A stretch of 53,126 bases of DNA, from NCBI RefSeq assembly GCF_028868675.1, contig NZ_JAGWUA010000006.1:1-53126 (forward strand). Direction: 5' to 3'. The notes beneath the pieces were generated by a model, which searched no databases, was not told where the DNA came from, and worked only from the letters and a program-made list of their open reading frames with translations. Below, piece by piece: positions 1 to 53,126 of the stretch. Within the stretch, counting starts at the first letter, position 1, and each line of letters begins with the position of its first letter. Source of the DNA: Bradyrhizobium sp. (GTDB lineage: Bacteria; Pseudomonadota; Alphaproteobacteria; Rhizobiales; Xanthobacteraceae). The position numbers and the translations under genes were made by a program.

Positions 1-52
1 CTTCGCCGTCCGCCACGTCTATCGTGCCACGTCAGCCAATCGAAAACGGCGC

Positions 53-526
53 ATGCGCATCCGTCTCCTCATCCCGGCTCTCGTCGTGCTTCTGGCCGGA
101 TCGGTCGCCGCCCAGCACAGCCATCACGGCCACATGGACCACGGCGCTGGGGCGGCCGACACGCGCGAGTTCGTCAGCTTTCCTCCGGAACTCGTCGTGC
201 ACACCATGGCCAACATGCGCGACCACCTCCTGGCGCTCCAGGAGATCAGTGACTCCTTGGCGAACGATCAGCCGGACAAGGCCGCAAGAATCGCCGAGCA
301 GCGTCTGGGCATGAGTTCACTGCCACTGCACGGCGCCGACGAGGTCGCCGCGTTCATGCCGAAGGGCATGCAGGACGCCGGCACCACCATGCATCGCGCG
401 GCGAGCCGCTTCGCCATTGAGGCGCAAAATGTGGGCGTCACCGGCGAGCTCAAGCCCGCGCTGGGCGCGCTGGCCGAGGTCATGCGCGCCTGCGCCGGTT
501 GTCACGCCGGCTATCGGCTGAAATAG
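53..526 (+). CDS. Exported cytochrome c'-like protein with histidine-rich N-terminus
   Basis: A 157-residue protein with a Sec signal peptide (about residues 1-20, ending VAAQ). A single haem motif CAGCH lies almost at the C-terminus, in the context RACAGCHAGYR. A C-terminal CxxCH after a helical body is the layout of cytochrome c', a four-helix periplasmic monohaem protein that often binds NO or CO. The mature N-terminus has an unusual histidine run (HSHHGHMDHG, residues 22-31) that could bind a metal; that is inference. The ATG at 53 is followed by a clear signal peptide. The gene ends 9 bp from the convergent histidine kinase. The family assignment is moderately sure; the function is unknown. 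Confidence 0.75.
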   Translation: MRIRLLIPALVVLLAGSVAAQHSHHGHMDHGAGAADTREFVSFPPELVVHTMANMRDHLLALQEISDSLANDQPDKAARIAEQRLGMSSLPLHGADEVAAFMPKGMQDAGTTMHRAASRFAIEAQNVGVTGELKPALGALAEVMRACAGCHAGYRLK

Positions 527-535
527 CCGCAACCG

Positions 536-2167
536 CTAACCGCGACGCGCGATCAGCGGTCGCCCCGGCAGCATGATCTCGAATTGCGCGCCGCCCTCCG
601 GAGCGGGCGAGGCCGAGAGCTGCCCGCCGTGCCGCTCGACGATCATGCGGCAGATCGCAAGTCCCAACCCGATGCCGTGAGACTTGGTCGTGACGAAGGC
701 ATCGAAGATGCCGGCGAGCTTCGCCGGCTCGATTCCGGGACCGGTGTCGATGACCTTGATCGCGATCCCGTCAGGCTCGCGCCGCTCGGTCTTCACTCGC
801 AGCATCCGCGGTCCATCTTCGTGCCCGGCCATTGCTTCGATCGCGTTGCGAACGAGGTTGAGGAGCACTTCCTGCAACTGTCCGGGATGCACGATGACCG
901 AAGGATCGCCGGCCGTCAGCTCGGTGCGCACCGCGATGCGGTGCTCGGCGAGTTCGCCCTGCAGTGCATCGAGCACGCCGATCACCATCGCGTTGACGTC
1001 GACCGGAATCCGCTCCTCGTCCGAGGCCCGGAACAGATCGCGGATGTTGTCGAAGATCTGGCTGGCGCGGTGCCCGTCGCTGACGATCTTGTTGAGCGCC
1101 GTGCGGGCCTTGTCGAGGTCGGGCGGCGCATGCGCGAGGAAGCGCAGCGCCGTGCTTCCGCGCATCACGATCGCCGCCAGCGGTTGCTTCACCTCGTGCG
1201 AGATCGAGGCCACCACGGCCTCCAGGTTCATCAGCTTGTTGTCGCGCTCGCGGCTCAGCATCATGTTGGTGCGCGCAAGGCGCGTATAGAGCCCGGTCGT
1301 CTCGACCAGCAGGATCACCAGCACGATGGTCGAGGTGGCGAGCGAGAGCACGCGGCTGAAATAGAAGCCGAGGCTGAAGCGGACCAGAGTCAGCGCGAGT
1401 TCGCCGACCAGCGCGCAGGCGACCACCATCAGCCACAGATCGAGAACGGAGCGCCGGCGCAGCCAGAGGGAGACGAGCGCGACCGCACAGAGCAGGAGGT
1501 CGAAGGTGGGAGCGAAACTGCCGAGCCGCGTGAGGCCCGAGGCACTCACGAACAGATGGGGCAGATACGCATCGCCCCCGATGGCGAGCCAGACCAGCGC
1601 GGTCACCGCCGCAACCGTGATCGCGACACACCAGGTGATCGCAGACTTGATCGACGCGTGGACCTTGCGCTGGCCGTCCTTCATCCACGCATAGACGGTG
1701 AGGACCGTGGGAAAGCCGGAGTGCCAGAAGATATAGAGCCATGCCGTGGTCTGCAGACCCGCGCCGAGCAGCCCCGTCGGCGAGAACGCGCCCGGAAACG
1801 TCAGCGCATGGGGCACGACGATCAGCGCGGTGAAGAGATATCCCCCCGACAGCACCAGGAGCGCGCGCGAGCGCGAGATCGAGAATTGCGCGAACAGCAG
1901 GATCGCGGTGACGAGGTCGGTGACGAGGATGGTCGCGTTGAGAAAGGGAATGAAGGCCGCGAATTGCGGCAGCGGCGTCGCCGCGATCGGCGCCACACAG
2001 GCGACCGCCGCCGCGAGGAGAGCAACCGCGCCGAGCGCGATGCGCTTCTCGAGCGCGGTCGGCTCCAGATCGATCAGTTCGACGCTGGCGCCGGACCTTT
2101 CGTCGAGCGTGACCGGACCGACCTCGGATTCGCCGCTCGCGTGCTTGGGGTCGGCGCGGCCCGGCAT
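536..2167 (-). CDS. Membrane sensor histidine kinase (MASE4-like sensor region, HisKA, HATPase_c)
   Basis: A 543-residue kinase. Residues about 42-290 hold seven or eight hydrophobic segments resembling an integral-membrane MASE-type sensor domain (MASE4 is my best guess). A short linker leads to an H-box with SISHEVKQPLAAI, phospho-acceptor His324. The ATPase domain shows an N-box (NLVRNAIEAM), a G1 box (DTGPGIEP) and a G2 box (GIGLGLAICRM). It begins 6 bp after the response regulator gene, so the two form one operon in the order regulator then kinase. A FixK/FNR box lies upstream of the operon, so low-oxygen control is likely. The stimulus is unknown. The EVKQPL variant of the H-box is common in alphaproteobacterial kinases paired with FixJ-like regulators. 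Confidence 0.88.
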   Translation of the reverse strand: MPGRADPKHASGESEVGPVTLDERSGASVELIDLEPTALEKRIALGAVALLAAAVACVAPIAATPLPQFAAFIPFLNATILVTDLVTAILLFAQFSISRSRALLVLSGGYLFTALIVVPHALTFPGAFSPTGLLGAGLQTTAWLYIFWHSGFPTVLTVYAWMKDGQRKVHASIKSAITWCVAITVAAVTALVWLAIGGDAYLPHLFVSASGLTRLGSFAPTFDLLLCAVALVSLWLRRRSVLDLWLMVVACALVGELALTLVRFSLGFYFSRVLSLATSTIVLVILLVETTGLYTRLARTNMMLSRERDNKLMNLEAVVASISHEVKQPLAAIVMRGSTALRFLAHAPPDLDKARTALNKIVSDGHRASQIFDNIRDLFRASDEERIPVDVNAMVIGVLDALQGELAEHRIAVRTELTAGDPSVIVHPGQLQEVLLNLVRNAIEAMAGHEDGPRMLRVKTERREPDGIAIKVIDTGPGIEPAKLAGIFDAFVTTKSHGIGLGLAICRMIVERHGGQLSASPAPEGGAQFEIMLPGRPLIARRG

Positions 2168-2173
2168 GCCTGC

Positions 2174-2770
2174 CTACGCGCCGCGGGAGAGCCAGAGGCG
2201 GACGAGATCCGGCAATCCCCTTGCGTTCGTCTTTTCCATGATGTGGGCGCGATGGAATTCCACGGTGCGCGGGCTGATGCCGAGGCGCACGGCGATCTCC
2301 TTATTGGACTCGCCGGCCACCACATGCTCGAACACCTCGATCTCCCGTGCCGTCAGCTTCTGGAGGCCGTGGCGCGCTTCGCCGTCTTCCGCTCCAGCGC
2401 CGTTCGCACCGGGGCGCAGCGCCGTCTCGACCGCGTCGAGCAGCGTGTCGGCGTCGAAAGGCTTTTCCAGGAAGTCGGCGGCGCCGGCCTTCATCGCCGC
2501 CACGGCCATCCTGACGTCGCCGTGCCCCGTGATCAGGATCAGCGGCAGCGCGGACCCGGCGGAGCGCAGGTGGCGCAACAGCGTGAGCCCGTCCATGCCC
2601 GGCATCCGCACGTCGCTGACGATGCAGCCGGGCTCCAGACCGGGGCCCCGCGCCAGCAGGTCCTCCGCCTTCGGGTAGGCGCGAACGGTGTACCCGGCCT
2701 CCTCCAGGAGTTCGACCAGCGATTCCCGCATCGGCCGGTCGTCCTCCACGACATGCACGCACCCGGGCAA
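2174..2770 (-). CDS. FixJ/NarL-type response regulator, TTG start
   Basis: A 198-residue protein with an N-terminal receiver domain (acidic pair D10/D11, phospho-acceptor D53 in VSDVRMPGMDG, T81, K103) and a C-terminal LuxR/FixJ-type helix-turn-helix (about 137-195, LTAREIEVFEHV and ISPRTVEFHRAHIMEK). The frame stays open to 2836, but that start would lie on the FixK box. The TTG at 2770 is preceded at the right distance by AGGGGGA and places the receiver domain at the very N-terminus, so I chose it. It is the first gene of an operon with the membrane kinase. The downstream targets are unknown. FixJ family membership is clear, but this is not FixJ itself, because the partner is not a FixL-type haem PAS kinase. 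Confidence 0.9.
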   Translation of the reverse strand: MPGCVHVVEDDRPMRESLVELLEEAGYTVRAYPKAEDLLARGPGLEPGCIVSDVRMPGMDGLTLLRHLRSAGSALPLILITGHGDVRMAVAAMKAGAADFLEKPFDADTLLDAVETALRPGANGAGAEDGEARHGLQKLTAREIEVFEHVVAGESNKEIAVRLGISPRTVEFHRAHIMEKTNARGLPDLVRLWLSRGA

Positions 2771-2822
2771 AGCGCCGTCCCCCTGCGAATCGACGCAGCA
2801 TACCGCCTCATCTCCCCCGGGC

Positions 2823-2836
2823 TTGATCGAGATCAA
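2823..2836 (-). promoter_or_regulatory. FixK/FNR box upstream of the two-component operon
   Basis: TTGATCGAGATCAA matches the FNR/FixK consensus TTGAT-N4-ATCAA without mismatch. Its centre (2829.5) is 30 bp from the centre of a TATGCT -10-like hexamer on the minus strand (2797-2802). That matches class II activation, where the activator sits near -41. The predicted transcript would start near 2790, about 20 nt before the TTG start at 2770. It is read from sequence only. Confidence 0.7.
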
Positions 2837-3087
2837 TTATCCAAGCCGAAGCTCGGAATTCGGCAGCCGGACCCCCGTAAATCTACTAGCTGGGGATCGC
2901 CCGAGTTACCCAGGGACGGCACCCGACGTAGGGATTTGATGGCAGAATTGCCGACTTGCCTGGACCGGCGGCGCCGAGCCCGTGCTGTCATTTCGGGCCA
3001 TATGTTGCTTTCCGGCGCAGTCTCCCAAGTGACTGCCAACAAGAAGACTGTTCGATCGCACGACCTTGCCGGGCGCATTGAAGAGCC

Positions 3088-3117
3088 GAAGCGAAATATC
3101 CCCCCGGTGTTCGCTTC
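3088..3117. promoter_or_regulatory. Inverted repeat upstream of the AraC regulator, candidate operator
   Basis: GAAGCGAA (3088-3095) and TTCGCTTC (3110-3117) are perfect inverted arms with a 14-bp spacer, so the half-site centres lie 22 bp apart, two helical turns. It ends about 90 bp before the AraC-type start. A dimeric regulator, possibly the AraC protein itself, could bind here. A stem-loop is the alternative, but no T-run follows. Confidence 0.4.
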
Positions 3118-3208
3118 AGACGATACGGCGCGCGGTGCCGCCACCGCGCGTCGACTTCTTCCGAGGCCGTGGCAGCTGCTCGAACCCGCGACACCATAGG
3201 ACACGAAG

Positions 3209-4156
3209 ATGCCCGCCCGCTGGCTGAAGCCATCGCGAATCCTGAGCACCGAGCACTACTACGATGCCGACGCATACCGCGCCCATGAGGTCCTCGGCGG
3301 CGGCACCTCGACTGCGCTGCGGCCGCGCGAGTTTTGCGTATCGCGCGCCATTCTCCCGCTTCAGGACGGCATCTTCGTGCTGCAGCGCTCCTTCGCCCGG
3401 CATCTCGAAGCGGATCTCGGAACCGATCAGGGTGTCGGCCTGTTCATTCCCATCGCGTTCCACTGCAACATCAACGGCCACGATGCCGATAATTCGACCA
3501 TCGGGCTGATGCGCGGCCGGACTCCGGCCAAGGTGATCGAGCAGCATCCGAACACGTATCTGATGCTGCGCTTCAACTCCGACATGCGCCATCGCGGCTG
3601 GCTCGACGACGACGAGGCGCTGCACCTCGTCCGGGCCCCGACCGAAAGCATCCAGAGCCTGCGCGCAGCGATCCTGGACATGTTCAGCCTGGCCTCGGCA
3701 TGCGACGACCCACGGCAGTTCGAGACGCTCAACCGGCCGATCCAGGAAAGGTTCGTCGCCGCCCTCGACGACGCCCTGGTCCCCGACGGCGCGCACCGGG
3801 CGCGCCCCGGATCCTACGACAGGCACCGCCGGCTGGTCGACCGGCTGGACGAGCAGGTGACGCTACTCGGCGGCACGCCGCTCTACAGCGAGGATCTCGC
3901 GCAGGCGCTCGGCGTTTCCGTCCGCACGCTGCAATCGGCGACGCGGACCGTCCACGGCGTCAGCCTGCATCACTATCTCCGGCTCAAGCGACTGTGGTCG
4001 GCGCGCAAGCAACTCACCACCGGGAGCACGGGCCTCACCGTCAAGGCCGCCGCGCTCGGCAACGGCTTCTGCCACATGGGCGACTTCTCGAAGGACTACA
4101 GATCGGCGTTCGGGGAGATGCCTTCGGAGACGCTGGCGCGAGGCCGGCATCTCTAG
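3209..4156 (+). CDS. AraC-family transcriptional regulator
   Basis: A 315-residue regulator. The N-terminal two thirds resemble the AraC_binding_2-type sensing domain. The C-terminal roughly 100 residues carry the AraC double helix-turn-helix: a first helix near SEDLAQALGVSVRTLQSATR and a second near TVKAAALGNGFCHMGDFSKDYRSAFGEMPS, with the family's usual G-F-x-H/D-x-S/G-x-F-S pattern. The ATG at 3209 has AGGA 7 nt upstream. It lies divergent from the two-component operon across a 438-bp region. The nearest downstream gene is a metallophosphoesterase 128 bp away, which may or may not be a target. The effector is unknown. Confidence 0.88.
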   Translation: MPARWLKPSRILSTEHYYDADAYRAHEVLGGGTSTALRPREFCVSRAILPLQDGIFVLQRSFARHLEADLGTDQGVGLFIPIAFHCNINGHDADNSTIGLMRGRTPAKVIEQHPNTYLMLRFNSDMRHRGWLDDDEALHLVRAPTESIQSLRAAILDMFSLASACDDPRQFETLNRPIQERFVAALDDALVPDGAHRARPGSYDRHRRLVDRLDEQVTLLGGTPLYSEDLAQALGVSVRTLQSATRTVHGVSLHHYLRLKRLWSARKQLTTGSTGLTVKAAALGNGFCHMGDFSKDYRSAFGEMPSETLARGRHL

Positions 4157-4284
4157 CCCCCGCGCCTACCCTCCATTCGGTTGTTGCGCTTCCAGATCAG
4201 ACGTCATACCTCTGCCGAAGCCCGTCGCGGCCCACCCGCGGCTTGCGTCACCGACGCCAGCCGCCGCGTGGAAAGGAATTGGCG

Positions 4285-5232
4285 GTGGACGCAACCGAAC
4301 TCTCCGTCGTGAATCGCCTGGAAAACCGGCTCGGGCGGCTGCATGCACGACAGCGGCTGGGCATCGAGGCCGACCACGAGGCGCAAATCTTCGGCCAGGG
4401 CCTCAACTTCTTCCACATCGAGAACTGGTATTCGGTTCACTCCGTCATCCGCACCGCCTTCAGGTTCTCCGGCCTCTATCGGCGCGGACTGAAGAACGCG
4501 GCCGACGTGCAGGTCAGAACCACCGACCTCGCGTTCGCGGCCCTACCAAAAGCCTTCGACGGCTTCACCCTGCTGCACATCAGCGACCTGCATGTCGACA
4601 TGAACGCGCCGGCGATGCGGCGCCTGGCGGAGCTGTTGCCTGCGCTCGCCTACGACGTCTGCGTGCTCACCGGCGACTTCCGCGGCGCGACCTACGGACC
4701 GTTCGACGCCGCGCTCGACGGCATGAAGGCAATCTGCGCGCTGCTGACGTCGTCGGTCTACGGCGTGCTCGGCAATCACGACACGATTCGGCTGGTCCCC
4801 GGCCTGGAAGATCTCGGCGTCCGCATGCTGCTGAACGAATGCACGGCGCTGACGCGGGGCGATGAGCGCATTCATCTCTGCGGCATCGACGACGCGCATT
4901 TCTATCGCGTCGACAACATCGAGAAGGCCGCGGCCGACATTCCGCCGGAGAGCTTCACCATCCTGTTGTCGCACACGCCGGAGATCTACCGCCATGCCGC
5001 GCATGCCGGCTTCGACCTCCTGCTCAGCGGCCACACCCATGGCGGCCAGATCTGCCTGCCGGGCCCGGTCCCGATCACGCTGGACTCGGCGCTGCCGCGG
5101 CGGTTCGGATCGGGGCTGTGGCGATATCACGACATGGTCGGATACACCTCGGTCGGCGTCGGATCCTCGGTGGTGCCGATCCGCCTCAACTGTCCGCCCG
5201 AGATCGCGCTGCACCGGCTGCATTGCGCCTGA
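4285..5232 (+). CDS. YkuE-like metallophosphoesterase, GTG start
   Basis: A 315-residue calcineurin-type phosphoesterase. The five family motifs are present in order: HISDLHVD (about 98-105, metal ligands D101 and H103), TGDFRG (about 129, D131), GNHD (163-166), LSHTPE, and SGHTHGGQ near the C-terminus, followed by the usual LPRRFGSGLW segment. The first 90 residues are a family-poor N-terminal region with no signal peptide. The frame is open upstream to 3700, inside the AraC gene. The GTG at 4285 is the likely start because GAAAGGAA sits about 7 nt before it. The substrate is unknown; YkuE-type enzymes are often linked to cell-envelope phosphoesters. It ends 4 bp from the convergent next gene. 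Confidence 0.85.
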   Translation: MDATELSVVNRLENRLGRLHARQRLGIEADHEAQIFGQGLNFFHIENWYSVHSVIRTAFRFSGLYRRGLKNAADVQVRTTDLAFAALPKAFDGFTLLHISDLHVDMNAPAMRRLAELLPALAYDVCVLTGDFRGATYGPFDAALDGMKAICALLTSSVYGVLGNHDTIRLVPGLEDLGVRMLLNECTALTRGDERIHLCGIDDAHFYRVDNIEKAAADIPPESFTILLSHTPEIYRHAAHAGFDLLLSGHTHGGQICLPGPVPITLDSALPRRFGSGLWRYHDMVGYTSVGVGSSVVPIRLNCPPEIALHRLHCA

Positions 5233-5236
5233 GGCC

Positions 5237-5740
5237 TCAATAGGGCCGGTCGCGAATGTGCATCCAGAACAACAGGCGCGAGGCCAGGATCTCGCCGACG
5301 AGGAAGATGCCGACCGCCACGGCGACATCGATCGCCGTCAACGACAGGTCCCGCCAGCACAACAGCGCCGGGATCAGCGATTCCGGAATTTGATCGAGAC
5401 CGGTGGCGCGGCTGCTCAGCGCAAAGCCGAGCCGGCGCTTGATGAAGCTCGACAGCAGGTCTCCGGCCATCGCGCCGGCGCCGATCGCAAACCCCGTGCC
5501 GGGCGTCAGACCAAGCAGCGGCGCCGCAAGGCTTGCCGCCGCAACCGCGGACACGAAGCCGCGCAGCGTCTTGGAAGCGCCGAACAGCGGTCGACCGTCG
5601 ACAAAGGTCGCGCCGCCATCGAGCGGCCGGGCCAGACGCTCGCCCAGCAGACGCTTGGCAATCACCGGCATGCCGTTGGCCACCGCGAGGAGCACGAGCA
5701 GCTTGAGGATGACGGCGGTCTGCATGCCAGGCAGGTCCAT
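5237..5740 (-). CDS. CDP-archaeol synthase-family membrane protein (CarS/DUF46-like)
   Basis: A 167-residue membrane protein with about four or five hydrophobic segments. The motifs DGRPLFGASKTLRG (about 47-60) and GAMAGDLLSSFIKRR (about 89-103) match the signature of CDP-archaeol synthase-like CTP transferases, a family named for archaeal lipid synthesis but also found in bacteria. By family it would use CTP to activate a lipid acceptor at the membrane. A bacterium makes no archaeol, so the acceptor here is probably another lipid alcohol or phosphatidate. It sits between a metallophosphoesterase and a repeat membrane protein, both envelope-type genes. Confidence 0.7.
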   Translation of the reverse strand: MDLPGMQTAVILKLLVLLAVANGMPVIAKRLLGERLARPLDGGATFVDGRPLFGASKTLRGFVSAVAAASLAAPLLGLTPGTGFAIGAGAMAGDLLSSFIKRRLGFALSSRATGLDQIPESLIPALLCWRDLSLTAIDVAVAVGIFLVGEILASRLLFWMHIRDRPY

Positions 5741-5780
5741 TCTTCGTTGGACCCGTCTAGTAACATAACCCGCCGCGAGG

Positions 5781-6569
5781 TCAGCCCCTGCCTTGCTTCA
5801 GGCCAAGCTCGCCGCGCGGGTGCCGACCGGCACGCTGCGGAATGAGAAACAGGCACGCAATGATGAAGATCGCGATCGCCGCAGATGCCAACGGACGACT
5901 CCAGGCCAGGCCGCCCTGGCCGACGGGTTTGTCGAGGAAATCGCCGACGGTCGCGCCCAGCGGGCGAGTCAGGATGAACGCCGCCCAGAACAGGGCGACC
6001 CGCGACGCATTGGTCCAGGCATAGAGCCCCGCGACCACCGCCAGCGCGGCCAGGAAGATGAGCGCGCCGCCGCGATAGCCAATGTCGCCGGTATCCGCGA
6101 TCCAGTCGCCGAGCGCCGTGCCCAGCGTTTGCGAGAATGTGATCGCGGTCCAGTAGTAGGCCTCGACCCTCGGCGTGTTGACGGTATCGACCGCAATGGT
6201 TCCCTCAGTTGCGTACCAGAGGGCCAGGATCGTCATCAGGCAGATCAGCAGCAGCGTCGATCCGCCGGCATATCCGACGCCCAGAGAGCGGTCGGCGAAA
6301 TCGGCCATCGTCGTCCCGAAGGTGGTCGAAGCCACGATGGTCGCCCAGTAGAGGGCCGGGTGGAATGTGCGGGCGGCGATCTGGACGGCGACGAGCGCGA
6401 TCAGCGCAACCAGGAACAGGCCCGTGCCGGCCAGATAACCCCAGTTCAACGTCATCGTGACCGTGTCGCCGCCGGTTTCTCCCAACGTGGTGGCAGCGAT
6501 CTTGATGACCCAGAAGCCGAGGGACACCTCCGGCACCTTGGTGGCGTACCGGTCGTCATGGCCGTCCAT
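5781..6569 (-). CDS. Four-repeat integral membrane protein (COG4705/DUF347 type)
   Basis: A 262-residue protein with about eight hydrophobic segments. It contains four internal repeats with the pattern (T/P)-(L/F)-G-x4-D: TTLGETGGD ending at D35, TTFGTTMAD at D90, QTLGTALGD at D155 and RPLGATVGD at D210. This is the arrangement of the uncharacterised COG4705 membrane family (DUF347 repeats). The start at 6569 is chosen over 6596 because GGGGGA lies 7 nt before it. The repeated glycine and aspartate positions inside membrane segments suggest a channel or transporter built by duplication; the function is not known. Confidence 0.75.
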   Translation of the reverse strand: MDGHDDRYATKVPEVSLGFWVIKIAATTLGETGGDTVTMTLNWGYLAGTGLFLVALIALVAVQIAARTFHPALYWATIVASTTFGTTMADFADRSLGVGYAGGSTLLLICLMTILALWYATEGTIAVDTVNTPRVEAYYWTAITFSQTLGTALGDWIADTGDIGYRGGALIFLAALAVVAGLYAWTNASRVALFWAAFILTRPLGATVGDFLDKPVGQGGLAWSRPLASAAIAIFIIACLFLIPQRAGRHPRGELGLKQGRG

Positions 6570-6727
6570 GCGGGAATCCCCCTTCGCAAGAGGCAACCGG
6601 TCTCAACCGCTGTCCAGGTCGGGAGTTCGCTCACGCCGCTCAACAACGCGTGTACGAGCCTGGGGCACGAGCTCCGTACCGCGTCTGCCTGGAAGGGGAC
6701 TCCCGCCGTGATCTCGGCTTTGCGGGT

Positions 6728-6787
6728 GCGTCAATGACGCTTGTCGCTCTCCGCCTTGCCAGCCGGGCCGATACCGTCAACATTGAC
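6728..6787. promoter_or_regulatory. Two short dyads in the divergent membrane-protein/crotonase gap
   Basis: GCGTCAATGACGC (6728-6740) is a perfect dyad around a central A. GTCAA-CA-TTGAC (6776-6787) has perfect 5-bp arms. Both share the half-site GTCAA or GTCA and lie 30 to 90 bp upstream of the crotonase start, between divergent genes. They could be two sites for one regulator. Confidence 0.35.
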
Positions 6788-6815
6788 CGCGAGAAACCAG
6801 CCGGGAGAACCAGGG

Positions 6816-7712
6816 ATGCCAAGCTTTTCGACGCTGACGATCGAGCCGGACCCCGCCGCGCCGCGCGTGGCCCGCCTGCTCCTGAACCGGCCGGAGCGGC
6901 TCAACGCGATCAACGACCAGACGCCGCGCGAGATCCGCGCCGCCGTGGAATGGGCTGAGAAGAACGACGACATCCACGTCATCATCGTCGAGGGCGCGGG
7001 CAAGGGCTTTTGCGGCGGCTACGATCTCGTCGGCTATGCCGAGAGCACCGCCGACCGGCCCTGCCAGCAGGAGAGCTTCCCCTGGGATCCGCTCGTCGAC
7101 TACGCCGCGATGAAGCGCAACACCGAGGACTTCATGAGCCTGTGGCGCTGCCCGAAGCCGACGATCGCCCGCATCCACGGCCACGCGGTCGCCGGCGGCA
7201 GCGACATCGCGCTGTGCTGCGATCTCATCGTGATGGCCGACGATGCCCGCATCGGCTACATGCCGACGCGGGTGTGGGGATGCCCGACCACGGCGATGTG
7301 GACGTTTCGCCTCGGCCCGACGCGCGCCAAGCAGCTGATGTTCACCGGCGACGTGATCGACGGCCGCACCGCGGCCGACTGGGGACTTGCGAACCTCGCG
7401 GTGCCCGCGAGCGAGCTCGACGCCGCCACCATGAAGCTCGCGCAGCGCATCGCCGGCGTGCCCAGGAGCCACCTCGCGATGCACAAGATGGTCGTCAACC
7501 AGGTGATGCTGACCATGGGGCTGGAACAGACCCAGATGCTGGCGACCGTGTTCGACGGCATCTCGCGCCACAATCCGGAAGGGCTGTGGTTCCGCCGCTA
7601 TGCGCAGCACCACGGTTTCAAGGCGGCGGTCGAATGGCGCGACAGCGGCCGGCCGATTCCCGAGGGCGACGAGGCACGCGCCGAGATCCGCCGCCTCGAC
7701 GGCGCATCCTGA
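6816..7712 (+). CDS. Crotonase (enoyl-CoA hydratase) superfamily protein with altered catalytic residues
   Basis: A 298-residue crotonase-fold protein. The oxyanion-hole segments are present: GFCGGYDL (64-71) and [15 protein letters not shown] (122-136). At the positions of the two catalytic glutamates of classical enoyl-CoA hydratase (Glu144 and Glu164 of the rat enzyme), this protein has D130 and T151 (context [10 protein letters not shown]). Simple hydration is therefore doubtful, although CoA-thioester binding is probable. The ATG at 6816 has GGGAG upstream and starts the fold correctly; a longer in-frame start at 6741 would add a non-homologous tail. The 60-residue insert after the first motif ([11 protein letters not shown]) is typical of a subgroup of large crotonases. 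Confidence 0.8.
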
Positions 7713-7733
7713 AAGGGCACCGCGACGATGGAG

Positions 7734-7749
7734 GCCGCAACCGCGGCCG
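7734..7749 (+). terminator. Possible weak terminator hairpin after the crotonase gene
   Basis: GGCCGC-AACC-GCGGCC forms a 6-bp stem 22 nt after the crotonase stop. No T-run follows, so intrinsic termination would be weak. Confidence 0.25.
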
Positions 7750-7906
7750 GCGGTAACGGAAGGCTCCGGGACCGGCGGGCCATCCGTATATCTACTGACT
7801 CGAAATTTAACTTGGATTGAAGGCGCGGGCCATAGGTCTCACGGGGACGAGGACTCATCGACCGAAGATGATCGGAGATGACGTTCCCGGTTGAGCCGAT
7901 GTCCGC

Positions 7907-7934
7907 GATTTCACAAGGATGATTTCACGAGGAT
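7907..7934 (+). repeat. 14-bp tandem repeat carrying the chemoreceptor ribosome binding site
   Basis: GATTTCACAAGGAT (7907-7920) is followed directly by GATTTCACGAGGAT (7921-7934), one mismatch. Each copy carries an AGGA-type Shine-Dalgarno core. The second copy is correctly spaced for the ATG at 7940, whereas the first overlaps an upstream in-frame ATG at 7919. Confidence 0.7.
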
Positions 7935-7939
7935 TGACA

Positions 7940-9643
7940 ATGTCGTTTGCAATGCTGCGCCGGTTCAACATGACCATCAGCCGGAAACTCTATGCACTCA
8001 TTGCCCTCTGTTTCGCGGGTCTTCTGGGAATTGCGACCCTCGATTCGCGCGAGCTGGCGTCGAGCCTGAAGCAACAGAAGCAGATCGAGTTGCAGCATCT
8101 CGCGGACCTTGCCCTCAGCATCGTCAAGGAGGAATACGCAGCCTCCCAGAAGGGCGACATCGCGGTCGCCGACGCGCAGAAGCGGGCGCAGGAGCGGGTC
8201 AAGGCGCTTCGCTACGGCAACAACGACTATTTCGTCATCCAGAACATCGACGGCGTGGTGCTGATGCATCCGGTCGCGCCGCAGCAGGTCGGCCGGGACG
8301 TGACCGCGATCAAGGACGCGAACGGGAAAGCCTTCCTGGCCGAAGTGACGAATCAGGTGAAGCAGAAGGGCAGCGGCTTCGTCGACTTCTACTGGCCGCG
8401 GCCGGGATCCGACAAGCCGCAGCCGAAGCTCTCCTACATGGTCGGGTTCACGCCGTGGAATTGGGGCATCATGGACGGCGTCTATGTGGACGACCTGGAC
8501 GCCCAGGTCTGGGCCTCGGCGCAGCGCTCCATGATCGTGGCCGGGCTGGTGCTGGTGCTGACGCTCGCGGTGTCGATGCTCGTCGCCCGGGGCATCACCA
8601 AGCCGCTGCAGCGCATGACGGGTGCGATGAAGGAGCTCGCGGGCGGCAAGCTCGATGTCGAAGTGCCCGGCATCGGCCGGCGCGACGAGGTCGGCGAGAT
8701 GGCCGAGGCCGTCGAGGTCTTCAAGAGCAATGCGGTCGCCCGCCAGGGTCTCGAGGCCGAGCGGAAGGAGGCGGAAAGCCGTGCGACCGCCCGGCGCAGG
8801 GCGGACATGCACAAGGTGGCCGACGACTTCGAAGCCGCGATCGGCGGAATCGTCGAGGCGGTGTCTTCGGCCTCGTCTCAGCTCGAGCTGTCGGCCGGCA
8901 CGCTCACCTCCACCGCCGAACGCGCGAAGGAGGTCACGACCGCCGTGGCCGCAGCATCCGAGGAAGCCTCGACCAACGTGCAGTCGGTGGCCTCGGCTAC
9001 GGAAGAAATGGCATCATCGGTCAACGAGATCAGCCGCCAGGTGCAGGAATCGGCGCGGATGGCGAACGAGGCGGTCGACCAGGCCCGGACCACCAACGAT
9101 CGCGTCAGCGAACTGTCGAAGGCCGCCGCCCGCATCGGCGACGTGGTCGAATTGATCAACACCATCGCCGGGCAGACCAATCTCCTGGCGCTGAACGCCA
9201 CCATCGAGGCGGCCCGCGCCGGCGAAGCCGGCCGCGGCTTCGCCGTGGTGGCGTCCGAGGTCAAGGCGCTCGCGGAGCAGACCGCCAAGGCGACCGGCGA
9301 GATCGGCCAGCAGATCACCGGCATTCAGTCCGCAACCCAGGACTCCGTGAACGCCATCAAGGAAATCAGCGGCACCATCGAAAAGCTGTCCGAGATCTCC
9401 GCGGTGATCGCCGCGGCGGTGGAGGAACAGGGGGCGGCGACGCAGGAAATTTCCCGCAACGTGCAGCAGGCAGCCCACGGCACCACCCTCGTCTCGTCCA
9501 ACATCGCCGACGTGCAGCGCGGCGCCGGCGAGACCGGCTCCGCCTCGGCGCAGGTGCTATCGGCCGCACAATCGCTGTCCGGCGACAGCAATCGCCTCAA
9601 GCTCGAAGTCGGCAAGTTCCTGGGTACGGTTCGCACCGCCTAG
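7940..9643 (+). CDS. Methyl-accepting chemotaxis protein with a single Cache sensor domain
   Basis: A 567-residue chemoreceptor. It has a first membrane segment (about 16-35), a periplasmic single-Cache-type domain (about 40-185, containing NNDYFVIQNIDG and YMVGFTPWNWGIMDGVY), a second membrane segment (about 190-212), a HAMP domain (KPLQRMTGAMKELAGG) and a long signalling coiled coil. The conserved hairpin tip reads AGQTNLLALNATIEAARAGE. There is no C-terminal CheR-binding pentapeptide. Single-Cache domains of this type usually sense small organic acids or pyruvate; the ligand here is not known. The start at 7940 is favoured by GAGG 7 nt upstream, though an in-frame ATG at 7919 exists. No other chemotaxis gene is in the window. 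Confidence 0.93.
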   Translation: MSFAMLRRFNMTISRKLYALIALCFAGLLGIATLDSRELASSLKQQKQIELQHLADLALSIVKEEYAASQKGDIAVADAQKRAQERVKALRYGNNDYFVIQNIDGVVLMHPVAPQQVGRDVTAIKDANGKAFLAEVTNQVKQKGSGFVDFYWPRPGSDKPQPKLSYMVGFTPWNWGIMDGVYVDDLDAQVWASAQRSMIVAGLVLVLTLAVSMLVARGITKPLQRMTGAMKELAGGKLDVEVPGIGRRDEVGEMAEAVEVFKSNAVARQGLEAERKEAESRATARRRADMHKVADDFEAAIGGIVEAVSSASSQLELSAGTLTSTAERAKEVTTAVAAASEEASTNVQSVASATEEMASSVNEISRQVQESARMANEAVDQARTTNDRVSELSKAAARIGDVVELINTIAGQTNLLALNATIEAARAGEAGRGFAVVASEVKALAEQTAKATGEIGQQITGIQSATQDSVNAIKEISGTIEKLSEISAVIAAAVEEQGAATQEISRNVQQAAHGTTLVSSNIADVQRGAGETGSASAQVLSAAQSLSGDSNRLKLEVGKFLGTVRTA

Positions 9644-9668
9644 TCCAGGGCCGGATACGCGCGGACCG

Positions 9669-11057
9669 CTACTCCGCAGCCTCTCGCACGTGACGCGCGG
9701 TCGGCGTGCGCATGGTGACGAGCTCTTCCGCGGCCGTCGGATGCAGCGCGATGGTCGCGTCGAAGTCGGCCTTGGTCGCCTTCATCTTCACGGCGATCGC
9801 GACCGCCTGGACGATCTCGGCGGCAGCGTCGCCGACGATGTGGCAGCCGAGCACGCGGTCGGAGGCGCCGTCGACCACGAGCTTCATCAGCACGCTTGTG
9901 TCGCGCCCCGACATCGTCGCCTTGATGGGGCGGAACGTCGCCTTGTAGACGTCGACGCGGCTGAACTGCGCCCGCGCCTGCGTCTCGGTCAGACCGACGG
10001 TGCCGACCTCCGGCTGCGAGAACACCGCGGTCGGGATGTCGGCGTGATCGACCCTGACCTCGCGCTTGCCGAACACGGTGTCGGCGAAGGCGTGGCCCTC
10101 GCGGATCGCGACCGGGGTGAGGTTGAAGCGATGGGTAACGTCGCCGATCGCGTAGATGCTGTCGACCGAGCTCTTCGAGAATCCGTCGACCGCGATGCCG
10201 CCGTTCTTCGGATTGATGGCGACACCCGCCTTCTCCAGACCGAGATTGGCGACGTTGGGATGGCGGCCGATCGCGAACATCACCTGGTCGGAGGCGACGC
10301 TGGAGCCGTTCGACAGATGCGTGGTGAATTCATCGCCATGACGCTCGACGCGGTCCACCGTGCAGCCGGTCAGAACCGTGATGCCGTTCTTCTCCATCTC
10401 GTCGCGGACATGGGCGCGGACGTCGTCGTCGAAGCCGCGCAGGATGTTGTCGCCGCGATAGATCACGGTGACGTCCGAGCCGAAGCCGGCGAAGATGCCG
10501 GCGAACTCCAGCGCGATGTAGCCGCCGCCCTGGATCACGATGCGCCGCGGCAGCCTTTCCAGGTGAAACGCCTCGTTCGACGAGATCACGTGCTCGATGC
10601 CGGGGATCGCGGCGCCGTGGTTGGGCGCACCGCCGGTCGCGATCAGGATGTATCCGGCCCTGACCGTCTGCCCGTCCTTGACGAGGCGCACGGTGTGGGC
10701 GTCCTCGATCACCGCGCGGCTCTTGAGGATGCGCGCGCCGGACTTTTCGACATTGGCGGTGTAGGCCGCCTCCAGTCGCGCGATCTCCTTGTCCTTGTTG
10801 GCGACCAGCGTCGGCCAGTCGAAGGTCGCCGACGGGATCGTCCAGCCGAAACCCACAGCGTCCTCGATCTCGTGGCGGACATGCGAGCCGATCACGAACA
10901 GCTTCTTCGGGACGCAGCCGCGGATCACGCAAGTACCGCCCATGCGGTACTCTTCCGCGATCATCACGCGCGCGCCGTGGCCGGCCGCGATGCGGGCGGC
11001 GCGCACGCCGCCCGAGCCGCCGCCGATGACGAAGAGGTCGACGTCGAATTCAGCCAT
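9669..11057 (-). CDS. gor: Glutathione-disulfide reductase
   Basis: A 462-residue FAD flavoprotein that reduces oxidised glutathione with NADPH in the cytosol. Visible landmarks are the N-terminal FAD motif IGGGSGGVRAAR (about 11-22), the redox-active disulfide GTCVIRGCVPKK (C43, C48), the NADPH-binding motif IVIQGGGYIALEFAGIF, the second FAD motif YAIGDVTHRFNLTPVAIREG, and the C-terminal catalytic histidine segment HPTAAEELVTMR. The CVIRGCVPKK variant is the one seen in alphaproteobacterial glutathione reductases rather than dihydrolipoamide dehydrogenase. It is the last gene of an rpiA-DUF2059-gor run; the gap to the preceding gene is 40 bp. Confidence 0.95.
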   Translation of the reverse strand: MAEFDVDLFVIGGGSGGVRAARIAAGHGARVMIAEEYRMGGTCVIRGCVPKKLFVIGSHVRHEIEDAVGFGWTIPSATFDWPTLVANKDKEIARLEAAYTANVEKSGARILKSRAVIEDAHTVRLVKDGQTVRAGYILIATGGAPNHGAAIPGIEHVISSNEAFHLERLPRRIVIQGGGYIALEFAGIFAGFGSDVTVIYRGDNILRGFDDDVRAHVRDEMEKNGITVLTGCTVDRVERHGDEFTTHLSNGSSVASDQVMFAIGRHPNVANLGLEKAGVAINPKNGGIAVDGFSKSSVDSIYAIGDVTHRFNLTPVAIREGHAFADTVFGKREVRVDHADIPTAVFSQPEVGTVGLTETQARAQFSRVDVYKATFRPIKATMSGRDTSVLMKLVVDGASDRVLGCHIVGDAAAEIVQAVAIAVKMKATKADFDATIALHPTAAEELVTMRTPTARHVREAAE

Positions 11058-11097
11058 GCTCCACCTCGACCTCTCGCGCGGCGTCGGACCGTGTTCG

Positions 11098-11610
11098 TCA
11101 GATTTCCTTGCCGCGCTTGCGCATCTCTGCGCGGAAGGCGCCCATCACGGTCTCGGTGAAGTTCTGCGCCCAAGAATTGAGGTACTGCATGCTGAGCCCG
11201 ATGGCCTTGGGCTCGTTGTTGATCAGCTTCTGGCCGAGCGGCGACTTGTAGAAGGTCACGAGATCCTTGAGCTCCTGCTCGGTGAACTCGCTGGCATAGA
11301 CCTGGGCCATGCCCTCGCCGATCTCGCTTTCACGGCCGGAGAGCTGCTTCGCGACGATCGGCGCGACCTCGTTCAGATCCTTCTGGTAGTTGAGGTTCTG
11401 CTGGATCAGCGTGACCTTGGTCTTCTCCACCATGCCCGGCACGGCGTTGGCGTACATCGCGCTGGCGTTCTTCAGCGTCAGGATCTCCTTGGCCGCCGCG
11501 ATCGCCGCCGGAGACGGCTTCGGAGGCTGCTGCGCGGCCGCAGGCAGGGCGCCGAGAACCAGTCCCAGCGCGAGGCCGGCGGCGGGCAACATCTTCAATA
11601 CGCTCTTCAT
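11098..11610 (-). CDS. Exported DUF2059 protein
   Basis: A 170-residue protein with a Sec signal peptide (MKSVLKMLPAAGLALGLVLG..., cleavage near AAAQQ). The C-terminal half carries the DUF2059 signature: YASEFTEQELKDLVTFYKSPLGQKL. Proteins with this domain are periplasmic and of unknown function. The start at 11610 is chosen because AAGGAG lies 8 nt upstream; a longer frame begins inside rpiA. It lies 20 bp after the rpiA stop and 40 bp before gor, so the three genes are probably co-transcribed. Confidence 0.85.
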   Translation of the reverse strand: MKSVLKMLPAAGLALGLVLGALPAAAQQPPKPSPAAIAAAKEILTLKNASAMYANAVPGMVEKTKVTLIQQNLNYQKDLNEVAPIVAKQLSGRESEIGEGMAQVYASEFTEQELKDLVTFYKSPLGQKLINNEPKAIGLSMQYLNSWAQNFTETVMGAFRAEMRKRGKEI

Positions 11611-11630
11611 TCCTAGTCTCCTTTGGCGGC

Positions 11631-12329
11631 TCACCGCCGTTCAACCACGCGGATTCCCTCGCCCCCCGCCAGAACGGCCGAGCTGGCCAAGCCGATGAAC
11701 AGCCCGTGCTCAACCACGCCGGGGATCGCACCGAGCGCCCTGGCGAGCCGCGCGGGATCCTCGATCCGGCCGAGATGGGCATCGGCGATCCAGTGGCCCC
11801 CGTCGGTGACGAAAACGTGGCCGTCCCTGGACTTGCGGAGCGCCATTTGCCCGGAAACGCCGCATTCTGCAAATGCCTTGTCCATCGCCCGCCGGGTCGC
11901 GCCGAGCCCGAAGGGGATCACCTCCACCGGCAGCGGAAAGCGGCCGAGGGTTGCGACCCATTTGGTGTCGTCGGCGATCACGATCATGCGATCGGACGCC
12001 GCCGCCACGATCTTCTCGCGCAGCAGCGCGCCGCCCCCACCCTTGATGAGGTTGAGCGCGGGATCGATCTCGTCGGCGCCGTCGACGGTGAGATCCAGGC
12101 GGTCAATCTCGTCCAGCGTGGTCAGCGGCACACCGCAGCGCGCGGCGTCCGCGCGGGTCGCCTCCGAGGTCGGCACCCCGATCACCTTCAGCCCGGCGCG
12201 CACGCGCTCGCCCAGGAGCTCGACGAAATGCCTGGCGGTCGAGCCGGTACCGAGCCCGAGCTGCATGCCGTCGCGCACCTCTTCCAGGGCGCGCGCCGCG
12301 GCCTGTCGCTTCAACTGGTCCATGTTCAC
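11631..12329 (-). CDS. rpiA: Ribose-5-phosphate isomerase A
   Basis: A 232-residue cytosolic enzyme that interconverts ribose 5-phosphate and ribulose 5-phosphate in the pentose phosphate and Calvin pathways. Motifs seen: [11 protein letters not shown] (25-35, phosphate binding), DGADEID (83-89, catalytic aspartate region), and [11 protein letters not shown] (96-106) with the catalytic glutamate E105. Length and motif spacing are normal for RpiA. It is divergent from the phosphoglycolate phosphatase gene across a 141-bp gap containing two dyads; both genes serve sugar-phosphate metabolism. Confidence 0.96.
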
Positions 12330-12407
12330 GTTGAACTCGTCCTCAATATCCCGCCGGATGACGTGTCAGGCGGCCTGTCTAGCCTCGATTTGCCGCCGGG
12401 AACAGGC

Positions 12408-12446
12408 CCATAAGCCGATCTTATGGCGCCTCCGCTTGCGCAAGCG
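12408..12446. promoter_or_regulatory. Two dyads between rpiA and gph
   Basis: CCATAAG-CCGAT-CTTATGG (12408-12426) has 7-bp perfect arms, and CGCTTGCGCAAGCG (12433-12446) is a 14-bp perfect palindrome. They sit side by side in the divergent rpiA/gph promoter region, directly upstream of gph. They are candidate operators; the protein is unknown. Confidence 0.4.
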
Positions 12447-12470
12447 CGGCCGGCCCGATAGCGCTTGGTC

Positions 12471-13145
12471 ATGACATCTGCCCACACGATCGTGTTCGAT
12501 CTGGACGGCACGCTGGTCGATACCGCGCCCGACCTGATCAATGCCCTCAACCACGTCCTGGACCGCGAGGGCCTGCCGCCCGTGCCGCTGCAATCGGCCC
12601 GCAACATGATCGGCGCCGGCGCCCGCAAGCTGATCGAGCGCGGGCTGGAGGCCGAGGGCCGCGTCGCCGGGATCGAGGACATCGCCCGGATGACCGCGGA
12701 TTTCATCGATTATTATGCCGAGCACATCGCCGACGAATCCCGCCCCTTCGAAGGGCTCGAAACGGCGCTCGACCGTCTGGCGGCCCGCGGTCATCAGTTC
12801 GCGGTCTGCACCAACAAGCTGGAATGGCTGTCCAAGCGCCTGCTCGACCGGCTCGACCTGAGCCGCCGGTTTGCCGCGATCTGCGGCGCCGACACGTTCG
12901 GCGTGCAGAAGCCGGACCCGGCCATCCTGCGCGAGACGGTCGCCCGCGCCGGCGGGCAATTGGCCACCAGCATCATGGTCGGGGATGCCGGAACCGACGT
13001 CGGCGTCGCCCGCCGGGCCGGCGTTCCCGTCATCGGAGTCGGCTTCGGCTATACGGACGTCCCGATCGCCGAGCTCAGGCCGGACCGCCTGATCCACCAT
13101 ATGCGGGACCTGCCGGACGCCGTGAGCAGCCTGACGGCGGCTTGA
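12471..13145 (+). CDS. gph: Phosphoglycolate phosphatase-like HAD hydrolase
   Basis: A 224-residue HAD-superfamily phosphatase. Motif I is FDLDGTLVDTAPD (nucleophile D10, acid D12), motif II is in VCTNK, and motifs III/IV appear as KPDPAILRE and MVGDAGTDVGVARRAG. This matches phosphoglycolate phosphatase (Gph), which removes 2-phosphoglycolate formed by Rubisco oxygenation or DNA repair. Related HAD enzymes cannot be excluded on motifs alone. The ATG at 12471 is used; the frame also holds a TTG 6 nt earlier. It is divergent from rpiA. Confidence 0.85.
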   Translation: MTSAHTIVFDLDGTLVDTAPDLINALNHVLDREGLPPVPLQSARNMIGAGARKLIERGLEAEGRVAGIEDIARMTADFIDYYAEHIADESRPFEGLETALDRLAARGHQFAVCTNKLEWLSKRLLDRLDLSRRFAAICGADTFGVQKPDPAILRETVARAGGQLATSIMVGDAGTDVGVARRAGVPVIGVGFGYTDVPIAELRPDRLIHHMRDLPDAVSSLTAA

Positions 13146-13152
13146 ACCTTCT

Positions 13153-13172
13153 TGCAACATATTGACGTTGCA
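13153..13172. promoter_or_regulatory. TGCAAC-N8-GTTGCA inverted repeat
   Basis: TGCAAC (13153-13158) and GTTGCA (13167-13172) are perfect arms 8 bp apart, just after the gph stop and upstream of the CtrA box. It is either a weak stem or an operator. Confidence 0.3.
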
Positions 13173-13195
13173 GTGAATCTCACTTCCTCACTGCG

Positions 13196-13211
13196 TTAAC
13201 CATCAATTAAC
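13196..13211 (+). promoter_or_regulatory. CtrA box upstream of the lipoprotein gene
   Basis: TTAACCATCAATTAAC fits the full CtrA consensus TTAA-N7-TTAAC with no mismatch. It lies about 93 bp before the lipoprotein start codon at 13304. CtrA is the master cell-cycle regulator of alphaproteobacteria and often controls envelope genes. Binding is inferred from sequence. Confidence 0.65.
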
Positions 13212-13303
13212 TATGTGACCCCGGCTGATTGCGCGGCCGGACCTTCACACCTATGGTCAACCCCCTGGGATTGTGGCAGTTCGCCGCAGTAAGGTGGATG
13301 ATC

Positions 13304-13795
13304 ATGCGTCGTGTGATCGCGATTGCCGTTGCGGGAATGAGTCTGGCGGGGTGTTCCTCGGTTTCGTGGGACATGTTCAAGTCGACGCCGCCCACCGTCC
13401 AGATCCAGCTCGATTCCACGCCGCCGGGCGCTGAGGCCCACACGTCGCTCGGGCCGGGCTGCAAGACCCCCTGCTCGGTCACGGTGCCGCTGCCCGATGC
13501 GTCGTTCTCGGTCAGCTACACCCTCGCCAAGCACCTGCCGGCCACGGTTCCGGTGAACGTGCTGAGGCACCCCGGCGACTTCACGACCCCGGCGAGCGTC
13601 ACCACCGATCCGAACCCGGTGTTCGCGGAACTGCAGCCGGCGCCGCCGCCGAAGCCGGTGAAGAAGCCGCATCGTCCGAAGAGGCCGAAACCGGCGGCGG
13701 CCGCCCCGGCGGCCTCGCCGTTCCCCGACCCCAACGCGGCTCCGCCGCCGCCGGCCGCGGGTCCCGCACCCGCAGCCCCCACACCCAAGCGCTGA
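13304..13795 (+). CDS. Lipoprotein with PEGA-like domain and proline-rich tail
   Basis: A 163-residue envelope lipoprotein. The signal peptide ends in a lipobox SLAGC with acylated C17. Residues about 30-90 (IQLDSTPPGAEAHTSLGPGC, then KTPCSVTVPLPD) resemble a PEGA-type beta domain, which often contacts polysaccharide. The last 70 residues are low-complexity proline, alanine and lysine (PPPKPVKKPHRPKRPKP then alanine/proline repeats). Such a tail could span or bind peptidoglycan; that is inference. The start at 13304 has AAGG 9 nt upstream; earlier in-frame starts would spoil the signal peptide. A perfect CtrA box is upstream. Confidence 0.8.
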   Translation: MRRVIAIAVAGMSLAGCSSVSWDMFKSTPPTVQIQLDSTPPGAEAHTSLGPGCKTPCSVTVPLPDASFSVSYTLAKHLPATVPVNVLRHPGDFTTPASVTTDPNPVFAELQPAPPPKPVKKPHRPKRPKPAAAAPAASPFPDPNAAPPPPAAGPAPAAPTPKR

Positions 13796-13857
13796 CGGTG
13801 CGGCGCACGATTGTCCGCCCCGCGAGGGATGCTTAGATTGCCTTTCACGCGTTCTTG

Positions 13858-13872
13858 CCGCACAGAGTGCGG
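13858..13872 (+). other. Small hairpin in the moaA leader
   Basis: CCGCAC-AGA-GTGCGG lies 27 nt before the moaA start. It is far too short to be a molybdenum-cofactor riboswitch, and may be only a minor leader stem. Confidence 0.3.
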
Positions 13873-13898
13873 TGATTGCCAGTGACAAGGCCTGCTGA

Positions 13899-14921
13899 AT
13901 GAACGGATCCCTCTCCCCGCCGTCCAGTCCGATGATCGACCCGTTCGGCCGGACCATCACCTATCTGCGGGTGTCGGTCACCGACCGCTGCGATCTGCGC
14001 TGCTTCTACTGCATGTCGGAAGACATGACGTTCCTGCCCAAGGCGGACCTGTTGACGCTCGAGGAACTCGACCGGCTCTGCTCGGCCTTCATCGCCAAGG
14101 GCGTGAAGAAGCTGCGCCTGACCGGCGGCGAGCCTCTGGTCCGCCGCAACGTGATGTCGCTGGTGCGCTCGCTGTCGCGCCATCTGGCGAGCGGCGCACT
14201 CGGCGAATTGACGCTGACGACCAACGGCACGCAGCTGTCGCGCCACGCCGCCGAACTCGCCGACTGCGGCGTCCGGCGCATCAACGTCTCGCTCGACACG
14301 CTCGATCCGCAAAAATTTCGCGACATCACCCGCTGGGGCGAACTCGACAAGGTCCTGGAGGGCATCGAGGCCGCACGGGCGGCGGGGCTTGCCGTGAAGA
14401 TCAATGCGGTGGCGCTCAAGGGCCTCAACGAGGACGAACTCCCGTCGCTGATGCGGTGGGCCCATGGCAAGGGCATGGCGCTGACGCTGATCGAGGTGAT
14501 GCCGATGGGCGAGGTCGGCACCGGCCGCCTCGACCAGTACGTGCCGCTGTCGCTGATCCGCGCCCGGCTCGCCCAGCAGTTCACCTTGACCGACCTCGAG
14601 GAGACCACCGGCGGACCGGCGCGCTATGCCAGCGTCGGCGAAACCGGCGGCAAGCTCGGCTTCATCACGCCGATGACCCATAATTTCTGCGAGTCCTGCA
14701 ACCGGGTGCGCATCACCTGCACGGGAACGCTGCACACCTGCCTCGGCCACGAGGATGCCTCCGATTTGCGCAAACCCCTGCGCGCATCGGCGGACGATGC
14801 GCTACTTTCGGCTGCGATCGATCGCGCCATCGGGCTGAAGCCGAAGGGGCACGACTTCATCATCGACCGCAGGCACAACCGCCCGAGCGTCAGCCGGCAC
14901 ATGAGCGTGACCGGGGGCTGA
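13899..14921 (+). CDS. moaA: GTP 3',8-cyclase MoaA
   Basis: A 340-residue radical-SAM enzyme that carries out the first step of molybdenum cofactor synthesis from GTP. The N-terminal cluster motif CDLRCFYC (C31, C35, C38), the GGEP motif (77-80), the C-terminal cluster cysteines C264-x2-C267-x13-C281 and the essential C-terminal glycine pair (VTGG) are all present. The ATG at 13899 has AAGG 8 nt upstream. It is a single gene here. Its product would be needed for the molybdoenzyme SoxC elsewhere in this window, although the two loci are not linked by an operon. Confidence 0.97.
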
Positions 14922-14959
14922 CTCGCGCGACGCGGCCGCCAACTAAGCTGCTGACGCCG

Positions 14960-14987
14960 CGTCAATTTGTCCATTTTCCGATTGACG
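14960..14987. promoter_or_regulatory. CGTCAAT-N14-ATTGACG inverted repeat
   Basis: Perfect 7-bp arms at 14960-14966 and 14981-14987 with half-site centres 21 bp apart lie in the 288-bp gap between moaA and the TRAP operon. This may be an operator for the dctQM promoter, though it is more than 200 bp upstream of dctQ. I found no gene in the rest of the gap. Confidence 0.35.
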
Positions 14988-15209
14988 GCGCCGCAGCCCG
15001 CTGAAATGGTGCATCCGCCTTTGCATGCACGGCAACATAAGCCGGCGCGCCCCGATGGTCGCGTTCAAGACGGCAAGGCGCGAGGGGAGGAGAGTCGCTG
15101 CAATCGCTTCGGACAACGAGCCGCAAGGGTCGCGTGCATCACGTGCGCCGGCCGGGCGATGCGCGCAAACGCGCCCCAACGAACCACGGTCGCGGCGGAG
15201 AACAATAAG

Positions 15210-15749
15210 ATGCGTCCATTGCTGGCGGTGAGCAACGCCATCGATCTCCTCAACGAGAAGATCGGCTACGTCTGCAATCTGCTCGTGCTGCTGGCGTGCC
15301 TGGTCAGTGCGGCCAACGCCATGATCCGCTATGCCTTCAGCTACTCGTCCAACGGCTGGCTCGAGCTGCAATGGTACATGTTCGCAATCCTCGTGATGTT
15401 CGGCTCCTCCTACACCTTCAAGCGCAACGAGCATGTGCGCGTCGAAATCTTCTACCTGATGCTGTCCGAGCGCGGGCAGCTCTGGCTCGACCTGATCGGC
15501 ACCCTGTTCTTCCTGATTCCCGCCTGCCTGCTGCTTTCCTATCTGTCGTGGCCGTTCTTCATGCAGTCCTATGACGTCGGCGAAATGAGCGGCAACGCCG
15601 GCGGCCTGGTTCGCTGGCCGATCAAGTTCGTCATCCCCGCAGGGTTCGTGATGCTGGCGCTGCAGGGCCTCTCCGAAGTGATCAAGCGTATCGCGGCTCT
15701 CAACGGCTATGTGACGATCGACGCCAAGTACGAGAGGCCGACGCAATGA
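15210..15749 (+). CDS. dctQ: TRAP transporter small membrane subunit (DctQ/TakQ type)
   Basis: A 179-residue protein with four membrane segments, the usual DctQ size. It contains the family's amphipathic WLELQWYMFAILVMFGSSY stretch followed by the conserved RNEHVRVEIFY. DctQ pairs with DctM to form the sodium-driven membrane part of a tripartite transporter. The ATG at 15210 has GGAG 9 nt upstream; the frame is open further up but only with non-homologous sequence. Its stop overlaps the dctM start by 4 bp. Two matching binding proteins lie convergently downstream and resemble TakP, so a 2-oxo acid is the likely substrate. Confidence 0.92.
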   Translation: MRPLLAVSNAIDLLNEKIGYVCNLLVLLACLVSAANAMIRYAFSYSSNGWLELQWYMFAILVMFGSSYTFKRNEHVRVEIFYLMLSERGQLWLDLIGTLFFLIPACLLLSYLSWPFFMQSYDVGEMSGNAGGLVRWPIKFVIPAGFVMLALQGLSEVIKRIAALNGYVTIDAKYERPTQ

Positions 15750-17347
15750 TTACGCTGGAAATGATGCCGCCGCTGATGTTCGGCGGCCTGGTTCTGGCGA
15801 TGCTGATCGGCTATCCCGTCGCCTTCACTCTGGCGGCGCTCGGCCTGTCGTTCGGCTTCCTCGCCATCGACCTCGGATTCTTCGACCTCAACTTCCTGCA
15901 GGCCATTCCGGGCCGCGTGTTCGGCAGCGTGCTCGCCAACGAGCTCCTGCTCGCCATTCCCTTCTTCACCTTCATGGGATCGGTGCTGGAACGCTGCGGA
16001 CTTGCGGAGGACATGCTCGATTCCATGGGCCAGTTGTTCGGCCCGATCCGCGGCGGCCTCGGCTACTCCGTCATCATCGTCGGTTTCATCCTCGGCGCGA
16101 TCACCGGCACGGTCGCCGCCCAGGTCATCGCCATGGCGCTGATCTCGATGCCGGTGATGATCCGCTACGGCTACAACATCCGCTACATCACCGGCGTGCT
16201 GGCCGCCTCCGGCACCATCACCCAACTCGTGCCCCCCTCGCTCGTCCTGATCGTGCTCGCCGACCAACTCGGCAAGTCGGTCGGCGACATGTATCTCGGC
16301 GCCTGGGGCCCCTCGATCTTCCAGATCGTGCTGTTCGCCAGCTACACCTTCGTGCTCGGCATCATCAAGCCGCACCACGTGCCCGCCGTTCCGAAGGAGG
16401 CGCGCACACTGACCGGCTGGCCGCTGTGGAAGAAGTGCCTGATGGGCATCATTCCCTCCGCGGTCCTGATCTTCGTCGTGCTCGGCACCATGATGCTCGG
16501 GCTCGCGACCCCGACCGAAGCCGGCGCGATGGGCGCAGTCGGCGCGATCGTGCTCGCGGCGATCCATCACAAGGACTTCTCGACGACCGGTCAAAAAATT
16601 CTGATCGCCGGCATCATCGCGGCGGGTATCGGCGTGATCGTCGCCATGCTCTACAGCGAGAACATCGTCTTCAAGATCGCGTTCGCGATCACCTATCTCG
16701 CGGTGACGTGGATCTGCATCGAGGCGGCGCGCATCCCGGACCTCCGCGACCTGATCAAGCAGGGCTACGAGACGACCATGCGCATCACCTGCATGGTCAC
16801 CTTCATCCTGATCGGCTCGACCTGCTTCTCGATCGTGTTCCTCGGCTGCAACGGCGGCGTCTGGCTCGAGCACCTGCTCACGTCGCTGCCCGGCGGCGCC
16901 TGGGGCTTCCTGATCTTCATCAACATCTTCATCTTCTTCGTCGCGTTCTTCCTCGACTTCTTCGAGATCGCCTTCATCATCCTGCCGATGATCGCGCCGA
17001 TCGCGCAGAAGGTGCTGGCTCCCGTCGTCGGCCCGGACGCTGCCCTGATCTGGTTCGGCGTGATGCTCTGCGTGAACATGCAGACCTCGTTCCTGCATCC
17101 GCCGTTCGGCTTCGCGCTGTTCTATCTCCGCGGCGTGGCGCCGCGCTCGGTGAAGAGCTCCGACATCTATTGGGGCGCGGTCCCCTGGATCGGACTGCAG
17201 ATGATCATGGTGCTGCTCGTGATCGCCATCCCCTCCGTGGTCACGGGCCTGCTCGACAAGCCGCTCAACGTCGACCTCGACAAGGTCAAGATCGAGGTGC
17301 CGCAGATCGAGCTGCCGCCGCTCGACCTCGGGCCGCCCAAGCAGTAG
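15746..17347 (+). CDS. dctM: TRAP transporter large permease (DctM/TakM type)
   Basis: A 533-residue membrane protein with about 13 hydrophobic segments. Recognisable DctM stretches include AIPFFTFMGSVLERCGLAEDML, GAITGTVAAQVIAM, GLATPTEAGAMGAVG and MQTSFLHPPFGFALFYLRG. The length is at the upper end for DctM because of a longer central loop and the last 45 residues (KPLNVDLDKVKIEVPQIELP), typical of the TakM-like subgroup. It starts within the last codons of dctQ (ATGA overlap), showing translational coupling. A stem-loop 22 bp downstream separates it from the convergent binding-protein gene. Confidence 0.95.
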   Translation: MITLEMMPPLMFGGLVLAMLIGYPVAFTLAALGLSFGFLAIDLGFFDLNFLQAIPGRVFGSVLANELLLAIPFFTFMGSVLERCGLAEDMLDSMGQLFGPIRGGLGYSVIIVGFILGAITGTVAAQVIAMALISMPVMIRYGYNIRYITGVLAASGTITQLVPPSLVLIVLADQLGKSVGDMYLGAWGPSIFQIVLFASYTFVLGIIKPHHVPAVPKEARTLTGWPLWKKCLMGIIPSAVLIFVVLGTMMLGLATPTEAGAMGAVGAIVLAAIHHKDFSTTGQKILIAGIIAAGIGVIVAMLYSENIVFKIAFAITYLAVTWICIEAARIPDLRDLIKQGYETTMRITCMVTFILIGSTCFSIVFLGCNGGVWLEHLLTSLPGGAWGFLIFINIFIFFVAFFLDFFEIAFIILPMIAPIAQKVLAPVVGPDAALIWFGVMLCVNMQTSFLHPPFGFALFYLRGVAPRSVKSSDIYWGAVPWIGLQMIMVLLVIAIPSVVTGLLDKPLNVDLDKVKIEVPQIELPPLDLGPPKQ

Positions 17348-17369
17348 CGGCGAGCGCACACACACAGAA

Positions 17370-17399
17370 AACCCCGGAGCGGATGCCGCTTCCGGGGTT
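17370..17399. terminator. Bidirectional terminator between dctM and the first takP-like gene
   Basis: AACCCCGGA (17370-17378) pairs with TCCGGGGTT (17391-17399), extended inward by GCGG/CCGC. On the minus strand the stem is followed by TTTTCTG-like sequence, and on the plus strand by a weaker T-rich stretch. It sits between convergent stops and can serve both. Confidence 0.7.
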
Positions 17400-17441
17400 C
17401 TGCTTTGCCGCGCAGCCGCGGTTGCGATCAGCCCTTCCCGC

Positions 17442-18530
<1,089 letters not shown>

Positions 18531-18638
18531 GTTTTCCTACCCTGTGGATTGTGACGCGAAAAACCTTCTTGGCGAGGCTTGGCGTCAAGCATGGAACATC
18601 CGGTTCCCGATTGCCATATGGCCCGGGGCTGCGGACAT

Positions 18639-18671
18639 AAAAAAACCCGGCCTCGCGAGAGGCCGGGCTTT
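18639..18671 (-). terminator. Rho-independent terminator after the second takP-like gene
   Basis: A 9-bp perfect stem CCCGGCCTC / GAGGCCGGG (18646-18654 and 18659-18667) with a 4-nt loop is followed on the minus strand by seven T (18639-18645). It lies 28 bp past the stop of the gene at 18699-19787. It shows that the two binding-protein genes are separate transcription units. Confidence 0.85.
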
Positions 18672-18698
18672 CCGATCTTAGACTTTAGGCTGACGCGA

Positions 18699-19991
<1,293 letters not shown>

Positions 19992-21110
19992 TCAAGCCGC
20001 GGAAATCACGCCCTTGAGCTGGTCGCGGACGCGGCCGGCGATGGCGCGGTAGATCGCCGCATGGGGCCCGTCCGGCTCGCTTTCGACCACCGGGTTTCCG
20101 GCGTCGGACGTGCTGCGAATCGCCATGTGCAGGGGGATCTCGCCCAGGAACGGTACCCCGAGCCGCTCGGCCTCGTGCCGGGCGCCGCCATGGCCGAAGA
20201 TGTCCGACCGGGTGCCGCAATTCGGGCACTGGAAGTAGCTCATGTTCTCGACGATGCCGAGCACCGGCACGTTCACCTTCTGGAACATGGCAAGGCCCCG
20301 CCGCGCGTCGATCAGGGACAGATCCTGCGGGGTCGAGATGATGACAGCGCCCTTCAGCGGCACGTTCTGCGCCAGCGTGAGCTGCGCGTCGCCCGTGCCC
20401 GGCGGCATGTCCACGACCAGCACGTCGAGCTTGCCCCAGTCGACGTCGCGCAGCATCTGCGTCACCGCCGACATCACCATCGGACCGCGCCAGATCATCG
20501 CGGTCTCCTCCTCCACGAGGAAGCCGATCGACATGATGGCGAGGCCGAAGCGCTTCAACGGAATCATCTTTCGCTCGCTGTTCAGCTCGGGCTTGTCGCG
20601 CAGGCCCGTCAGCCGCGGCACCGAGGGACCGTAGATGTCGGCATCCAGAAGCCCGACCTTCAGTCCGAGATCGCGCAGGCCGAGCGCCAGGTTGAGCGCG
20701 GTGGTCGACTTGCCGACACCGCCCTTGCCGGAGGCGACCGCGATGATGGCGGCAACGCCGGGAAGCTCCGCCTGCCGCGCCATCGGCGAGGCGCCGCCAT
20801 GCGGCGGCCGATGGGCCGCGGCCGGCTTGACCCCGCCGCCACTGCCGGCGGGAGCCGCACCCGGCTTGCGCTCGGCGGTCAGCGCCACCATGGCCGTGCT
20901 CACGCCGGGAATGGCGCGCACCGCAGCCTCGGCCGCGGCGCGGACGCTTTCCCACGCCCGCGCCTCGGTGGCATCGACGTTGATCGAGAAGAACACCTTG
21001 CCGTCGTTGACGGTGACCGCACTCAGCACGTTGGCGTTGCTGAGTGCGACCCCGCGCGGGGACTTGACCTTGGCAAGGGTGTCGAGAACCTGTTGTTGTG
21101 TCACACTCAA
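19992..21110 (-). CDS. apbC: Mrp/NBP35-family Fe-S carrier ATPase (ApbC), TTG start
   Basis: A 372-residue protein with an N-terminal MIP18/DUF59 domain (about 1-80), a glycine/proline linker and a deviant P-loop ATPase domain (ASGKGGVGKSTTALN, GKGGVGKS at 128-135; DADIYGPSVPRL; DMPPGTGDAQL). The CPNC motif (C295, C298) binds a bridging 4Fe-4S cluster in this family. Mrp proteins load clusters onto apoproteins in the cytosol. The TTG at 21110 is chosen because AGGAG lies 7 nt before it and it gives MSVTQQQVLDTLAKV; no good ATG is in frame. It lies 54 bp after a VOC-family gene on the same strand. Confidence 0.92.
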   Translation of the reverse strand: MSVTQQQVLDTLAKVKSPRGVALSNANVLSAVTVNDGKVFFSINVDATEARAWESVRAAAEAAVRAIPGVSTAMVALTAERKPGAAPAGSGGGVKPAAAHRPPHGGASPMARQAELPGVAAIIAVASGKGGVGKSTTALNLALGLRDLGLKVGLLDADIYGPSVPRLTGLRDKPELNSERKMIPLKRFGLAIMSIGFLVEEETAMIWRGPMVMSAVTQMLRDVDWGKLDVLVVDMPPGTGDAQLTLAQNVPLKGAVIISTPQDLSLIDARRGLAMFQKVNVPVLGIVENMSYFQCPNCGTRSDIFGHGGARHEAERLGVPFLGEIPLHMAIRSTSDAGNPVVESEPDGPHAAIYRAIAGRVRDQLKGVISAA

Positions 21111-21164
21111 AGCGCATCTCCTGAAGATTTCGATGCGACCCATAGAGCGGAAACGCGCAAAAGG

Positions 21165-21599
21165 CTACCGTCTCGCCATATCGTCCGCCATCTCGGCCGG
21201 CGCCGCCCCCTTTTCCTGGGCCGCATCATAATTCAGCTCGATCATCACCCCGTTGGGGTCGTTGACGAAGATCTGCCAGAGCGCGCCGCCGGGCACCTGG
21301 CGCGCCTCATACGTCATGCCCCTGGACTTCAGCCGCTGCGCCATGCCGTCGAAACCGCTGCTGACGAAGGCGACGTGATGGACAACGCCGGAATCCGGCT
21401 TTTGCGCCTCGTCGGTTCCGGAAATGTCGACGAGATGCACCACCGCCTTGCCCTCGCTGTACATCCAGGCCCCCGGGAACGCAAAGTTCGGCCGGGCGCC
21501 CTTCTCGAGCCCCAGCACATCCTCATAGAAGCGAACCGTCTCGGCCAGTTTCCGGGTCCTGATGTTGAAATGATCCAGGACGCCCACGCTCACTCCCAT
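21165..21599 (-). CDS. VOC (glyoxalase/dioxygenase) superfamily protein
   Basis: A 144-residue single-chain VOC protein with two beta-alpha-beta-beta-beta modules. Candidate metal ligands are H10 (VLDHFNIRT), a histidine in GVVHHVAFVSSG, and the glutamate in GVMIELNYD near the C-terminus. These are the positions used by glyoxalase I-like and ring-cleaving enzymes, so it is probably a metalloenzyme, but the substrate cannot be told. The start at 21599 has GGGAG about 9 nt upstream; a GTG at 21608 is also in frame. It is followed by apbC on the same strand and is divergent from the dehydrogenase gene. Confidence 0.82.
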   Translation of the reverse strand: MGVSVGVLDHFNIRTRKLAETVRFYEDVLGLEKGARPNFAFPGAWMYSEGKAVVHLVDISGTDEAQKPDSGVVHHVAFVSSGFDGMAQRLKSRGMTYEARQVPGGALWQIFVNDPNGVMIELNYDAAQEKGAAPAEMADDMARR

Positions 21600-21792
21600 G
21601 CTCCTCACTCCCTTTTTTGTGTCTTGTCCCGCGATCCTAGCATACGGGGCGGCGAAACGAAGCCGTTGCCCTCGCTGCGGCAGGGGTTATGGTGCGCCTC
21701 CGGTCCGCTTCCAGGGCGGAACCGAAGCAATACGGCCGGAGTCCCCAATCCGGCGCGCAGCAAGAACCCAAGGCACAGACAAGGTTACACAC

Positions 21793-22662
21793 ATGGCTAA
21801 AGTCGCTTTCCTCGGTCTCGGCGTGATGGGCTTCCCGATGGCCGGACACCTCGTGAAGAAGGGCGGCCACGAGGTCACCGTCTACAACCGCACCGCGGCG
21901 AAGGCGAAGGAATGGGCGGACAAGTTCGGCAGCAAGACCGCCGCGACGCCGAAAGCTGCGGCCGAAGGCCAGGATTTCGTGATGTGCTGCGTCGGCAACG
22001 ACAATGACCTCCGCACGGTGACGACCGGTCCCGACGGCGCCTTCTCCGGCATGAAGAAGGGCGCGACCTTCGTCGACCACACCACGGCCTCCGCCGAGAT
22101 CGCGCGCGAACTCGACGCCACGGCCGCCAAGGCCGGCTTCAAATTCGTCGATGCGCCGGTGTCCGGCGGACAGGCCGGCGCCGAGAACGGCGTGCTGACG
22201 GTGATGTGCGGAGGCGCCGAGGACGCCTATGCGGCGGCAGAGCCGGTGATCGCGGCCTATGCGCGGATGTGCAAGCGGCTCGGACCCGCCGGATCCGGCC
22301 AGCTCACCAAGATGGTCAACCAGATCTGCATCGCCGGCCTCGTGCAGGGCCTTTCCGAGGGCATCCACTTCGCCAAGAAATCCGGCCTCGACGTCCAGTC
22401 CGTCATCGACACCATCTCCAAGGGCGCGGCGCAGTCCTGGCAGATGGAGAACCGCTACAAGACCATGAACGACAGCAAGTACGATTTCGGCTTCGCCGTC
22501 GAATGGATGCGCAAGGACCTCTCGATCTGCATCGCGGAAGCGCGGCGCAACGGCGCCAACCTGCCGGTCACCGCGCTGGTCGACCAGTTCTATTCCGAGG
22601 TCGAGAAGATGGGCGGCAAGCGCTGGGACACTTCGAGCCTGCTGGCGCGGCTGGAACGCTGA
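21793..22662 (+). CDS. 3-hydroxyisobutyrate dehydrogenase-family beta-hydroxyacid dehydrogenase
   Basis: A 289-residue NAD(P)-dependent beta-hydroxyacid dehydrogenase. It shows the N-terminal dinucleotide motif FLGLGVMGFPMAGHL, the substrate-binding DAPVSGGQAGAENG (catalytic S124 region) and the catalytic lysine K173 in GQLTKMVNQ. The family includes 3-hydroxyisobutyrate dehydrogenase (MmsB), tartronate semialdehyde reductase and related enzymes, and the substrate is not decided by these motifs. No valine-degradation neighbour is present. The ATG at 21793 begins the Rossmann fold directly. It ends 9 bp from the convergent antiporter gene. Confidence 0.88.
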   Translation: MAKVAFLGLGVMGFPMAGHLVKKGGHEVTVYNRTAAKAKEWADKFGSKTAATPKAAAEGQDFVMCCVGNDNDLRTVTTGPDGAFSGMKKGATFVDHTTASAEIARELDATAAKAGFKFVDAPVSGGQAGAENGVLTVMCGGAEDAYAAAEPVIAAYARMCKRLGPAGSGQLTKMVNQICIAGLVQGLSEGIHFAKKSGLDVQSVIDTISKGAAQSWQMENRYKTMNDSKYDFGFAVEWMRKDLSICIAEARRNGANLPVTALVDQFYSEVEKMGGKRWDTSSLLARLER

Positions 22663-22671
22663 CGGGGCAAG

Positions 22672-23898
22672 CTACTTTTCCAGCAGTCCGAGCCTGCCCG
22701 CCAGCCATTTCGTGGTCGGCGCCTGGATCAGGATCGTCATCAGGACCGCGATGAAGGTGACCGACGCGATGATGTGCGCGCCGGGCGCCTTCATCCCGAT
22801 CAACAGGCCGGCGAGCGCCGCCGGAATGACGCCGGTCTCGCGCGTCCAGGACATGAACAGCATTTCGTTGAAGCTCCATTTCGCGCGACGGTCGGGCGCC
22901 GCGCAGAGGAAGACCGTCAACGGCCGCGCCACCAGCATGAAGACGGCCACCACGGCGGCGCCGCCCCACACATGCTGCCCCATCAGCGCGAAGTCGACCT
23001 GGGCGCCGAGCAGGATGAAGATGAACACGCGCATGATGAACGCGGTGGTCGCCACGTACTCGTCGAGCTTCTGCGCCTCCCCCGCCTCCATCGCGAAGCC
23101 GAAGGCATCCTTGTTGCCGAGCACGATGCCGAACACGAAGACCGCCATGAACCCGCTGGCATGGAAGCCGTCGGCGGCGAAATAGGCGCCGATCACGGCA
23201 ACCAGGGTGATGACCGGCGCGTATTCGGCGAGGAACGCCCATCGCTCATGCGCGATCAGGAGCGCAGCCAGATATCCGAGCGCCAGGCCGCCGAGGATGC
23301 CGACGACCGACTGCCAGAGCAGATCGACGAGCGACGAGGTCAGCGAGAAGCTGCCGCCTCCGGTCGCCGCCGCCAGAATGCCGAAGGTGATGATCGCGCC
23401 CATGGCGTCGTTGAAGGCGGACTCGCTCATCACCGTCTGCGCCACGCGGTCGCGAATTCTCACCTGGCGGAAGATCGGGACCAGCGTCGCCGGATCCGTC
23501 GACGCGATGGTGGCGCCGAGCAGCAGCGCCACCATCACGGGAACGCCGAGAATGAAATGGGCGGCAAGTCCGGTCAGCGCGGCCGTGATCGCGACGCCGA
23601 CGGTGGCGATCACGACGATGGTGATCCAGGTCTGCTTCAGCACCTCGAGCCGCAGGGAAGCGCCGCCGTCGAACAGGATGTAGCTTGCGCCGAACAGCAG
23701 GATGATCTGGTTGAGGGCCGAATCCGCCTTGATGTCGACGAGCCCGAGCGCGGCCGGTCCCACCGCCATGCCGACGACGAGAAACACCGCGACGTCAGGC
23801 ACCCGGATCTTCTGGGCGACGAATGCGGTCAGGATTCCGATGGCCAGGATCAGTCCGCTCGAAAGCAGCGTCTCCTTCGCAAGCTCGATCGCGCTCAC
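22672..23898 (-). CDS. Cation:proton antiporter (CPA1/NhaP type), GTG start
   Basis: A 408-residue membrane protein with about 12 hydrophobic segments. The ion-binding segments of the CPA1 family are present: GATIASTDPATLVPIF (TDP at 134-136) and SESAFNDAMGAI with the N163-D164 pair typical of electroneutral sodium/proton exchangers. It exchanges Na+ or K+ for H+ at the inner membrane. The frame is open to 24030. The GTG at 23898 is preferred because GGAAGGAAG lies upstream and the first membrane helix follows at once; a start at 23952 cannot be ruled out. The upstream region contains a CtrA box that points toward the divergent kinase. Confidence 0.85.
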   Translation of the reverse strand: MSAIELAKETLLSSGLILAIGILTAFVAQKIRVPDVAVFLVVGMAVGPAALGLVDIKADSALNQIILLFGASYILFDGGASLRLEVLKQTWITIVVIATVGVAITAALTGLAAHFILGVPVMVALLLGATIASTDPATLVPIFRQVRIRDRVAQTVMSESAFNDAMGAIITFGILAAATGGGSFSLTSSLVDLLWQSVVGILGGLALGYLAALLIAHERWAFLAEYAPVITLVAVIGAYFAADGFHASGFMAVFVFGIVLGNKDAFGFAMEAGEAQKLDEYVATTAFIMRVFIFILLGAQVDFALMGQHVWGGAAVVAVFMLVARPLTVFLCAAPDRRAKWSFNEMLFMSWTRETGVIPAALAGLLIGMKAPGAHIIASVTFIAVLMTILIQAPTTKWLAGRLGLLEK

Positions 23899-24066
23899 CC
23901 CTTCGGCTTCCTTCCCCGAACGACGGACATCGGCGCGCCTCGTCCTCTGCATCGGTTCGCGCCCCCGAACGATGCTGCCTGAGGGGTCTCGAAATGACAA
24001 GGCGACATCGGATCCCAGACCGGAGCTCAAGCCGCGGCTTTTCCGACCCGGCCTGATCGGCTCCGC

Positions 24067-24082
24067 TTAACCCGGCGTTAAC
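24067..24082 (+). promoter_or_regulatory. CtrA box upstream of the cell-cycle-type kinase
   Basis: TTAACCCGGCGTTAAC matches TTAA-N7-TTAAC exactly. It lies about 115 bp before the kinase start codon at 24183, in the gap shared with the divergent antiporter. This is the second perfect CtrA box in the window. Confidence 0.65.
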
Positions 24083-24096
24083 GTAATTCTTTAGCT

Positions 24097-24116
24097 CCTT
24101 AAGGCAGCTCTTAAGG
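24097..24116. promoter_or_regulatory. CCTTAAG inverted repeat near the CtrA box
   Basis: CCTTAAGGCAGCTCTTAAGG has perfect 7-bp arms and lies 15 bp downstream of the CtrA box. It contains two more TTAA elements 8 bp apart, one base more than the CtrA spacing, so it may be a second, weaker CtrA site or a site for another dimer. Confidence 0.45.
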
Positions 24117-24182
24117 ATTTATTGCCACAGATAGACAATGCAGAAGGCCCGCGTTCCGCGCGGGCAGGATTTGTGTTGTTCG

Positions 24183-25778
24183 ATGAGTAACCCCGCTGAA
24201 AAGCCAGAGGTCGTGCAGGTTCCGGCCGTGCCGCTGCCTGTGCCATCGGCGAGCCATCGCCGGGCCGCGGCGAAGCGGGTGCGCGAGGCGCGCGACAAGT
24301 TAACGTCGACGAGCGGAACGCGGCCTGCCTTCGACAGCGAGCTGCTGCGGCAACATGCCCAGACACGTCTGTCGGCATCCTATGTCGTGCTGCTGCTGGT
24401 GGTCGCGACCGGGCTGCTGTTCGGCTTCTGGATGCAGCCGATCCCCGCCGCGGCCTGGACCTGCGGCATGCTCTGCATCCACGCCGCGACGATCAACAGC
24501 TGCCGCCGCTTCCTCGCGGAAGCCGCCTCCCCCGCCGCGACGCGCAAGTGGCGCACGCGCTTCGTCATGCTCGACCTGCTCTACGGCCTGTGCTGGATGG
24601 CGATCCTGATCCATCCCGCGCTCGACATGGTCACGGAAACGCTGATGATGTTCCTAATGCTGCTGGTGATCGCAGTGTCGAGCATGGTCGCGGCCAACCT
24701 GCCGATCGCGGCGCTCGCCGCAACCGCACCGGTCGCGGTGGCGATGGCGCTGAGTTTTGCCGTGACCGGCGCGCTCGACAACTACATCCTGGCGGCGCTG
24801 GCGCTTGCCGCCGAGGGCTATTTCGTGCTGCTGGCGCACCGGCTGCACCAGACCACGTTCGCGACGCTGGAAGCGCGCGCGGAAAAGGACGCGCTGATCG
24901 GCGAGCTCGAGCAGGCCAAGGCGATTTCCGACGAGGCCCGCCACCGCGCCGAGGCCGCCAACGTCGCGAAATCGCGCTTCCTCGCCCAGATGAGCCACGA
25001 GCTGCGCACGCCGCTGAACGCGATCCTCGGCTTCTCCGAGGTGATGAAGAGCGAGATCTTCGGCGCGCATGCCGTGCCGGTCTACAAGGAATATTCCGCC
25101 GACATCCACAATTCCGGCGTGCACCTGCTCAACCTCATCAACGAGATCCTCGACCTGTCGCGGATCGAGGCCGGTCGCTACGAATTGAACGAGGAAGCGG
25201 TCTCGCTGGTCGGCGTGGTCGCCGACTGCCATCATCTGATGAAGCTGCGCGCCTCCAACCGCGGCATCACCATCCACGAGGTCTACGAGCACGCGATGCC
25301 GCGGCTGTGGGCCGACGAGCGCGCGATCCGGCAGGTCGTGCTCAATCTGCTCTCCAACTCCATCAAGTTCACCCCGCAGGGCGGCGATATCTGGCTCAAG
25401 GTCGGCTGGACCGCCTCGGGCGGGCAATATCTCAGCGTCAAGGACACCGGCTCGGGAATCCCGGAGCACGAGATCCCGATCGTGCTGGCCTCCTTCGGGC
25501 AGGGCTCGAACTCGATCAAGTCGGCCGAACAGGGCGCCGGTCTCGGCCTGCCCATCGCAAAAAACCTGATCGACCTGCACGGCGGCACCTTTACGCTGAA
25601 ATCGAAGCTGCGCATCGGCACCGAGGTGATCGTCACCTTCCCGCCGGAGCGCGTGATGTCGGCGCTGGCGCCGATGGCCGATGACGCGCCGCCGCTGCAG
25701 CCGGAACCCATCGACGTCGCCGACGACAAGCGGCGGCCCCGGCACAAGCCGATCATGAGCGCGGGCACGGGTTCCTGA
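24183..25778 (+). CDS. Membrane histidine kinase of the DivJ/PleC family
   Basis: A 531-residue kinase. After an N-terminal cytoplasmic stretch, five or six membrane segments (about 65-220) lead to a coiled coil (ALIGELEQAKAISDEARHRA) and a HisKA domain reading MSHELRTPLNAILGFSEV (phospho-acceptor H272) followed by EILDLSRIEAGRYEL. This wording is the hallmark of the PleC/DivJ/PdhS group that phosphorylates the cell-cycle regulator DivK. The ATPase domain shows NLLSNSIKFTPQGG, DTGSGIPEHE and GAGLGLPIAKNL. No PAS domain is visible, which is closer to DivJ than PleC. An in-frame ATG also occurs at 24138. A perfect CtrA box lies upstream. The family is sure, the precise orthologue is not. Confidence 0.88.
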   Translation: MSNPAEKPEVVQVPAVPLPVPSASHRRAAAKRVREARDKLTSTSGTRPAFDSELLRQHAQTRLSASYVVLLLVVATGLLFGFWMQPIPAAAWTCGMLCIHAATINSCRRFLAEAASPAATRKWRTRFVMLDLLYGLCWMAILIHPALDMVTETLMMFLMLLVIAVSSMVAANLPIAALAATAPVAVAMALSFAVTGALDNYILAALALAAEGYFVLLAHRLHQTTFATLEARAEKDALIGELEQAKAISDEARHRAEAANVAKSRFLAQMSHELRTPLNAILGFSEVMKSEIFGAHAVPVYKEYSADIHNSGVHLLNLINEILDLSRIEAGRYELNEEAVSLVGVVADCHHLMKLRASNRGITIHEVYEHAMPRLWADERAIRQVVLNLLSNSIKFTPQGGDIWLKVGWTASGGQYLSVKDTGSGIPEHEIPIVLASFGQGSNSIKSAEQGAGLGLPIAKNLIDLHGGTFTLKSKLRIGTEVIVTFPPERVMSALAPMADDAPPLQPEPIDVADDKRRPRHKPIMSAGTGS

Positions 25779-25819
25779 CATGCTTGCAGAAAAGCCCGAT
25801 CGTCCTTCACCATGTCCGG

Positions 25820-26023
25820 ATGAGCAAAGACACCCCGTGCATCGACGTCTGCCAGATCGACCCCAAGAGCGGCCTGTGCTTCGGCTGCGGCCGCACGCTG
25901 CCCGAGATCGCGCGCTGGCCCTCCATGACGAGCGCGGAACGTCGCGCCGTGATGGCAGAGCTGGCCGCGCGCATGGCGGATGCCGGACTGTCGCCCGTTG
26001 CGGCGCGGCAGGATCCGGCCTGA
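25820..26023 (+). CDS. DUF1289 small cysteine-rich protein
   Basis: A 67-residue protein. Four cysteines are arranged as CIDVC (C7, C11 region) and CFGCGR, which is the DUF1289 pattern and could bind zinc or an iron-sulfur cluster. The tail is helical (SAERRAVMAELAARMA). The start at 25820 gives MSKDTPCIDVCQIDP, the normal family beginning; a longer frame starts at 25784. It lies 41 bp after the kinase gene and 22 bp before the protease gene, so it may be part of one transcript. Confidence 0.85.
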   Translation: MSKDTPCIDVCQIDPKSGLCFGCGRTLPEIARWPSMTSAERRAVMAELAARMADAGLSPVAARQDPA

Positions 26024-26045
26024 CGCAGGCTGCGGGAGGCGTGCG

Positions 26046-26558
26046 ATGAGCCGTCTCGCCCTGGTGCTGATCCTGCTGATCGCGACCGCCGGCGCGGTGG
26101 TCGCCTACAAGGACCCCGAACAGGTCGCGCGCGCCAGCGACACCGTCTCCGACCTGTTGCGCCATCGCGCGAGCGCCAAGGCGCGCGCGGTCGAGATCCA
26201 GCGCGGCCGCGGCGGCGAGTTCTCGCTGCAGGCCAGGATCAACGGCGTGAGAGCGCCGATGGTGGTCGACACCGGCGCGACCTCGGTGGTGCTCACCTAC
26301 GAGACCGCGAAGGCCGCCGGCCTGCCGCTGGAGCTGCTCGCCTATGACGTCGACGTGGAGACCGCCGGCGGCCGCACCAAGGCGGCCAGGCTGACGCTCG
26401 ACCGTCTCGCGATCGGCTCGCTGGTCGAACGCTCGGTGCCGGCGCTGGTGGTGCCGCACGGCACGATGAAGACCAATCTGCTCGGCATGAGCTTCCTCGA
26501 TCGCCTCGAGCGCTGGGAAGTCCGCGCCGACCGGCTGATGCTGCACGGCTATCCGTAA
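26046..26558 (+). CDS. Membrane-anchored retropepsin-like aspartic protease
   Basis: A 170-residue protein with an N-terminal membrane or signal segment (about 3-20) and a single clan AA aspartic protease domain. The active-site motif is MVVDTGATSVVLT with D75, followed by the family's flap-like region and LLGMSFLDRLERWEVR at the end. This matches the TIGR02281-type small periplasmic aspartic proteases. As a single-domain enzyme it should act as a homodimer. The ATG at 26046 has GGGAGG 6 nt upstream. Its substrate is unknown. It ends 5 bp from the convergent dusA. Confidence 0.88.
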   Translation: MSRLALVLILLIATAGAVVAYKDPEQVARASDTVSDLLRHRASAKARAVEIQRGRGGEFSLQARINGVRAPMVVDTGATSVVLTYETAKAAGLPLELLAYDVDVETAGGRTKAARLTLDRLAIGSLVERSVPALVVPHGTMKTNLLGMSFLDRLERWEVRADRLMLHGYP

Positions 26559-26563
26559 AACCC

Positions 26564-27553
<990 letters not shown>

Positions 27554-27976
27554 GTTGATTTTGCAGACTTTCCCGCGGGGCGATGCTGGGGCTGAGCTCT
27601 CGGGCCTGATCTATAGCCTATCCGCCCATTGTCAAACAGGCGGCGGGCCGGATTCGAAACACGCGGTTCAACCCCATGCACAGTGGGCAAGCATCTGACG
27701 CGACACGAATTTCTTTTTTGTCGAAATATGACTTGACTCGTCGGGCAAATCAGGGGCATGATGGCACATTCCACAAATCCGAATAACGACCGCGGCGCGC
27801 GATGAGTCCGCAACCGACGACGCGCTCACGCAATGGGACCGGGATGGTTTTGGCGCCTTCGCCACCGCCGACGGTACGGGTTCCATCGACAAATCGGATG
27901 ATTCGTCGCCCTCGCGAATATTGCCTTGGCAGGCCAACCCCTGTGGTTTTTTGACGAAGATCAGAGGAGATGCGCT
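27554..27976. other. 423-bp intergenic region between dusA and the PEP-CTERM gene
   Basis: This is a divergent gap. TTGACT (27733-27738) and CATGAT (27757-27762), 18 bp apart on the plus strand, are a weak promoter candidate for the PEP-CTERM gene, leaving a leader of about 200 nt. I found no convincing gene, tRNA or strong terminator. A 50-codon frame at 27802 lacks support. Confidence 0.4.
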
Positions 27977-28645
27977 TTGAGGATCCCATCCATCCTGGGC
28001 AGTGTTGTTCTGGCTGTCGCTTTGAGCGTCGGTGTCGCGCAGGCTTCCACCGTCAACGTCGCACTCTCAAGCGACGGGGCAAGCTTCGTGAGCGCAACAT
28101 CCCAGATCTTCTCCAGCAGTTCACCGTGCTGCGGCGGTTTCGTGAACGGTGGCTTGACCACGGCGCAAGACAATCTGCTGACGACGACCCCGATCCCGTG
28201 GCTTGCCAACGGCGACGAGCGCTTCATCTTCGACGATAACGACAGCGTCGCCTCTCTCATCATCAGGTTGGGCAGCATCAGCACGCTCGTCAGCTTCGGT
28301 GCCACCTTCAGCGCGACCGATCGAATTCCAGGGCTGTTCTCGGTAGCCACGTCGCTGGATGGCGTTCACTTCACGTCCGTCGGAACGTTGCTCAACCCGA
28401 ATTCATCGTTCAGCGGCGGCAATTCCACCCTCGTCACGACGGCGCCTCTCTCGGCATTGTACGTCGAATACTCTTTCGGCTCTGCTACTGGCACCAACGC
28501 GTACGGCGCCGGCGTCAGCGAAGTTTTCGCCTCTGTCGCAGGGGTCCCCGAGCCCTCGACCTGGGCAATGATGATGCTCGGCTTCTGCGGCCTCGGCTTC
28601 ATGGCGTATCGGCGGAAGAAGCAGATCGTGGCCGCACTCGCCTGA
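27977..28645 (+). CDS. PEP-CTERM sorted extracellular protein, TTG start
   Basis: A 222-residue exported protein. The TTG at 27977 follows AGGAG at the right distance and yields a clean signal peptide ([20 protein letters not shown]..., ending AQA). The middle is serine-, threonine- and glycine-rich beta-type sequence without a family I recognise. The C-terminus is a PEP-CTERM sorting tail: [24 protein letters not shown], i.e. PEP motif, membrane helix, basic end. Such proteins are handled by an exosortase and linked to exopolysaccharide matrices. No exosortase gene is in this window. The CC pair in SPCCGGF is unusual for an exported protein. Confidence 0.85.
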
Positions 28646-28666
28646 TGGCGGTCACCGGATATCAGC

Positions 28667-29782
28667 TCACGCCTTCGACGCGGCCGGGCGGGCGTCCGGC
28701 TGCGCCGCGCCGGCGCGGTCGACGAGCAGATCGGTCAGGCCCGCGCCCAGCCACATGCCGCCGAGCACGAGCCAGGCCGTCAGCGCGAACACGGAGGCGC
28801 CGGTGACGCCGGCGCCCACCGCGCAGCCGCCGGCGAGCATGGCGCCAAAGCCCATCAGCACCGCACCCAACAGGTAGCGGCGCATGCCGAGGCCGTCGGA
28901 AAATCCCTCGAGCTTCAGTTCGTGCGCGAGCGCCGCGGCGACGAACGAGCCGAGGAACACGCCGGGAATGATGCCGAGGTCGAAGCCGAGCCTGATCTGC
29001 GAGGAGTTGAGCACCAGCATCAGCAATTCGGCCGACGGGCCGGAAAAGGTCAGGCTCTTCAGCGTCACCGGGGCGAAGGACGACTGCGACAGCTGATAGG
29101 TGAAGAGCCAGCCGGCGACGACGGCCGCTCCCGTCGCGAGCGCCGACAGGATCAGGCGCCGCGGCAGGCGGCTGCGAAAGGCGAAGGCGAGGCCCGCGAT
29201 CAGCCACAGGCCGCCGAAGGCGAGCTTCTCCGGCGTGCCGCCGCCGAACACCGCCATGATGTCGCGCGACGGTCCGCCGTCGACCAGCCACAGATTGGTC
29301 AGCCATTCGCGCGCGGGCGACAGCAGGCCGTGCCAGGCGGCCTGCGCCGTCACCGCGAAGACGAGACCGGACAAGAGCGCGCGCAGGTTTCCGTTGGCCG
29401 ACAGCACGAGCAGCCGGCTCGCGCAGCCGCGGGCAAGGATCATGCCGCAGCCGAACATCACGCCGCCGATCATGGCGCCGGAAATGCTGCCCTGCTGCGC
29501 GAGCTGGCGCGCCTCGGAGACATCCAGCCAGCGGATCGCGACGAGCGCCTGCGTGCCGACGAGCGCCGCGGCGAAGGTCAGCAGCCAGACCGCAAGGCGC
29601 GGCCCGCCCTCGCCGCGCGAGAATTCGACCGCGGCGGCGCGCAGGCAGAACCGGCTCCTCTGGGCGAAGAAGCCGAAGAGGCCGCCGACCACGAGGCCGC
29701 CGAGCCAGGAGAGCCGGTCTTCACCCAGGAGATCGATGACCGATGTCAGCACGGCGCGCTCAGTTTTCGTCAGAGCCGGCAA
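28667..29782 (-). CDS. YeeE/YedE-family sulfur-compound transporter (sox-distal)
   Basis: Up to 371 residues and about ten membrane segments. It has the conserved cysteine motifs of the YeeE/YedE (TsuA) thiosulfate-uptake family: FAQRSRFCLRAA, GCGMILARGCASR and AGGCAVGAGVTG. It should move thiosulfate or another sulfur species across the inner membrane. The longest start is a TTG at 29782 with no clear ribosome binding site; a GTG at 29752 is an alternative. It lies 53 bp past the second DsrE-like gene on the same strand, closing the sox locus, while a second family member (soxT) closes the other side. Confidence 0.87.
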   Translation of the reverse strand: MPALTKTERAVLTSVIDLLGEDRLSWLGGLVVGGLFGFFAQRSRFCLRAAAVEFSRGEGGPRLAVWLLTFAAALVGTQALVAIRWLDVSEARQLAQQGSISGAMIGGVMFGCGMILARGCASRLLVLSANGNLRALLSGLVFAVTAQAAWHGLLSPAREWLTNLWLVDGGPSRDIMAVFGGGTPEKLAFGGLWLIAGLAFAFRSRLPRRLILSALATGAAVVAGWLFTYQLSQSSFAPVTLKSLTFSGPSAELLMLVLNSSQIRLGFDLGIIPGVFLGSFVAAALAHELKLEGFSDGLGMRRYLLGAVLMGFGAMLAGGCAVGAGVTGASVFALTAWLVLGGMWLGAGLTDLLVDRAGAAQPDARPAASKA

Positions 29783-29835
29783 GTCTAGCGACGTCGCGAT
29801 TCCGCCCCATGAGCCAGATCAAGGCCGCGCACGGC

Positions 29836-30279
29836 TCAGGGCCGCAAGTACGCAAAGCCCTGCTGCTGCAGCTCCGCAATCCGCACCACGCCGCCCTTCT
29901 CGGCCACCACGAAGCCGGGGATGAGGTCGTCGAGCTTGACGCCCTGCGCCTTCATGGTGTTGGCGCAGGCGTCGAAGCCGACGCCTTCCTGCGCCAGCTT
30001 CTGCATCGCCGCCACGGTGTGATCCTGGGCGGCGAGCGCATGGAACGCACGCAGCGCCGGGCCGTGAACGACGAGCCTGATGTCGGCCTTGCCGGGTCCG
30101 CCGACGCCATCGACGTGGTTCTGCAGATTGCCGAGCACGAAGACGACACGATCGGCATCCGCGAGGTGATAGACGACGCGCTGGCGCGCGGCCGGTTCGG
30201 CGGCCGCAGCGGCGCCGCCTGCGCCGAACGCCCCCAACAGTCCGGCAAGGCCCGCGCGAAGCATGGATCGACGCTGCAT
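29836..30279 (-). CDS. Exported DsrE-like sulfur-carrier protein (A)
   Basis: A 147-residue DsrE/DsrF-like protein with an export signal containing a twin arginine (MQRRSMLRAGLAGLLGAFGA...). The conserved cysteine of the family is in FDACANTMKAQG, which in DsrE-type proteins can carry a persulfide. The fold pattern (VVYHLADADRVVFVLGNLQNH, ADIRLVVHGPAL, GVVRIAELQQQGFAYLRP) is complete. DsrE proteins are normally cytosolic, so an exported version beside sox genes suggests a periplasmic persulfide relay; that is inference. A strong AGGAGG precedes the start. It is 8 bp after the hydrolase gene. Confidence 0.85.
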   Translation of the reverse strand: MQRRSMLRAGLAGLLGAFGAGGAAAAAEPAARQRVVYHLADADRVVFVLGNLQNHVDGVGGPGKADIRLVVHGPALRAFHALAAQDHTVAAMQKLAQEGVGFDACANTMKAQGVKLDDLIPGFVVAEKGGVVRIAELQQQGFAYLRP

Positions 30280-30287
30280 GTCTCCTC

Positions 30288-31190
30288 CTATCGTGTCTGC
30301 TTGATGAATTCGGCGATGCGATCGGCCGCGTCCTCGGCAAAGAGGTCGCGGAAGAAATGGTCGGCGTCCTCGATGGTGTCGAGCTGCACCCGGCCGCCGC
30401 TCGCGCCCGCGAGCTTCGCGAAGGACGTCGCCACATCAGGCACGACCGTGTCCTTCGTTCCCGCCAGCACGAGCACGGGCATCTTCAGTTGCGCCACCAG
30501 CGCCACGGTGTCCTGGCCGGGATCGGCCGCGTAGAACGAGGCAAAGGCGCGCGCCGTCACCGTGGCGTCGCGGCAGTAGATGAAACCGGGCACGGTCATC
30601 CATTCGCCGCCGCGCCCGGCCGCAACGGCCCTGGTCGCCTGCTCCAGCAACGGCTCGAGCGGCCTGCCGTAGGTTGCGGCATAGGACGCGCGAAGGCTCG
30701 CTTCGGCCGTGGCGGTGACCGGCGCAAGCAGTACGGCGGCCGCGACCGCGCCGCCGTTCGCCGCCAGATAACGCGCTACCTGGTTGCCGCCGCGCGAATG
30801 GCCGAAGGCGTAGATGCGCCGCGACAGGCCCTTTGCGTGTCGCACCCAGGCATCGATTTCGGCTGCGGCGTCATCGGTGACGTAGTCGTGGCGGGTCGCG
30901 CAGTCGTACATGCCCTTGCGGCGGTCCTGCCCGAGCGCCAGCGTGTGGGCGAGCGAGGCGATGCCGCGCTCGGCCAGCGCCTGCGCCAGCGTCCGGATCA
31001 CGTCCATGTCCTTGTGCGCCAGCGTGCCGTGGGTCATCACGACCAGCGGCGTGTCGGCCTGCATCGACGCCGGCGTGCGCAGCGTGGCGAGAACCGTGCG
31101 GCCGCCGACCGACAGCTCGATGTCCTGCTCGGCAGCGGCAGCCGTTCCGGCCAACGCGAGCAGGATCGAAAGTCCCACCAACCATCGCAT
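30288..31190 (-). CDS. Exported alpha/beta hydrolase in the sox operon
   Basis: A 300-residue protein with a Sec signal (MRWLVGLSILLALAGTAAAA). The alpha/beta-hydrolase landmarks are the oxyanion segment VVMTHGTLAHKDMD, the nucleophile elbow FGHSRGGNQ, the acid in LAGTKDTVVPD and the histidine in IEDADHFF. Two cysteines (MYDCATR and FIYCRDA) could form a disulfide. The substrate is unknown. The gene is embedded between two exported DsrE-like genes (gaps 14 and 8 bp) and downstream of soxCD, so it is almost surely expressed with the sox genes. A role in cleaving a sulfur-containing ester or thioester is possible but speculative. Confidence 0.85.
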   Translation of the reverse strand: MRWLVGLSILLALAGTAAAAEQDIELSVGGRTVLATLRTPASMQADTPLVVMTHGTLAHKDMDVIRTLAQALAERGIASLAHTLALGQDRRKGMYDCATRHDYVTDDAAAEIDAWVRHAKGLSRRIYAFGHSRGGNQVARYLAANGGAVAAAVLLAPVTATAEASLRASYAATYGRPLEPLLEQATRAVAAGRGGEWMTVPGFIYCRDATVTARAFASFYAADPGQDTVALVAQLKMPVLVLAGTKDTVVPDVATSFAKLAGASGGRVQLDTIEDADHFFRDLFAEDAADRIAEFIKQTR

Positions 31191-31204
31191 CAGTCGCCAT
31201 CTCC

Positions 31205-31669
31205 CTAGGGACGAACGATCGTCCAGTGCTTTTCCGCAAATTCCATCAGGGCGGCGACGCCGACCTGGGTGACGTTGACGCCCTCGATCAGCGGCGGCCG
31301 CCTGCCCTCCTTCACGCCAAGCGTCTCCAGCGTATTGCCGCAGGCGATGAAGCTCACATTGGGCATCGATTTCAGGAAATTGGTCATGCGCTCCTTCACC
31401 GGGGAGCGGTCGTCGAGCAGCATGTCGAGGCCGCCGTTGAAGGCGATCACGACGATCTCGACGTCCTCGCCCTGCCCCGAATAGTGCCGCGAGACGTTGG
31501 CCGCGACATCGAGCACGGCGCGCATCTTGGCGGGCTCGTCATCGCTGATCTGCAGCACCAGGCGGTGCGGATCGGCGGCGAAGGCCGGGATCGCGAACGC
31601 CGCGACGAGCAAGCCGGCGGCCGCACAAGCCCTAAGCAATGCGCGGCGGCTTGCCCCGCCGCGGTTCAC
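31205..31669 (-). CDS. Exported DsrE-like sulfur-carrier protein (B), GTG start
   Basis: A 154-residue DsrE-like protein with an export signal (MNRGGASRRALLRACAAAGL, cleavage near AFAAD). The family cysteine lies in FIACGNTLETLGV, the same C-x-N-T arrangement as the other DsrE-like protein of this operon. The rest follows the DsrE fold (RLVLQISDDEPAKMRAVLDVA, VEIVVIAFNGGLDML). The GTG at 31669 overlaps the soxD stop by 4 bp (GTGA), evidence of translational coupling to soxD. The two DsrE-like proteins may work as partners, as DsrE and DsrF do. Confidence 0.85.
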   Translation of the reverse strand: MNRGGASRRALLRACAAAGLLVAAFAIPAFAADPHRLVLQISDDEPAKMRAVLDVAANVSRHYSGQGEDVEIVVIAFNGGLDMLLDDRSPVKERMTNFLKSMPNVSFIACGNTLETLGVKEGRRPPLIEGVNVTQVGVAALMEFAEKHWTIVRP

Positions 31670-32367
31670 TCCACGCCCCGCGATTTCTTGTCCTTGTCTT
31701 CCGGCGTCACGTCGATGGCGGCGGCACGGGCGGTGATCTTCACCGGCGCGATGCAATTCTTCATGCAGGGATCCTTCTGCCAGAACGATTTCTCCGCGGC
31801 GGCGCGGTCGTCCATGACGAAACCCTGCTCGTTCGGCATCTTGATCGCGGCGAGATTCTTGTTGTTCAGCTCGAAATCCTGGTCGGTGATGACGTCGTTG
31901 AGATAGAGGACGTAGGCGACCAGCGCGTAATATTCGTCGACCTTGAAGGCCTCCGCGTTGCCGTAGGGCATGGCGTGGCGGACGTAGTCGAACACGGTCG
32001 AGGCATAGGGCCAGTAGGAGCCGACCGTCTTCACCGGGTTGTCGGAGGTCAGCGAGCCCTTGCCGCCGGCGAGCACGGGCCAGCGGCCGTTGCCCTCGCC
32101 GAACTCGCCGTGGCAGGATGCACAATTGTCCATGAACAGCTTTTCGCCCTGCGCGACCGTGCCCTTGCCCTCGGGCAGGCCCTGGCCGTCCGGACGCACG
32201 TCGATGTCCCAGCCGCGGATCTCCTCCGCCGTCGGGGCGCGGCCGATGTCGTAGCGCGGAGCGGACTTTGCCTCCGTTTTGGCGTCCGGCTTGCTCTGCG
32301 CCAGCGCCGGGGAGGCGATCGCGCCGGCGAGCAGCGCCGCGGCGACGAGCTTAGGCAACTTCGACAT
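31666..32367 (-). CDS. soxD: Sulfane dehydrogenase cytochrome c subunit SoxD, short monohaem form
   Basis: A 233-residue periplasmic cytochrome c with a Sec signal (to about residue 23). There is a single haem motif CASCH (82-86), and the likely axial methionine is M133 in HAMPYGN. The classic Paracoccus SoxD is longer and has two haems; no second CxxCH exists here. A C-terminal DPCMKNC segment (C201, C205) may form a disulfide. It partners the molybdenum subunit SoxC, with which it overlaps by 17 bp, and passes electrons from sulfane oxidation. The start at 32367 gives a proper signal peptide. Confidence 0.88.
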   Translation of the reverse strand: MSKLPKLVAAALLAGAIASPALAQSKPDAKTEAKSAPRYDIGRAPTAEEIRGWDIDVRPDGQGLPEGKGTVAQGEKLFMDNCASCHGEFGEGNGRWPVLAGGKGSLTSDNPVKTVGSYWPYASTVFDYVRHAMPYGNAEAFKVDEYYALVAYVLYLNDVITDQDFELNNKNLAAIKMPNEQGFVMDDRAAAEKSFWQKDPCMKNCIAPVKITARAAAIDVTPEDKDKKSRGVE

Positions 32368-33619
32368 TCTCGACCTCACCATTGGCCTGCACGTGCCAGG
32401 TCTGGATGCCATTGTTGTGATAGATGGAATTGACGCCGCGGATCTTGCGGAGCTCGGCCTTGCTCGGCTGCACGTAGCCGGTCTCGTCCTGCACGCGCGA
32501 TTGCAGCAGGAGCGGCTCGCCATTCCAGTCGAACTCGTAGTAGAAGCGCGCCAGCGCCTTGTCGAGCACGGGCCCGTCGAGCCGCGCCGGCCGCCAGTTG
32601 CGGCCGCCGTCGAGCGAGACGTCGACGCGCTTGACCTTGCCGTTGCCGCTCCAGGCGAGCCCCGAGATGATGGTAAAGCCCTTGCCGTGCCTGATCGGCG
32701 CCTGCGGACTCGGGCTCGTGATCACGGATTTGGCGTCCATCGCCCAGGTGAAGCGGCGCGCCTTTCCGCTCGGCAGGAGGTCGGTGTATTTCGAGGTCTC
32801 CTCGCGGGTATGCCAGGGCTGGTCGCCGACCTTGATGCGGCGCAGCCACTTGACCCAGAGATTGCCCTGCCAGCCCGGAACGACCAGCCGCATCGGATAG
32901 CCCTGCTCGGGATAGAGCGCCTCGCCGTTCATCTTGTAGGCGATGATGCAGTCGTCGAGCGCCTTCTCGATCGGCAGGCTGCGATCCATCGCGGCGGCGT
33001 CCGCGCCTTCGACCAGCAGCCACTTGCCGTTGGTCTTGACGCCGGCCTCCTCGAGCAGCGTGCGCAGCGACACGCCGGTGTACTGCACGCAATGGATCAT
33101 GCCGTGGGTGAACTGGCAGCCGTTGAGCTGGGCGCCGCGCCATTCCATGCCGGAATTGGCCGCGCACTCCATGAAGTGGATCCGGTTGACGCGCGGATAG
33201 CGCTTCAGCTCCTCCAGCGTCAGGATCAGCGGACGCTCGACCAGGCCATGGATCATCAGGCGATGGTCGGCCGGGTCGATCTCGGCGATGCCGCCGTGAT
33301 GGCGCTCGAAGCAGAGGCCGTTGGGCGTGATGATGCCTTCGAGCTCGTGCAGCGGCGTGAAGCTGACGGACGATTCGCGCGAGGCGGTCAGCCATTCGAC
33401 GTCGCGGCGGACGACGTCCTTCTCGAATTTCGAGGGCTTGCCGTAGGGCCGCACCGCGACGCCCTCGCCGAGCGCCCTGGTCCATTCCGGCACGTTGGGC
33501 GGCTGGTTCGCGGGATTGCCGCCGGCCCCCGCCGGCCTTGCCAGCATCGTCGCGGCAACGCCTGCGCCTGCGGCGAGGAAGTTGCGGCGGGACTGGCCTT
33601 GCTCGTCCATCTTCGACAT
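32351..33619 (-). CDS. soxC: Sulfane dehydrogenase molybdenum subunit SoxC
   Basis: A 422-residue sulfite oxidase-family molybdoenzyme with a Tat signal (QSRRNFLAAGAGVAATML). The molybdenum-ligating cysteine is C152 in HFMECAANSG. The dimerisation domain occupies the last 120 residues (VKRVDVSLDGGRNW). In the Sox system SoxCD oxidises the outer sulfane sulfur left on SoxY, yielding six electrons. It requires molybdenum cofactor, whose pathway gene moaA is elsewhere in this window. The start at 33619 lies 5 bp after soxB; an in-frame GTG at 33628 would overlap soxB. Confidence 0.95.
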   Translation of the reverse strand: MSKMDEQGQSRRNFLAAGAGVAATMLARPAGAGGNPANQPPNVPEWTRALGEGVAVRPYGKPSKFEKDVVRRDVEWLTASRESSVSFTPLHELEGIITPNGLCFERHHGGIAEIDPADHRLMIHGLVERPLILTLEELKRYPRVNRIHFMECAANSGMEWRGAQLNGCQFTHGMIHCVQYTGVSLRTLLEEAGVKTNGKWLLVEGADAAAMDRSLPIEKALDDCIIAYKMNGEALYPEQGYPMRLVVPGWQGNLWVKWLRRIKVGDQPWHTREETSKYTDLLPSGKARRFTWAMDAKSVITSPSPQAPIRHGKGFTIISGLAWSGNGKVKRVDVSLDGGRNWRPARLDGPVLDKALARFYYEFDWNGEPLLLQSRVQDETGYVQPSKAELRKIRGVNSIYHNNGIQTWHVQANGEVENVEVA

Positions 33620-33624
33620 CGCTC

Positions 33625-35316
33625 TCACGCTCCGGTCACCTTGACGGCGCGGTTCGGCTCGAGCCGAACCGTCTTCTGCCGCGTCAAATAGTTCGCAACG
33701 ACGTCCCAGATCGGCGGCCCCTCCGTGCCCTCGTTGACGCTGGCCCAGCCGGCCACCTGGTATTCCCTGTTCGGGTCGATCGGCGCGCCGGTCCTGGCGA
33801 GCTGCATGTCGGAGATGCGGCTGCCTTGCGGCCTGGCGATGTCGATCGCGTAGGACAGCCCGCCGATCCGCACCATGTCGCCGCCCTGCTGATAGTAGGG
33901 ATCGACGTTGAAGAGGTTGTCGGCGACGTCCTCGATGATCTCCTTCAGCCGTGCGCCCGTCATGCCCATGCGGTAGACGGCCGGGTAGGTGATGGCGGTG
34001 GCGTTGGTGACGTCCTCGAAGGTGATGTCCTGGCCCGGCAGCACGCTGGTGCCCCAGCGGAAGCCCGGCGACAGCGCGATCTCGGCATCGCGCTCGGTCA
34101 GCAGCGCCTGGCAGATCAGATCGTCGAAGGTGCCGTTGAAATTGCCGCGCCGGTAGAGCAGCGAGTCGGTCTTGCCGAGCACGCGCGAGAGATCGGCAGC
34201 AAATGGCTTGCGCACCTCGGCGATCTTCGCGGCCATCTCCGCATCCGGCGTGATGATGTCGGAGAACAGCGGGATCAGCTTGTACCGGAACGCCTTGACC
34301 TCGCCGTCGCGGACGTCGAGATCGAGCCGGGACACGAATTTTCCGGACGAGCCCGACGCGATCAGCAGCGTCTTGCCGACCTTGACAGCCTCGGGCAGCG
34401 CGTCATGGGTATGGCCGGTCAGGATGACGTCGATGCCCCTGACGCGGGAGGCCAGCTTGCGGTCGACGTCAAAACCGTTGTGCGACAGCAGCACGACGAG
34501 CTGCGCGCCGCCCTTGCGCGCCTTGTCGACCTGCGCCTGGACGTCCTCCTCGCGCACGCCGAACGACCAGTTCGGGATCATCCAGCGCGGATTGGCGACC
34601 GGCGTATAGGGAAAGGCCTGACCGAGCACCGCGATCTTGACGCCGCCGCGCTCGATCGTGGTGGAGGCCTCGAACGCCGCCTCGTTCCATTCGGTGTCGC
34701 GGATGTTGAGGCCAAGGAAGGGGAAGCCGAGACCTTCGATCGCCTGCTTGACGCGCTCGGTGCCGTAGGTGAATTCCCAGTGGCCGGTCATGGCGTCGGG
34801 CTTGAGCAGGGCCATGCAGTCGATCATGTCCTGGCCGCGCGTCTTCAGCGACGACCACGAGCCCTGCCAGGTGTCGCCGCCGTCGAGCAGCGCGACCTTG
34901 TCGCCGCGCTCGGCGCGGATCGCCTTGATCACGGTGGCGGCGCGATCGAGCCCGCCGATCTTGCCGTAGGTTTTTGCCAGCGCCTCGAAATCCTCAGAGG
35001 TCAGTGCGTAGGCCGCCGACGAGCCCGGCGCGACGCCGAAGCGGGCGAGGAACTCCTTCGCGGTGACGTGCGGCGGCAGCCCCTTGGCCTCGCCGACGCC
35101 GAGATTGGTCGAGGGTTCGCGGAAATAGAGCGGCATCAGCTGGCCGTGGATGTCGGTGACATGCACCAGCGTGACGTTGCCGAGCGGCTCGAAGGCCAGC
35201 AATTCCTTCTCGCTCAGGCGCTGCTGGGCGAAGGCCCGCGACAGGCCGGCACCGGGGCCGGCCGTGAGCGCGGCGGTCGCCGCGGCAACCTGAATGAATT
35301 CACGGCGCGAGATCAT
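33625..35316 (-). CDS. soxB: Thiosulfohydrolase SoxB
   Basis: A 563-residue dimanganese hydrolase of the 5'-nucleotidase/metallophosphoesterase superfamily, which removes sulfate from SoxY-bound thiosulfonate. It has a Tat signal (MISRREFIQVAAATAALTAG). Metal and active-site segments are VTDIHGQLMPLYFREPS (D55, H57), LDGGDTWQGS, GHWEFTYG (the SoxB-specific replacement of GNHE), LSHNGFDVDRKLA and LTGHTHDALPEA. Length and motifs are diagnostic of SoxB. It is in the middle of the operon with gaps of 25 bp (soxA) and 5 bp (soxC). Confidence 0.97.
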   Translation of the reverse strand: MISRREFIQVAAATAALTAGPGAGLSRAFAQQRLSEKELLAFEPLGNVTLVHVTDIHGQLMPLYFREPSTNLGVGEAKGLPPHVTAKEFLARFGVAPGSSAAYALTSEDFEALAKTYGKIGGLDRAATVIKAIRAERGDKVALLDGGDTWQGSWSSLKTRGQDMIDCMALLKPDAMTGHWEFTYGTERVKQAIEGLGFPFLGLNIRDTEWNEAAFEASTTIERGGVKIAVLGQAFPYTPVANPRWMIPNWSFGVREEDVQAQVDKARKGGAQLVVLLSHNGFDVDRKLASRVRGIDVILTGHTHDALPEAVKVGKTLLIASGSSGKFVSRLDLDVRDGEVKAFRYKLIPLFSDIITPDAEMAAKIAEVRKPFAADLSRVLGKTDSLLYRRGNFNGTFDDLICQALLTERDAEIALSPGFRWGTSVLPGQDITFEDVTNATAITYPAVYRMGMTGARLKEIIEDVADNLFNVDPYYQQGGDMVRIGGLSYAIDIARPQGSRISDMQLARTGAPIDPNREYQVAGWASVNEGTEGPPIWDVVANYLTRQKTVRLEPNRAVKVTGA

Positions 35317-35341
35317 GCGCTGCTCTCCTCAAGACCGTCGT

Positions 35342-36166
35342 TCAGTTGCGCACGGAGGGCGTCTCGACCGGCAGCCCGATGCCGCGCCAGGCGACGTAGA
35401 CCTCGAGCGCGAGGAACTCGTCCGACAGCGGCTTGTAGGGCTCGGCGCGCACGTCGAACATGCAGCCCTCGAAGCGTTCGTGCAGCGGCACCAGGCGCTG
35501 GTCGCGCAAACGGTAGGTCGGGAAGCCGTTGGTCTGGCCCTGGCTCAGGAAGTCGGCGCGCATGAACTTGCCGTTGTTGCGCTCGTGGCAGGAGGCGCAG
35601 GCGAGATCGAGCTGGCCGACCCGGGTATAGTAGATCTGCTTGCCGCGCTCGAACCACGGCGACATCGGCCCGTCGGTCTTCACCGCCACCGGCATGCCGC
35701 GCGACTGGAAGCGCACGAAGGCGGTCATGTCGGTCAGCGCCTGCGACTTGAACGCCCAGGGCTCCGCCTTCATCTTCTCGGTGCGGCAGATGTTGATGCG
35801 CTGCTCGAGATTGACCGGCTTCTTCAGCCTGTCGTCCCATTTGGGCATGGCGGCGCCGACGCCCTTCATGGTCGTCTCCGCCTCGCCGTGGCAGCTCGCG
35901 CAGGACTTGCCCTCGCTGCCCTCGACCTTCTTCCAGGCGTCGGCGGCGCGCTCCACCGCGAGGAAGCCCGGATTCTCCAGGTCGTCGTCCTGCAGCGCGC
36001 GCGTCTCCTTGCTGCGGAACTCGTAGCCGGAGATGATGGTCTTGAAGACGTGGCCGGGCGGCGCAGGAATGCCCTTGCGTTCGGCCTCCTGCGCAGAAAT
36101 GCCCGCGCCGGTCAGGACGATTGCCGCCGCGGCGACGGCGAACAGGCCAACGTAACGAGACGTCAT
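35342..36166 (-). CDS. soxA: Dihaem cytochrome SoxA
   Basis: A 274-residue periplasmic cytochrome and catalytic half of SoxAX, which joins thiosulfate to the SoxY cysteine. Two CASCH haem motifs occur at 89-93 and 190-194. The catalytic cysteine ligand is C235 in FEGCMFDVRAEPY, which becomes a persulfide in known SoxA proteins. C127 (INICRTE) matches the disulfide-type cysteine of the dihaem class. A Sec signal covers about residues 1-25. The start at 36166 is preferred over 36199 because GGGAG lies 9 nt before it. Confidence 0.96.
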   Translation of the reverse strand: MTSRYVGLFAVAAAAIVLTGAGISAQEAERKGIPAPPGHVFKTIISGYEFRSKETRALQDDDLENPGFLAVERAADAWKKVEGSEGKSCASCHGEAETTMKGVGAAMPKWDDRLKKPVNLEQRINICRTEKMKAEPWAFKSQALTDMTAFVRFQSRGMPVAVKTDGPMSPWFERGKQIYYTRVGQLDLACASCHERNNGKFMRADFLSQGQTNGFPTYRLRDQRLVPLHERFEGCMFDVRAEPYKPLSDEFLALEVYVAWRGIGLPVETPSVRN

Positions 36167-36195
36167 CCGACCACTCCCTCGAAGCCCCAGCGGCA

Positions 36196-36522
36196 TCATG
36201 CCTTGAGCGCGATCTTCTCTTCGGCCGTGATCACCGTGCCGTCATCGTCGGTCCAGGAGAACTTGAACGTTCCGGCCTCATCCACCTTCGCATTGAACTG
36301 GATGTAGGGATTGGCGGAGATCGCGGGCTCCAGCGCGCAGGCGAACAGCGGTTTGCCGTTGAACTCGCAGGCGAACTTGTTGATGATCTTGCGCGGAATG
36401 GCCTTGCCCTGCGCGTCCTTGCGCTGGCCGGATTCCATGACGTGCGAGACCAGGGTCTTGATCTGGATGACGTCGCCCTTGGCCGCTTCCTTGGGAAGCT
36501 TGATGCGCGGTTTGTCTGCCAT
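36196..36522 (-). CDS. soxZ: Sulfur carrier complex subunit SoxZ
   Basis: A 108-residue immunoglobulin-like protein without a signal peptide, exported as a complex with SoxY through the SoxY signal. The SoxZ wording PRIKLPKEAAKGDVIQIKTL, HVMESGQRKD and ISANPYIQFNAKVDEAGTF is clear. It binds SoxY and shapes the swinging-arm docking surface. The start at 36522 has AGGAG 9 nt upstream. Gaps to soxY and soxA are 20 and 29 bp. Confidence 0.96.
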   Translation of the reverse strand: MADKPRIKLPKEAAKGDVIQIKTLVSHVMESGQRKDAQGKAIPRKIINKFACEFNGKPLFACALEPAISANPYIQFNAKVDEAGTFKFSWTDDDGTVITAEEKIALKA

Positions 36523-36542
36523 GATGTTTCTCCTCTCGCTTC

Positions 36543-36995
36543 CTAGCCGCCGCAGCCGCCGATGGTGACCTTCACGGTCTTCTGCTCCGTGAACAGGCTG
36601 CCGTCGCTCATCTTCGCGATCGCCACCACGTTCTGGGTGGCCGCGAGCCGGATCCGGATCGAGGCCTCGGCCTTGCCCGAGAGCGGCGTGAACATCAGCG
36701 TCGCGACGCCGGCGTTCGGGTTGCCGTCGGCGAGGATCATGACCTCCTTGACGTAGGCCTGCTCCGTCATCGGGCTCTCGACGCTGAGCGACAGCGGCAC
36801 TGTGTTGCCGTTCTCCGCGATCTCCGGCAGGTCGAGCGAGATCTTGCCCTTCACCGGCGCCTTGCCGCCGGTGAATTTCTCGATCCACTTGGCGGCGTCG
36901 TTGGTGACTTGCGCATCGGCCGCCATCGGCATCAGGGTCAGCATGACGAAGCCGCCCCCGAGCGCGAATGCCTGCCGTCGATTGATGGCTTTCAT
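36543..36995 (-). CDS. soxY: Sulfur carrier protein SoxY
   Basis: A 150-residue carrier with an export signal of twin-arginine type (MKAINRRQAFALGGG). It ends in the swinging-arm peptide VTIGGCGG, whose cysteine (C148) covalently holds the sulfur intermediates during thiosulfate oxidation. This C-terminus is diagnostic. Start 36995 has GGAGG upstream. It lies between soxX and soxZ with gaps of 17 and 20 bp. Confidence 0.97.
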   Translation of the reverse strand: MKAINRRQAFALGGGFVMLTLMPMAADAQVTNDAAKWIEKFTGGKAPVKGKISLDLPEIAENGNTVPLSLSVESPMTEQAYVKEVMILADGNPNAGVATLMFTPLSGKAEASIRIRLAATQNVVAIAKMSDGSLFTEQKTVKVTIGGCGG

Positions 36996-37012
36996 TCCTG
37001 TCCTCCTCGCTG

Positions 37013-37456
37013 TCAGTTCAGCGTCTTGAGATAAGCGACGACGTCCTCGACCTGCGCGGCCGTCAGGATCGTCTTGCCGACGAATTCGGGGCGCACCCGG
37101 CTCAAGCCGTCGTTCCGGTAGAACGCGGGCATCACGGTGTCGGCGAAGATGCGCTTGGGGTCGGCGACGATGAGGCGAAGCTGCGCCTCGCTGTAGCGGC
37201 CGGCGACGCCGTCGAGCGACGGGCCGAACTCGCCGTGGAATTCCTCGGACTTCAGGCTGGTGACCTGGTGGCAGGCCAGGCAATTGCCGAGCGTGCGCGT
37301 CAGGAACACCTTCTTGCCGGCGCCCGCATTGCCGGGCGCGCCGGTCAGCGATTTCGGCAGGGAGTCGTTGACGACATCGAGCTTGATCGGCTCCTGCGCG
37401 GAGGCGGCTGCCGCCCACAGACACAATGCCAACGCGGCGACGCGCGAGCGCTGCAT
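37013..37456 (-). CDS. soxX: Monohaem cytochrome SoxX
   Basis: A 147-residue periplasmic cytochrome with a Sec signal (residues 1-20). The haem motif is CLACH (59-63) in RTLGNCLACHQV, and the axial methionine is M109 in DTVMPAFYR. SoxX pairs with SoxA to form the SoxAX enzyme. It is the first gene of the long minus-strand sox operon; a promoter and candidate operator lie in the gap upstream. A GC-rich hairpin sits in its leader just before the ribosome binding site. Confidence 0.96.
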   Translation of the reverse strand: MQRSRVAALALCLWAAAASAQEPIKLDVVNDSLPKSLTGAPGNAGAGKKVFLTRTLGNCLACHQVTSLKSEEFHGEFGPSLDGVAGRYSEAQLRLIVADPKRIFADTVMPAFYRNDGLSRVRPEFVGKTILTAAQVEDVVAYLKTLN

Positions 37457-37470
37457 GTTCCCTACCCTTC

Positions 37471-37488
37471 ATGGCGGGGTGACGCCCG
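37471..37488 (-). other. Leader hairpin upstream of soxX
   Basis: GGCGGG and CCCGCC form a 6-bp GC stem with a 6-nt loop in the predicted soxX leader, ending just before the GGGTAGGGAA ribosome binding region. It may affect translation or mRNA stability; there is no T-run, so it is not a terminator. Confidence 0.35.
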
Positions 37489-37519
37489 CCTTCTCGCTGA
37501 TGGACTCACGGACCATCAA

Positions 37520-37560
37520 ATTCAGTTATCATGATATGTTGATGTAAAAGGCGGCGTCAA
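37520..37560 (-). promoter_or_regulatory. soxX operon promoter with overlapping candidate SoxR operator
   Basis: On the minus strand, TTGACG (37555-37560) and TATCAT (37531-37536) are separated by 18 bp and form a good sigma-70-type promoter about 70 bp before soxX. The -10 element lies inside the palindrome TATCATGATA (37527-37536) and overlaps the site ATTC-N8-TGAT (37520-37535), an imperfect copy of the ATTC-N8-GAAT site near soxW. A repressor here would block the -10 region. Confidence 0.6.
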
Positions 37561-37584
37561 GCGAAATTCGCGAACCGCTGTCAC

Positions 37585-38190
37585 CTAGCCGCTGGTGGCG
37601 AGGAATTCCCGGAACGAGCCGCGCTCATAGGCGCGCTCGCGCACGAAGCGGAACATCGCCAGGAAATGCTGCGGCTTGAGATAGCCGGGCGCGCGGGTAA
37701 CCTCCCGCGCCATCGGCTCTTTCGCCTCGATGCCGGCAGCCTGCGGCGGAAAGAACTGGAACGTCGGGGTGAAGCGGATTCCGTACTTCTGGGCGAGGTC
37801 CTTCTCCGACAATTCCTGCTTGTCGAAATCCGTAACCTTGCGGGAGCCGATCAGGTTGAGCTGCAGCACCTCGAAATTGTCGCGGATGTAGCTCGCGATC
37901 GCTTCGTCGGCAAAGTTCACCAGATGGGTCTCGCGGCAATAGGGGCAGCCGCGCAGCTCCCACATGATGACGAGGCGCTTGCCGCTCGCGGCCGCGCTCT
38001 CCAGATCCTCGCGCAAGTCGAGAAAACTCTGCAGGAACCAGGGTTCGTGGTAGAGGCCGTCCTCGCCGGGCGCAGGCTCGGCACGCGCTTCGCCGCCCGC
38101 TGCGACGACCGCAGCCCCCGACGTGAGCGCGAGGAAGCCGCGACGCGAGAACAGCGGGGCATGCATTCGAGAAGCTTGCGTGTCGGTCAT
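37585..38190 (-). CDS. soxW: Periplasmic thioredoxin SoxW, possibly leaderless mRNA
   Basis: A 201-residue thioredoxin-fold protein with a Tat-type signal (SRRGFLALTSGAAVVAAGG). The active site is ELRGCPYCRETH with C82 and C85. Together with SoxV and SoxS it keeps Sox cysteines reduced. Two starts are possible (38190 and 38166); neither has a ribosome binding site. A promoter with TTGTCA-N16-TATCAT would start transcription almost at 38190, which suggests a leaderless message or use of 38166. It ends 128 bp before soxX on the same strand, and soxX has its own promoter. Confidence 0.88.
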   Translation of the reverse strand: MTDTQASRMHAPLFSRRGFLALTSGAAVVAAGGEARAEPAPGEDGLYHEPWFLQSFLDLREDLESAAASGKRLVIMWELRGCPYCRETHLVNFADEAIASYIRDNFEVLQLNLIGSRKVTDFDKQELSEKDLAQKYGIRFTPTFQFFPPQAAGIEAKEPMAREVTRAPGYLKPQHFLAMFRFVRERAYERGSFREFLATSG

Positions 38191-38196
38191 TTGATG

Positions 38197-38224
38197 ATGA
38201 TATTCAAATGCTCGAATGTGACAA
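38197..38224. promoter_or_regulatory. soxW promoter with candidate SoxR operator ATTC-N8-GAAT
   Basis: On the minus strand, TTGTCA (38219-38224) and TATCAT (38197-38202) are 16 bp apart. The perfect inverted site ATTC-N8-GAAT (38202-38217) fills the space between them. As I recall, ArsR-type persulfide sensors of the SqrR/BigR group use this half-site arrangement, and the sox locus encodes such a regulator. The site also lies just before the ribosome binding site of the divergent helical-protein gene, so it could control both directions. Confidence 0.6.
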
Positions 38225-38236
38225 GGATTTCCCATC

Positions 38237-38959
38237 TTGCGCTGCATCATCGCTCTGCTGGCATGGCTCGTCGCAACGGGAGCCGGCCTCGGCGCCGAGG
38301 CCGGAAAGCCCGTTGATTTCCCGTCCGCCGTCCAGTCGGTCATGGCCAATCTGCGCACGGCGGCAAGCTACGCCCGCACCGGCAACATCGCGCTCGCCCA
38401 GATGGAGACCGAGGAGGCGCAGACCGCGTGGCAGGCGCTGCAAGACGGCGCAACTGCCGCTCCCCTGCCCCCTTACGCGCCGGCGGCGCTGCAGGATTTT
38501 CTCGCCAGGGGCCGCGCGCAGCTCAAGGGCATAAATGACGCGCTCGGCGGCGGCGACAACGTCGCGGCGGGCCGCGACCTCTTCGCGGTCCGCAAATCGT
38601 TCCATGATCTCCGGCGCAAATCGGGACTCTACGATCTCGGCGACTGCGTCTTCGAGATCGCGCCCGCGATGGAGAGGCTGCGCGCGGCTGCGACGGGCTT
38701 TGGCGAGCAGCCGGCCGGCGCACGCGCCGAAGACACCGTTTCCGCCGCCGCCGCGTTTCGCGACCGGCTGCAGCGCTGCAACGATTGGGCGAGCGCCGAG
38801 ATCTCCGCGCAGCCCGAATTCCGCCGGCTGATCGACGGCGCGACCGCCAGCGCAGGCGAGATCGCGCATGCGGCGATGGCCGGCGACGCCCCGCTGGTAC
38901 ATCGCTATCTGATCGAGCTGCAGTCCTACGCGCAGTTGCTCGACTTCCGCTTCGGCTAG
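38237..38959 (+). CDS. Exported helical protein of unknown function in the sox locus, TTG start
   Basis: A 240-residue protein with a Sec signal (MRCIIALLAWLVATGAGLGA). It is almost entirely amphipathic helix. The segments VMANLRTAASYARTGNIALAQ and QLKGINDALGGGDNVAAGRD are laid out like the four-helix bundle of cytochrome c', but there is no CxxCH; the two mature-chain cysteines are in LGDCVFE and LQRCNDW. I do not recognise a family. The TTG start has AAGGA 9 nt upstream. It is divergent from soxW, shares a 46-bp gap with the candidate SoxR operator, and ends 2 bp from the convergent soxV, so sulfur-dependent expression is likely. Confidence 0.75.
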   Translation: MRCIIALLAWLVATGAGLGAEAGKPVDFPSAVQSVMANLRTAASYARTGNIALAQMETEEAQTAWQALQDGATAAPLPPYAPAALQDFLARGRAQLKGINDALGGGDNVAAGRDLFAVRKSFHDLRRKSGLYDLGDCVFEIAPAMERLRAAATGFGEQPAGARAEDTVSAAAAFRDRLQRCNDWASAEISAQPEFRRLIDGATASAGEIAHAAMAGDAPLVHRYLIELQSYAQLLDFRFG

Positions 38960-38961
38960 CA

Positions 38962-39693
38962 TCAGCCGATGCTGGTCAGTCCGGGGAGGCGCTCCAGCAG
39001 CCACTGCGAGACTGACGGCATCAGGCCGGCGAGGAACGCCAGCCCGGTCGCGACCAGGAACGCGCCCATGGTCTTCTCGACGAGGCCGAGATGCCGACGC
39101 GCCCGGCCAAGCATCGCGACGAAACGGCCGGTGAAGGCGGCCGCGATCAGGAAGGGAATGCCGGTGCCGGCCGAATAGGCCAGCAGCAAGAGCGCGCCCC
39201 GGCCCGCCGTGTCTTCGGATCCCGCCATCAACAGCACCGCGGCGAGGATGGGGCCCGCGCAGGGCGTCCAGCCGAACGCGAAGGCGAGCCCCATGACGAA
39301 GGCGCCCGCCAGCCCCGCCGGCCGGTTCTCGACCTGCACGGTTGCGCTCCGGTAGAGCAGCGGAATCCGGATCAGGCCGAGAAAGTGCAGGCCCATGACG
39401 ATGATCAGGACGCCCGCGACCGTGCCGAGCGCCGACAGATGCGCGGTGATGAAGCGGCCCGCCAGCGATGCGGTCGTGCCGAGCGCGACGAAGACGAGCG
39501 AGAAGCCGGCGACGAAGGCCAGCGCCGCGACCAGCACGCGCGGCCGCAGCTCCGGCCGGTCGGCCGACAGCTCCGTGACCGAAACGCCGGCCATGTAGCA
39601 GAGGAAAGGCGGCACCAGGGGCAGGATGCAGGGCGAGAGAAAGGACAACAGACCGGCGACGAAGGCCGCCCCGAGCGTGACGTCCAGACCCAT
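38962..39693 (-). CDS. soxV: CcdA-family thiol-electron transporter SoxV
   Basis: A 243-residue membrane protein with six segments of the CcdA/DsbD type. The redox cysteines lie in the first and fourth segments: SFLSPCILPLVPPFLCYMAG and FGWTPCAGPILAAVL. It transfers reducing equivalents from cytosolic thioredoxin to the periplasmic SoxW or SoxS. It is read divergently from soxS across a 91-bp AT-richer gap, and convergently with the unknown helical-protein gene. Confidence 0.93.
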   Translation of the reverse strand: MGLDVTLGAAFVAGLLSFLSPCILPLVPPFLCYMAGVSVTELSADRPELRPRVLVAALAFVAGFSLVFVALGTTASLAGRFITAHLSALGTVAGVLIIVMGLHFLGLIRIPLLYRSATVQVENRPAGLAGAFVMGLAFAFGWTPCAGPILAAVLLMAGSEDTAGRGALLLLAYSAGTGIPFLIAAAFTGRFVAMLGRARRHLGLVEKTMGAFLVATGLAFLAGLMPSVSQWLLERLPGLTSIG

Positions 39694-39716
39694 TCCCGCG
39701 CCCTCATCCCTAGCAC

Positions 39717-39736
39717 ATATCCGAATTTAATGATAT
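39717..39736. promoter_or_regulatory. Dyad in the soxV-soxS gap, candidate regulatory site
   Basis: ATATC-N10-GATAT (39717-39721 and 39732-39736) is a perfect 5-bp dyad in the divergent promoter gap. On the minus strand it contains TATCAT (39730-39735), the same hexamer that serves as the -10 candidate before soxX and soxW. No good ATTC-N8-GAAT match occurs here. Confidence 0.45.
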
Positions 39737-39784
39737 AAAGAGGTCGAGAAGTCCAGAAGGAAGTCCACCAGAAGCCTTGCCGTG

Positions 39785-40156
39785 ATGACCCGGTTCACCA
39801 TCCATCTCGCCGCTGCCGCGATTTTCGCGCTGCTCGCAACGACCGCTTCCGCCGCCGAGCTCGTGATGTTCGAGCGCGCCGGCTGCGTCTGGTGCGCGCG
39901 TTTCGACGCCGAGGTCGCGCCGATCTACGGCAAGACCGACGAGAGCCAGGCCGCGCCGTTGCGCCGTGTCGATTTGGGCCGCCCCCTGCCCGCCGACCTC
40001 GCCGGAATCGATCCGGGCGCCTTCACACCGACGTTCGTCGTGCTAGACGACGGACGCGAGATCGGGCGTATTCGCGGCTATCCGGGGGACGCCTTCTTCT
40101 TCGGCCTCCTGGGCCGGATCCTGACCAACGCGGGACCGGCGTCCGGCCGGTCGTGA
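39785..40156 (+). CDS. soxS: Periplasmic thioredoxin-like SoxS
   Basis: A 123-residue thioredoxin-fold protein with a Sec signal (MTRFTIHLAAAAIFALLATT, cleavage near ASAAE). The active site is FERAGCVWCARF with C34 and C37. In known Sox systems SoxS keeps the carrier SoxYZ reduced and active. A GTG at 39782 precedes the ATG by one codon; ribosome binding is poor at both. It leads the soxS-soxR-soxT set and is divergent from soxV. Confidence 0.9.
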   Translation: MTRFTIHLAAAAIFALLATTASAAELVMFERAGCVWCARFDAEVAPIYGKTDESQAAPLRRVDLGRPLPADLAGIDPGAFTPTFVVLDDGREIGRIRGYPGDAFFFGLLGRILTNAGPASGRS

Positions 40157-40175
40157 CCACAGGGATTGCAGAGCA

Positions 40176-40526
40176 ATGTCACTGCCGAAACTGAAAGAGA
40201 TCGAAGGCTCCGCCGAGCTCGAGCAGATGATCGAGAAGGCGCGCGAGGCCAGCGACATGCTGAAGGCGCTCTCGCACGAATCGCGCCTGCTGCTGCTCTG
40301 CATCCTCGCCGAGGGCGAGAAGTCGGTGACCGAGCTCGAGCAGTTCCTGGGCGAACGGCAGTCGACGGTCTCGCAGCAGCTCGCGCGGCTGCGGCTCGAT
40401 CGCCTCGTCACGACGCGCCGCGACGGCAAGGCGATCTATTACAGCCTCGCCAACGAAGAGGTGCGCAAGATCCTGACCGCCATCTACGACGTGTTCTGCG
40501 AGCCGGTCCGTCGCCGCCGCAGGTGA
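40176..40526 (+). CDS. soxR: ArsR-family repressor SoxR with persulfide-sensor cysteine pair
   Basis: A 116-residue winged-helix ArsR-family repressor. The DNA-binding helix is in GERQSTVSQQLARLRLDRLV and the wing in TTRRDGKAIYYSL. Two cysteines, C42 (LLLLCILAEGEKS) and C108 (YDVFCEP), sit at the positions of the two reactive cysteines of SqrR/BigR-type persulfide sensors, and no metal-binding CxC motif of arsenic sensors is present. It should repress the sox promoters and release them when persulfide links the cysteines. It lies 19 bp after soxS and 73 bp before soxT. It is unrelated to the MerR-type SoxR of enterobacteria. Confidence 0.92.
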   Translation: MSLPKLKEIEGSAELEQMIEKAREASDMLKALSHESRLLLLCILAEGEKSVTELEQFLGERQSTVSQQLARLRLDRLVTTRRDGKAIYYSLANEEVRKILTAIYDVFCEPVRRRRR

Positions 40527-40599
40527 GGCTGCGGCACTGGATTTTCGCGCCGCGCCGGCGCACATTGCCCGCCAGACGGAACGAGCCCATCCGGGAGGA

Positions 40600-41673
40600 A
40601 TGCTGAGTCCTTCGACCATCGCGTTTGCGTGCGGGCTTACCGCCGGCGCCCTGCTCGGCGTCGCCGGCCGGGCCGGCCGATTCTGCACGCTTGCGATGCT
40701 CGAGGATGCGTTCTTCGGATCGGACTTTCGCCGCCTGAAATCCTTCGCACTGGCCGCGGCGGTGGCGCTGCTGGCAACGCAGGCGCTGGCCCGGTTCGGC
40801 ATCGTCGACCTGTCGCGGTCGATCTATCTGACGCCGTCGATCGGGCTCGGCGGCGCCGTCGTCGGCGGGCTGATGTTCGGCGTCGGCATGGCGCTGGTGG
40901 GCACCTGCGGCTTCGGCACGCTGGTGCGCATCGGCGGCGGAGACTTGCGCGCGATCGTCGTCTTCCTCGTGCTCGGTATCTCGGCGCTGGCGACCATGCG
41001 CGGCATCACCGGAATGCTGCGCGTGCTGCTGATCGAGCCGCTGTCGCTGCGGCTGCCCGAAGGCACCAACCAGACGCTGACGTCGCTGCTCGGCCCCGGT
41101 TTCGGCGCGGCCCTCGCCATCTCCATCGCCGCCGCACTGGCGTGGTGGGCGCTCGCCGACGGCAAGCTGATCCGCTCGCCGAGGCTGTTCGCCTCCGGCC
41201 TTGCGGTCGGCGCGGCGATCGCGTTCGGCTGGTTCGCCACCGGCTGGCTTGCGGACGACGAGTTCGATCCGGTCCGCGTCTCGTCGCTGAGCTTCGTCGC
41301 CCCGCTCGGCGACGCCATCCTCTATATCGCCACCTTCTCCGGCGCGCGGCTGAATTTCGGCATCGGCTCGGTCGCCGGCGTCGTTGCCGGCTCGCTTGCC
41401 TCAGCCATGCTCGCACGCGGCTTCCGCTGGGAGGCCTGCGACGACGCGCGCGAACTGAAGCGCCACATGACCGGTGCGCTGCTGATGGGCATCGGCGGCA
41501 TCATGTCGATGGGATGCACCATCGGACAGGGTCTGTCCGCGTTCTCCACCCTCGCGGTGTCGGCCCCGATCGCGATGCTCTCGATCGCCTGCGGCGCGCG
41601 GCTCGGCCTCGAATTCACCATGACCGGCGAATGGCTGCCGGCCGTGCGCCGGCTGTTCGGGGCTTCGACGTAG
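40600..41673 (+). CDS. soxT: YeeE/YedE-family transporter SoxT
   Basis: A 357-residue membrane protein with about ten segments. YeeE/YedE cysteine motifs are GRAGRFCTLAMLEDA, MALVGTCGFGTLVR and MSMGCTIGQGLSAFS. By family and position it is the SoxT transporter for thiosulfate or another sulfur species. GGGAGGA lies unusually close to the ATG at 40600 (almost no spacer), so translation may be weak or coupled. It forms the plus-strand soxS-soxR-soxT set. A second family member lies at the far end of the locus (28667-29782). Confidence 0.88.
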   Translation: MLSPSTIAFACGLTAGALLGVAGRAGRFCTLAMLEDAFFGSDFRRLKSFALAAAVALLATQALARFGIVDLSRSIYLTPSIGLGGAVVGGLMFGVGMALVGTCGFGTLVRIGGGDLRAIVVFLVLGISALATMRGITGMLRVLLIEPLSLRLPEGTNQTLTSLLGPGFGAALAISIAAALAWWALADGKLIRSPRLFASGLAVGAAIAFGWFATGWLADDEFDPVRVSSLSFVAPLGDAILYIATFSGARLNFGIGSVAGVVAGSLASAMLARGFRWEACDDARELKRHMTGALLMGIGGIMSMGCTIGQGLSAFSTLAVSAPIAMLSIACGARLGLEFTMTGEWLPAVRRLFGAST

Positions 41674-41696
41674 CATGGCCACTCAGCACTTATTGC

Positions 41697-41785
41697 AGGG
41701 TGGGCAAAGCGAAAGCGTGCCCACCATCTTGCTTCAACGCTCGCAGAAGAGGTGGGCACGGCGCGTTCGCGCCTTTGCCCACCCT
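41697..41785. repeat. Nested palindromic repeat element (REP-like) between soxT and the peptide-binding protein
   Basis: AGGGTGGGCAAAG (41697-41709) and CTTTGCCCACCCT (41773-41785) are perfect 13-bp inverted arms. Inside, GTGCCCACC (41717-41725) and GGTGGGCAC (41751-41759) form a second inverted pair, so the core GGTGGGCA occurs four times in alternating orientation over 89 bp. It lies between convergent genes and could end transcription in both directions. Intergenic repeats of this kind are common in Bradyrhizobium-type genomes; I recognise the type, not a specific named family. Confidence 0.8.
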
Positions 41786-41802
41786 ACGCTGTCACTCGAC
41801 CA

Positions 41803-43299
41803 CTATTCCCACGACCAGGCCGAAAAATCGTTCTCGAACTGCGGGACCTGCTGCCAGACGCCCTTCAGCTTCTTGTTGGCGATGGTGATCCATTGCGGCT
41901 GGAACAGGAAGCCCGCCACCGCGTCGGTCGCCAGCATCTTCTGGGCCTCGCCGAGCAGCTTCGCGCGGCCGGCCTCGTCGGGCGTCGACATGATCTTCTT
42001 GTAGAGATCGTTGAACGCGGGCGACTGGTAGCCGAGATAGTAGTCCGGCTCGGTCAGCTTCACGAGGTCGAACGGTTCGACATGGGAGACGATGGTGAGA
42101 TCGTAATTGTGCGGGCCGTTGGGCGCGAAGACCTGCGACAGCCATTGCGCCCATTCGACGTTCTCGATCTTGGCGACGATACCGACCTTGGCGAGCTGGG
42201 CCGCGAGAATCTCGCCGCCCTGCCGTGCGTAGGGCGGCGGCGGCAGCTTCAGCGACAATTCGAGCGGCGTGGTGACGCCGGCTTCCGCCAGGAGTTTCTT
42301 GGCCTTCTCGGGATCGTAGGGGTTGATGCCGGTGGTGTCGACATAGCCGAGCGAGCCCGGGGTATAGAAGCTGCCGATCGGCGTGCCGAAGCCGTCGACG
42401 GCGCCGTCGATCATCGCCTTGCGGTCGATCGCGGCCAGGATCGCGCGACGCACCCGCACGTCGTCGAGCGGCTTCCTCTTCTCGTTGATGCCGACGATGG
42501 TCTTGGCCTTGGAGCCGCCGATCAGCACGGCAAAGCGCGCATCCGCCTTGAACTGAGCGAGGCTGCGGGCGGCCGTGACGCGCGGAAACGCATCGACGTC
42601 GCCCGACAGCAGCGCCGCGACCTGCGCGGCCGGATCGGAGATGAAGCGGATCGTCACCTTGGAGAGCTTGATCGCGGAGGCGTTGCGGTAGTCGGCCCAC
42701 TTGTTCAGCGTGATCGAGGAGCCCTTGGCCCAGGCGCCGAGCTGATACGGGCCGGTGCCGATGGGCTGGGTGGCGTCGGTCGGCGCGCTCTTCGGCTCGA
42801 CGATCGACGCGCTCGCCTGCCCCATCAGGAACGGGAAGTTCGGCTCGGAATATTTCAGCGCAATGACGACGGTGTCGGCGTCCGGCGTCGCGATCGACTC
42901 GAAGCTCTGGAACAGGCTCTTGTCCTTGTTGGTCGAGGTCGCCACCGCGTTGCGCTCGAACGAGAATTTTACCGCGGCGGAATTGAAGGGCTCGCCGTTC
43001 TGGAATTTCACGCCCTTGCGCAGCTTGAACGTATAGGTCTTCAGGTCGGGCGCCGCCGTCCAGCTCTCGGCCAGCAAGGGCGAGACCGTGCCGTCCTCGT
43101 TGATCTTGGTGAGCGTCTCGTAGATGTTGTAGAGCGTGACTTCCGCAATCGCTGCGGCGGCCGCCACGGTCGGATCGAGCCCCGGCGGCTCCAGCGTCAT
43201 GCCCATGACGACGCTGTCCTTCTTGCCCTGCGCCAGCGCCGGAAGCGGCGCCGACGCAAAGGCGGCGGCGACCGCGATGATGATGAGTTTCTTGAACAT
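41803..43299 (-). CDS. ABC transporter peptide-binding protein (SBP family 5)
   Basis: A 498-residue periplasmic binding protein with a Sec signal (MFKKLIIIAVAAAFASAPLP, cleavage after ALAQ). The family 5 landmarks are GLDPTVAAAAAIAEVTLYNIYETL, AESWTAAPDLKTYTFKLRKGVKFQNGEPF, PIGTGPYQL and VRRAILAAIDRKAMI. The start at 43299 has GGGGAG 8 nt upstream and is preferred over 43305. It is the last gene of the dppBCDF set, 56 bp after the dppF-like gene. Family 5 proteins bind peptides, nickel chelates, opines or glutathione; the ligand here is unknown. Confidence 0.93.
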   Translation of the reverse strand: MFKKLIIIAVAAAFASAPLPALAQGKKDSVVMGMTLEPPGLDPTVAAAAAIAEVTLYNIYETLTKINEDGTVSPLLAESWTAAPDLKTYTFKLRKGVKFQNGEPFNSAAVKFSFERNAVATSTNKDKSLFQSFESIATPDADTVVIALKYSEPNFPFLMGQASASIVEPKSAPTDATQPIGTGPYQLGAWAKGSSITLNKWADYRNASAIKLSKVTIRFISDPAAQVAALLSGDVDAFPRVTAARSLAQFKADARFAVLIGGSKAKTIVGINEKRKPLDDVRVRRAILAAIDRKAMIDGAVDGFGTPIGSFYTPGSLGYVDTTGINPYDPEKAKKLLAEAGVTTPLELSLKLPPPPYARQGGEILAAQLAKVGIVAKIENVEWAQWLSQVFAPNGPHNYDLTIVSHVEPFDLVKLTEPDYYLGYQSPAFNDLYKKIMSTPDEAGRAKLLGEAQKMLATDAVAGFLFQPQWITIANKKLKGVWQQVPQFENDFSAWSWE

Positions 43300-43355
43300 G
43301 CGCATTTCTCCCCGGCCATTCACGTTGTCAGTCTAGGCCAATCCGACACGAGACG

Positions 43356-44366
43356 CTAACCGCCCTCCGCCGACGAGGCGGGCTGCGACATCACCGCCTC
43401 CACCTTGTGGCAGGCGGCGAGATGGGTCTCGCCGACCCTGCGTAGCTCAGGCGCAGCTTCGCGGCAATGCTGGTCGGTCAGGGGACAGCGCGATGCATAG
43501 GGGCAGCCGGTCGCGGCGGCCGATTGCGAGGCGATCGGCTGGGCTCCCCGGCGGCGGCGCACCCCGCCCGGCCGGGCGCGCGGCACCGCCTCCAGCAGCG
43601 CGCGCGTATAGGGATGGGCGCAGCGCTCGAACAGATCCTCGGGCCGCCCCTGCTCGACGATCTGCCCGAGGTACATCACCGCGACCTCGTCGCAGAGATA
43701 ATCCACCACCGCGAGATCGTGGCTGATCAGGATGTAGCTCAGGCCGAACTGCTCCTGCAGGTCCTGCATCAGGTTCAAGACCTGCGCCTGCACGGAGACG
43801 TCGAGCGCGGACACCGGCTCGTCGGCCACGATCAGCCTGGGCTGGGTGATGAGCGCGCGGGCGATCGCGACGCGCTGGCGCTGGCCGCCGGAGAATTCGT
43901 GCGGATACTTGTCCATGTCGGTGTCGCGCAAGCCGACCTGCCGCAGCACGGCGGCGACACGCGTGCGCAGCGTGGCGCGGTCGATATGCTCGAGCGCGGT
44001 GAGCGGCTCGGCGACGATGCGCGCGATGGTCTGGCGCGGATCGAGCGAGCCGTAGGGGTCCTGGAACACCATCTGGAAATCGCGCCGGGCGCGGCGCAAC
44101 TCGGCCGCGTCGATCCGGTTGAGATCGCGACCGAGAAGCGACACCGACCCCGACGTCGGCCGCTCCAGCGCCATCACGAGGCGCGCAAAAGTCGATTTGC
44201 CCGAGCCGGATTCGCCGACCACGCCGAGGCTCTTGCCCGCCTCGATCCGGACGCTGACGCCGTTGAGCGCGCGCACCTCGCCCGCGGAGCGGAACAGGCT
44301 CTCGCGCGGCAGCCGATAGCGCTGCGCGAGATCGGTCACCTCCAGAATCGGCTGCTCGGGTGTCAT
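43356..44366 (-). CDS. Peptide ABC transporter ATP-binding protein (DppF-like)
   Basis: A 336-residue ATPase with Walker A GESGSGKS, signature [15 protein letters not shown], Walker B RLIVADEPVSALD and the H-loop SHDLAVVDYL. The C-terminal oligopeptide-transporter extension with cysteines (TGCPYASRCPLTDQHCREA) is the iron-sulfur-type motif of DppD/DppF/OppD/OppF proteins. Its start overlaps the stop of the dppD-like gene by 4 bp (ATGA). It energises the DppBC channel at the inner membrane. Confidence 0.94.
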   Translation of the reverse strand: MTPEQPILEVTDLAQRYRLPRESLFRSAGEVRALNGVSVRIEAGKSLGVVGESGSGKSTFARLVMALERPTSGSVSLLGRDLNRIDAAELRRARRDFQMVFQDPYGSLDPRQTIARIVAEPLTALEHIDRATLRTRVAAVLRQVGLRDTDMDKYPHEFSGGQRQRVAIARALITQPRLIVADEPVSALDVSVQAQVLNLMQDLQEQFGLSYILISHDLAVVDYLCDEVAVMYLGQIVEQGRPEDLFERCAHPYTRALLEAVPRARPGGVRRRRGAQPIASQSAAATGCPYASRCPLTDQHCREAAPELRRVGETHLAACHKVEAVMSQPASSAEGG

Positions 44367-45358
44367 GCCGGAACGCTTCCTTCCGCCATCGAGACATCGG
44401 TGCGGATGCAGCGAACCCCGTGCCCGGAACCGACCTCGACCAGCGGGGGAAGCGCAGCGCGGCAACGCTCCTCGACCAGTGGGCAGCGGTCGGCAAAGAC
44501 GCAGCCATGAGGCAGATCCGCCAACTCCGGCACGGTGCCGGCGATCGTCTTCAGCCGCGTGCCCTTGCGCGCGCCGAGCCGCGGCCGGGCGCGGAACAGG
44601 CCCTGGGTGTAGGGATGGCCCATGCGCCGGAACACCTCATCGCTGGGCCCGCTCTCCACCACCGTGCCGCCATACATCACCATCATGCGCCGGACGTTCT
44701 CGGCGATGACGCCGAGATCGTGCGAGATCAGGATCATCGACATGCCGCGCTCCGCGACGAGATCGGCGATGAGGTCGAGGATCTGGCCCTGAATGGTGAC
44801 GTCGAGCGCGGTGGTCGGCTCGTCGGCGATCAGGAGGTCCGGCTCGCAGGCGAGCGCCATGGCGATGGTGATGCGCTGGCGCTGGCCGCCGGAGAACTGG
44901 TGCGGATAGGCGTCGACCCGCCGCGCCGCGTCGGGAAGCCCGACGCGGTCGAGCAACGCGATGGCCTCGCGCCGCGCCTCTCCCGCCGAGCGGTCCTTGT
45001 GCCGCCGCAGCGGCTCGGCGACCTGGTGTCCGATGGTGTGCATCGGATTGAGCGCGGTCATCGGCTCCTGGAAGATCATGCTGATGCGATTGCCGCGCAG
45101 CCTGCAATAGTCGGCATCGGGCAGGGTGACGAGTTCGCGGCCGTCGAGCCGGACGCTGCCGCTGACGACGGCGCTGTCCGGCAAGAGGCCCATCAGGGCG
45201 AGCGCGGTGACCGACTTGCCGCAGCCGGATTCGCCGACCAGCCCCAACGTCTCGCCGCGCTTCAACGCAAAGCTGACGCCGCGCACGGCCTGCGCGGGGC
45301 CGCGGCTGGTGTTGAGTCGGACGCCGAGGTTTTCGACCTCGATCAGGGGCGCGCTCAT
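44363..45358 (-). CDS. Peptide ABC transporter ATP-binding protein (DppD-like)
   Basis: A 331-residue ATPase with Walker A GESGCGKS, signature [15 protein letters not shown], Walker [14 protein letters not shown] and H-loop [10 protein letters not shown]. The C-terminal cysteine segment ([16 protein letters not shown]) fits the oligopeptide/dipeptide subfamily. The start at 45358 has GGAG 7 nt upstream and lies 2 bp after the dppC stop. The frame extends further upstream only as an overlap with dppC. Confidence 0.94.
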
Positions 45359-45360
45359 GC

Positions 45361-46257
45361 TCACCGCTCCCGCGCCAATCGGGGATCGAGCAGGTCGCGC
45401 AATCCGTCGCCGAGCAGGTTGAGGCCGAGCACGGCGATTGCGATCGCCACGCCCGGATAGACCGCGAGCATCGGCGACTGGAACAGCAGCGTCTGCGCGT
45501 CGTTCAGCATGCGGCCCCAGGAGGGCTGCGGCGGCTGGGTTCCGAGCCCGAGATAGGACAGCGCCGCCTCCGCCAGGATCGCGAGCGCGAACTGGATCGT
45601 CGCCTGCACGATCAGGACCGACAGGACGTTCGGCAACACGTGCTCGATGGTGATGCGGAAGCCGCCCTTCCCCGCCGCTCGCGCGGCCAGTACGAACTCC
45701 CGCGCCCAGATCGCGTTCGCCGAGCCGCGCGTGACGCGGACGAAGATCGGGATCTGGAAGATGCCGATGGCGGTGATCGAGGTCACCATGCCCGGGCCGA
45801 CGACGGCGGCGAGCATGATCGCGGACAGCACGGCGGGAAAGGCGAAGGTGAAATCCGTCAGCCGCATGATGATCTCTTCGGTCCAGCCTCTTCGCGCAGC
45901 CGCGATCAGCCCGAGGCAGACGCCGAAGGTCAGCCCGATGCCGACCGCGATGATACCGACCAGGATGGTCGAGCGCGCGCCGACCAGGAGCAGCGAGACG
46001 ATGTCGCGGCCGAAGGCGTCGGTGCCGAGCCAGTGCGACGTCGACGGTGGCTTCAGTTTGGCGGCGATGTCGATCTCGTAGGCCGACCAGGGAGTCCAGA
46101 CCAGCGACAGCAGCGCCGAACCGATCACCAAAAGCACGAGCGCGCCGCCGAGCACGAAACTGCGATGGCGCAACGCGCGCGGCCAGAAGCTGGTCGCGGG
46201 CCGCGACGGCGGCGCGATCGCCGGTCCCCCGACGGCTGCGGTCAAGGGATCGCTCAC
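45361..46257 (-). CDS. Peptide ABC transporter permease (DppC-like), GTG start
   Basis: A 298-residue permease with six membrane segments and the EAA loop EFVLAARAAGKGGFRITIEHVLPN. The N-terminal OppC_N-like part contains HWLGTDAFGRDIVS, the usual DppC wording. The GTG at 46257 overlaps the dppB stop by 4 bp (GTGA). DppC pairs with DppB to form the channel. Confidence 0.93.
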   Translation of the reverse strand: MSDPLTAAVGGPAIAPPSRPATSFWPRALRHRSFVLGGALVLLVIGSALLSLVWTPWSAYEIDIAAKLKPPSTSHWLGTDAFGRDIVSLLLVGARSTILVGIIAVGIGLTFGVCLGLIAAARRGWTEEIIMRLTDFTFAFPAVLSAIMLAAVVGPGMVTSITAIGIFQIPIFVRVTRGSANAIWAREFVLAARAAGKGGFRITIEHVLPNVLSVLIVQATIQFALAILAEAALSYLGLGTQPPQPSWGRMLNDAQTLLFQSPMLAVYPGVAIAIAVLGLNLLGDGLRDLLDPRLARER

Positions 46258-47204
46258 AGGTCGTGGACCTTGATGCGGGGATCGATGAAGGCATAGAGCA
46301 CGTCGACCGCGAAGTTGACGACCACCACCATGGCCGCGAGCAGCATCACGCAGTTGCGGACCACGATCAGGTCGCGGTTGGCGATCGACTGGAAGATCAG
46401 CCGGCCGAGGCCCGGCAGATAGAACACGTTCTCGATCACGATGGTGCCGGCGAGCAGGTTGGCGAATTGCAGGCCCATCACCGTCATGACAGGGATCATC
46501 GCGTTGCGCAGCACGTGGCTCCAGAGCACCTCGCGCTTGCCGAGCCCCTTGGCGCGCGCGGTGCGGACAAAATCCTCGCGCAGCACCTCCAGCACCGCCG
46601 AGCGGGTGACGCGGGCTAGGATCGCGGCCTGCACCACCGCGAGTGAGATCGCCGGCAGCAGCAGCGACCTGACGCCCGCCCAGATGCCGTCGTCCCAGCC
46701 GGCGAAGCCGCCCGCCGACAGCCATTGCAGCTTCACCGAGAACAGCAGGATCAGGAGAATGGCGAACCAGAAGTTCGGCAGCGCAATGCCGATTTGAGTC
46801 AGCGACATCACGCCGACGTCGCCGAGCCGGTTGTGATTGGCGGCGGTGTAGATGCCGGCGGCGAGCGCCAGCACCACCGTGATGAGCATCGACATGATCG
46901 CGAGCGGAATGGTCAGCACCAGCCGCTCCGCGATGAGGCCGGCGACCGGCGTGCCGTAGACATAGGAGCTGCCGAGATCGCCGACCGCCATGCCCTTGAG
47001 CCACAGCATGTAGCGATAGGTCAGCGGCTGGTCGAGCCCGAGCTTGACGGTGAGTGCGCGCACGGCGTCCGGCGAGGCGTCGGCGCCCATCAGCATCTGC
47101 GCCGCGTTGCCGGGCAAGGCATCGAGCACGAGGAAAATGATCAGGGACGCGCCGACCAGCGTCGCCGCCAGGGTCAAAAGCCTCCGCAGGAGGAACACGC
47201 TCAT
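46254..47204 (-). CDS. Peptide ABC transporter permease (DppB-like)
   Basis: A 316-residue permease with six membrane segments. It begins MSVFLLRRLLTLAATLVGAS, the standard DppB N-terminus, and has the EAA loop DFVRTARAKGLGKREVLWSHVLRN and the family end VVVVNFAVDVLYAFIDPRIK. The start at 47204 lies 112 bp after the amidase gene on the same strand. It is first in the dppB-C-D-F-binding protein order. Confidence 0.94.
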   Translation of the reverse strand: MSVFLLRRLLTLAATLVGASLIIFLVLDALPGNAAQMLMGADASPDAVRALTVKLGLDQPLTYRYMLWLKGMAVGDLGSSYVYGTPVAGLIAERLVLTIPLAIMSMLITVVLALAAGIYTAANHNRLGDVGVMSLTQIGIALPNFWFAILLILLFSVKLQWLSAGGFAGWDDGIWAGVRSLLLPAISLAVVQAAILARVTRSAVLEVLREDFVRTARAKGLGKREVLWSHVLRNAMIPVMTVMGLQFANLLAGTIVIENVFYLPGLGRLIFQSIANRDLIVVRNCVMLLAAMVVVVNFAVDVLYAFIDPRIKVHDL

Positions 47205-47316
47205 GCCGTGCGCTCTGGCTCGGATTCGGCCTCGTATTGATCGTTGGACCGACCTCGCGGCACGATCAACACGTCCCGCGTCCCGACGCAAGCCCCCTGC
47301 CGCACGCCTCCGCTCC

Positions 47317-48738
47317 TCATGCCGGCCGACGGGACAACAGATCGCAGGACGACTCGAACAGCGCGCTCACCCGCAACAGCTCCGCATCGGCACGGAAGCG
47401 GCCGACGAGTTGCAGCCCGATCGGCAATCCGTCGCGGCCGAAGCCGCAGGGCAGGCTGATGGCGGGATGGCCGGTCATGTTGAACGGCATGGTCCAGGGA
47501 AACCAGTGCGGCCGGACGCTGTCGTAGTTCCGGCCGTCGATCTCGATGCTGCCGAAGAGGTCCTGGTCGATCGGCAGCGCGGTCCGCGTCAGGGTCGGCA
47601 TGGCCAGGAGGTTGCCGCGCGCGAGCAGCGCCTGCACGCGGCGGAACAGCGCCGTGCGGTCGAACATCGCCTGCTGGTAGTCGACGCCCGTCACCCTGGT
47701 CGCGAGCGCGATCTGCCTGACGAAGGTCTCGCTCAGCTCGTCCCTATGCTCCGCGACCAGCTTCTCGAAGCGCGTGCGCCAGACGGTGTGGTTGATGGCG
47801 CGCCAGATCGGCTCGACGTCAAGACCCTCGCCGGAAAATTCCTCCAGCTCAGCGCCAAGGCCCGCCAGCCGGTCGAGGCTCGCCCTGAAGGCGCCGGCCA
47901 CGTCGGCGGAGACCGGCCGTCCCGGCGGCGACAGGCAGTAGAGGATGGTCTGCCCGCGCAGATCGCCGCGCGGCGCGGCGGCTTCGACGAAATCCGGTAC
48001 GGGAACGCCGATCGACCAGGGGTCGGAGGCATCCTCGCCGGCGAGCGCCTGCATCATCAGCGCGGTATCGGCAACGTTGCGCGTCGTCGGCGTCACATAG
48101 GTCTGGTTGCCGAAGGCGTCCTGCACCTGGCTGTGCGGGATGACGCCGTTGCTCTGCTTCAACCCGACGACGCCGTTGCAGGCGGCGGGGATTCGCGTCG
48201 AACCGCCGCCGTCGGTCGCGATCGCCAGAGGCGCGATGCCGCTTGCCACCGCCACCGCCGCCCCGCCGCTGGAGCCGCCGGAGGACCGCGTCGCGTCCCA
48301 GGCGTTGCGGGTGCGGCCGAACAGCGGCGAGTCGGTTAGGCACTTGCTGCCGAATTCGGGCGTGGTGGTCTTGCCGATCAGGATCGCGCCCTGCGCGCGC
48401 AGGCGGGCGACCGCCACGGCGTCCTGGTCCGGCACATTGTCCTTGTAGGGAACCGCGCCGAAGGTCGTCTTGATGCCTTTCGTGTTGACGATGTCCTTGA
48501 CGGTGACGGGAATGCCGTGCAGCAGGCCGAGCGGCTCGCCGGCCATCATTTTCCGCTCGGCGGATTGCGCCGCGGCCATGGCCTCGTCGCCGCACAGCGT
48601 GATGAAGCAGTTCAATTTCGGCTGCAGCGCCTCGGCCCGCGCGAGCACGGCGCGCGTCACCTCGACCGGCGACACCTCCTTGCGGACGATGCGGCCACGC
48701 AGTTCAACGGCCGTGAGAAGACAGGGATCGTCGCTCAT
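47317..48738 (-). CDS. Amidase signature-family enzyme
   Basis: A 473-residue amidase. The catalytic Ser-cisSer-Lys triad is visible: lysine in IPVTVKDIVN, cis-serine in GGSSGGAA, and nucleophile serine in DGGGSTRIPA. The family hydrolyses amides to acids and ammonia, and the specificity is broad. The start at 48738 (MSDDPCLLTAVELRGRI) matches the family's usual beginning; an in-frame ATG at 48801 is possible. Position between an FAH-family gene and a peptide transporter suggests it acts on an imported amide or peptide derivative. Confidence 0.88.
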   Translation of the reverse strand: MSDDPCLLTAVELRGRIVRKEVSPVEVTRAVLARAEALQPKLNCFITLCGDEAMAAAQSAERKMMAGEPLGLLHGIPVTVKDIVNTKGIKTTFGAVPYKDNVPDQDAVAVARLRAQGAILIGKTTTPEFGSKCLTDSPLFGRTRNAWDATRSSGGSSGGAAVAVASGIAPLAIATDGGGSTRIPAACNGVVGLKQSNGVIPHSQVQDAFGNQTYVTPTTRNVADTALMMQALAGEDASDPWSIGVPVPDFVEAAAPRGDLRGQTILYCLSPPGRPVSADVAGAFRASLDRLAGLGAELEEFSGEGLDVEPIWRAINHTVWRTRFEKLVAEHRDELSETFVRQIALATRVTGVDYQQAMFDRTALFRRVQALLARGNLLAMPTLTRTALPIDQDLFGSIEIDGRNYDSVRPHWFPWTMPFNMTGHPAISLPCGFGRDGLPIGLQLVGRFRADAELLRVSALFESSCDLLSRRPA

Positions 48739-48850
48739 TTCGGGAACCGGCTCGCCATCGACGCTACGCGCAGCCTGCCAGCGCGCCGACGGCCTGTCCA
48801 TTTCCGCAGACGCATGGCCGCAGTCGCCGCCGGCATCGTTTGCGACCCCG

Positions 48851-50023
48851 TCACAGCAGTTTTCGCTGTGCCAGGTTTTTCATCAGCGCGCCGATGCCGA
48901 AGGTCCAGGGTTCGCATTCATCGCTGGAACGCACGCGGTTGACCAGCCGGCCGAGCTGCGGCGCCGAGATCGTGACGACGTCGTCGCGCTTGTGGGTAAA
49001 GCCCTGTCCCTTCGTATCGCGGTCCTCGACCGGCGCGAACATGGTGCCGAGGAACAGCACGAAGCCGTCGGGATATTGGTGCACGGGCCCGATGGTCTGC
49101 TCGACCAGATCGGTCGGGTCGCGGCTGATCCGGCCGATCGAGGAATGGCCGTTGAGGACGAAACCGTCCGGCCCCTTCACGTTGAGGCTGATCTCCATCC
49201 TGCGCGCGTGCTCGAGCGTGAAGCCGTCGTCGAACAGGCGCAGCAGCGGGCCGATGGCGCAGGAGGCGTTGTTGTCCTTGGCCTTCGAAAGAAGCAGCGC
49301 CGAGCGCCCTTCGAAGTCGCGCAGGTTGACGTCGTTGCCGAGCGCGGCCCCGACGATCCGGCCGCGACTGGAGACGAACAGCACGAGCTCCGGCTCCGGA
49401 TTGTTCCAGGTCGATTTCGGATGCAGGCCGGCATCCATGCCGGTGCCGACCGAGGACAGCACCGGCGCCTTGGTGAAGACCTCGGCGTCGGGGCCGATAC
49501 CGACCTCGAGATACTGGCTCCAGGCCTGCTGCTCGATCAGCACCTGCTTCAGCCGCATCGCCTCCGCCGAGCCGGGCTTCAGCCGCGACAGATCGTCGCC
49601 GACGAGGCGCGTGACCTCCTTCCGGATCGTTTCCGCGGAAGCCGGATTGCCGCGCGCGCGCTCCTCGATCACGCGTTCCAGCATGGAGACGGCAAAGGTC
49701 ACGCCGGCGGCCTTCAACGCCTGCAGGTCGACGGGTGCGAGCAGCCAGGGCCTTTGCCGGTCGCGGCGATCGGGCGGCGTGTTGGCCGCGATTGCCTCGA
49801 GATCGCCGATCCGCTCGCCCTTGGTCGCGCGCAAGGCCTGCGCCGGATTCTCCTCCTCGCAGAGCGCGCTGACGGTCGGGAAACGGCCGCTGACGTCGAA
49901 CACGCCGTCACCGCGCACCGCGACCACGGCGGGGCCCTGCACCTGCGGCAGCCAGACCCGCCCCGCCAGCGTGCCCGCCGTTCCGTCCGCGGGCAGAACC
50001 TCCCTCGCCGTCAGTGTCGTCAT
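48851..50023 (-). CDS. Fumarylacetoacetate hydrolase (FAH)-family protein
   Basis: A 390-residue two-part protein of the FAH superfamily. The metal site and core are seen in YLEVGIGPDAEVFTKAP, WNNPEPELVLFVSSRGRIVG and LGNDVNLRDFEGRSA. Family members cleave C-C bonds or dehydrate 2-keto-3-deoxy sugar acids. The length and the WNNPEPE wording recall the XylX-type 2-keto-3-deoxypentonate dehydratases, but I cannot settle this. GGAGAG 7 nt upstream supports the ATG at 50023. It lies 98 bp after livF and 112 bp before the amidase, all on one strand. Confidence 0.82.
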   Translation of the reverse strand: MTTLTAREVLPADGTAGTLAGRVWLPQVQGPAVVAVRGDGVFDVSGRFPTVSALCEEENPAQALRATKGERIGDLEAIAANTPPDRRDRQRPWLLAPVDLQALKAAGVTFAVSMLERVIEERARGNPASAETIRKEVTRLVGDDLSRLKPGSAEAMRLKQVLIEQQAWSQYLEVGIGPDAEVFTKAPVLSSVGTGMDAGLHPKSTWNNPEPELVLFVSSRGRIVGAALGNDVNLRDFEGRSALLLSKAKDNNASCAIGPLLRLFDDGFTLEHARRMEISLNVKGPDGFVLNGHSSIGRISRDPTDLVEQTIGPVHQYPDGFVLFLGTMFAPVEDRDTKGQGFTHKRDDVVTISAPQLGRLVNRVRSSDECEPWTFGIGALMKNLAQRKLL

Positions 50024-50121
50024 GGCCGTCTCTCCATTTCATTGCGCCGGTCGGTGTCGACCCTAGCACATGGCTTTGATGGGTGAAGCCGGGGCCGATC
50101 GCAAGCGGCAACAGCGGCGAA

Positions 50122-50838
50122 CTACAGCGCCAGGTAACGGCGGCGGATCGCCTCGTTGGCCTTCAGCTCGTCGATTCCGGCGGCGTACACGATCTGGCCC
50201 TTGTCGATCACGGTGGCGTGGCTCGCCAGGCCCAGGCAAAAGTGCATGTTCTGCTCGGCGATCAGCACGGTCGATCCGATGCTGCGCAGCTGCCGCAAGA
50301 GTTCCCCGATCCGCTGCACGATGATCGGCGCGAGCCCTTCGCTCGGCTCGTCCAGCAGCAATAGCGCGGGATTGCCCATCAGCGTTCGCGCGATCGCCAG
50401 CATCTGCTGCTCGCCGCCGGAGAGGCGCCCCGCGATACGCTGGCGCAGCGGCTCGAGCAGCGGAAAGACGTCGTAGATGCGCCTGATCGACCATTCGTCC
50501 TGGCCGTCGGGTCCCTTCTTTTGCCCGATCACCAGATTGTCCTCCACCGTGTGCTCGGGGAAGATCTGCCGGTCCTCGGGCACGAAGCCGAGACCCGCGC
50601 GCGCGATCGCATGCGGCTTCCAGCCGGAGATGACAGCGCCGCGCAGGCTGACGGTGCCGCGCTTCGGCGGCGCCAGCCCCATGATCGCCTTCAGCGTGGT
50701 CGACTTGCCGGCGCCATTGCGGCCCAAGAGCGCCATGGTCTCGCCCTGCCGCACCGACAGCGCGACGCCAAACAGGATCTGGCTCGTGCCGTAGTAGACG
50801 TCGAGGTCGGCGACCTCGATGATCGGCTGCGTGCTCAT
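50122..50838 (-). CDS. livF: Branched-chain amino acid-type ABC transporter ATPase LivF
   Basis: A 238-residue ATPase with Walker A GRNGAGKS, signature RLSGGEQQMLAIARTL, Walker B LLLLDEPSEGLAP and the LivF wording IFPEHTVEDNLVIG. It starts within the livG stop (ATGA overlap). LivF and LivG form the ATPase pair that drives the LivHM channel. The substrate may be branched-chain amino acids, but also urea, amides or other polar compounds in this family. Confidence 0.94.
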   Translation of the reverse strand: MSTQPIIEVADLDVYYGTSQILFGVALSVRQGETMALLGRNGAGKSTTLKAIMGLAPPKRGTVSLRGAVISGWKPHAIARAGLGFVPEDRQIFPEHTVEDNLVIGQKKGPDGQDEWSIRRIYDVFPLLEPLRQRIAGRLSGGEQQMLAIARTLMGNPALLLLDEPSEGLAPIIVQRIGELLRQLRSIGSTVLIAEQNMHFCLGLASHATVIDKGQIVYAAGIDELKANEAIRRRYLAL

Positions 50839-51587
50839 GCCGCCCCCGCATGCTCGGTGCCGAGATAGGCATCGATCACGGCGGAGTTGTTGCGTATCTC
50901 CTCCGGCGTGCCGGTTGCGAGAATGCGGCCGTAGCACAGCACGACGATCTTGGGCGCGATCTTGAACACGATGTCCATGTCGTGCTCGATGAAGACGACG
51001 GTGATCTTCTGCGTTTCCCAAAGCTCGCGCACCTTGTCGATCATGCGCCAGCGCTCCTCCGGGCCCATGCCGGCGGTGGGCTCGTCGAGCAGCAGCACTT
51101 TTGGCTCGAGCACCAGCGCGAGCGCGATGTCGAGCAGCTTCTGGTCGCCATGCGACAGCGTCGCCGCCGTGCGGTCGCGCTTGGCGGACAGGCCGAGCAG
51201 CTCCATCACATGCTCGGCATGGCCGCGGGTCTCGGCCAGCGGAAAGCGCCGGTGCAGGACAGACGCCTTGCGCTGGTCGGCGGCGACCGCCGCCAGCATG
51301 GTCTCCTGCACCGTCAGCGAGGGAAAGATGCTCGCGACCTGGAAGGCGCGGCCGATGCCGTGGCGCACGATCTCCGGCGGCGAGCGGCCGGCAAGATCGA
51401 CGCCGTCGAGCAGCACCGCGCCCGCATCCGGGGTCAGCGCGCCGGTGATCAGGTTGAAGAAGGTGCTCTTGCCCGCTCCGTTGGGGCCGATCACCGCCGT
51501 GAGCGAGCCGTCGGAGAACGCCAGCGACACGTCATTGGTCGCCTTCACCCCGCCGAAGGATTTCTGGAGGTTGCGGATCTCGAGCAT
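50835..51587 (-). CDS. livG: Branched-chain amino acid-type ABC transporter ATPase LivG
   Basis: A 250-residue ATPase with Walker A GPNGAGKS, Walker B KVLLLDEPTAGM and H-loop EHDMDIVFKIA. The signature is TLSHGDQKLLDIALAL, where LSHGD replaces the usual LSGGQ or LSYGQ, a variant seen in some LivG subgroups linked to non-amino-acid substrates. It lies 2 bp after livM and overlaps livF by 4 bp. Confidence 0.93.
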   Translation of the reverse strand: MLEIRNLQKSFGGVKATNDVSLAFSDGSLTAVIGPNGAGKSTFFNLITGALTPDAGAVLLDGVDLAGRSPPEIVRHGIGRAFQVASIFPSLTVQETMLAAVAADQRKASVLHRRFPLAETRGHAEHVMELLGLSAKRDRTAATLSHGDQKLLDIALALVLEPKVLLLDEPTAGMGPEERWRMIDKVRELWETQKITVVFIEHDMDIVFKIAPKIVVLCYGRILATGTPEEIRNNSAVIDAYLGTEHAGAA

Positions 51588-51589
51588 GG

Positions 51590-52615
51590 CTAGTCCCGCC
51601 CCTCGCCCGCGTCACGCCGGTGCGCGACCCATTCGACGGCGAAGTCCAGCAGTCCCTTGCGCAGGCCCAGCGCGAAGAACAGGATCACGACGCCGAGCAC
51701 GATGCCGTGGTACTCGGTGAACCGCGTCACGGTGTCGTTGAGCAGCAGCAGCAGCACGGTGCCGACCATCGGCCCCAGGAAGGTCGAGACGCCACCGAGC
51801 ATGTTGATGAAGATGGCCTCGCCCGAGATCGTCCAGTAGGCGAACTCGGGGTATGCGCCGGACACGAACAACGCCATCACCATGCCGCCCATCGACGCGA
51901 ACAGCGCCGCCAATACGAAGATCGTGAGCTTGGCGCGCCAGACGTCGATGCCGAGGAAGCTCGCGCGCCCCGCATTGTCGCGGATCATGCGCAGCGTATA
52001 GCCGAACGGCGACTGCGCGATCTGGCGCATCGCGAGCAGGCCGAGGACCAGCAGCGCGCAGGCCGCGACGTAGAGATGGATGTGGTTGGACAGGTCGATG
52101 CCGAGGAAGGCGGGGCGCGGAATGCCGCCGCGCAGGCCCTGGTCGCCGCCGGTGAACGACGCCCAGGACAGGATGGTCGAGTGGATCAGCATCTGGAAGG
52201 CGAGCGTGACGAAGGCGAAATAGATATCCTTCAGCCGCACGCAGATCGCGCCGATGACCGTTGCGATCACCGCGGTGATGGCCAGCGTCGTCACGAAGGC
52301 GACCGGAATGGGCACGGCGAGCCGCTGCATGATCAGCCCGAAACCGTAGGCGCCGAGGCCGAAGAACATGCCGTGGCCGAACGAGGTCAAGCCGGTATAG
52401 CCGACCAGCAGGTTGAGCGAGGTCGCAAACAGGCCGTAGGCCGAGCAGCGGATGACGAAATCGAGCAGCGCCTTGCTGCCGGTGAACAGCGGCAGGCTCG
52501 CCAGCACGACGAAGGCGAGCAGTGCGACCAGAACGTCGAGATAGCGCGCACCCCATGCCCGCGCCGCGCCCGTGGGCGCCAGTGCTCCGGCGCGTCCGGC
52601 CTGAAGCTCGGTCAT
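51590..52615 (-). CDS. livM: Branched-chain amino acid-type ABC transporter permease LivM
   Basis: A 341-residue permease with about ten membrane segments. The LivM landmarks are YGLFATSLNLLVGYTGLTSFGHGMFFGLGAYG and the EAA-like loop SPFGYTLRMIRDNAGRASFLGIDVWRAK. The start at 52615 overlaps the livH stop by 4 bp (ATGA). The N-terminal 25 residues are a non-conserved alanine-rich extension. Confidence 0.94.
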   Translation of the reverse strand: MTELQAGRAGALAPTGAARAWGARYLDVLVALLAFVVLASLPLFTGSKALLDFVIRCSAYGLFATSLNLLVGYTGLTSFGHGMFFGLGAYGFGLIMQRLAVPIPVAFVTTLAITAVIATVIGAICVRLKDIYFAFVTLAFQMLIHSTILSWASFTGGDQGLRGGIPRPAFLGIDLSNHIHLYVAACALLVLGLLAMRQIAQSPFGYTLRMIRDNAGRASFLGIDVWRAKLTIFVLAALFASMGGMVMALFVSGAYPEFAYWTISGEAIFINMLGGVSTFLGPMVGTVLLLLLNDTVTRFTEYHGIVLGVVILFFALGLRKGLLDFAVEWVAHRRDAGEGRD

Positions 52616-53126
52616 GCCACCTCCTTGCCGAACAGGCCGGAGGGCCGCAAGACCAGCACGACCACCATGAAGAGATACATCAGGCCTTCGGTGAACAGGG
52701 GAAATCCGAGCGAGCCGAAGGATCTGATCAGGCCGAGCAAGAGCGCACCGATCAGCGCGCCGAGGATCGAGCCCATGCCTCCGATCACGGTGACGATGAA
52801 GGATTCGATCAGCACCGAAAATCCCATGCCGGGGGTGAGCGAACGCACGGGTGCGGCGAGCGCGCCGGCCAGTCCCGCGAGCATGCCGCCGAGCGCGAAC
52901 ACGCCGCCGTAGATCAGGCCGGTGTCGACGCCGAGCGCCGAGACCATGCCGGGATTCTGGGCGGCGGCGCGGATCACCTTGCCGATCCGCGTACGCGACA
53001 AACCGATGCCGAGCACGACGGCGGCCGCCAGCGCGACGCCGATCAGCAGCAGGTAGTAAGGCGGCACCACGCCGCCGGCGATGAACAACGGCGCCACCTG
53101 GAACGCGGTCGGCATGCCCATCGACC
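52612..53126 (-). CDS. livH: Branched-chain amino acid-type ABC transporter permease LivH (partial)
   Basis: The C-terminal roughly 170 residues of a LivH permease; the 5' end lies beyond the window edge. Seen are the EAA-like loop SRTRIGKVIRAAAQNPGMVSALGVDTG and GMGSILGALIGALLLGLIRSFG, followed by the family end VLRPSGLFGKEVA. The frame is open to the last base, and the internal ATG near 53121 is not the true start. It is the first visible gene of the livHMGF operon. Confidence 0.92.
   Translation of the reverse strand, partial: SMGMPTAFQVAPLFIAGGVVPPYYLLLIGVALAAAVVLGIGLSRTRIGKVIRAAAQNPGMVSALGVDTGLIYGGVFALGGMLAGLAGALAAPVRSLTPGMGFSVLIESFIVTVIGGMGSILGALIGALLLGLIRSFGSLGFPLFTEGLMYLFMVVVLVLRPSGLFGKEVA

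Follow-up and report, generated by a model that had tools for sequence, protein, structure and literature searches.

A Conserved DsrE–Hydrolase–DsrE–YeeE Gene Block behind soxCD in Bradyrhizobium, a Candidate for Periplasmic Sulfur Hand-Off

Results

Organization of the sox Locus

The window analyzed here, a single contig (G000:C252) of 53,126 nucleotides, contains a complete Bradyrhizobium sox cluster, soxTRS-VW-XYZABCD, of the sox locus I type, with soxXYZABCD and soxR, soxS, soxT, soxV, and soxW gathered in a single cluster. The minus strand carries soxV (CcdA-like, 38962–39693, assigned from position and sequence), a soxW-like thioredoxin gene (37585–38166, from a PF13098 match and the gene call; a longer reading frame to 38358 is possible), soxX (37013–37456; TIGR04485, 88 bits), soxY (36543–36995, whose C-terminal GGCGG was read directly from the sequence), soxZ (36196–36522, recognized by gene order and homology across loci), soxA (35342–36199; TIGR04484, 243 bits), soxB (33625–35316; TIGR04486, 857 bits), soxC (32351–33628; TIGR04555, 657 bits against a cut-off of 420), and soxD (31666–32367, placed by its position downstream of soxC). 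On the plus strand are the gene for a soxS-like exported thioredoxin-fold protein (39782–40156, from a weak Thioredoxin_2 match and its position), soxR, encoding an ArsR-type regulator (40176–40526; PF01022 above cut-off), and soxT, the first YeeE/YedE transporter gene of the cluster (40600–41673; PF04143, 208 bits). In B. diazoefficiens (PMC5748708) the same arrangement is named sox locus I; SoxR represses it, thiosulfate oxidation depends on its soxY1, and genes downstream of soxD go unmentioned in the text consulted. The plus strand also carries, between soxV and soxW, a gene for an exported-looking protein of 240 residues with no Pfam match (38237–38959), which is found at the same place in other Bradyrhizobium sox loci.

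Behind soxD, also on the minus strand, follow the genes for DsrE-A, a DsrE/MTH1491-like protein of 154 residues (31205–31669); a hydrolase of 300 residues (30288–31190); DsrE-B, a DsrE-like protein of 147 residues (29836–30279); and a sulfur transporter of the YeeE/YedE family (28667–29782, the start codon being uncertain between TTG 29782 and GTG 29752). The TGA stop codon of soxD (31668–31666) overlaps the GTG start of DsrE-A in the sequence GTGA, and the genes that follow are separated by 14, 8, and 53 bp. The initial annotation had described the DsrE–hydrolase–DsrE trio directly behind soxD, with this overlap and the first two gaps, and the coordinates agree; but it left out the YeeE gene, a further member of the conserved block. 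The YeeE product scores 166.8 bits against PF04143 (cut-off 27) and 89 against the NCBIfam TsuA model, for which the corresponding value is 400; hence it is not called TsuA. On the minus strand, no terminator-like site was detected from soxD to the YeeE gene, and the spacing suggests that these genes are transcribed together. DsrE-A, the hydrolase, DsrE-B, and YeeE would then make up the 3′ part of a Bradyrhizobium sox operon. A probable PEP-CTERM exported protein, judged from its C-terminal stretch, is encoded convergently with the YeeE gene at 27926–28645 on the plus strand.

The Encoded Proteins

The DsrE fold is clear in the AlphaFold model of DsrE-A (mean pLDDT 88.4). The model matches MTH1491 with a Z score of 18.5, ST0148 with 16.8, TusD with 12.9, and DsrE with 12.6; ten chains of the DsrE family fall between 11.6 and 18.5, and the next unrelated fold scores 6.4. 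With the Pfam model PF02635 (DsrE; cut-off 22.7 bits), DsrE-A remains below the threshold at 16.9 bits and DsrE-B lies above it at 32.1; the assignment of DsrE-B to the family is from sequence only.

Each mature protein has a single cysteine, C110 of DsrE-A in the sequence ACGNT and C105 of DsrE-B in ACANT; the initial annotation had pointed to a candidate persulfide cysteine in a C-x-N-T context in both. C110, N112, and T113 of DsrE-A are invariant among 21 homologues, C110 and T113 are invariant in both of the alignments A2 and A4, and MTH1491 and ST0148 have a cysteine at the same aligned position. The conservation on which that proposal hung holds well in Bradyrhizobium, where the candidate cysteine is kept in 28 of 29 DsrE-A and 28 of 30 DsrE-B sequences. 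The further claim that all three proteins carry export signals would fit the signal-like N-terminal segment that can be recognized by eye in each. An arginine pair occurs within the first 15 residues of every DsrE-A (29/29) and DsrE-B (30/30) sequence read, the signal of DsrE-B in the window being Tat-like. These N termini suggest that DsrE-A, DsrE-B, and the hydrolase are exported.

The hydrolase exceeds the Hydrolase_4 and Abhydrolase cut-offs (Hydrolase_4, 56 bits against 27), and its model (mean pLDDT 93.1) matches known structures with Z scores up to 26.1, feruloyl and cinnamoyl esterases and lipases being closest. Sequence and model together identify it as an α/β serine hydrolase with a putative Ser-Asp-His triad, S132/D247/H278. 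The triad residues and two cysteines, C97 and C206, are invariant in 27 relatives.

Conservation within Bradyrhizobium

When 84,980 species genomes were scanned with a hydrolase alignment, 51 loci were returned, 31 from Bradyrhizobium and 20 from other organisms; the scan started from two motifs and made the linkage of the hydrolase to sox look tighter than it is. The order soxCD–DsrE-A–hydrolase is present in all 31 Bradyrhizobium loci, which were fetched by hydrolase homology. DsrE-B is kept in 30 of them, with only a remnant in L193, and a YeeE gene stands behind the trio in 30. soxD and DsrE-A overlap by GTGA or ATGA throughout (31/31), and with few exceptions the two gaps within the trio measure 10–18 and 8–10 bp. 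Median dN/dS values are 0.245 for DsrE-A, 0.169 for the hydrolase, and 0.128 for DsrE-B. Chance clustering was considered and rejected, given the conserved order, overlap, and gaps in these 31 further loci and the low dN/dS values. Several natural variants occur: serine replaces the DsrE-B cysteine in L196, and frameshifts, possibly sequencing errors, interrupt DsrE-A in L192 and DsrE-B in L199.

Among 146 Bradyrhizobium genomes, the hydrolase is found in 25 and soxB of locus I in 25; the 24 genomes that have both hold them within 6 kb of each other in every case. In 25 of 26 cases the hydrolase adjoins sox locus I; elsewhere in these genomes none was seen. In one genome (G016, L082) the hydrolase is present and soxB is cut by the contig end. 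In another (G392, L257) locus I lacks the hydrolase and reads soxCD–DsrE-A–DsrE-B–YeeE, followed by two half-size YeeE-like genes; the DsrE pair and YeeE can therefore stand without the hydrolase. A search for the trio at soxCD in other genomes, as the initial annotation had proposed, thus upholds a tight linkage to sox within the genus; but the intact trio was seen in Bradyrhizobium only, and the notion that it is a broad system was rejected.

Other arrangements in the genus deserve mention. In strain BTAi1 (L210), the region behind YeeE (10607–12114) contains a rhodanese gene and two half-size YeeE/YedE-like genes; none of these was seen behind the YeeE gene of the window. The genome to which the window belongs encodes a Tat-type paralogue of DsrE-B (56% identity) away from sox (L102, G000:C268:1628–2077), preceded by a 206-residue protein with no Pfam match. 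Elsewhere in this genome, a soxB relative (51%) lies at the edge of a contig (L103, G000:C261) and is followed by another exported DsrE (32% to DsrE-A) and a metallo-β-lactamase–rhodanese fusion, as in L089–L091.

DsrE and Hydrolase Genes at sox outside the Genus

SoxC was found above cut-off in 88 of 297 genomes of the order, and 68 soxC loci of this sample were examined, 57 with soxB within 20 kb and 11 with soxC only. An exported-type DsrE lies in the stretch in 17 of the 57 soxC+soxB loci and in none of the 11 others. The background, an average in which genomes that have sox and genomes that lack it are pooled, is 28 matches away from sox in 61 genomes (252 Mb), or 0.0022 per 20 kb, from which 0.13 loci of 57 would be expected. 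Omission of the window and of seven loci fetched for a DsrE match leaves 9 of 49, which again greatly exceeds the chance expectation. No nearby DsrE was seen in the remaining 40 of the 57 clusters, and the pair is thus not essential to Sox.

The settings of these genes vary. DsrE-A stands alone behind soxD in L088; a DsrE lies in tandem beside YeeE in L092; and a Tat-type DsrE with the motif C-E/D-I-T follows soxCD in L158, L160, L161, L167, L170, L173, L174, and L259. In a second sox type (L089–L091), a DsrE gene lies behind soxB, overlaps it, and precedes a metallo-β-lactamase–rhodanese fusion. Pairs recur as well. A plasmid of Methylosinus trichosporium OB3b carries soxZ–soxB–DsrE-A–DsrE-B–DUF302, without the hydrolase, the two DsrE proteins being 50% and 58% identical to those of the window. 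On a plasmid of Indioceanicola profundi, soxAYZBCD is followed by thioredoxin and hydrolase genes, with both DsrE genes close by on the opposite strand. A plasmid of Sulfurovum mangrovi has a distant pair, DsrE–DUF302–DsrE, beside soxA (L236, 5914–7765), a layout like that of the trio with another gene in the middle. A plasmid search with the Tat-type DsrE gave one distant match. The recurring core outside Bradyrhizobium is the DsrE pair, from which the hydrolase is separable.

Sox clusters hold 15 of the 20 non-Bradyrhizobium loci from the hydrolase scan; of the others, one (L216) lies beside DsrE, thioredoxin, and YeeE genes, and four have no sox genes in view. A profile search over the order, with less bias, found the hydrolase in 20 genomes, at sox in 5; with the other 15 of these 20 carrying it away from visible sox clusters, a sox-specific role for the whole family was rejected. 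In a tree of 46 hydrolases, all sox-linked members except that of Indioceanicola fall in a single clade of 27 rows (support 100/99), 25 of them sox-linked. The sequences thus delineate a sox-associated clade within a wider family of exported hydrolases, with members from Bradyrhizobium, Kiloniellaceae, Pelagibius, Neomegalonema, and Hyphomicrobiales bacteria; no description of such a clade was found in the literature search. The hydrolase is absent from L257 and from Methylosinus, and there are other sox clusters that contain it but no DsrE. It is an accessory, dispensable for the existence of the DsrE pair.

Discussion

The arrangement of these genes suggests, at somewhat less than an even chance, that DsrE-A and DsrE-B are a periplasmic pair of sulfane-sulfur carriers of the Sox system that serves the neighboring YeeE importer. 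C110 of DsrE-A and C105 of DsrE-B would each accept sulfur from SoxYZ intermediates or from free polysulfide, and the two proteins would exchange it and pass it toward YeeE. The transporter could then supply cytoplasmic sulfane sulfur for signaling, for assimilation, or as an overflow when SoxCD is saturated. The exported hydrolase would probably act on a Sox component or substrate and free it of an ester- or thioester-type adduct. Persulfide carriage, the partners, and the direction of flow are what we infer from the setting of the genes. The persulfide relay envisaged by the initial annotation is partly supported, since it would fit the predicted export, the single conserved cysteines, the DsrE fold, and the adjoining YeeE gene.

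Several lines of evidence favor such a carrier pair, which is the most economical of the readings considered. The overlap, the gaps, and the YeeE gene are conserved, the block is tied to sox locus I (25/26), and the pair persists in L257 where the hydrolase is missing. DsrE pairs also occur at sox in Methylosinus, Indioceanicola, and Sulfurovum, and exported-type DsrE genes are found near sox far more often than expected (17/57 against 0.13). MTH1491 and ST0148 share the cysteine. Among DsrE proteins, which have been grouped as DsrE1–5, the cytosolic DsrE3A carries thiosulfonate on a cysteine (PMC4175335, Liu et al. 2014); a sox-adjacent dsrE of Sulfurovum indicum, called periplasmic, is upregulated with thiosulfate (PMC10045233); and sulfur import and SoxR signaling in Hyphomicrobium depend on YeeE-like SoxT proteins (PMC11582611). 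Against the carrier pair, SoxCD permits complete oxidation in the periplasm, so that there is no strict need for import; many sox clusters contain a YeeE gene in any case, which makes the DsrE–YeeE link weak evidence; and the natural variants L192, L193, L196, and L199 must be counted on the same side. A narrower proposal, that the exported DsrE heteropair is a dedicated relay of sulfane sulfur from SoxYZ to the YeeE importer with the sox-associated hydrolase clade as partner, is rather doubtful.

The same genes might instead serve maintenance, the exported DsrE proteins and the hydrolase working with SoxW and SoxS to clear the SoxY cysteine of inhibitory sulfur or other adducts and so keep SoxYZ active, with no delivery to a transporter. 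This seems unlikely, even though the genes for SoxW, SoxS, and SoxV share the cluster and the hydrolase gene lies directly after a thioredoxin gene in sox clusters of other organisms (L213, L220, L221, L233): SoxS is already credited with reactivating SoxYZ, and in Bradyrhizobium it is YeeE, not thioredoxin, that DsrE-B adjoins. It is less probable still that the pair is a buffer that captures polysulfide or persulfide lost during Sox turnover and so protects the periplasm without directed transfer. Exported DsrE paralogues away from sox, also present in Bradyrhizobium, and the DsrE that stands ahead of the metallo-β-lactamase–rhodanese fusion in the second sox type would suit a scavenger; the tight, ordered linkage to soxCD and YeeE, however, suggests a specific partner.

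The occurrence of soxR and soxT in the same cluster raises the question of signaling. SoxT1B of Hyphomicrobium acts in signal transduction to SoxR (PMC11582611), and SoxR represses sox in B. diazoefficiens (PMC5748708); by analogy, the module could send sulfane sulfur via YeeE to the repressor and so report thiosulfate. The cluster already has a soxT in soxTRS, however, and this is the least probable of the alternatives.

The route by which SoxYZ-bound sulfur reaches the cytoplasm and SoxR is stated to be poorly understood (PMC11582611, PMC10451225). A conserved exported-type DsrE pair between soxCD and YeeE offers a concrete, deletable candidate for this step, and the soxD–DsrE–hydrolase–DsrE–YeeE block as a whole appears from its sequence to be a good candidate for periplasmic sulfur hand-off. 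The initial annotation had named the trio its best candidate for an undescribed system. No description of the block was found in the literature searched, which covered few subscription journals, and searches for a periplasmic DsrE and for DsrE with Bradyrhizobium sox gave no match; but sox-adjacent DsrE genes as such are known (PMC10045233, PMC11034169).

Comparison with these and other systems brings out what is distinctive. The DsrE gene of Sulfurovum indicum and the DsrE orf2 that lies between soxB and soxC in some Sulfitobacter clusters, which also have a YeeE orf, both of unknown function (PMC11034169), resemble the present genes in lying in or beside a sox cluster and, in Sulfurovum, in being upregulated by thiosulfate; the conserved soxD-overlapping DsrE–hydrolase–DsrE–YeeE block is not described there. 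The SoxT/YeeE-YedE transporters (PMC11582611) likewise belong to PF04143 and are encoded at sox, whereas the window gene sits behind an exported-type DsrE pair. The Cys-X7-Cys motif of DsrE3A (PMC4175335) does not occur in mature DsrE-A or DsrE-B, with one cysteine each. The esterases Est1E and LJ0536 share the fold of the hydrolase (Z about 25) and the Ser-Asp-His triad, but identity is only about 20%, and the window hydrolase is of the exported type, has two invariant cysteines, and falls in a sox-associated clade. With the cytosolic DsrEFH/TusBCD relay, DsrE-A shares the fold (Z 12.6–12.9) and a cysteine at the start of a helix that follows a central strand, which we take to be equivalent to Cys78. 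No dsrF, dsrH, tusA, or dsrC is among the identified sox-cluster genes around the trio, and DsrE-A and DsrE-B differ from the relay proteins in being of the exported type and encoded in sox clusters. The closest relatives in both fold (Z 18.5 and 16.8) and sequence are MTH1491 and ST0148 (PDB 1l1s and 2pd2), with a cysteine at the same aligned position. These are archaeal single-domain proteins of unknown function that align from their N termini and so have no signal peptide, whereas the Bradyrhizobium proteins look exported and are linked to sox.

Follow-up and report, generated by a model that had tools for sequence, protein, structure and literature searches.

A Conserved Gene between soxV and soxW Encodes a Predicted Exported Protein of Two Tandem Helical Bundles, a Possible Accessory to Thiosulfate Oxidation in Alphaproteobacteria

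Sox is the textbook system of thiosulfate oxidation, but how SoxS, SoxV, and SoxW keep its carrier SoxYZ active is understood only in part. In the classical order of Paracoccus pantotrophus and Rhodovulum sulfidophilum, soxV and soxW are adjacent and co-directional. The window, by which we mean the whole 53,126-nucleotide stretch of Bradyrhizobium sp. DNA analyzed here, has the same slot in a sox cluster, flanked by genes for SoxV (DsbD_TM) and SoxW (thioredoxin), but an antisense gene for a putatively exported helical protein lies in it, with its promoter next to soxW. What does this gene encode, and does its product belong to Sox? We use "Q" as a working label for the unnamed gene at 38237-38959 (+), and V-Q-W for its antisense position between soxV and soxW. 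The features discussed are collected in Table 1.

Q is a real gene, as seen from selection and from a start that is fixed across the genus. Compared with its 22 relatives in Bradyrhizobium (64-76% identity), Q is under purifying selection (dN/dS 0.20-0.32) and displays a third-position excess. The aligned genus members share the start position, which is TTG here and in most of them, GTG in L021, and ATG in L029, and a conserved AAGGA-like ribosome-binding site lies 5' of it. The product has 240 residues. The divergent gap to the soxW start at 38190 (-) is 46 bp, and the stop codon lies 2 bp from that of soxV; the reading frame, start, and spacing given in a first-pass annotation are borne out. 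That annotation described Q as interrupting the soxW/soxV order. Q does sit antisense between the two genes, but the slot itself is conserved (see below) and is no local interruption. The N-terminus is signal-like in Q and in most family members inspected by sequence, with cleavage placed by eye near GLGA/EA, and the product is accordingly predicted to reach the periplasm.

Table 1. Positions of Q, its parts, and the neighboring sox genes in the window
Feature	Position	Strand	Description	Basis
Gene Q	38237..38959	+	exported 240-aa protein (export predicted), two tandem four-helix bundles	ORF, conservation, dN/dS, AlphaFold2
Signal peptide	38237..38302	+	predicted Sec-type, residues 1-22	sequence; low-confidence N-terminus in model
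First four-helix bundle	38318..38620	+	residues 28-128	AlphaFold2
Second four-helix bundle	38636..38953	+	residues 134-239	AlphaFold2
Cys137 codon	38645..38647	+	helix 5; kept or lost together with Cys181	
Cys181 codon	38777..38779	+	helix 6; kept or lost together with Cys137	
ATTC-N8-GAAT palindrome	38202..38217		likely SoxR operator common to divergent soxW and Q	motif search, conservation, SqrR-site match
soxW	37585..38190	-	Tat-type periplasmic thioredoxin, divergent from Q	Thioredoxin_2, E 1.9e-17
soxV	38962..39693	-	CcdA/DsbD-type thiol transporter, convergent with Q	DsbD_TM, E 1e-19
soxS-like	39782..40156	+	periplasmic thioredoxin	ORF list, domain match
soxR	40176..40526	+	ArsR-family repressor	HTH_5
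soxT-like	40600..41673	+	YeeE/YedE sulfur transporter	Sulf_transp, E 3e-61
soxX-Y-Z-A-B-C	32351..37456	-	core genes, downstream of soxW	ORFs, domain matches

Among the neighbors, the soxR product has two cysteines placed, by eye, much as in SqrR, and a soxD-like reading frame comes next below 32,351. Past the soxCD end of the cluster, 28667-30279 (-) holds a second YeeE/YedE-type sulfur transporter (Sulf_transp, E 1e-48) that adjoins a DsrE/DsrF-family protein with a signal peptide, and an alpha/beta hydrolase with a signal-like N-terminus (30288-31190, -) separates the DsrE-like gene from the sox core. This genome also encodes a divergent second SoxB (52% identity; G000:C193:2-1366, at the edge of a contig), as do other Bradyrhizobium.

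The gap between soxW and Q holds an exact ATTC-N8-GAAT, which is found nowhere else in the window (chance expectation 0.55). This is the recognition site of Rhodobacter capsulatus SqrR, a homologue of SoxR (quoted in PMC9774250); the soxW/Q site matches the SqrR/SoxR/YgaV operators exactly, and SoxR binding here is a prediction. Measured from the Q start, the palindrome has an identical offset in 21 of the 22 Bradyrhizobium loci, and L028 has one mismatch; this sustains the earlier placement of Q at a SoxR-type operator. As an exact operator in the soxW/Q gap it is found in Bradyrhizobium only; in other families, ATTC-N8-GAAT also precedes soxX, soxR, or soxW. An imperfect operator, ATTC-N8-(G)AT with 2/8 mismatches, lies upstream of soxX at 37520-37535 and is kept in relatives. 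SoxR of Bradyrhizobium diazoefficiens represses soxS, soxV, soxW, and soxY1 when thiosulfate is absent (PMC5748708), and that paper gives locus I as soxTRSVWXYZABCD; searching its text by term turned up no additional gene at the locus. SoxR would presumably bind the soxW/Q site and control Q.

The first-pass annotation called Q unrecognized, and our searches agree. Q matched no family in Pfam, NCBIfam, or PHROGs and no solved structure by sequence, a plasmid search gave no match, and Q is apparently unnamed in the open-access papers that we found. Two sets of hits were set aside. Members of the family gave weak Pfam matches (YfdX, DUF4363, cytochrome b562, TPR) with a best E of 1e-4 and in at most 5 of 31 members, which we take to be helix-composition noise. 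Profile matches in the PDB to designed chlorophyll-binding helical proteins (E 9e-11) have a score split over three stretches and were rejected as reflecting the alanine-rich repeat bias of de novo designs.

AlphaFold2, run on an alignment of limited diversity (Bradyrhizobium relatives only), predicts an all-helical mature chain of eight helices after the signal peptide (pLDDT 79, pTM 0.69), in keeping with the exported, nearly all-helical product read from the sequence at first pass. The helices form two bundles in tandem, the first from residues 28-47, 51-73, 83-104, and 108-128 and the second from residues 134-157, 161-184, 193-214, and 218-239; modeled alone, the second is a confident bundle (pLDDT 93, pTM 0.86). 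Compared with each other for a possible internal duplication, the two give an hhalign P of 4e-4 but a probability of only 34% over 46 columns. Foldseek against the PDB found no match at E ≤0.001 for either the full or the second-bundle model. Among single bundles, cytochrome c', PsbQ/CyanoQ, SMBP, and Kusta0087/0088 come closest, and they share one generic topology. The best single-bundle superpositions are with the Kuenenia Kusta0087/Kusta0088 complex, PsbQ/CyanoQ, and SMBP (rmsd ~2.4-3.5 angstrom), but with no significant E-value and ≤20% identity, a likeness of fold class only.

Cytochrome c' deserves separate treatment, as Q had been read at first pass as a cytochrome c'-like layout without heme, possibly a degenerate cytochrome c' serving as a partner that binds sulfur or has a structural function. 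The layout part stands in a limited sense. Like cytochrome c' (PF01322), Q is predicted to be exported and has the up-and-down four-helix bundle, a generic fold that it has twice in tandem; its second bundle superposes at TM ~0.6 (best E 0.03, not significant), and there is no CxxCH. The descent part does not survive a profile-profile comparison run alongside a positive control. When compared with 24 aligned cytochrome c' sequences, the Q family profile reached an hhalign probability of 0.3% (E 0.19), whereas the protein encoded at 53-526 of the window, with which a comparison had been proposed, reached 93% (E 4e-7) under identical conditions. Q has no Pfam match to PF01322 (Cytochrom_C_2), and CxxCH is absent from Q and all 31 aligned members, none of which has a remnant of the heme motif; the cysteine pair of Q is unrelated to the heme-motif positions, and Q consists of two bundles, not one. 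The TM values of PsbQ and Kusta0087/0088 are equal or better. Q therefore shares only the generic bundle fold with cytochrome c', with no homology by profile, and descent from it is very improbable, the least likely of the alternatives that we weighed. The 53-526 (+) product, a His-rich exported protein with CAGCH and a Pfam match of E 0.01 only, does look like a cytochrome c'-type heme protein, probably a distant relative of cytochrome c', unlike Q.

The two lone cysteines of the mature chain noted at first pass are Cys137 and Cys181 (Cys3 lies within the signal peptide). Of 31 diverse members, 28 have both, three (L063, L067, L068) have neither, and none has one alone. Judging from residue numbers, they are equidistant from the turn of the helix 5/6 hairpin, as expected of a cross-hairpin disulfide, and a structural disulfide fits as the economical reading. 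For a redox-active disulfide or a sulfur carrier, the catalytic or carrier cysteine would be expected in every member that shares the context, but L067 keeps the V-Q-W arrangement with neither cysteine. Sulfur binding by these residues, as first suggested, is weakened by the joint losses, and an essential sulfur-carrying role is unlikely. The same exceptions bear on the reading of Q as a redox client for SoxW, its Cys137-Cys181 pair being reversibly reduced by SoxV/SoxW to switch Q on and off. The position of the gene between soxV and soxW and the retention of both cysteines in most members would suit such a client; the cysteine-less members, with L067 in the full arrangement, and an antiparallel hairpin register that in the model fits a structural staple make it quite improbable.

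Conservation extends to other residues. Arg40, Arg47, Arg126, Arg196, Arg197, and Arg238 are conserved across 21-75% identity, and Trp65 is a further conserved position. We note that the chain end is unusually conserved: nearly all relatives end exactly in -(R/N/H)(F/Y/W)G or -RFGG (alignment A3), with no extension past the C-terminal -R(F/Y/W)G except one extra glycine. The arginines could mean that the bundles of Q bind a small sulfur anion of the periplasm (thiosulfate, sulfite, or tetrathionate), and Q would presumably be induced together with sox. We regard this as unlikely: buried Arg-Asp/Glu pairs are often conserved in bundle proteins for folding, and the same arginines are conserved where Q stands in a non-sox kinase/SDR context.

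The genomic position of Q was then followed beyond this genome with profile searches of ~1,000 further genomes, a partial sampling in which the first-look filter can miss distant members; all relatives placed so far are Alphaproteobacteria. Q is antisense between soxV and soxW at 21 of 22 Bradyrhizobium loci and occupies the same slot at 13 loci in nine family-level groups besides Bradyrhizobium (f13, f49, f36, f42, f23, f93, f117, f119, and another genus of f1), down to ~23% identity. The slot is kept despite rearranged surroundings, for example XYZAB-V-Q-W in L086 and L087, and in L091 and L093 Q and soxW are ~1.1 kb apart. In the genus of L091, L093, and L095 there are two tandem soxW-like genes with Q nearby. 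Sampled sox clusters that lack Q and have both soxV and soxW mostly have the two adjacent. Of the 24 genomes of the order that have Q, 21 carry a strong SoxB match, versus 133 of 398 overall; within Bradyrhizobium, Q accompanies the SoxB of the present cluster and not the divergent second SoxB, and genomes with the latter alone (~50% identity) are without Q. Q presence clusters on the SoxW, SoxV, and SoxB trees alike (3, 5, and 4 changes, respectively), and thus SoxW is not singled out as the partner. The tie to sox proposed at first pass, and its persistence beside sox genes in relatives, holds in these groups.

The exceptions are clear as well. In f20, all 12 sampled Q genomes have Q in or near a sugar kinase-Q-SDR array outside the V-W slot, and three of the 12 have no strong SoxB match. 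G460 has Q ~1.8 kb from a soxW-like gene and outside the slot, the stretches examined for the G796 and G117 relatives contain no sox genes, and in L031 soxW, but not soxV, stands beside Q. Because of these cases, the family of Q is mainly, not strictly, a sox family. The PfkB-kinase/Q/SDR array is conserved near recG and mfd (L073:6425-7138 and its equivalents in L070, L074, L081, and L085), and in G242 it lies ~2.3 kb from a sox cluster, where its Q is possibly a relocated one. The f20 arrays, three of them in genomes lacking a strong SoxB match, and the G117 and G796 relatives found apart from sox would suit a general helical-bundle protein of the envelope, perhaps involved in folding or stress, that sox clusters captured early and that stands mechanistically outside Sox. 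Retention of the sox slot over large divergence and the SoxR-type operator in Bradyrhizobium argue the other way, and we find this explanation improbable.

From the computed architecture, position, and conservation of Q, we infer a partner role. The same arrangement in distant Alphaproteobacteria suggests that Q is an overlooked accessory part of the thiosulfate-oxidizing machine, and our tentative preference, somewhat short of an even chance, is for a non-catalytic, cofactor-free exported accessory protein of Sox that partners the SoxV-SoxW branch, or its client SoxYZ, by docking or holding. SoxW is reduced by SoxV, going by the title of Appia-Ayme and Berks (2002) as cited in PMC10451225. 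Repression by SoxR would keep the divergent soxW/Q promoter silent until the presence of thiosulfate is signaled by sulfane sulfur, and derepression would yield Q and SoxW together. In the periplasm, Q, held by its putative structural disulfide, would act without a cofactor, docking or holding for the SoxV-SoxW thiol-reducing branch or for SoxYZ, with the conserved arginines and the almost invariant C-terminal -R(F/Y/W)G as candidate contact points. Whether docking, holding, or delivering SoxYZ or another client, the specific act is offered guardedly and is drawn from the position of Q, the absence of recognizable catalytic residues, and the bundle fold. The f20 kinase-Q-SDR arrays, three of them without strong SoxB, three other relatives outside the V-W slot, and the restriction of the exact soxW/Q operator to Bradyrhizobium count against the accessory reading. 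Working Sox systems that lack Q show that it is not generally essential.

A bolder and more doubtful extension of the accessory reading is that Q founds an undescribed alphaproteobacterial family that supplies a missing partner of the SoxV/SoxW branch and marks a Q-dependent Sox variant distinct from the Paracoccus model. If this is true, Q could be, for example, a docking scaffold that brings SoxYZ or SoxB to the thioredoxin to be reactivated. An additional conserved protein with predicted export, encoded between soxV and soxW in one set of Sox clusters, provides a defined gene to delete in the tractable B. diazoefficiens and may account for differences between lineages in the SoxV/SoxW branch.
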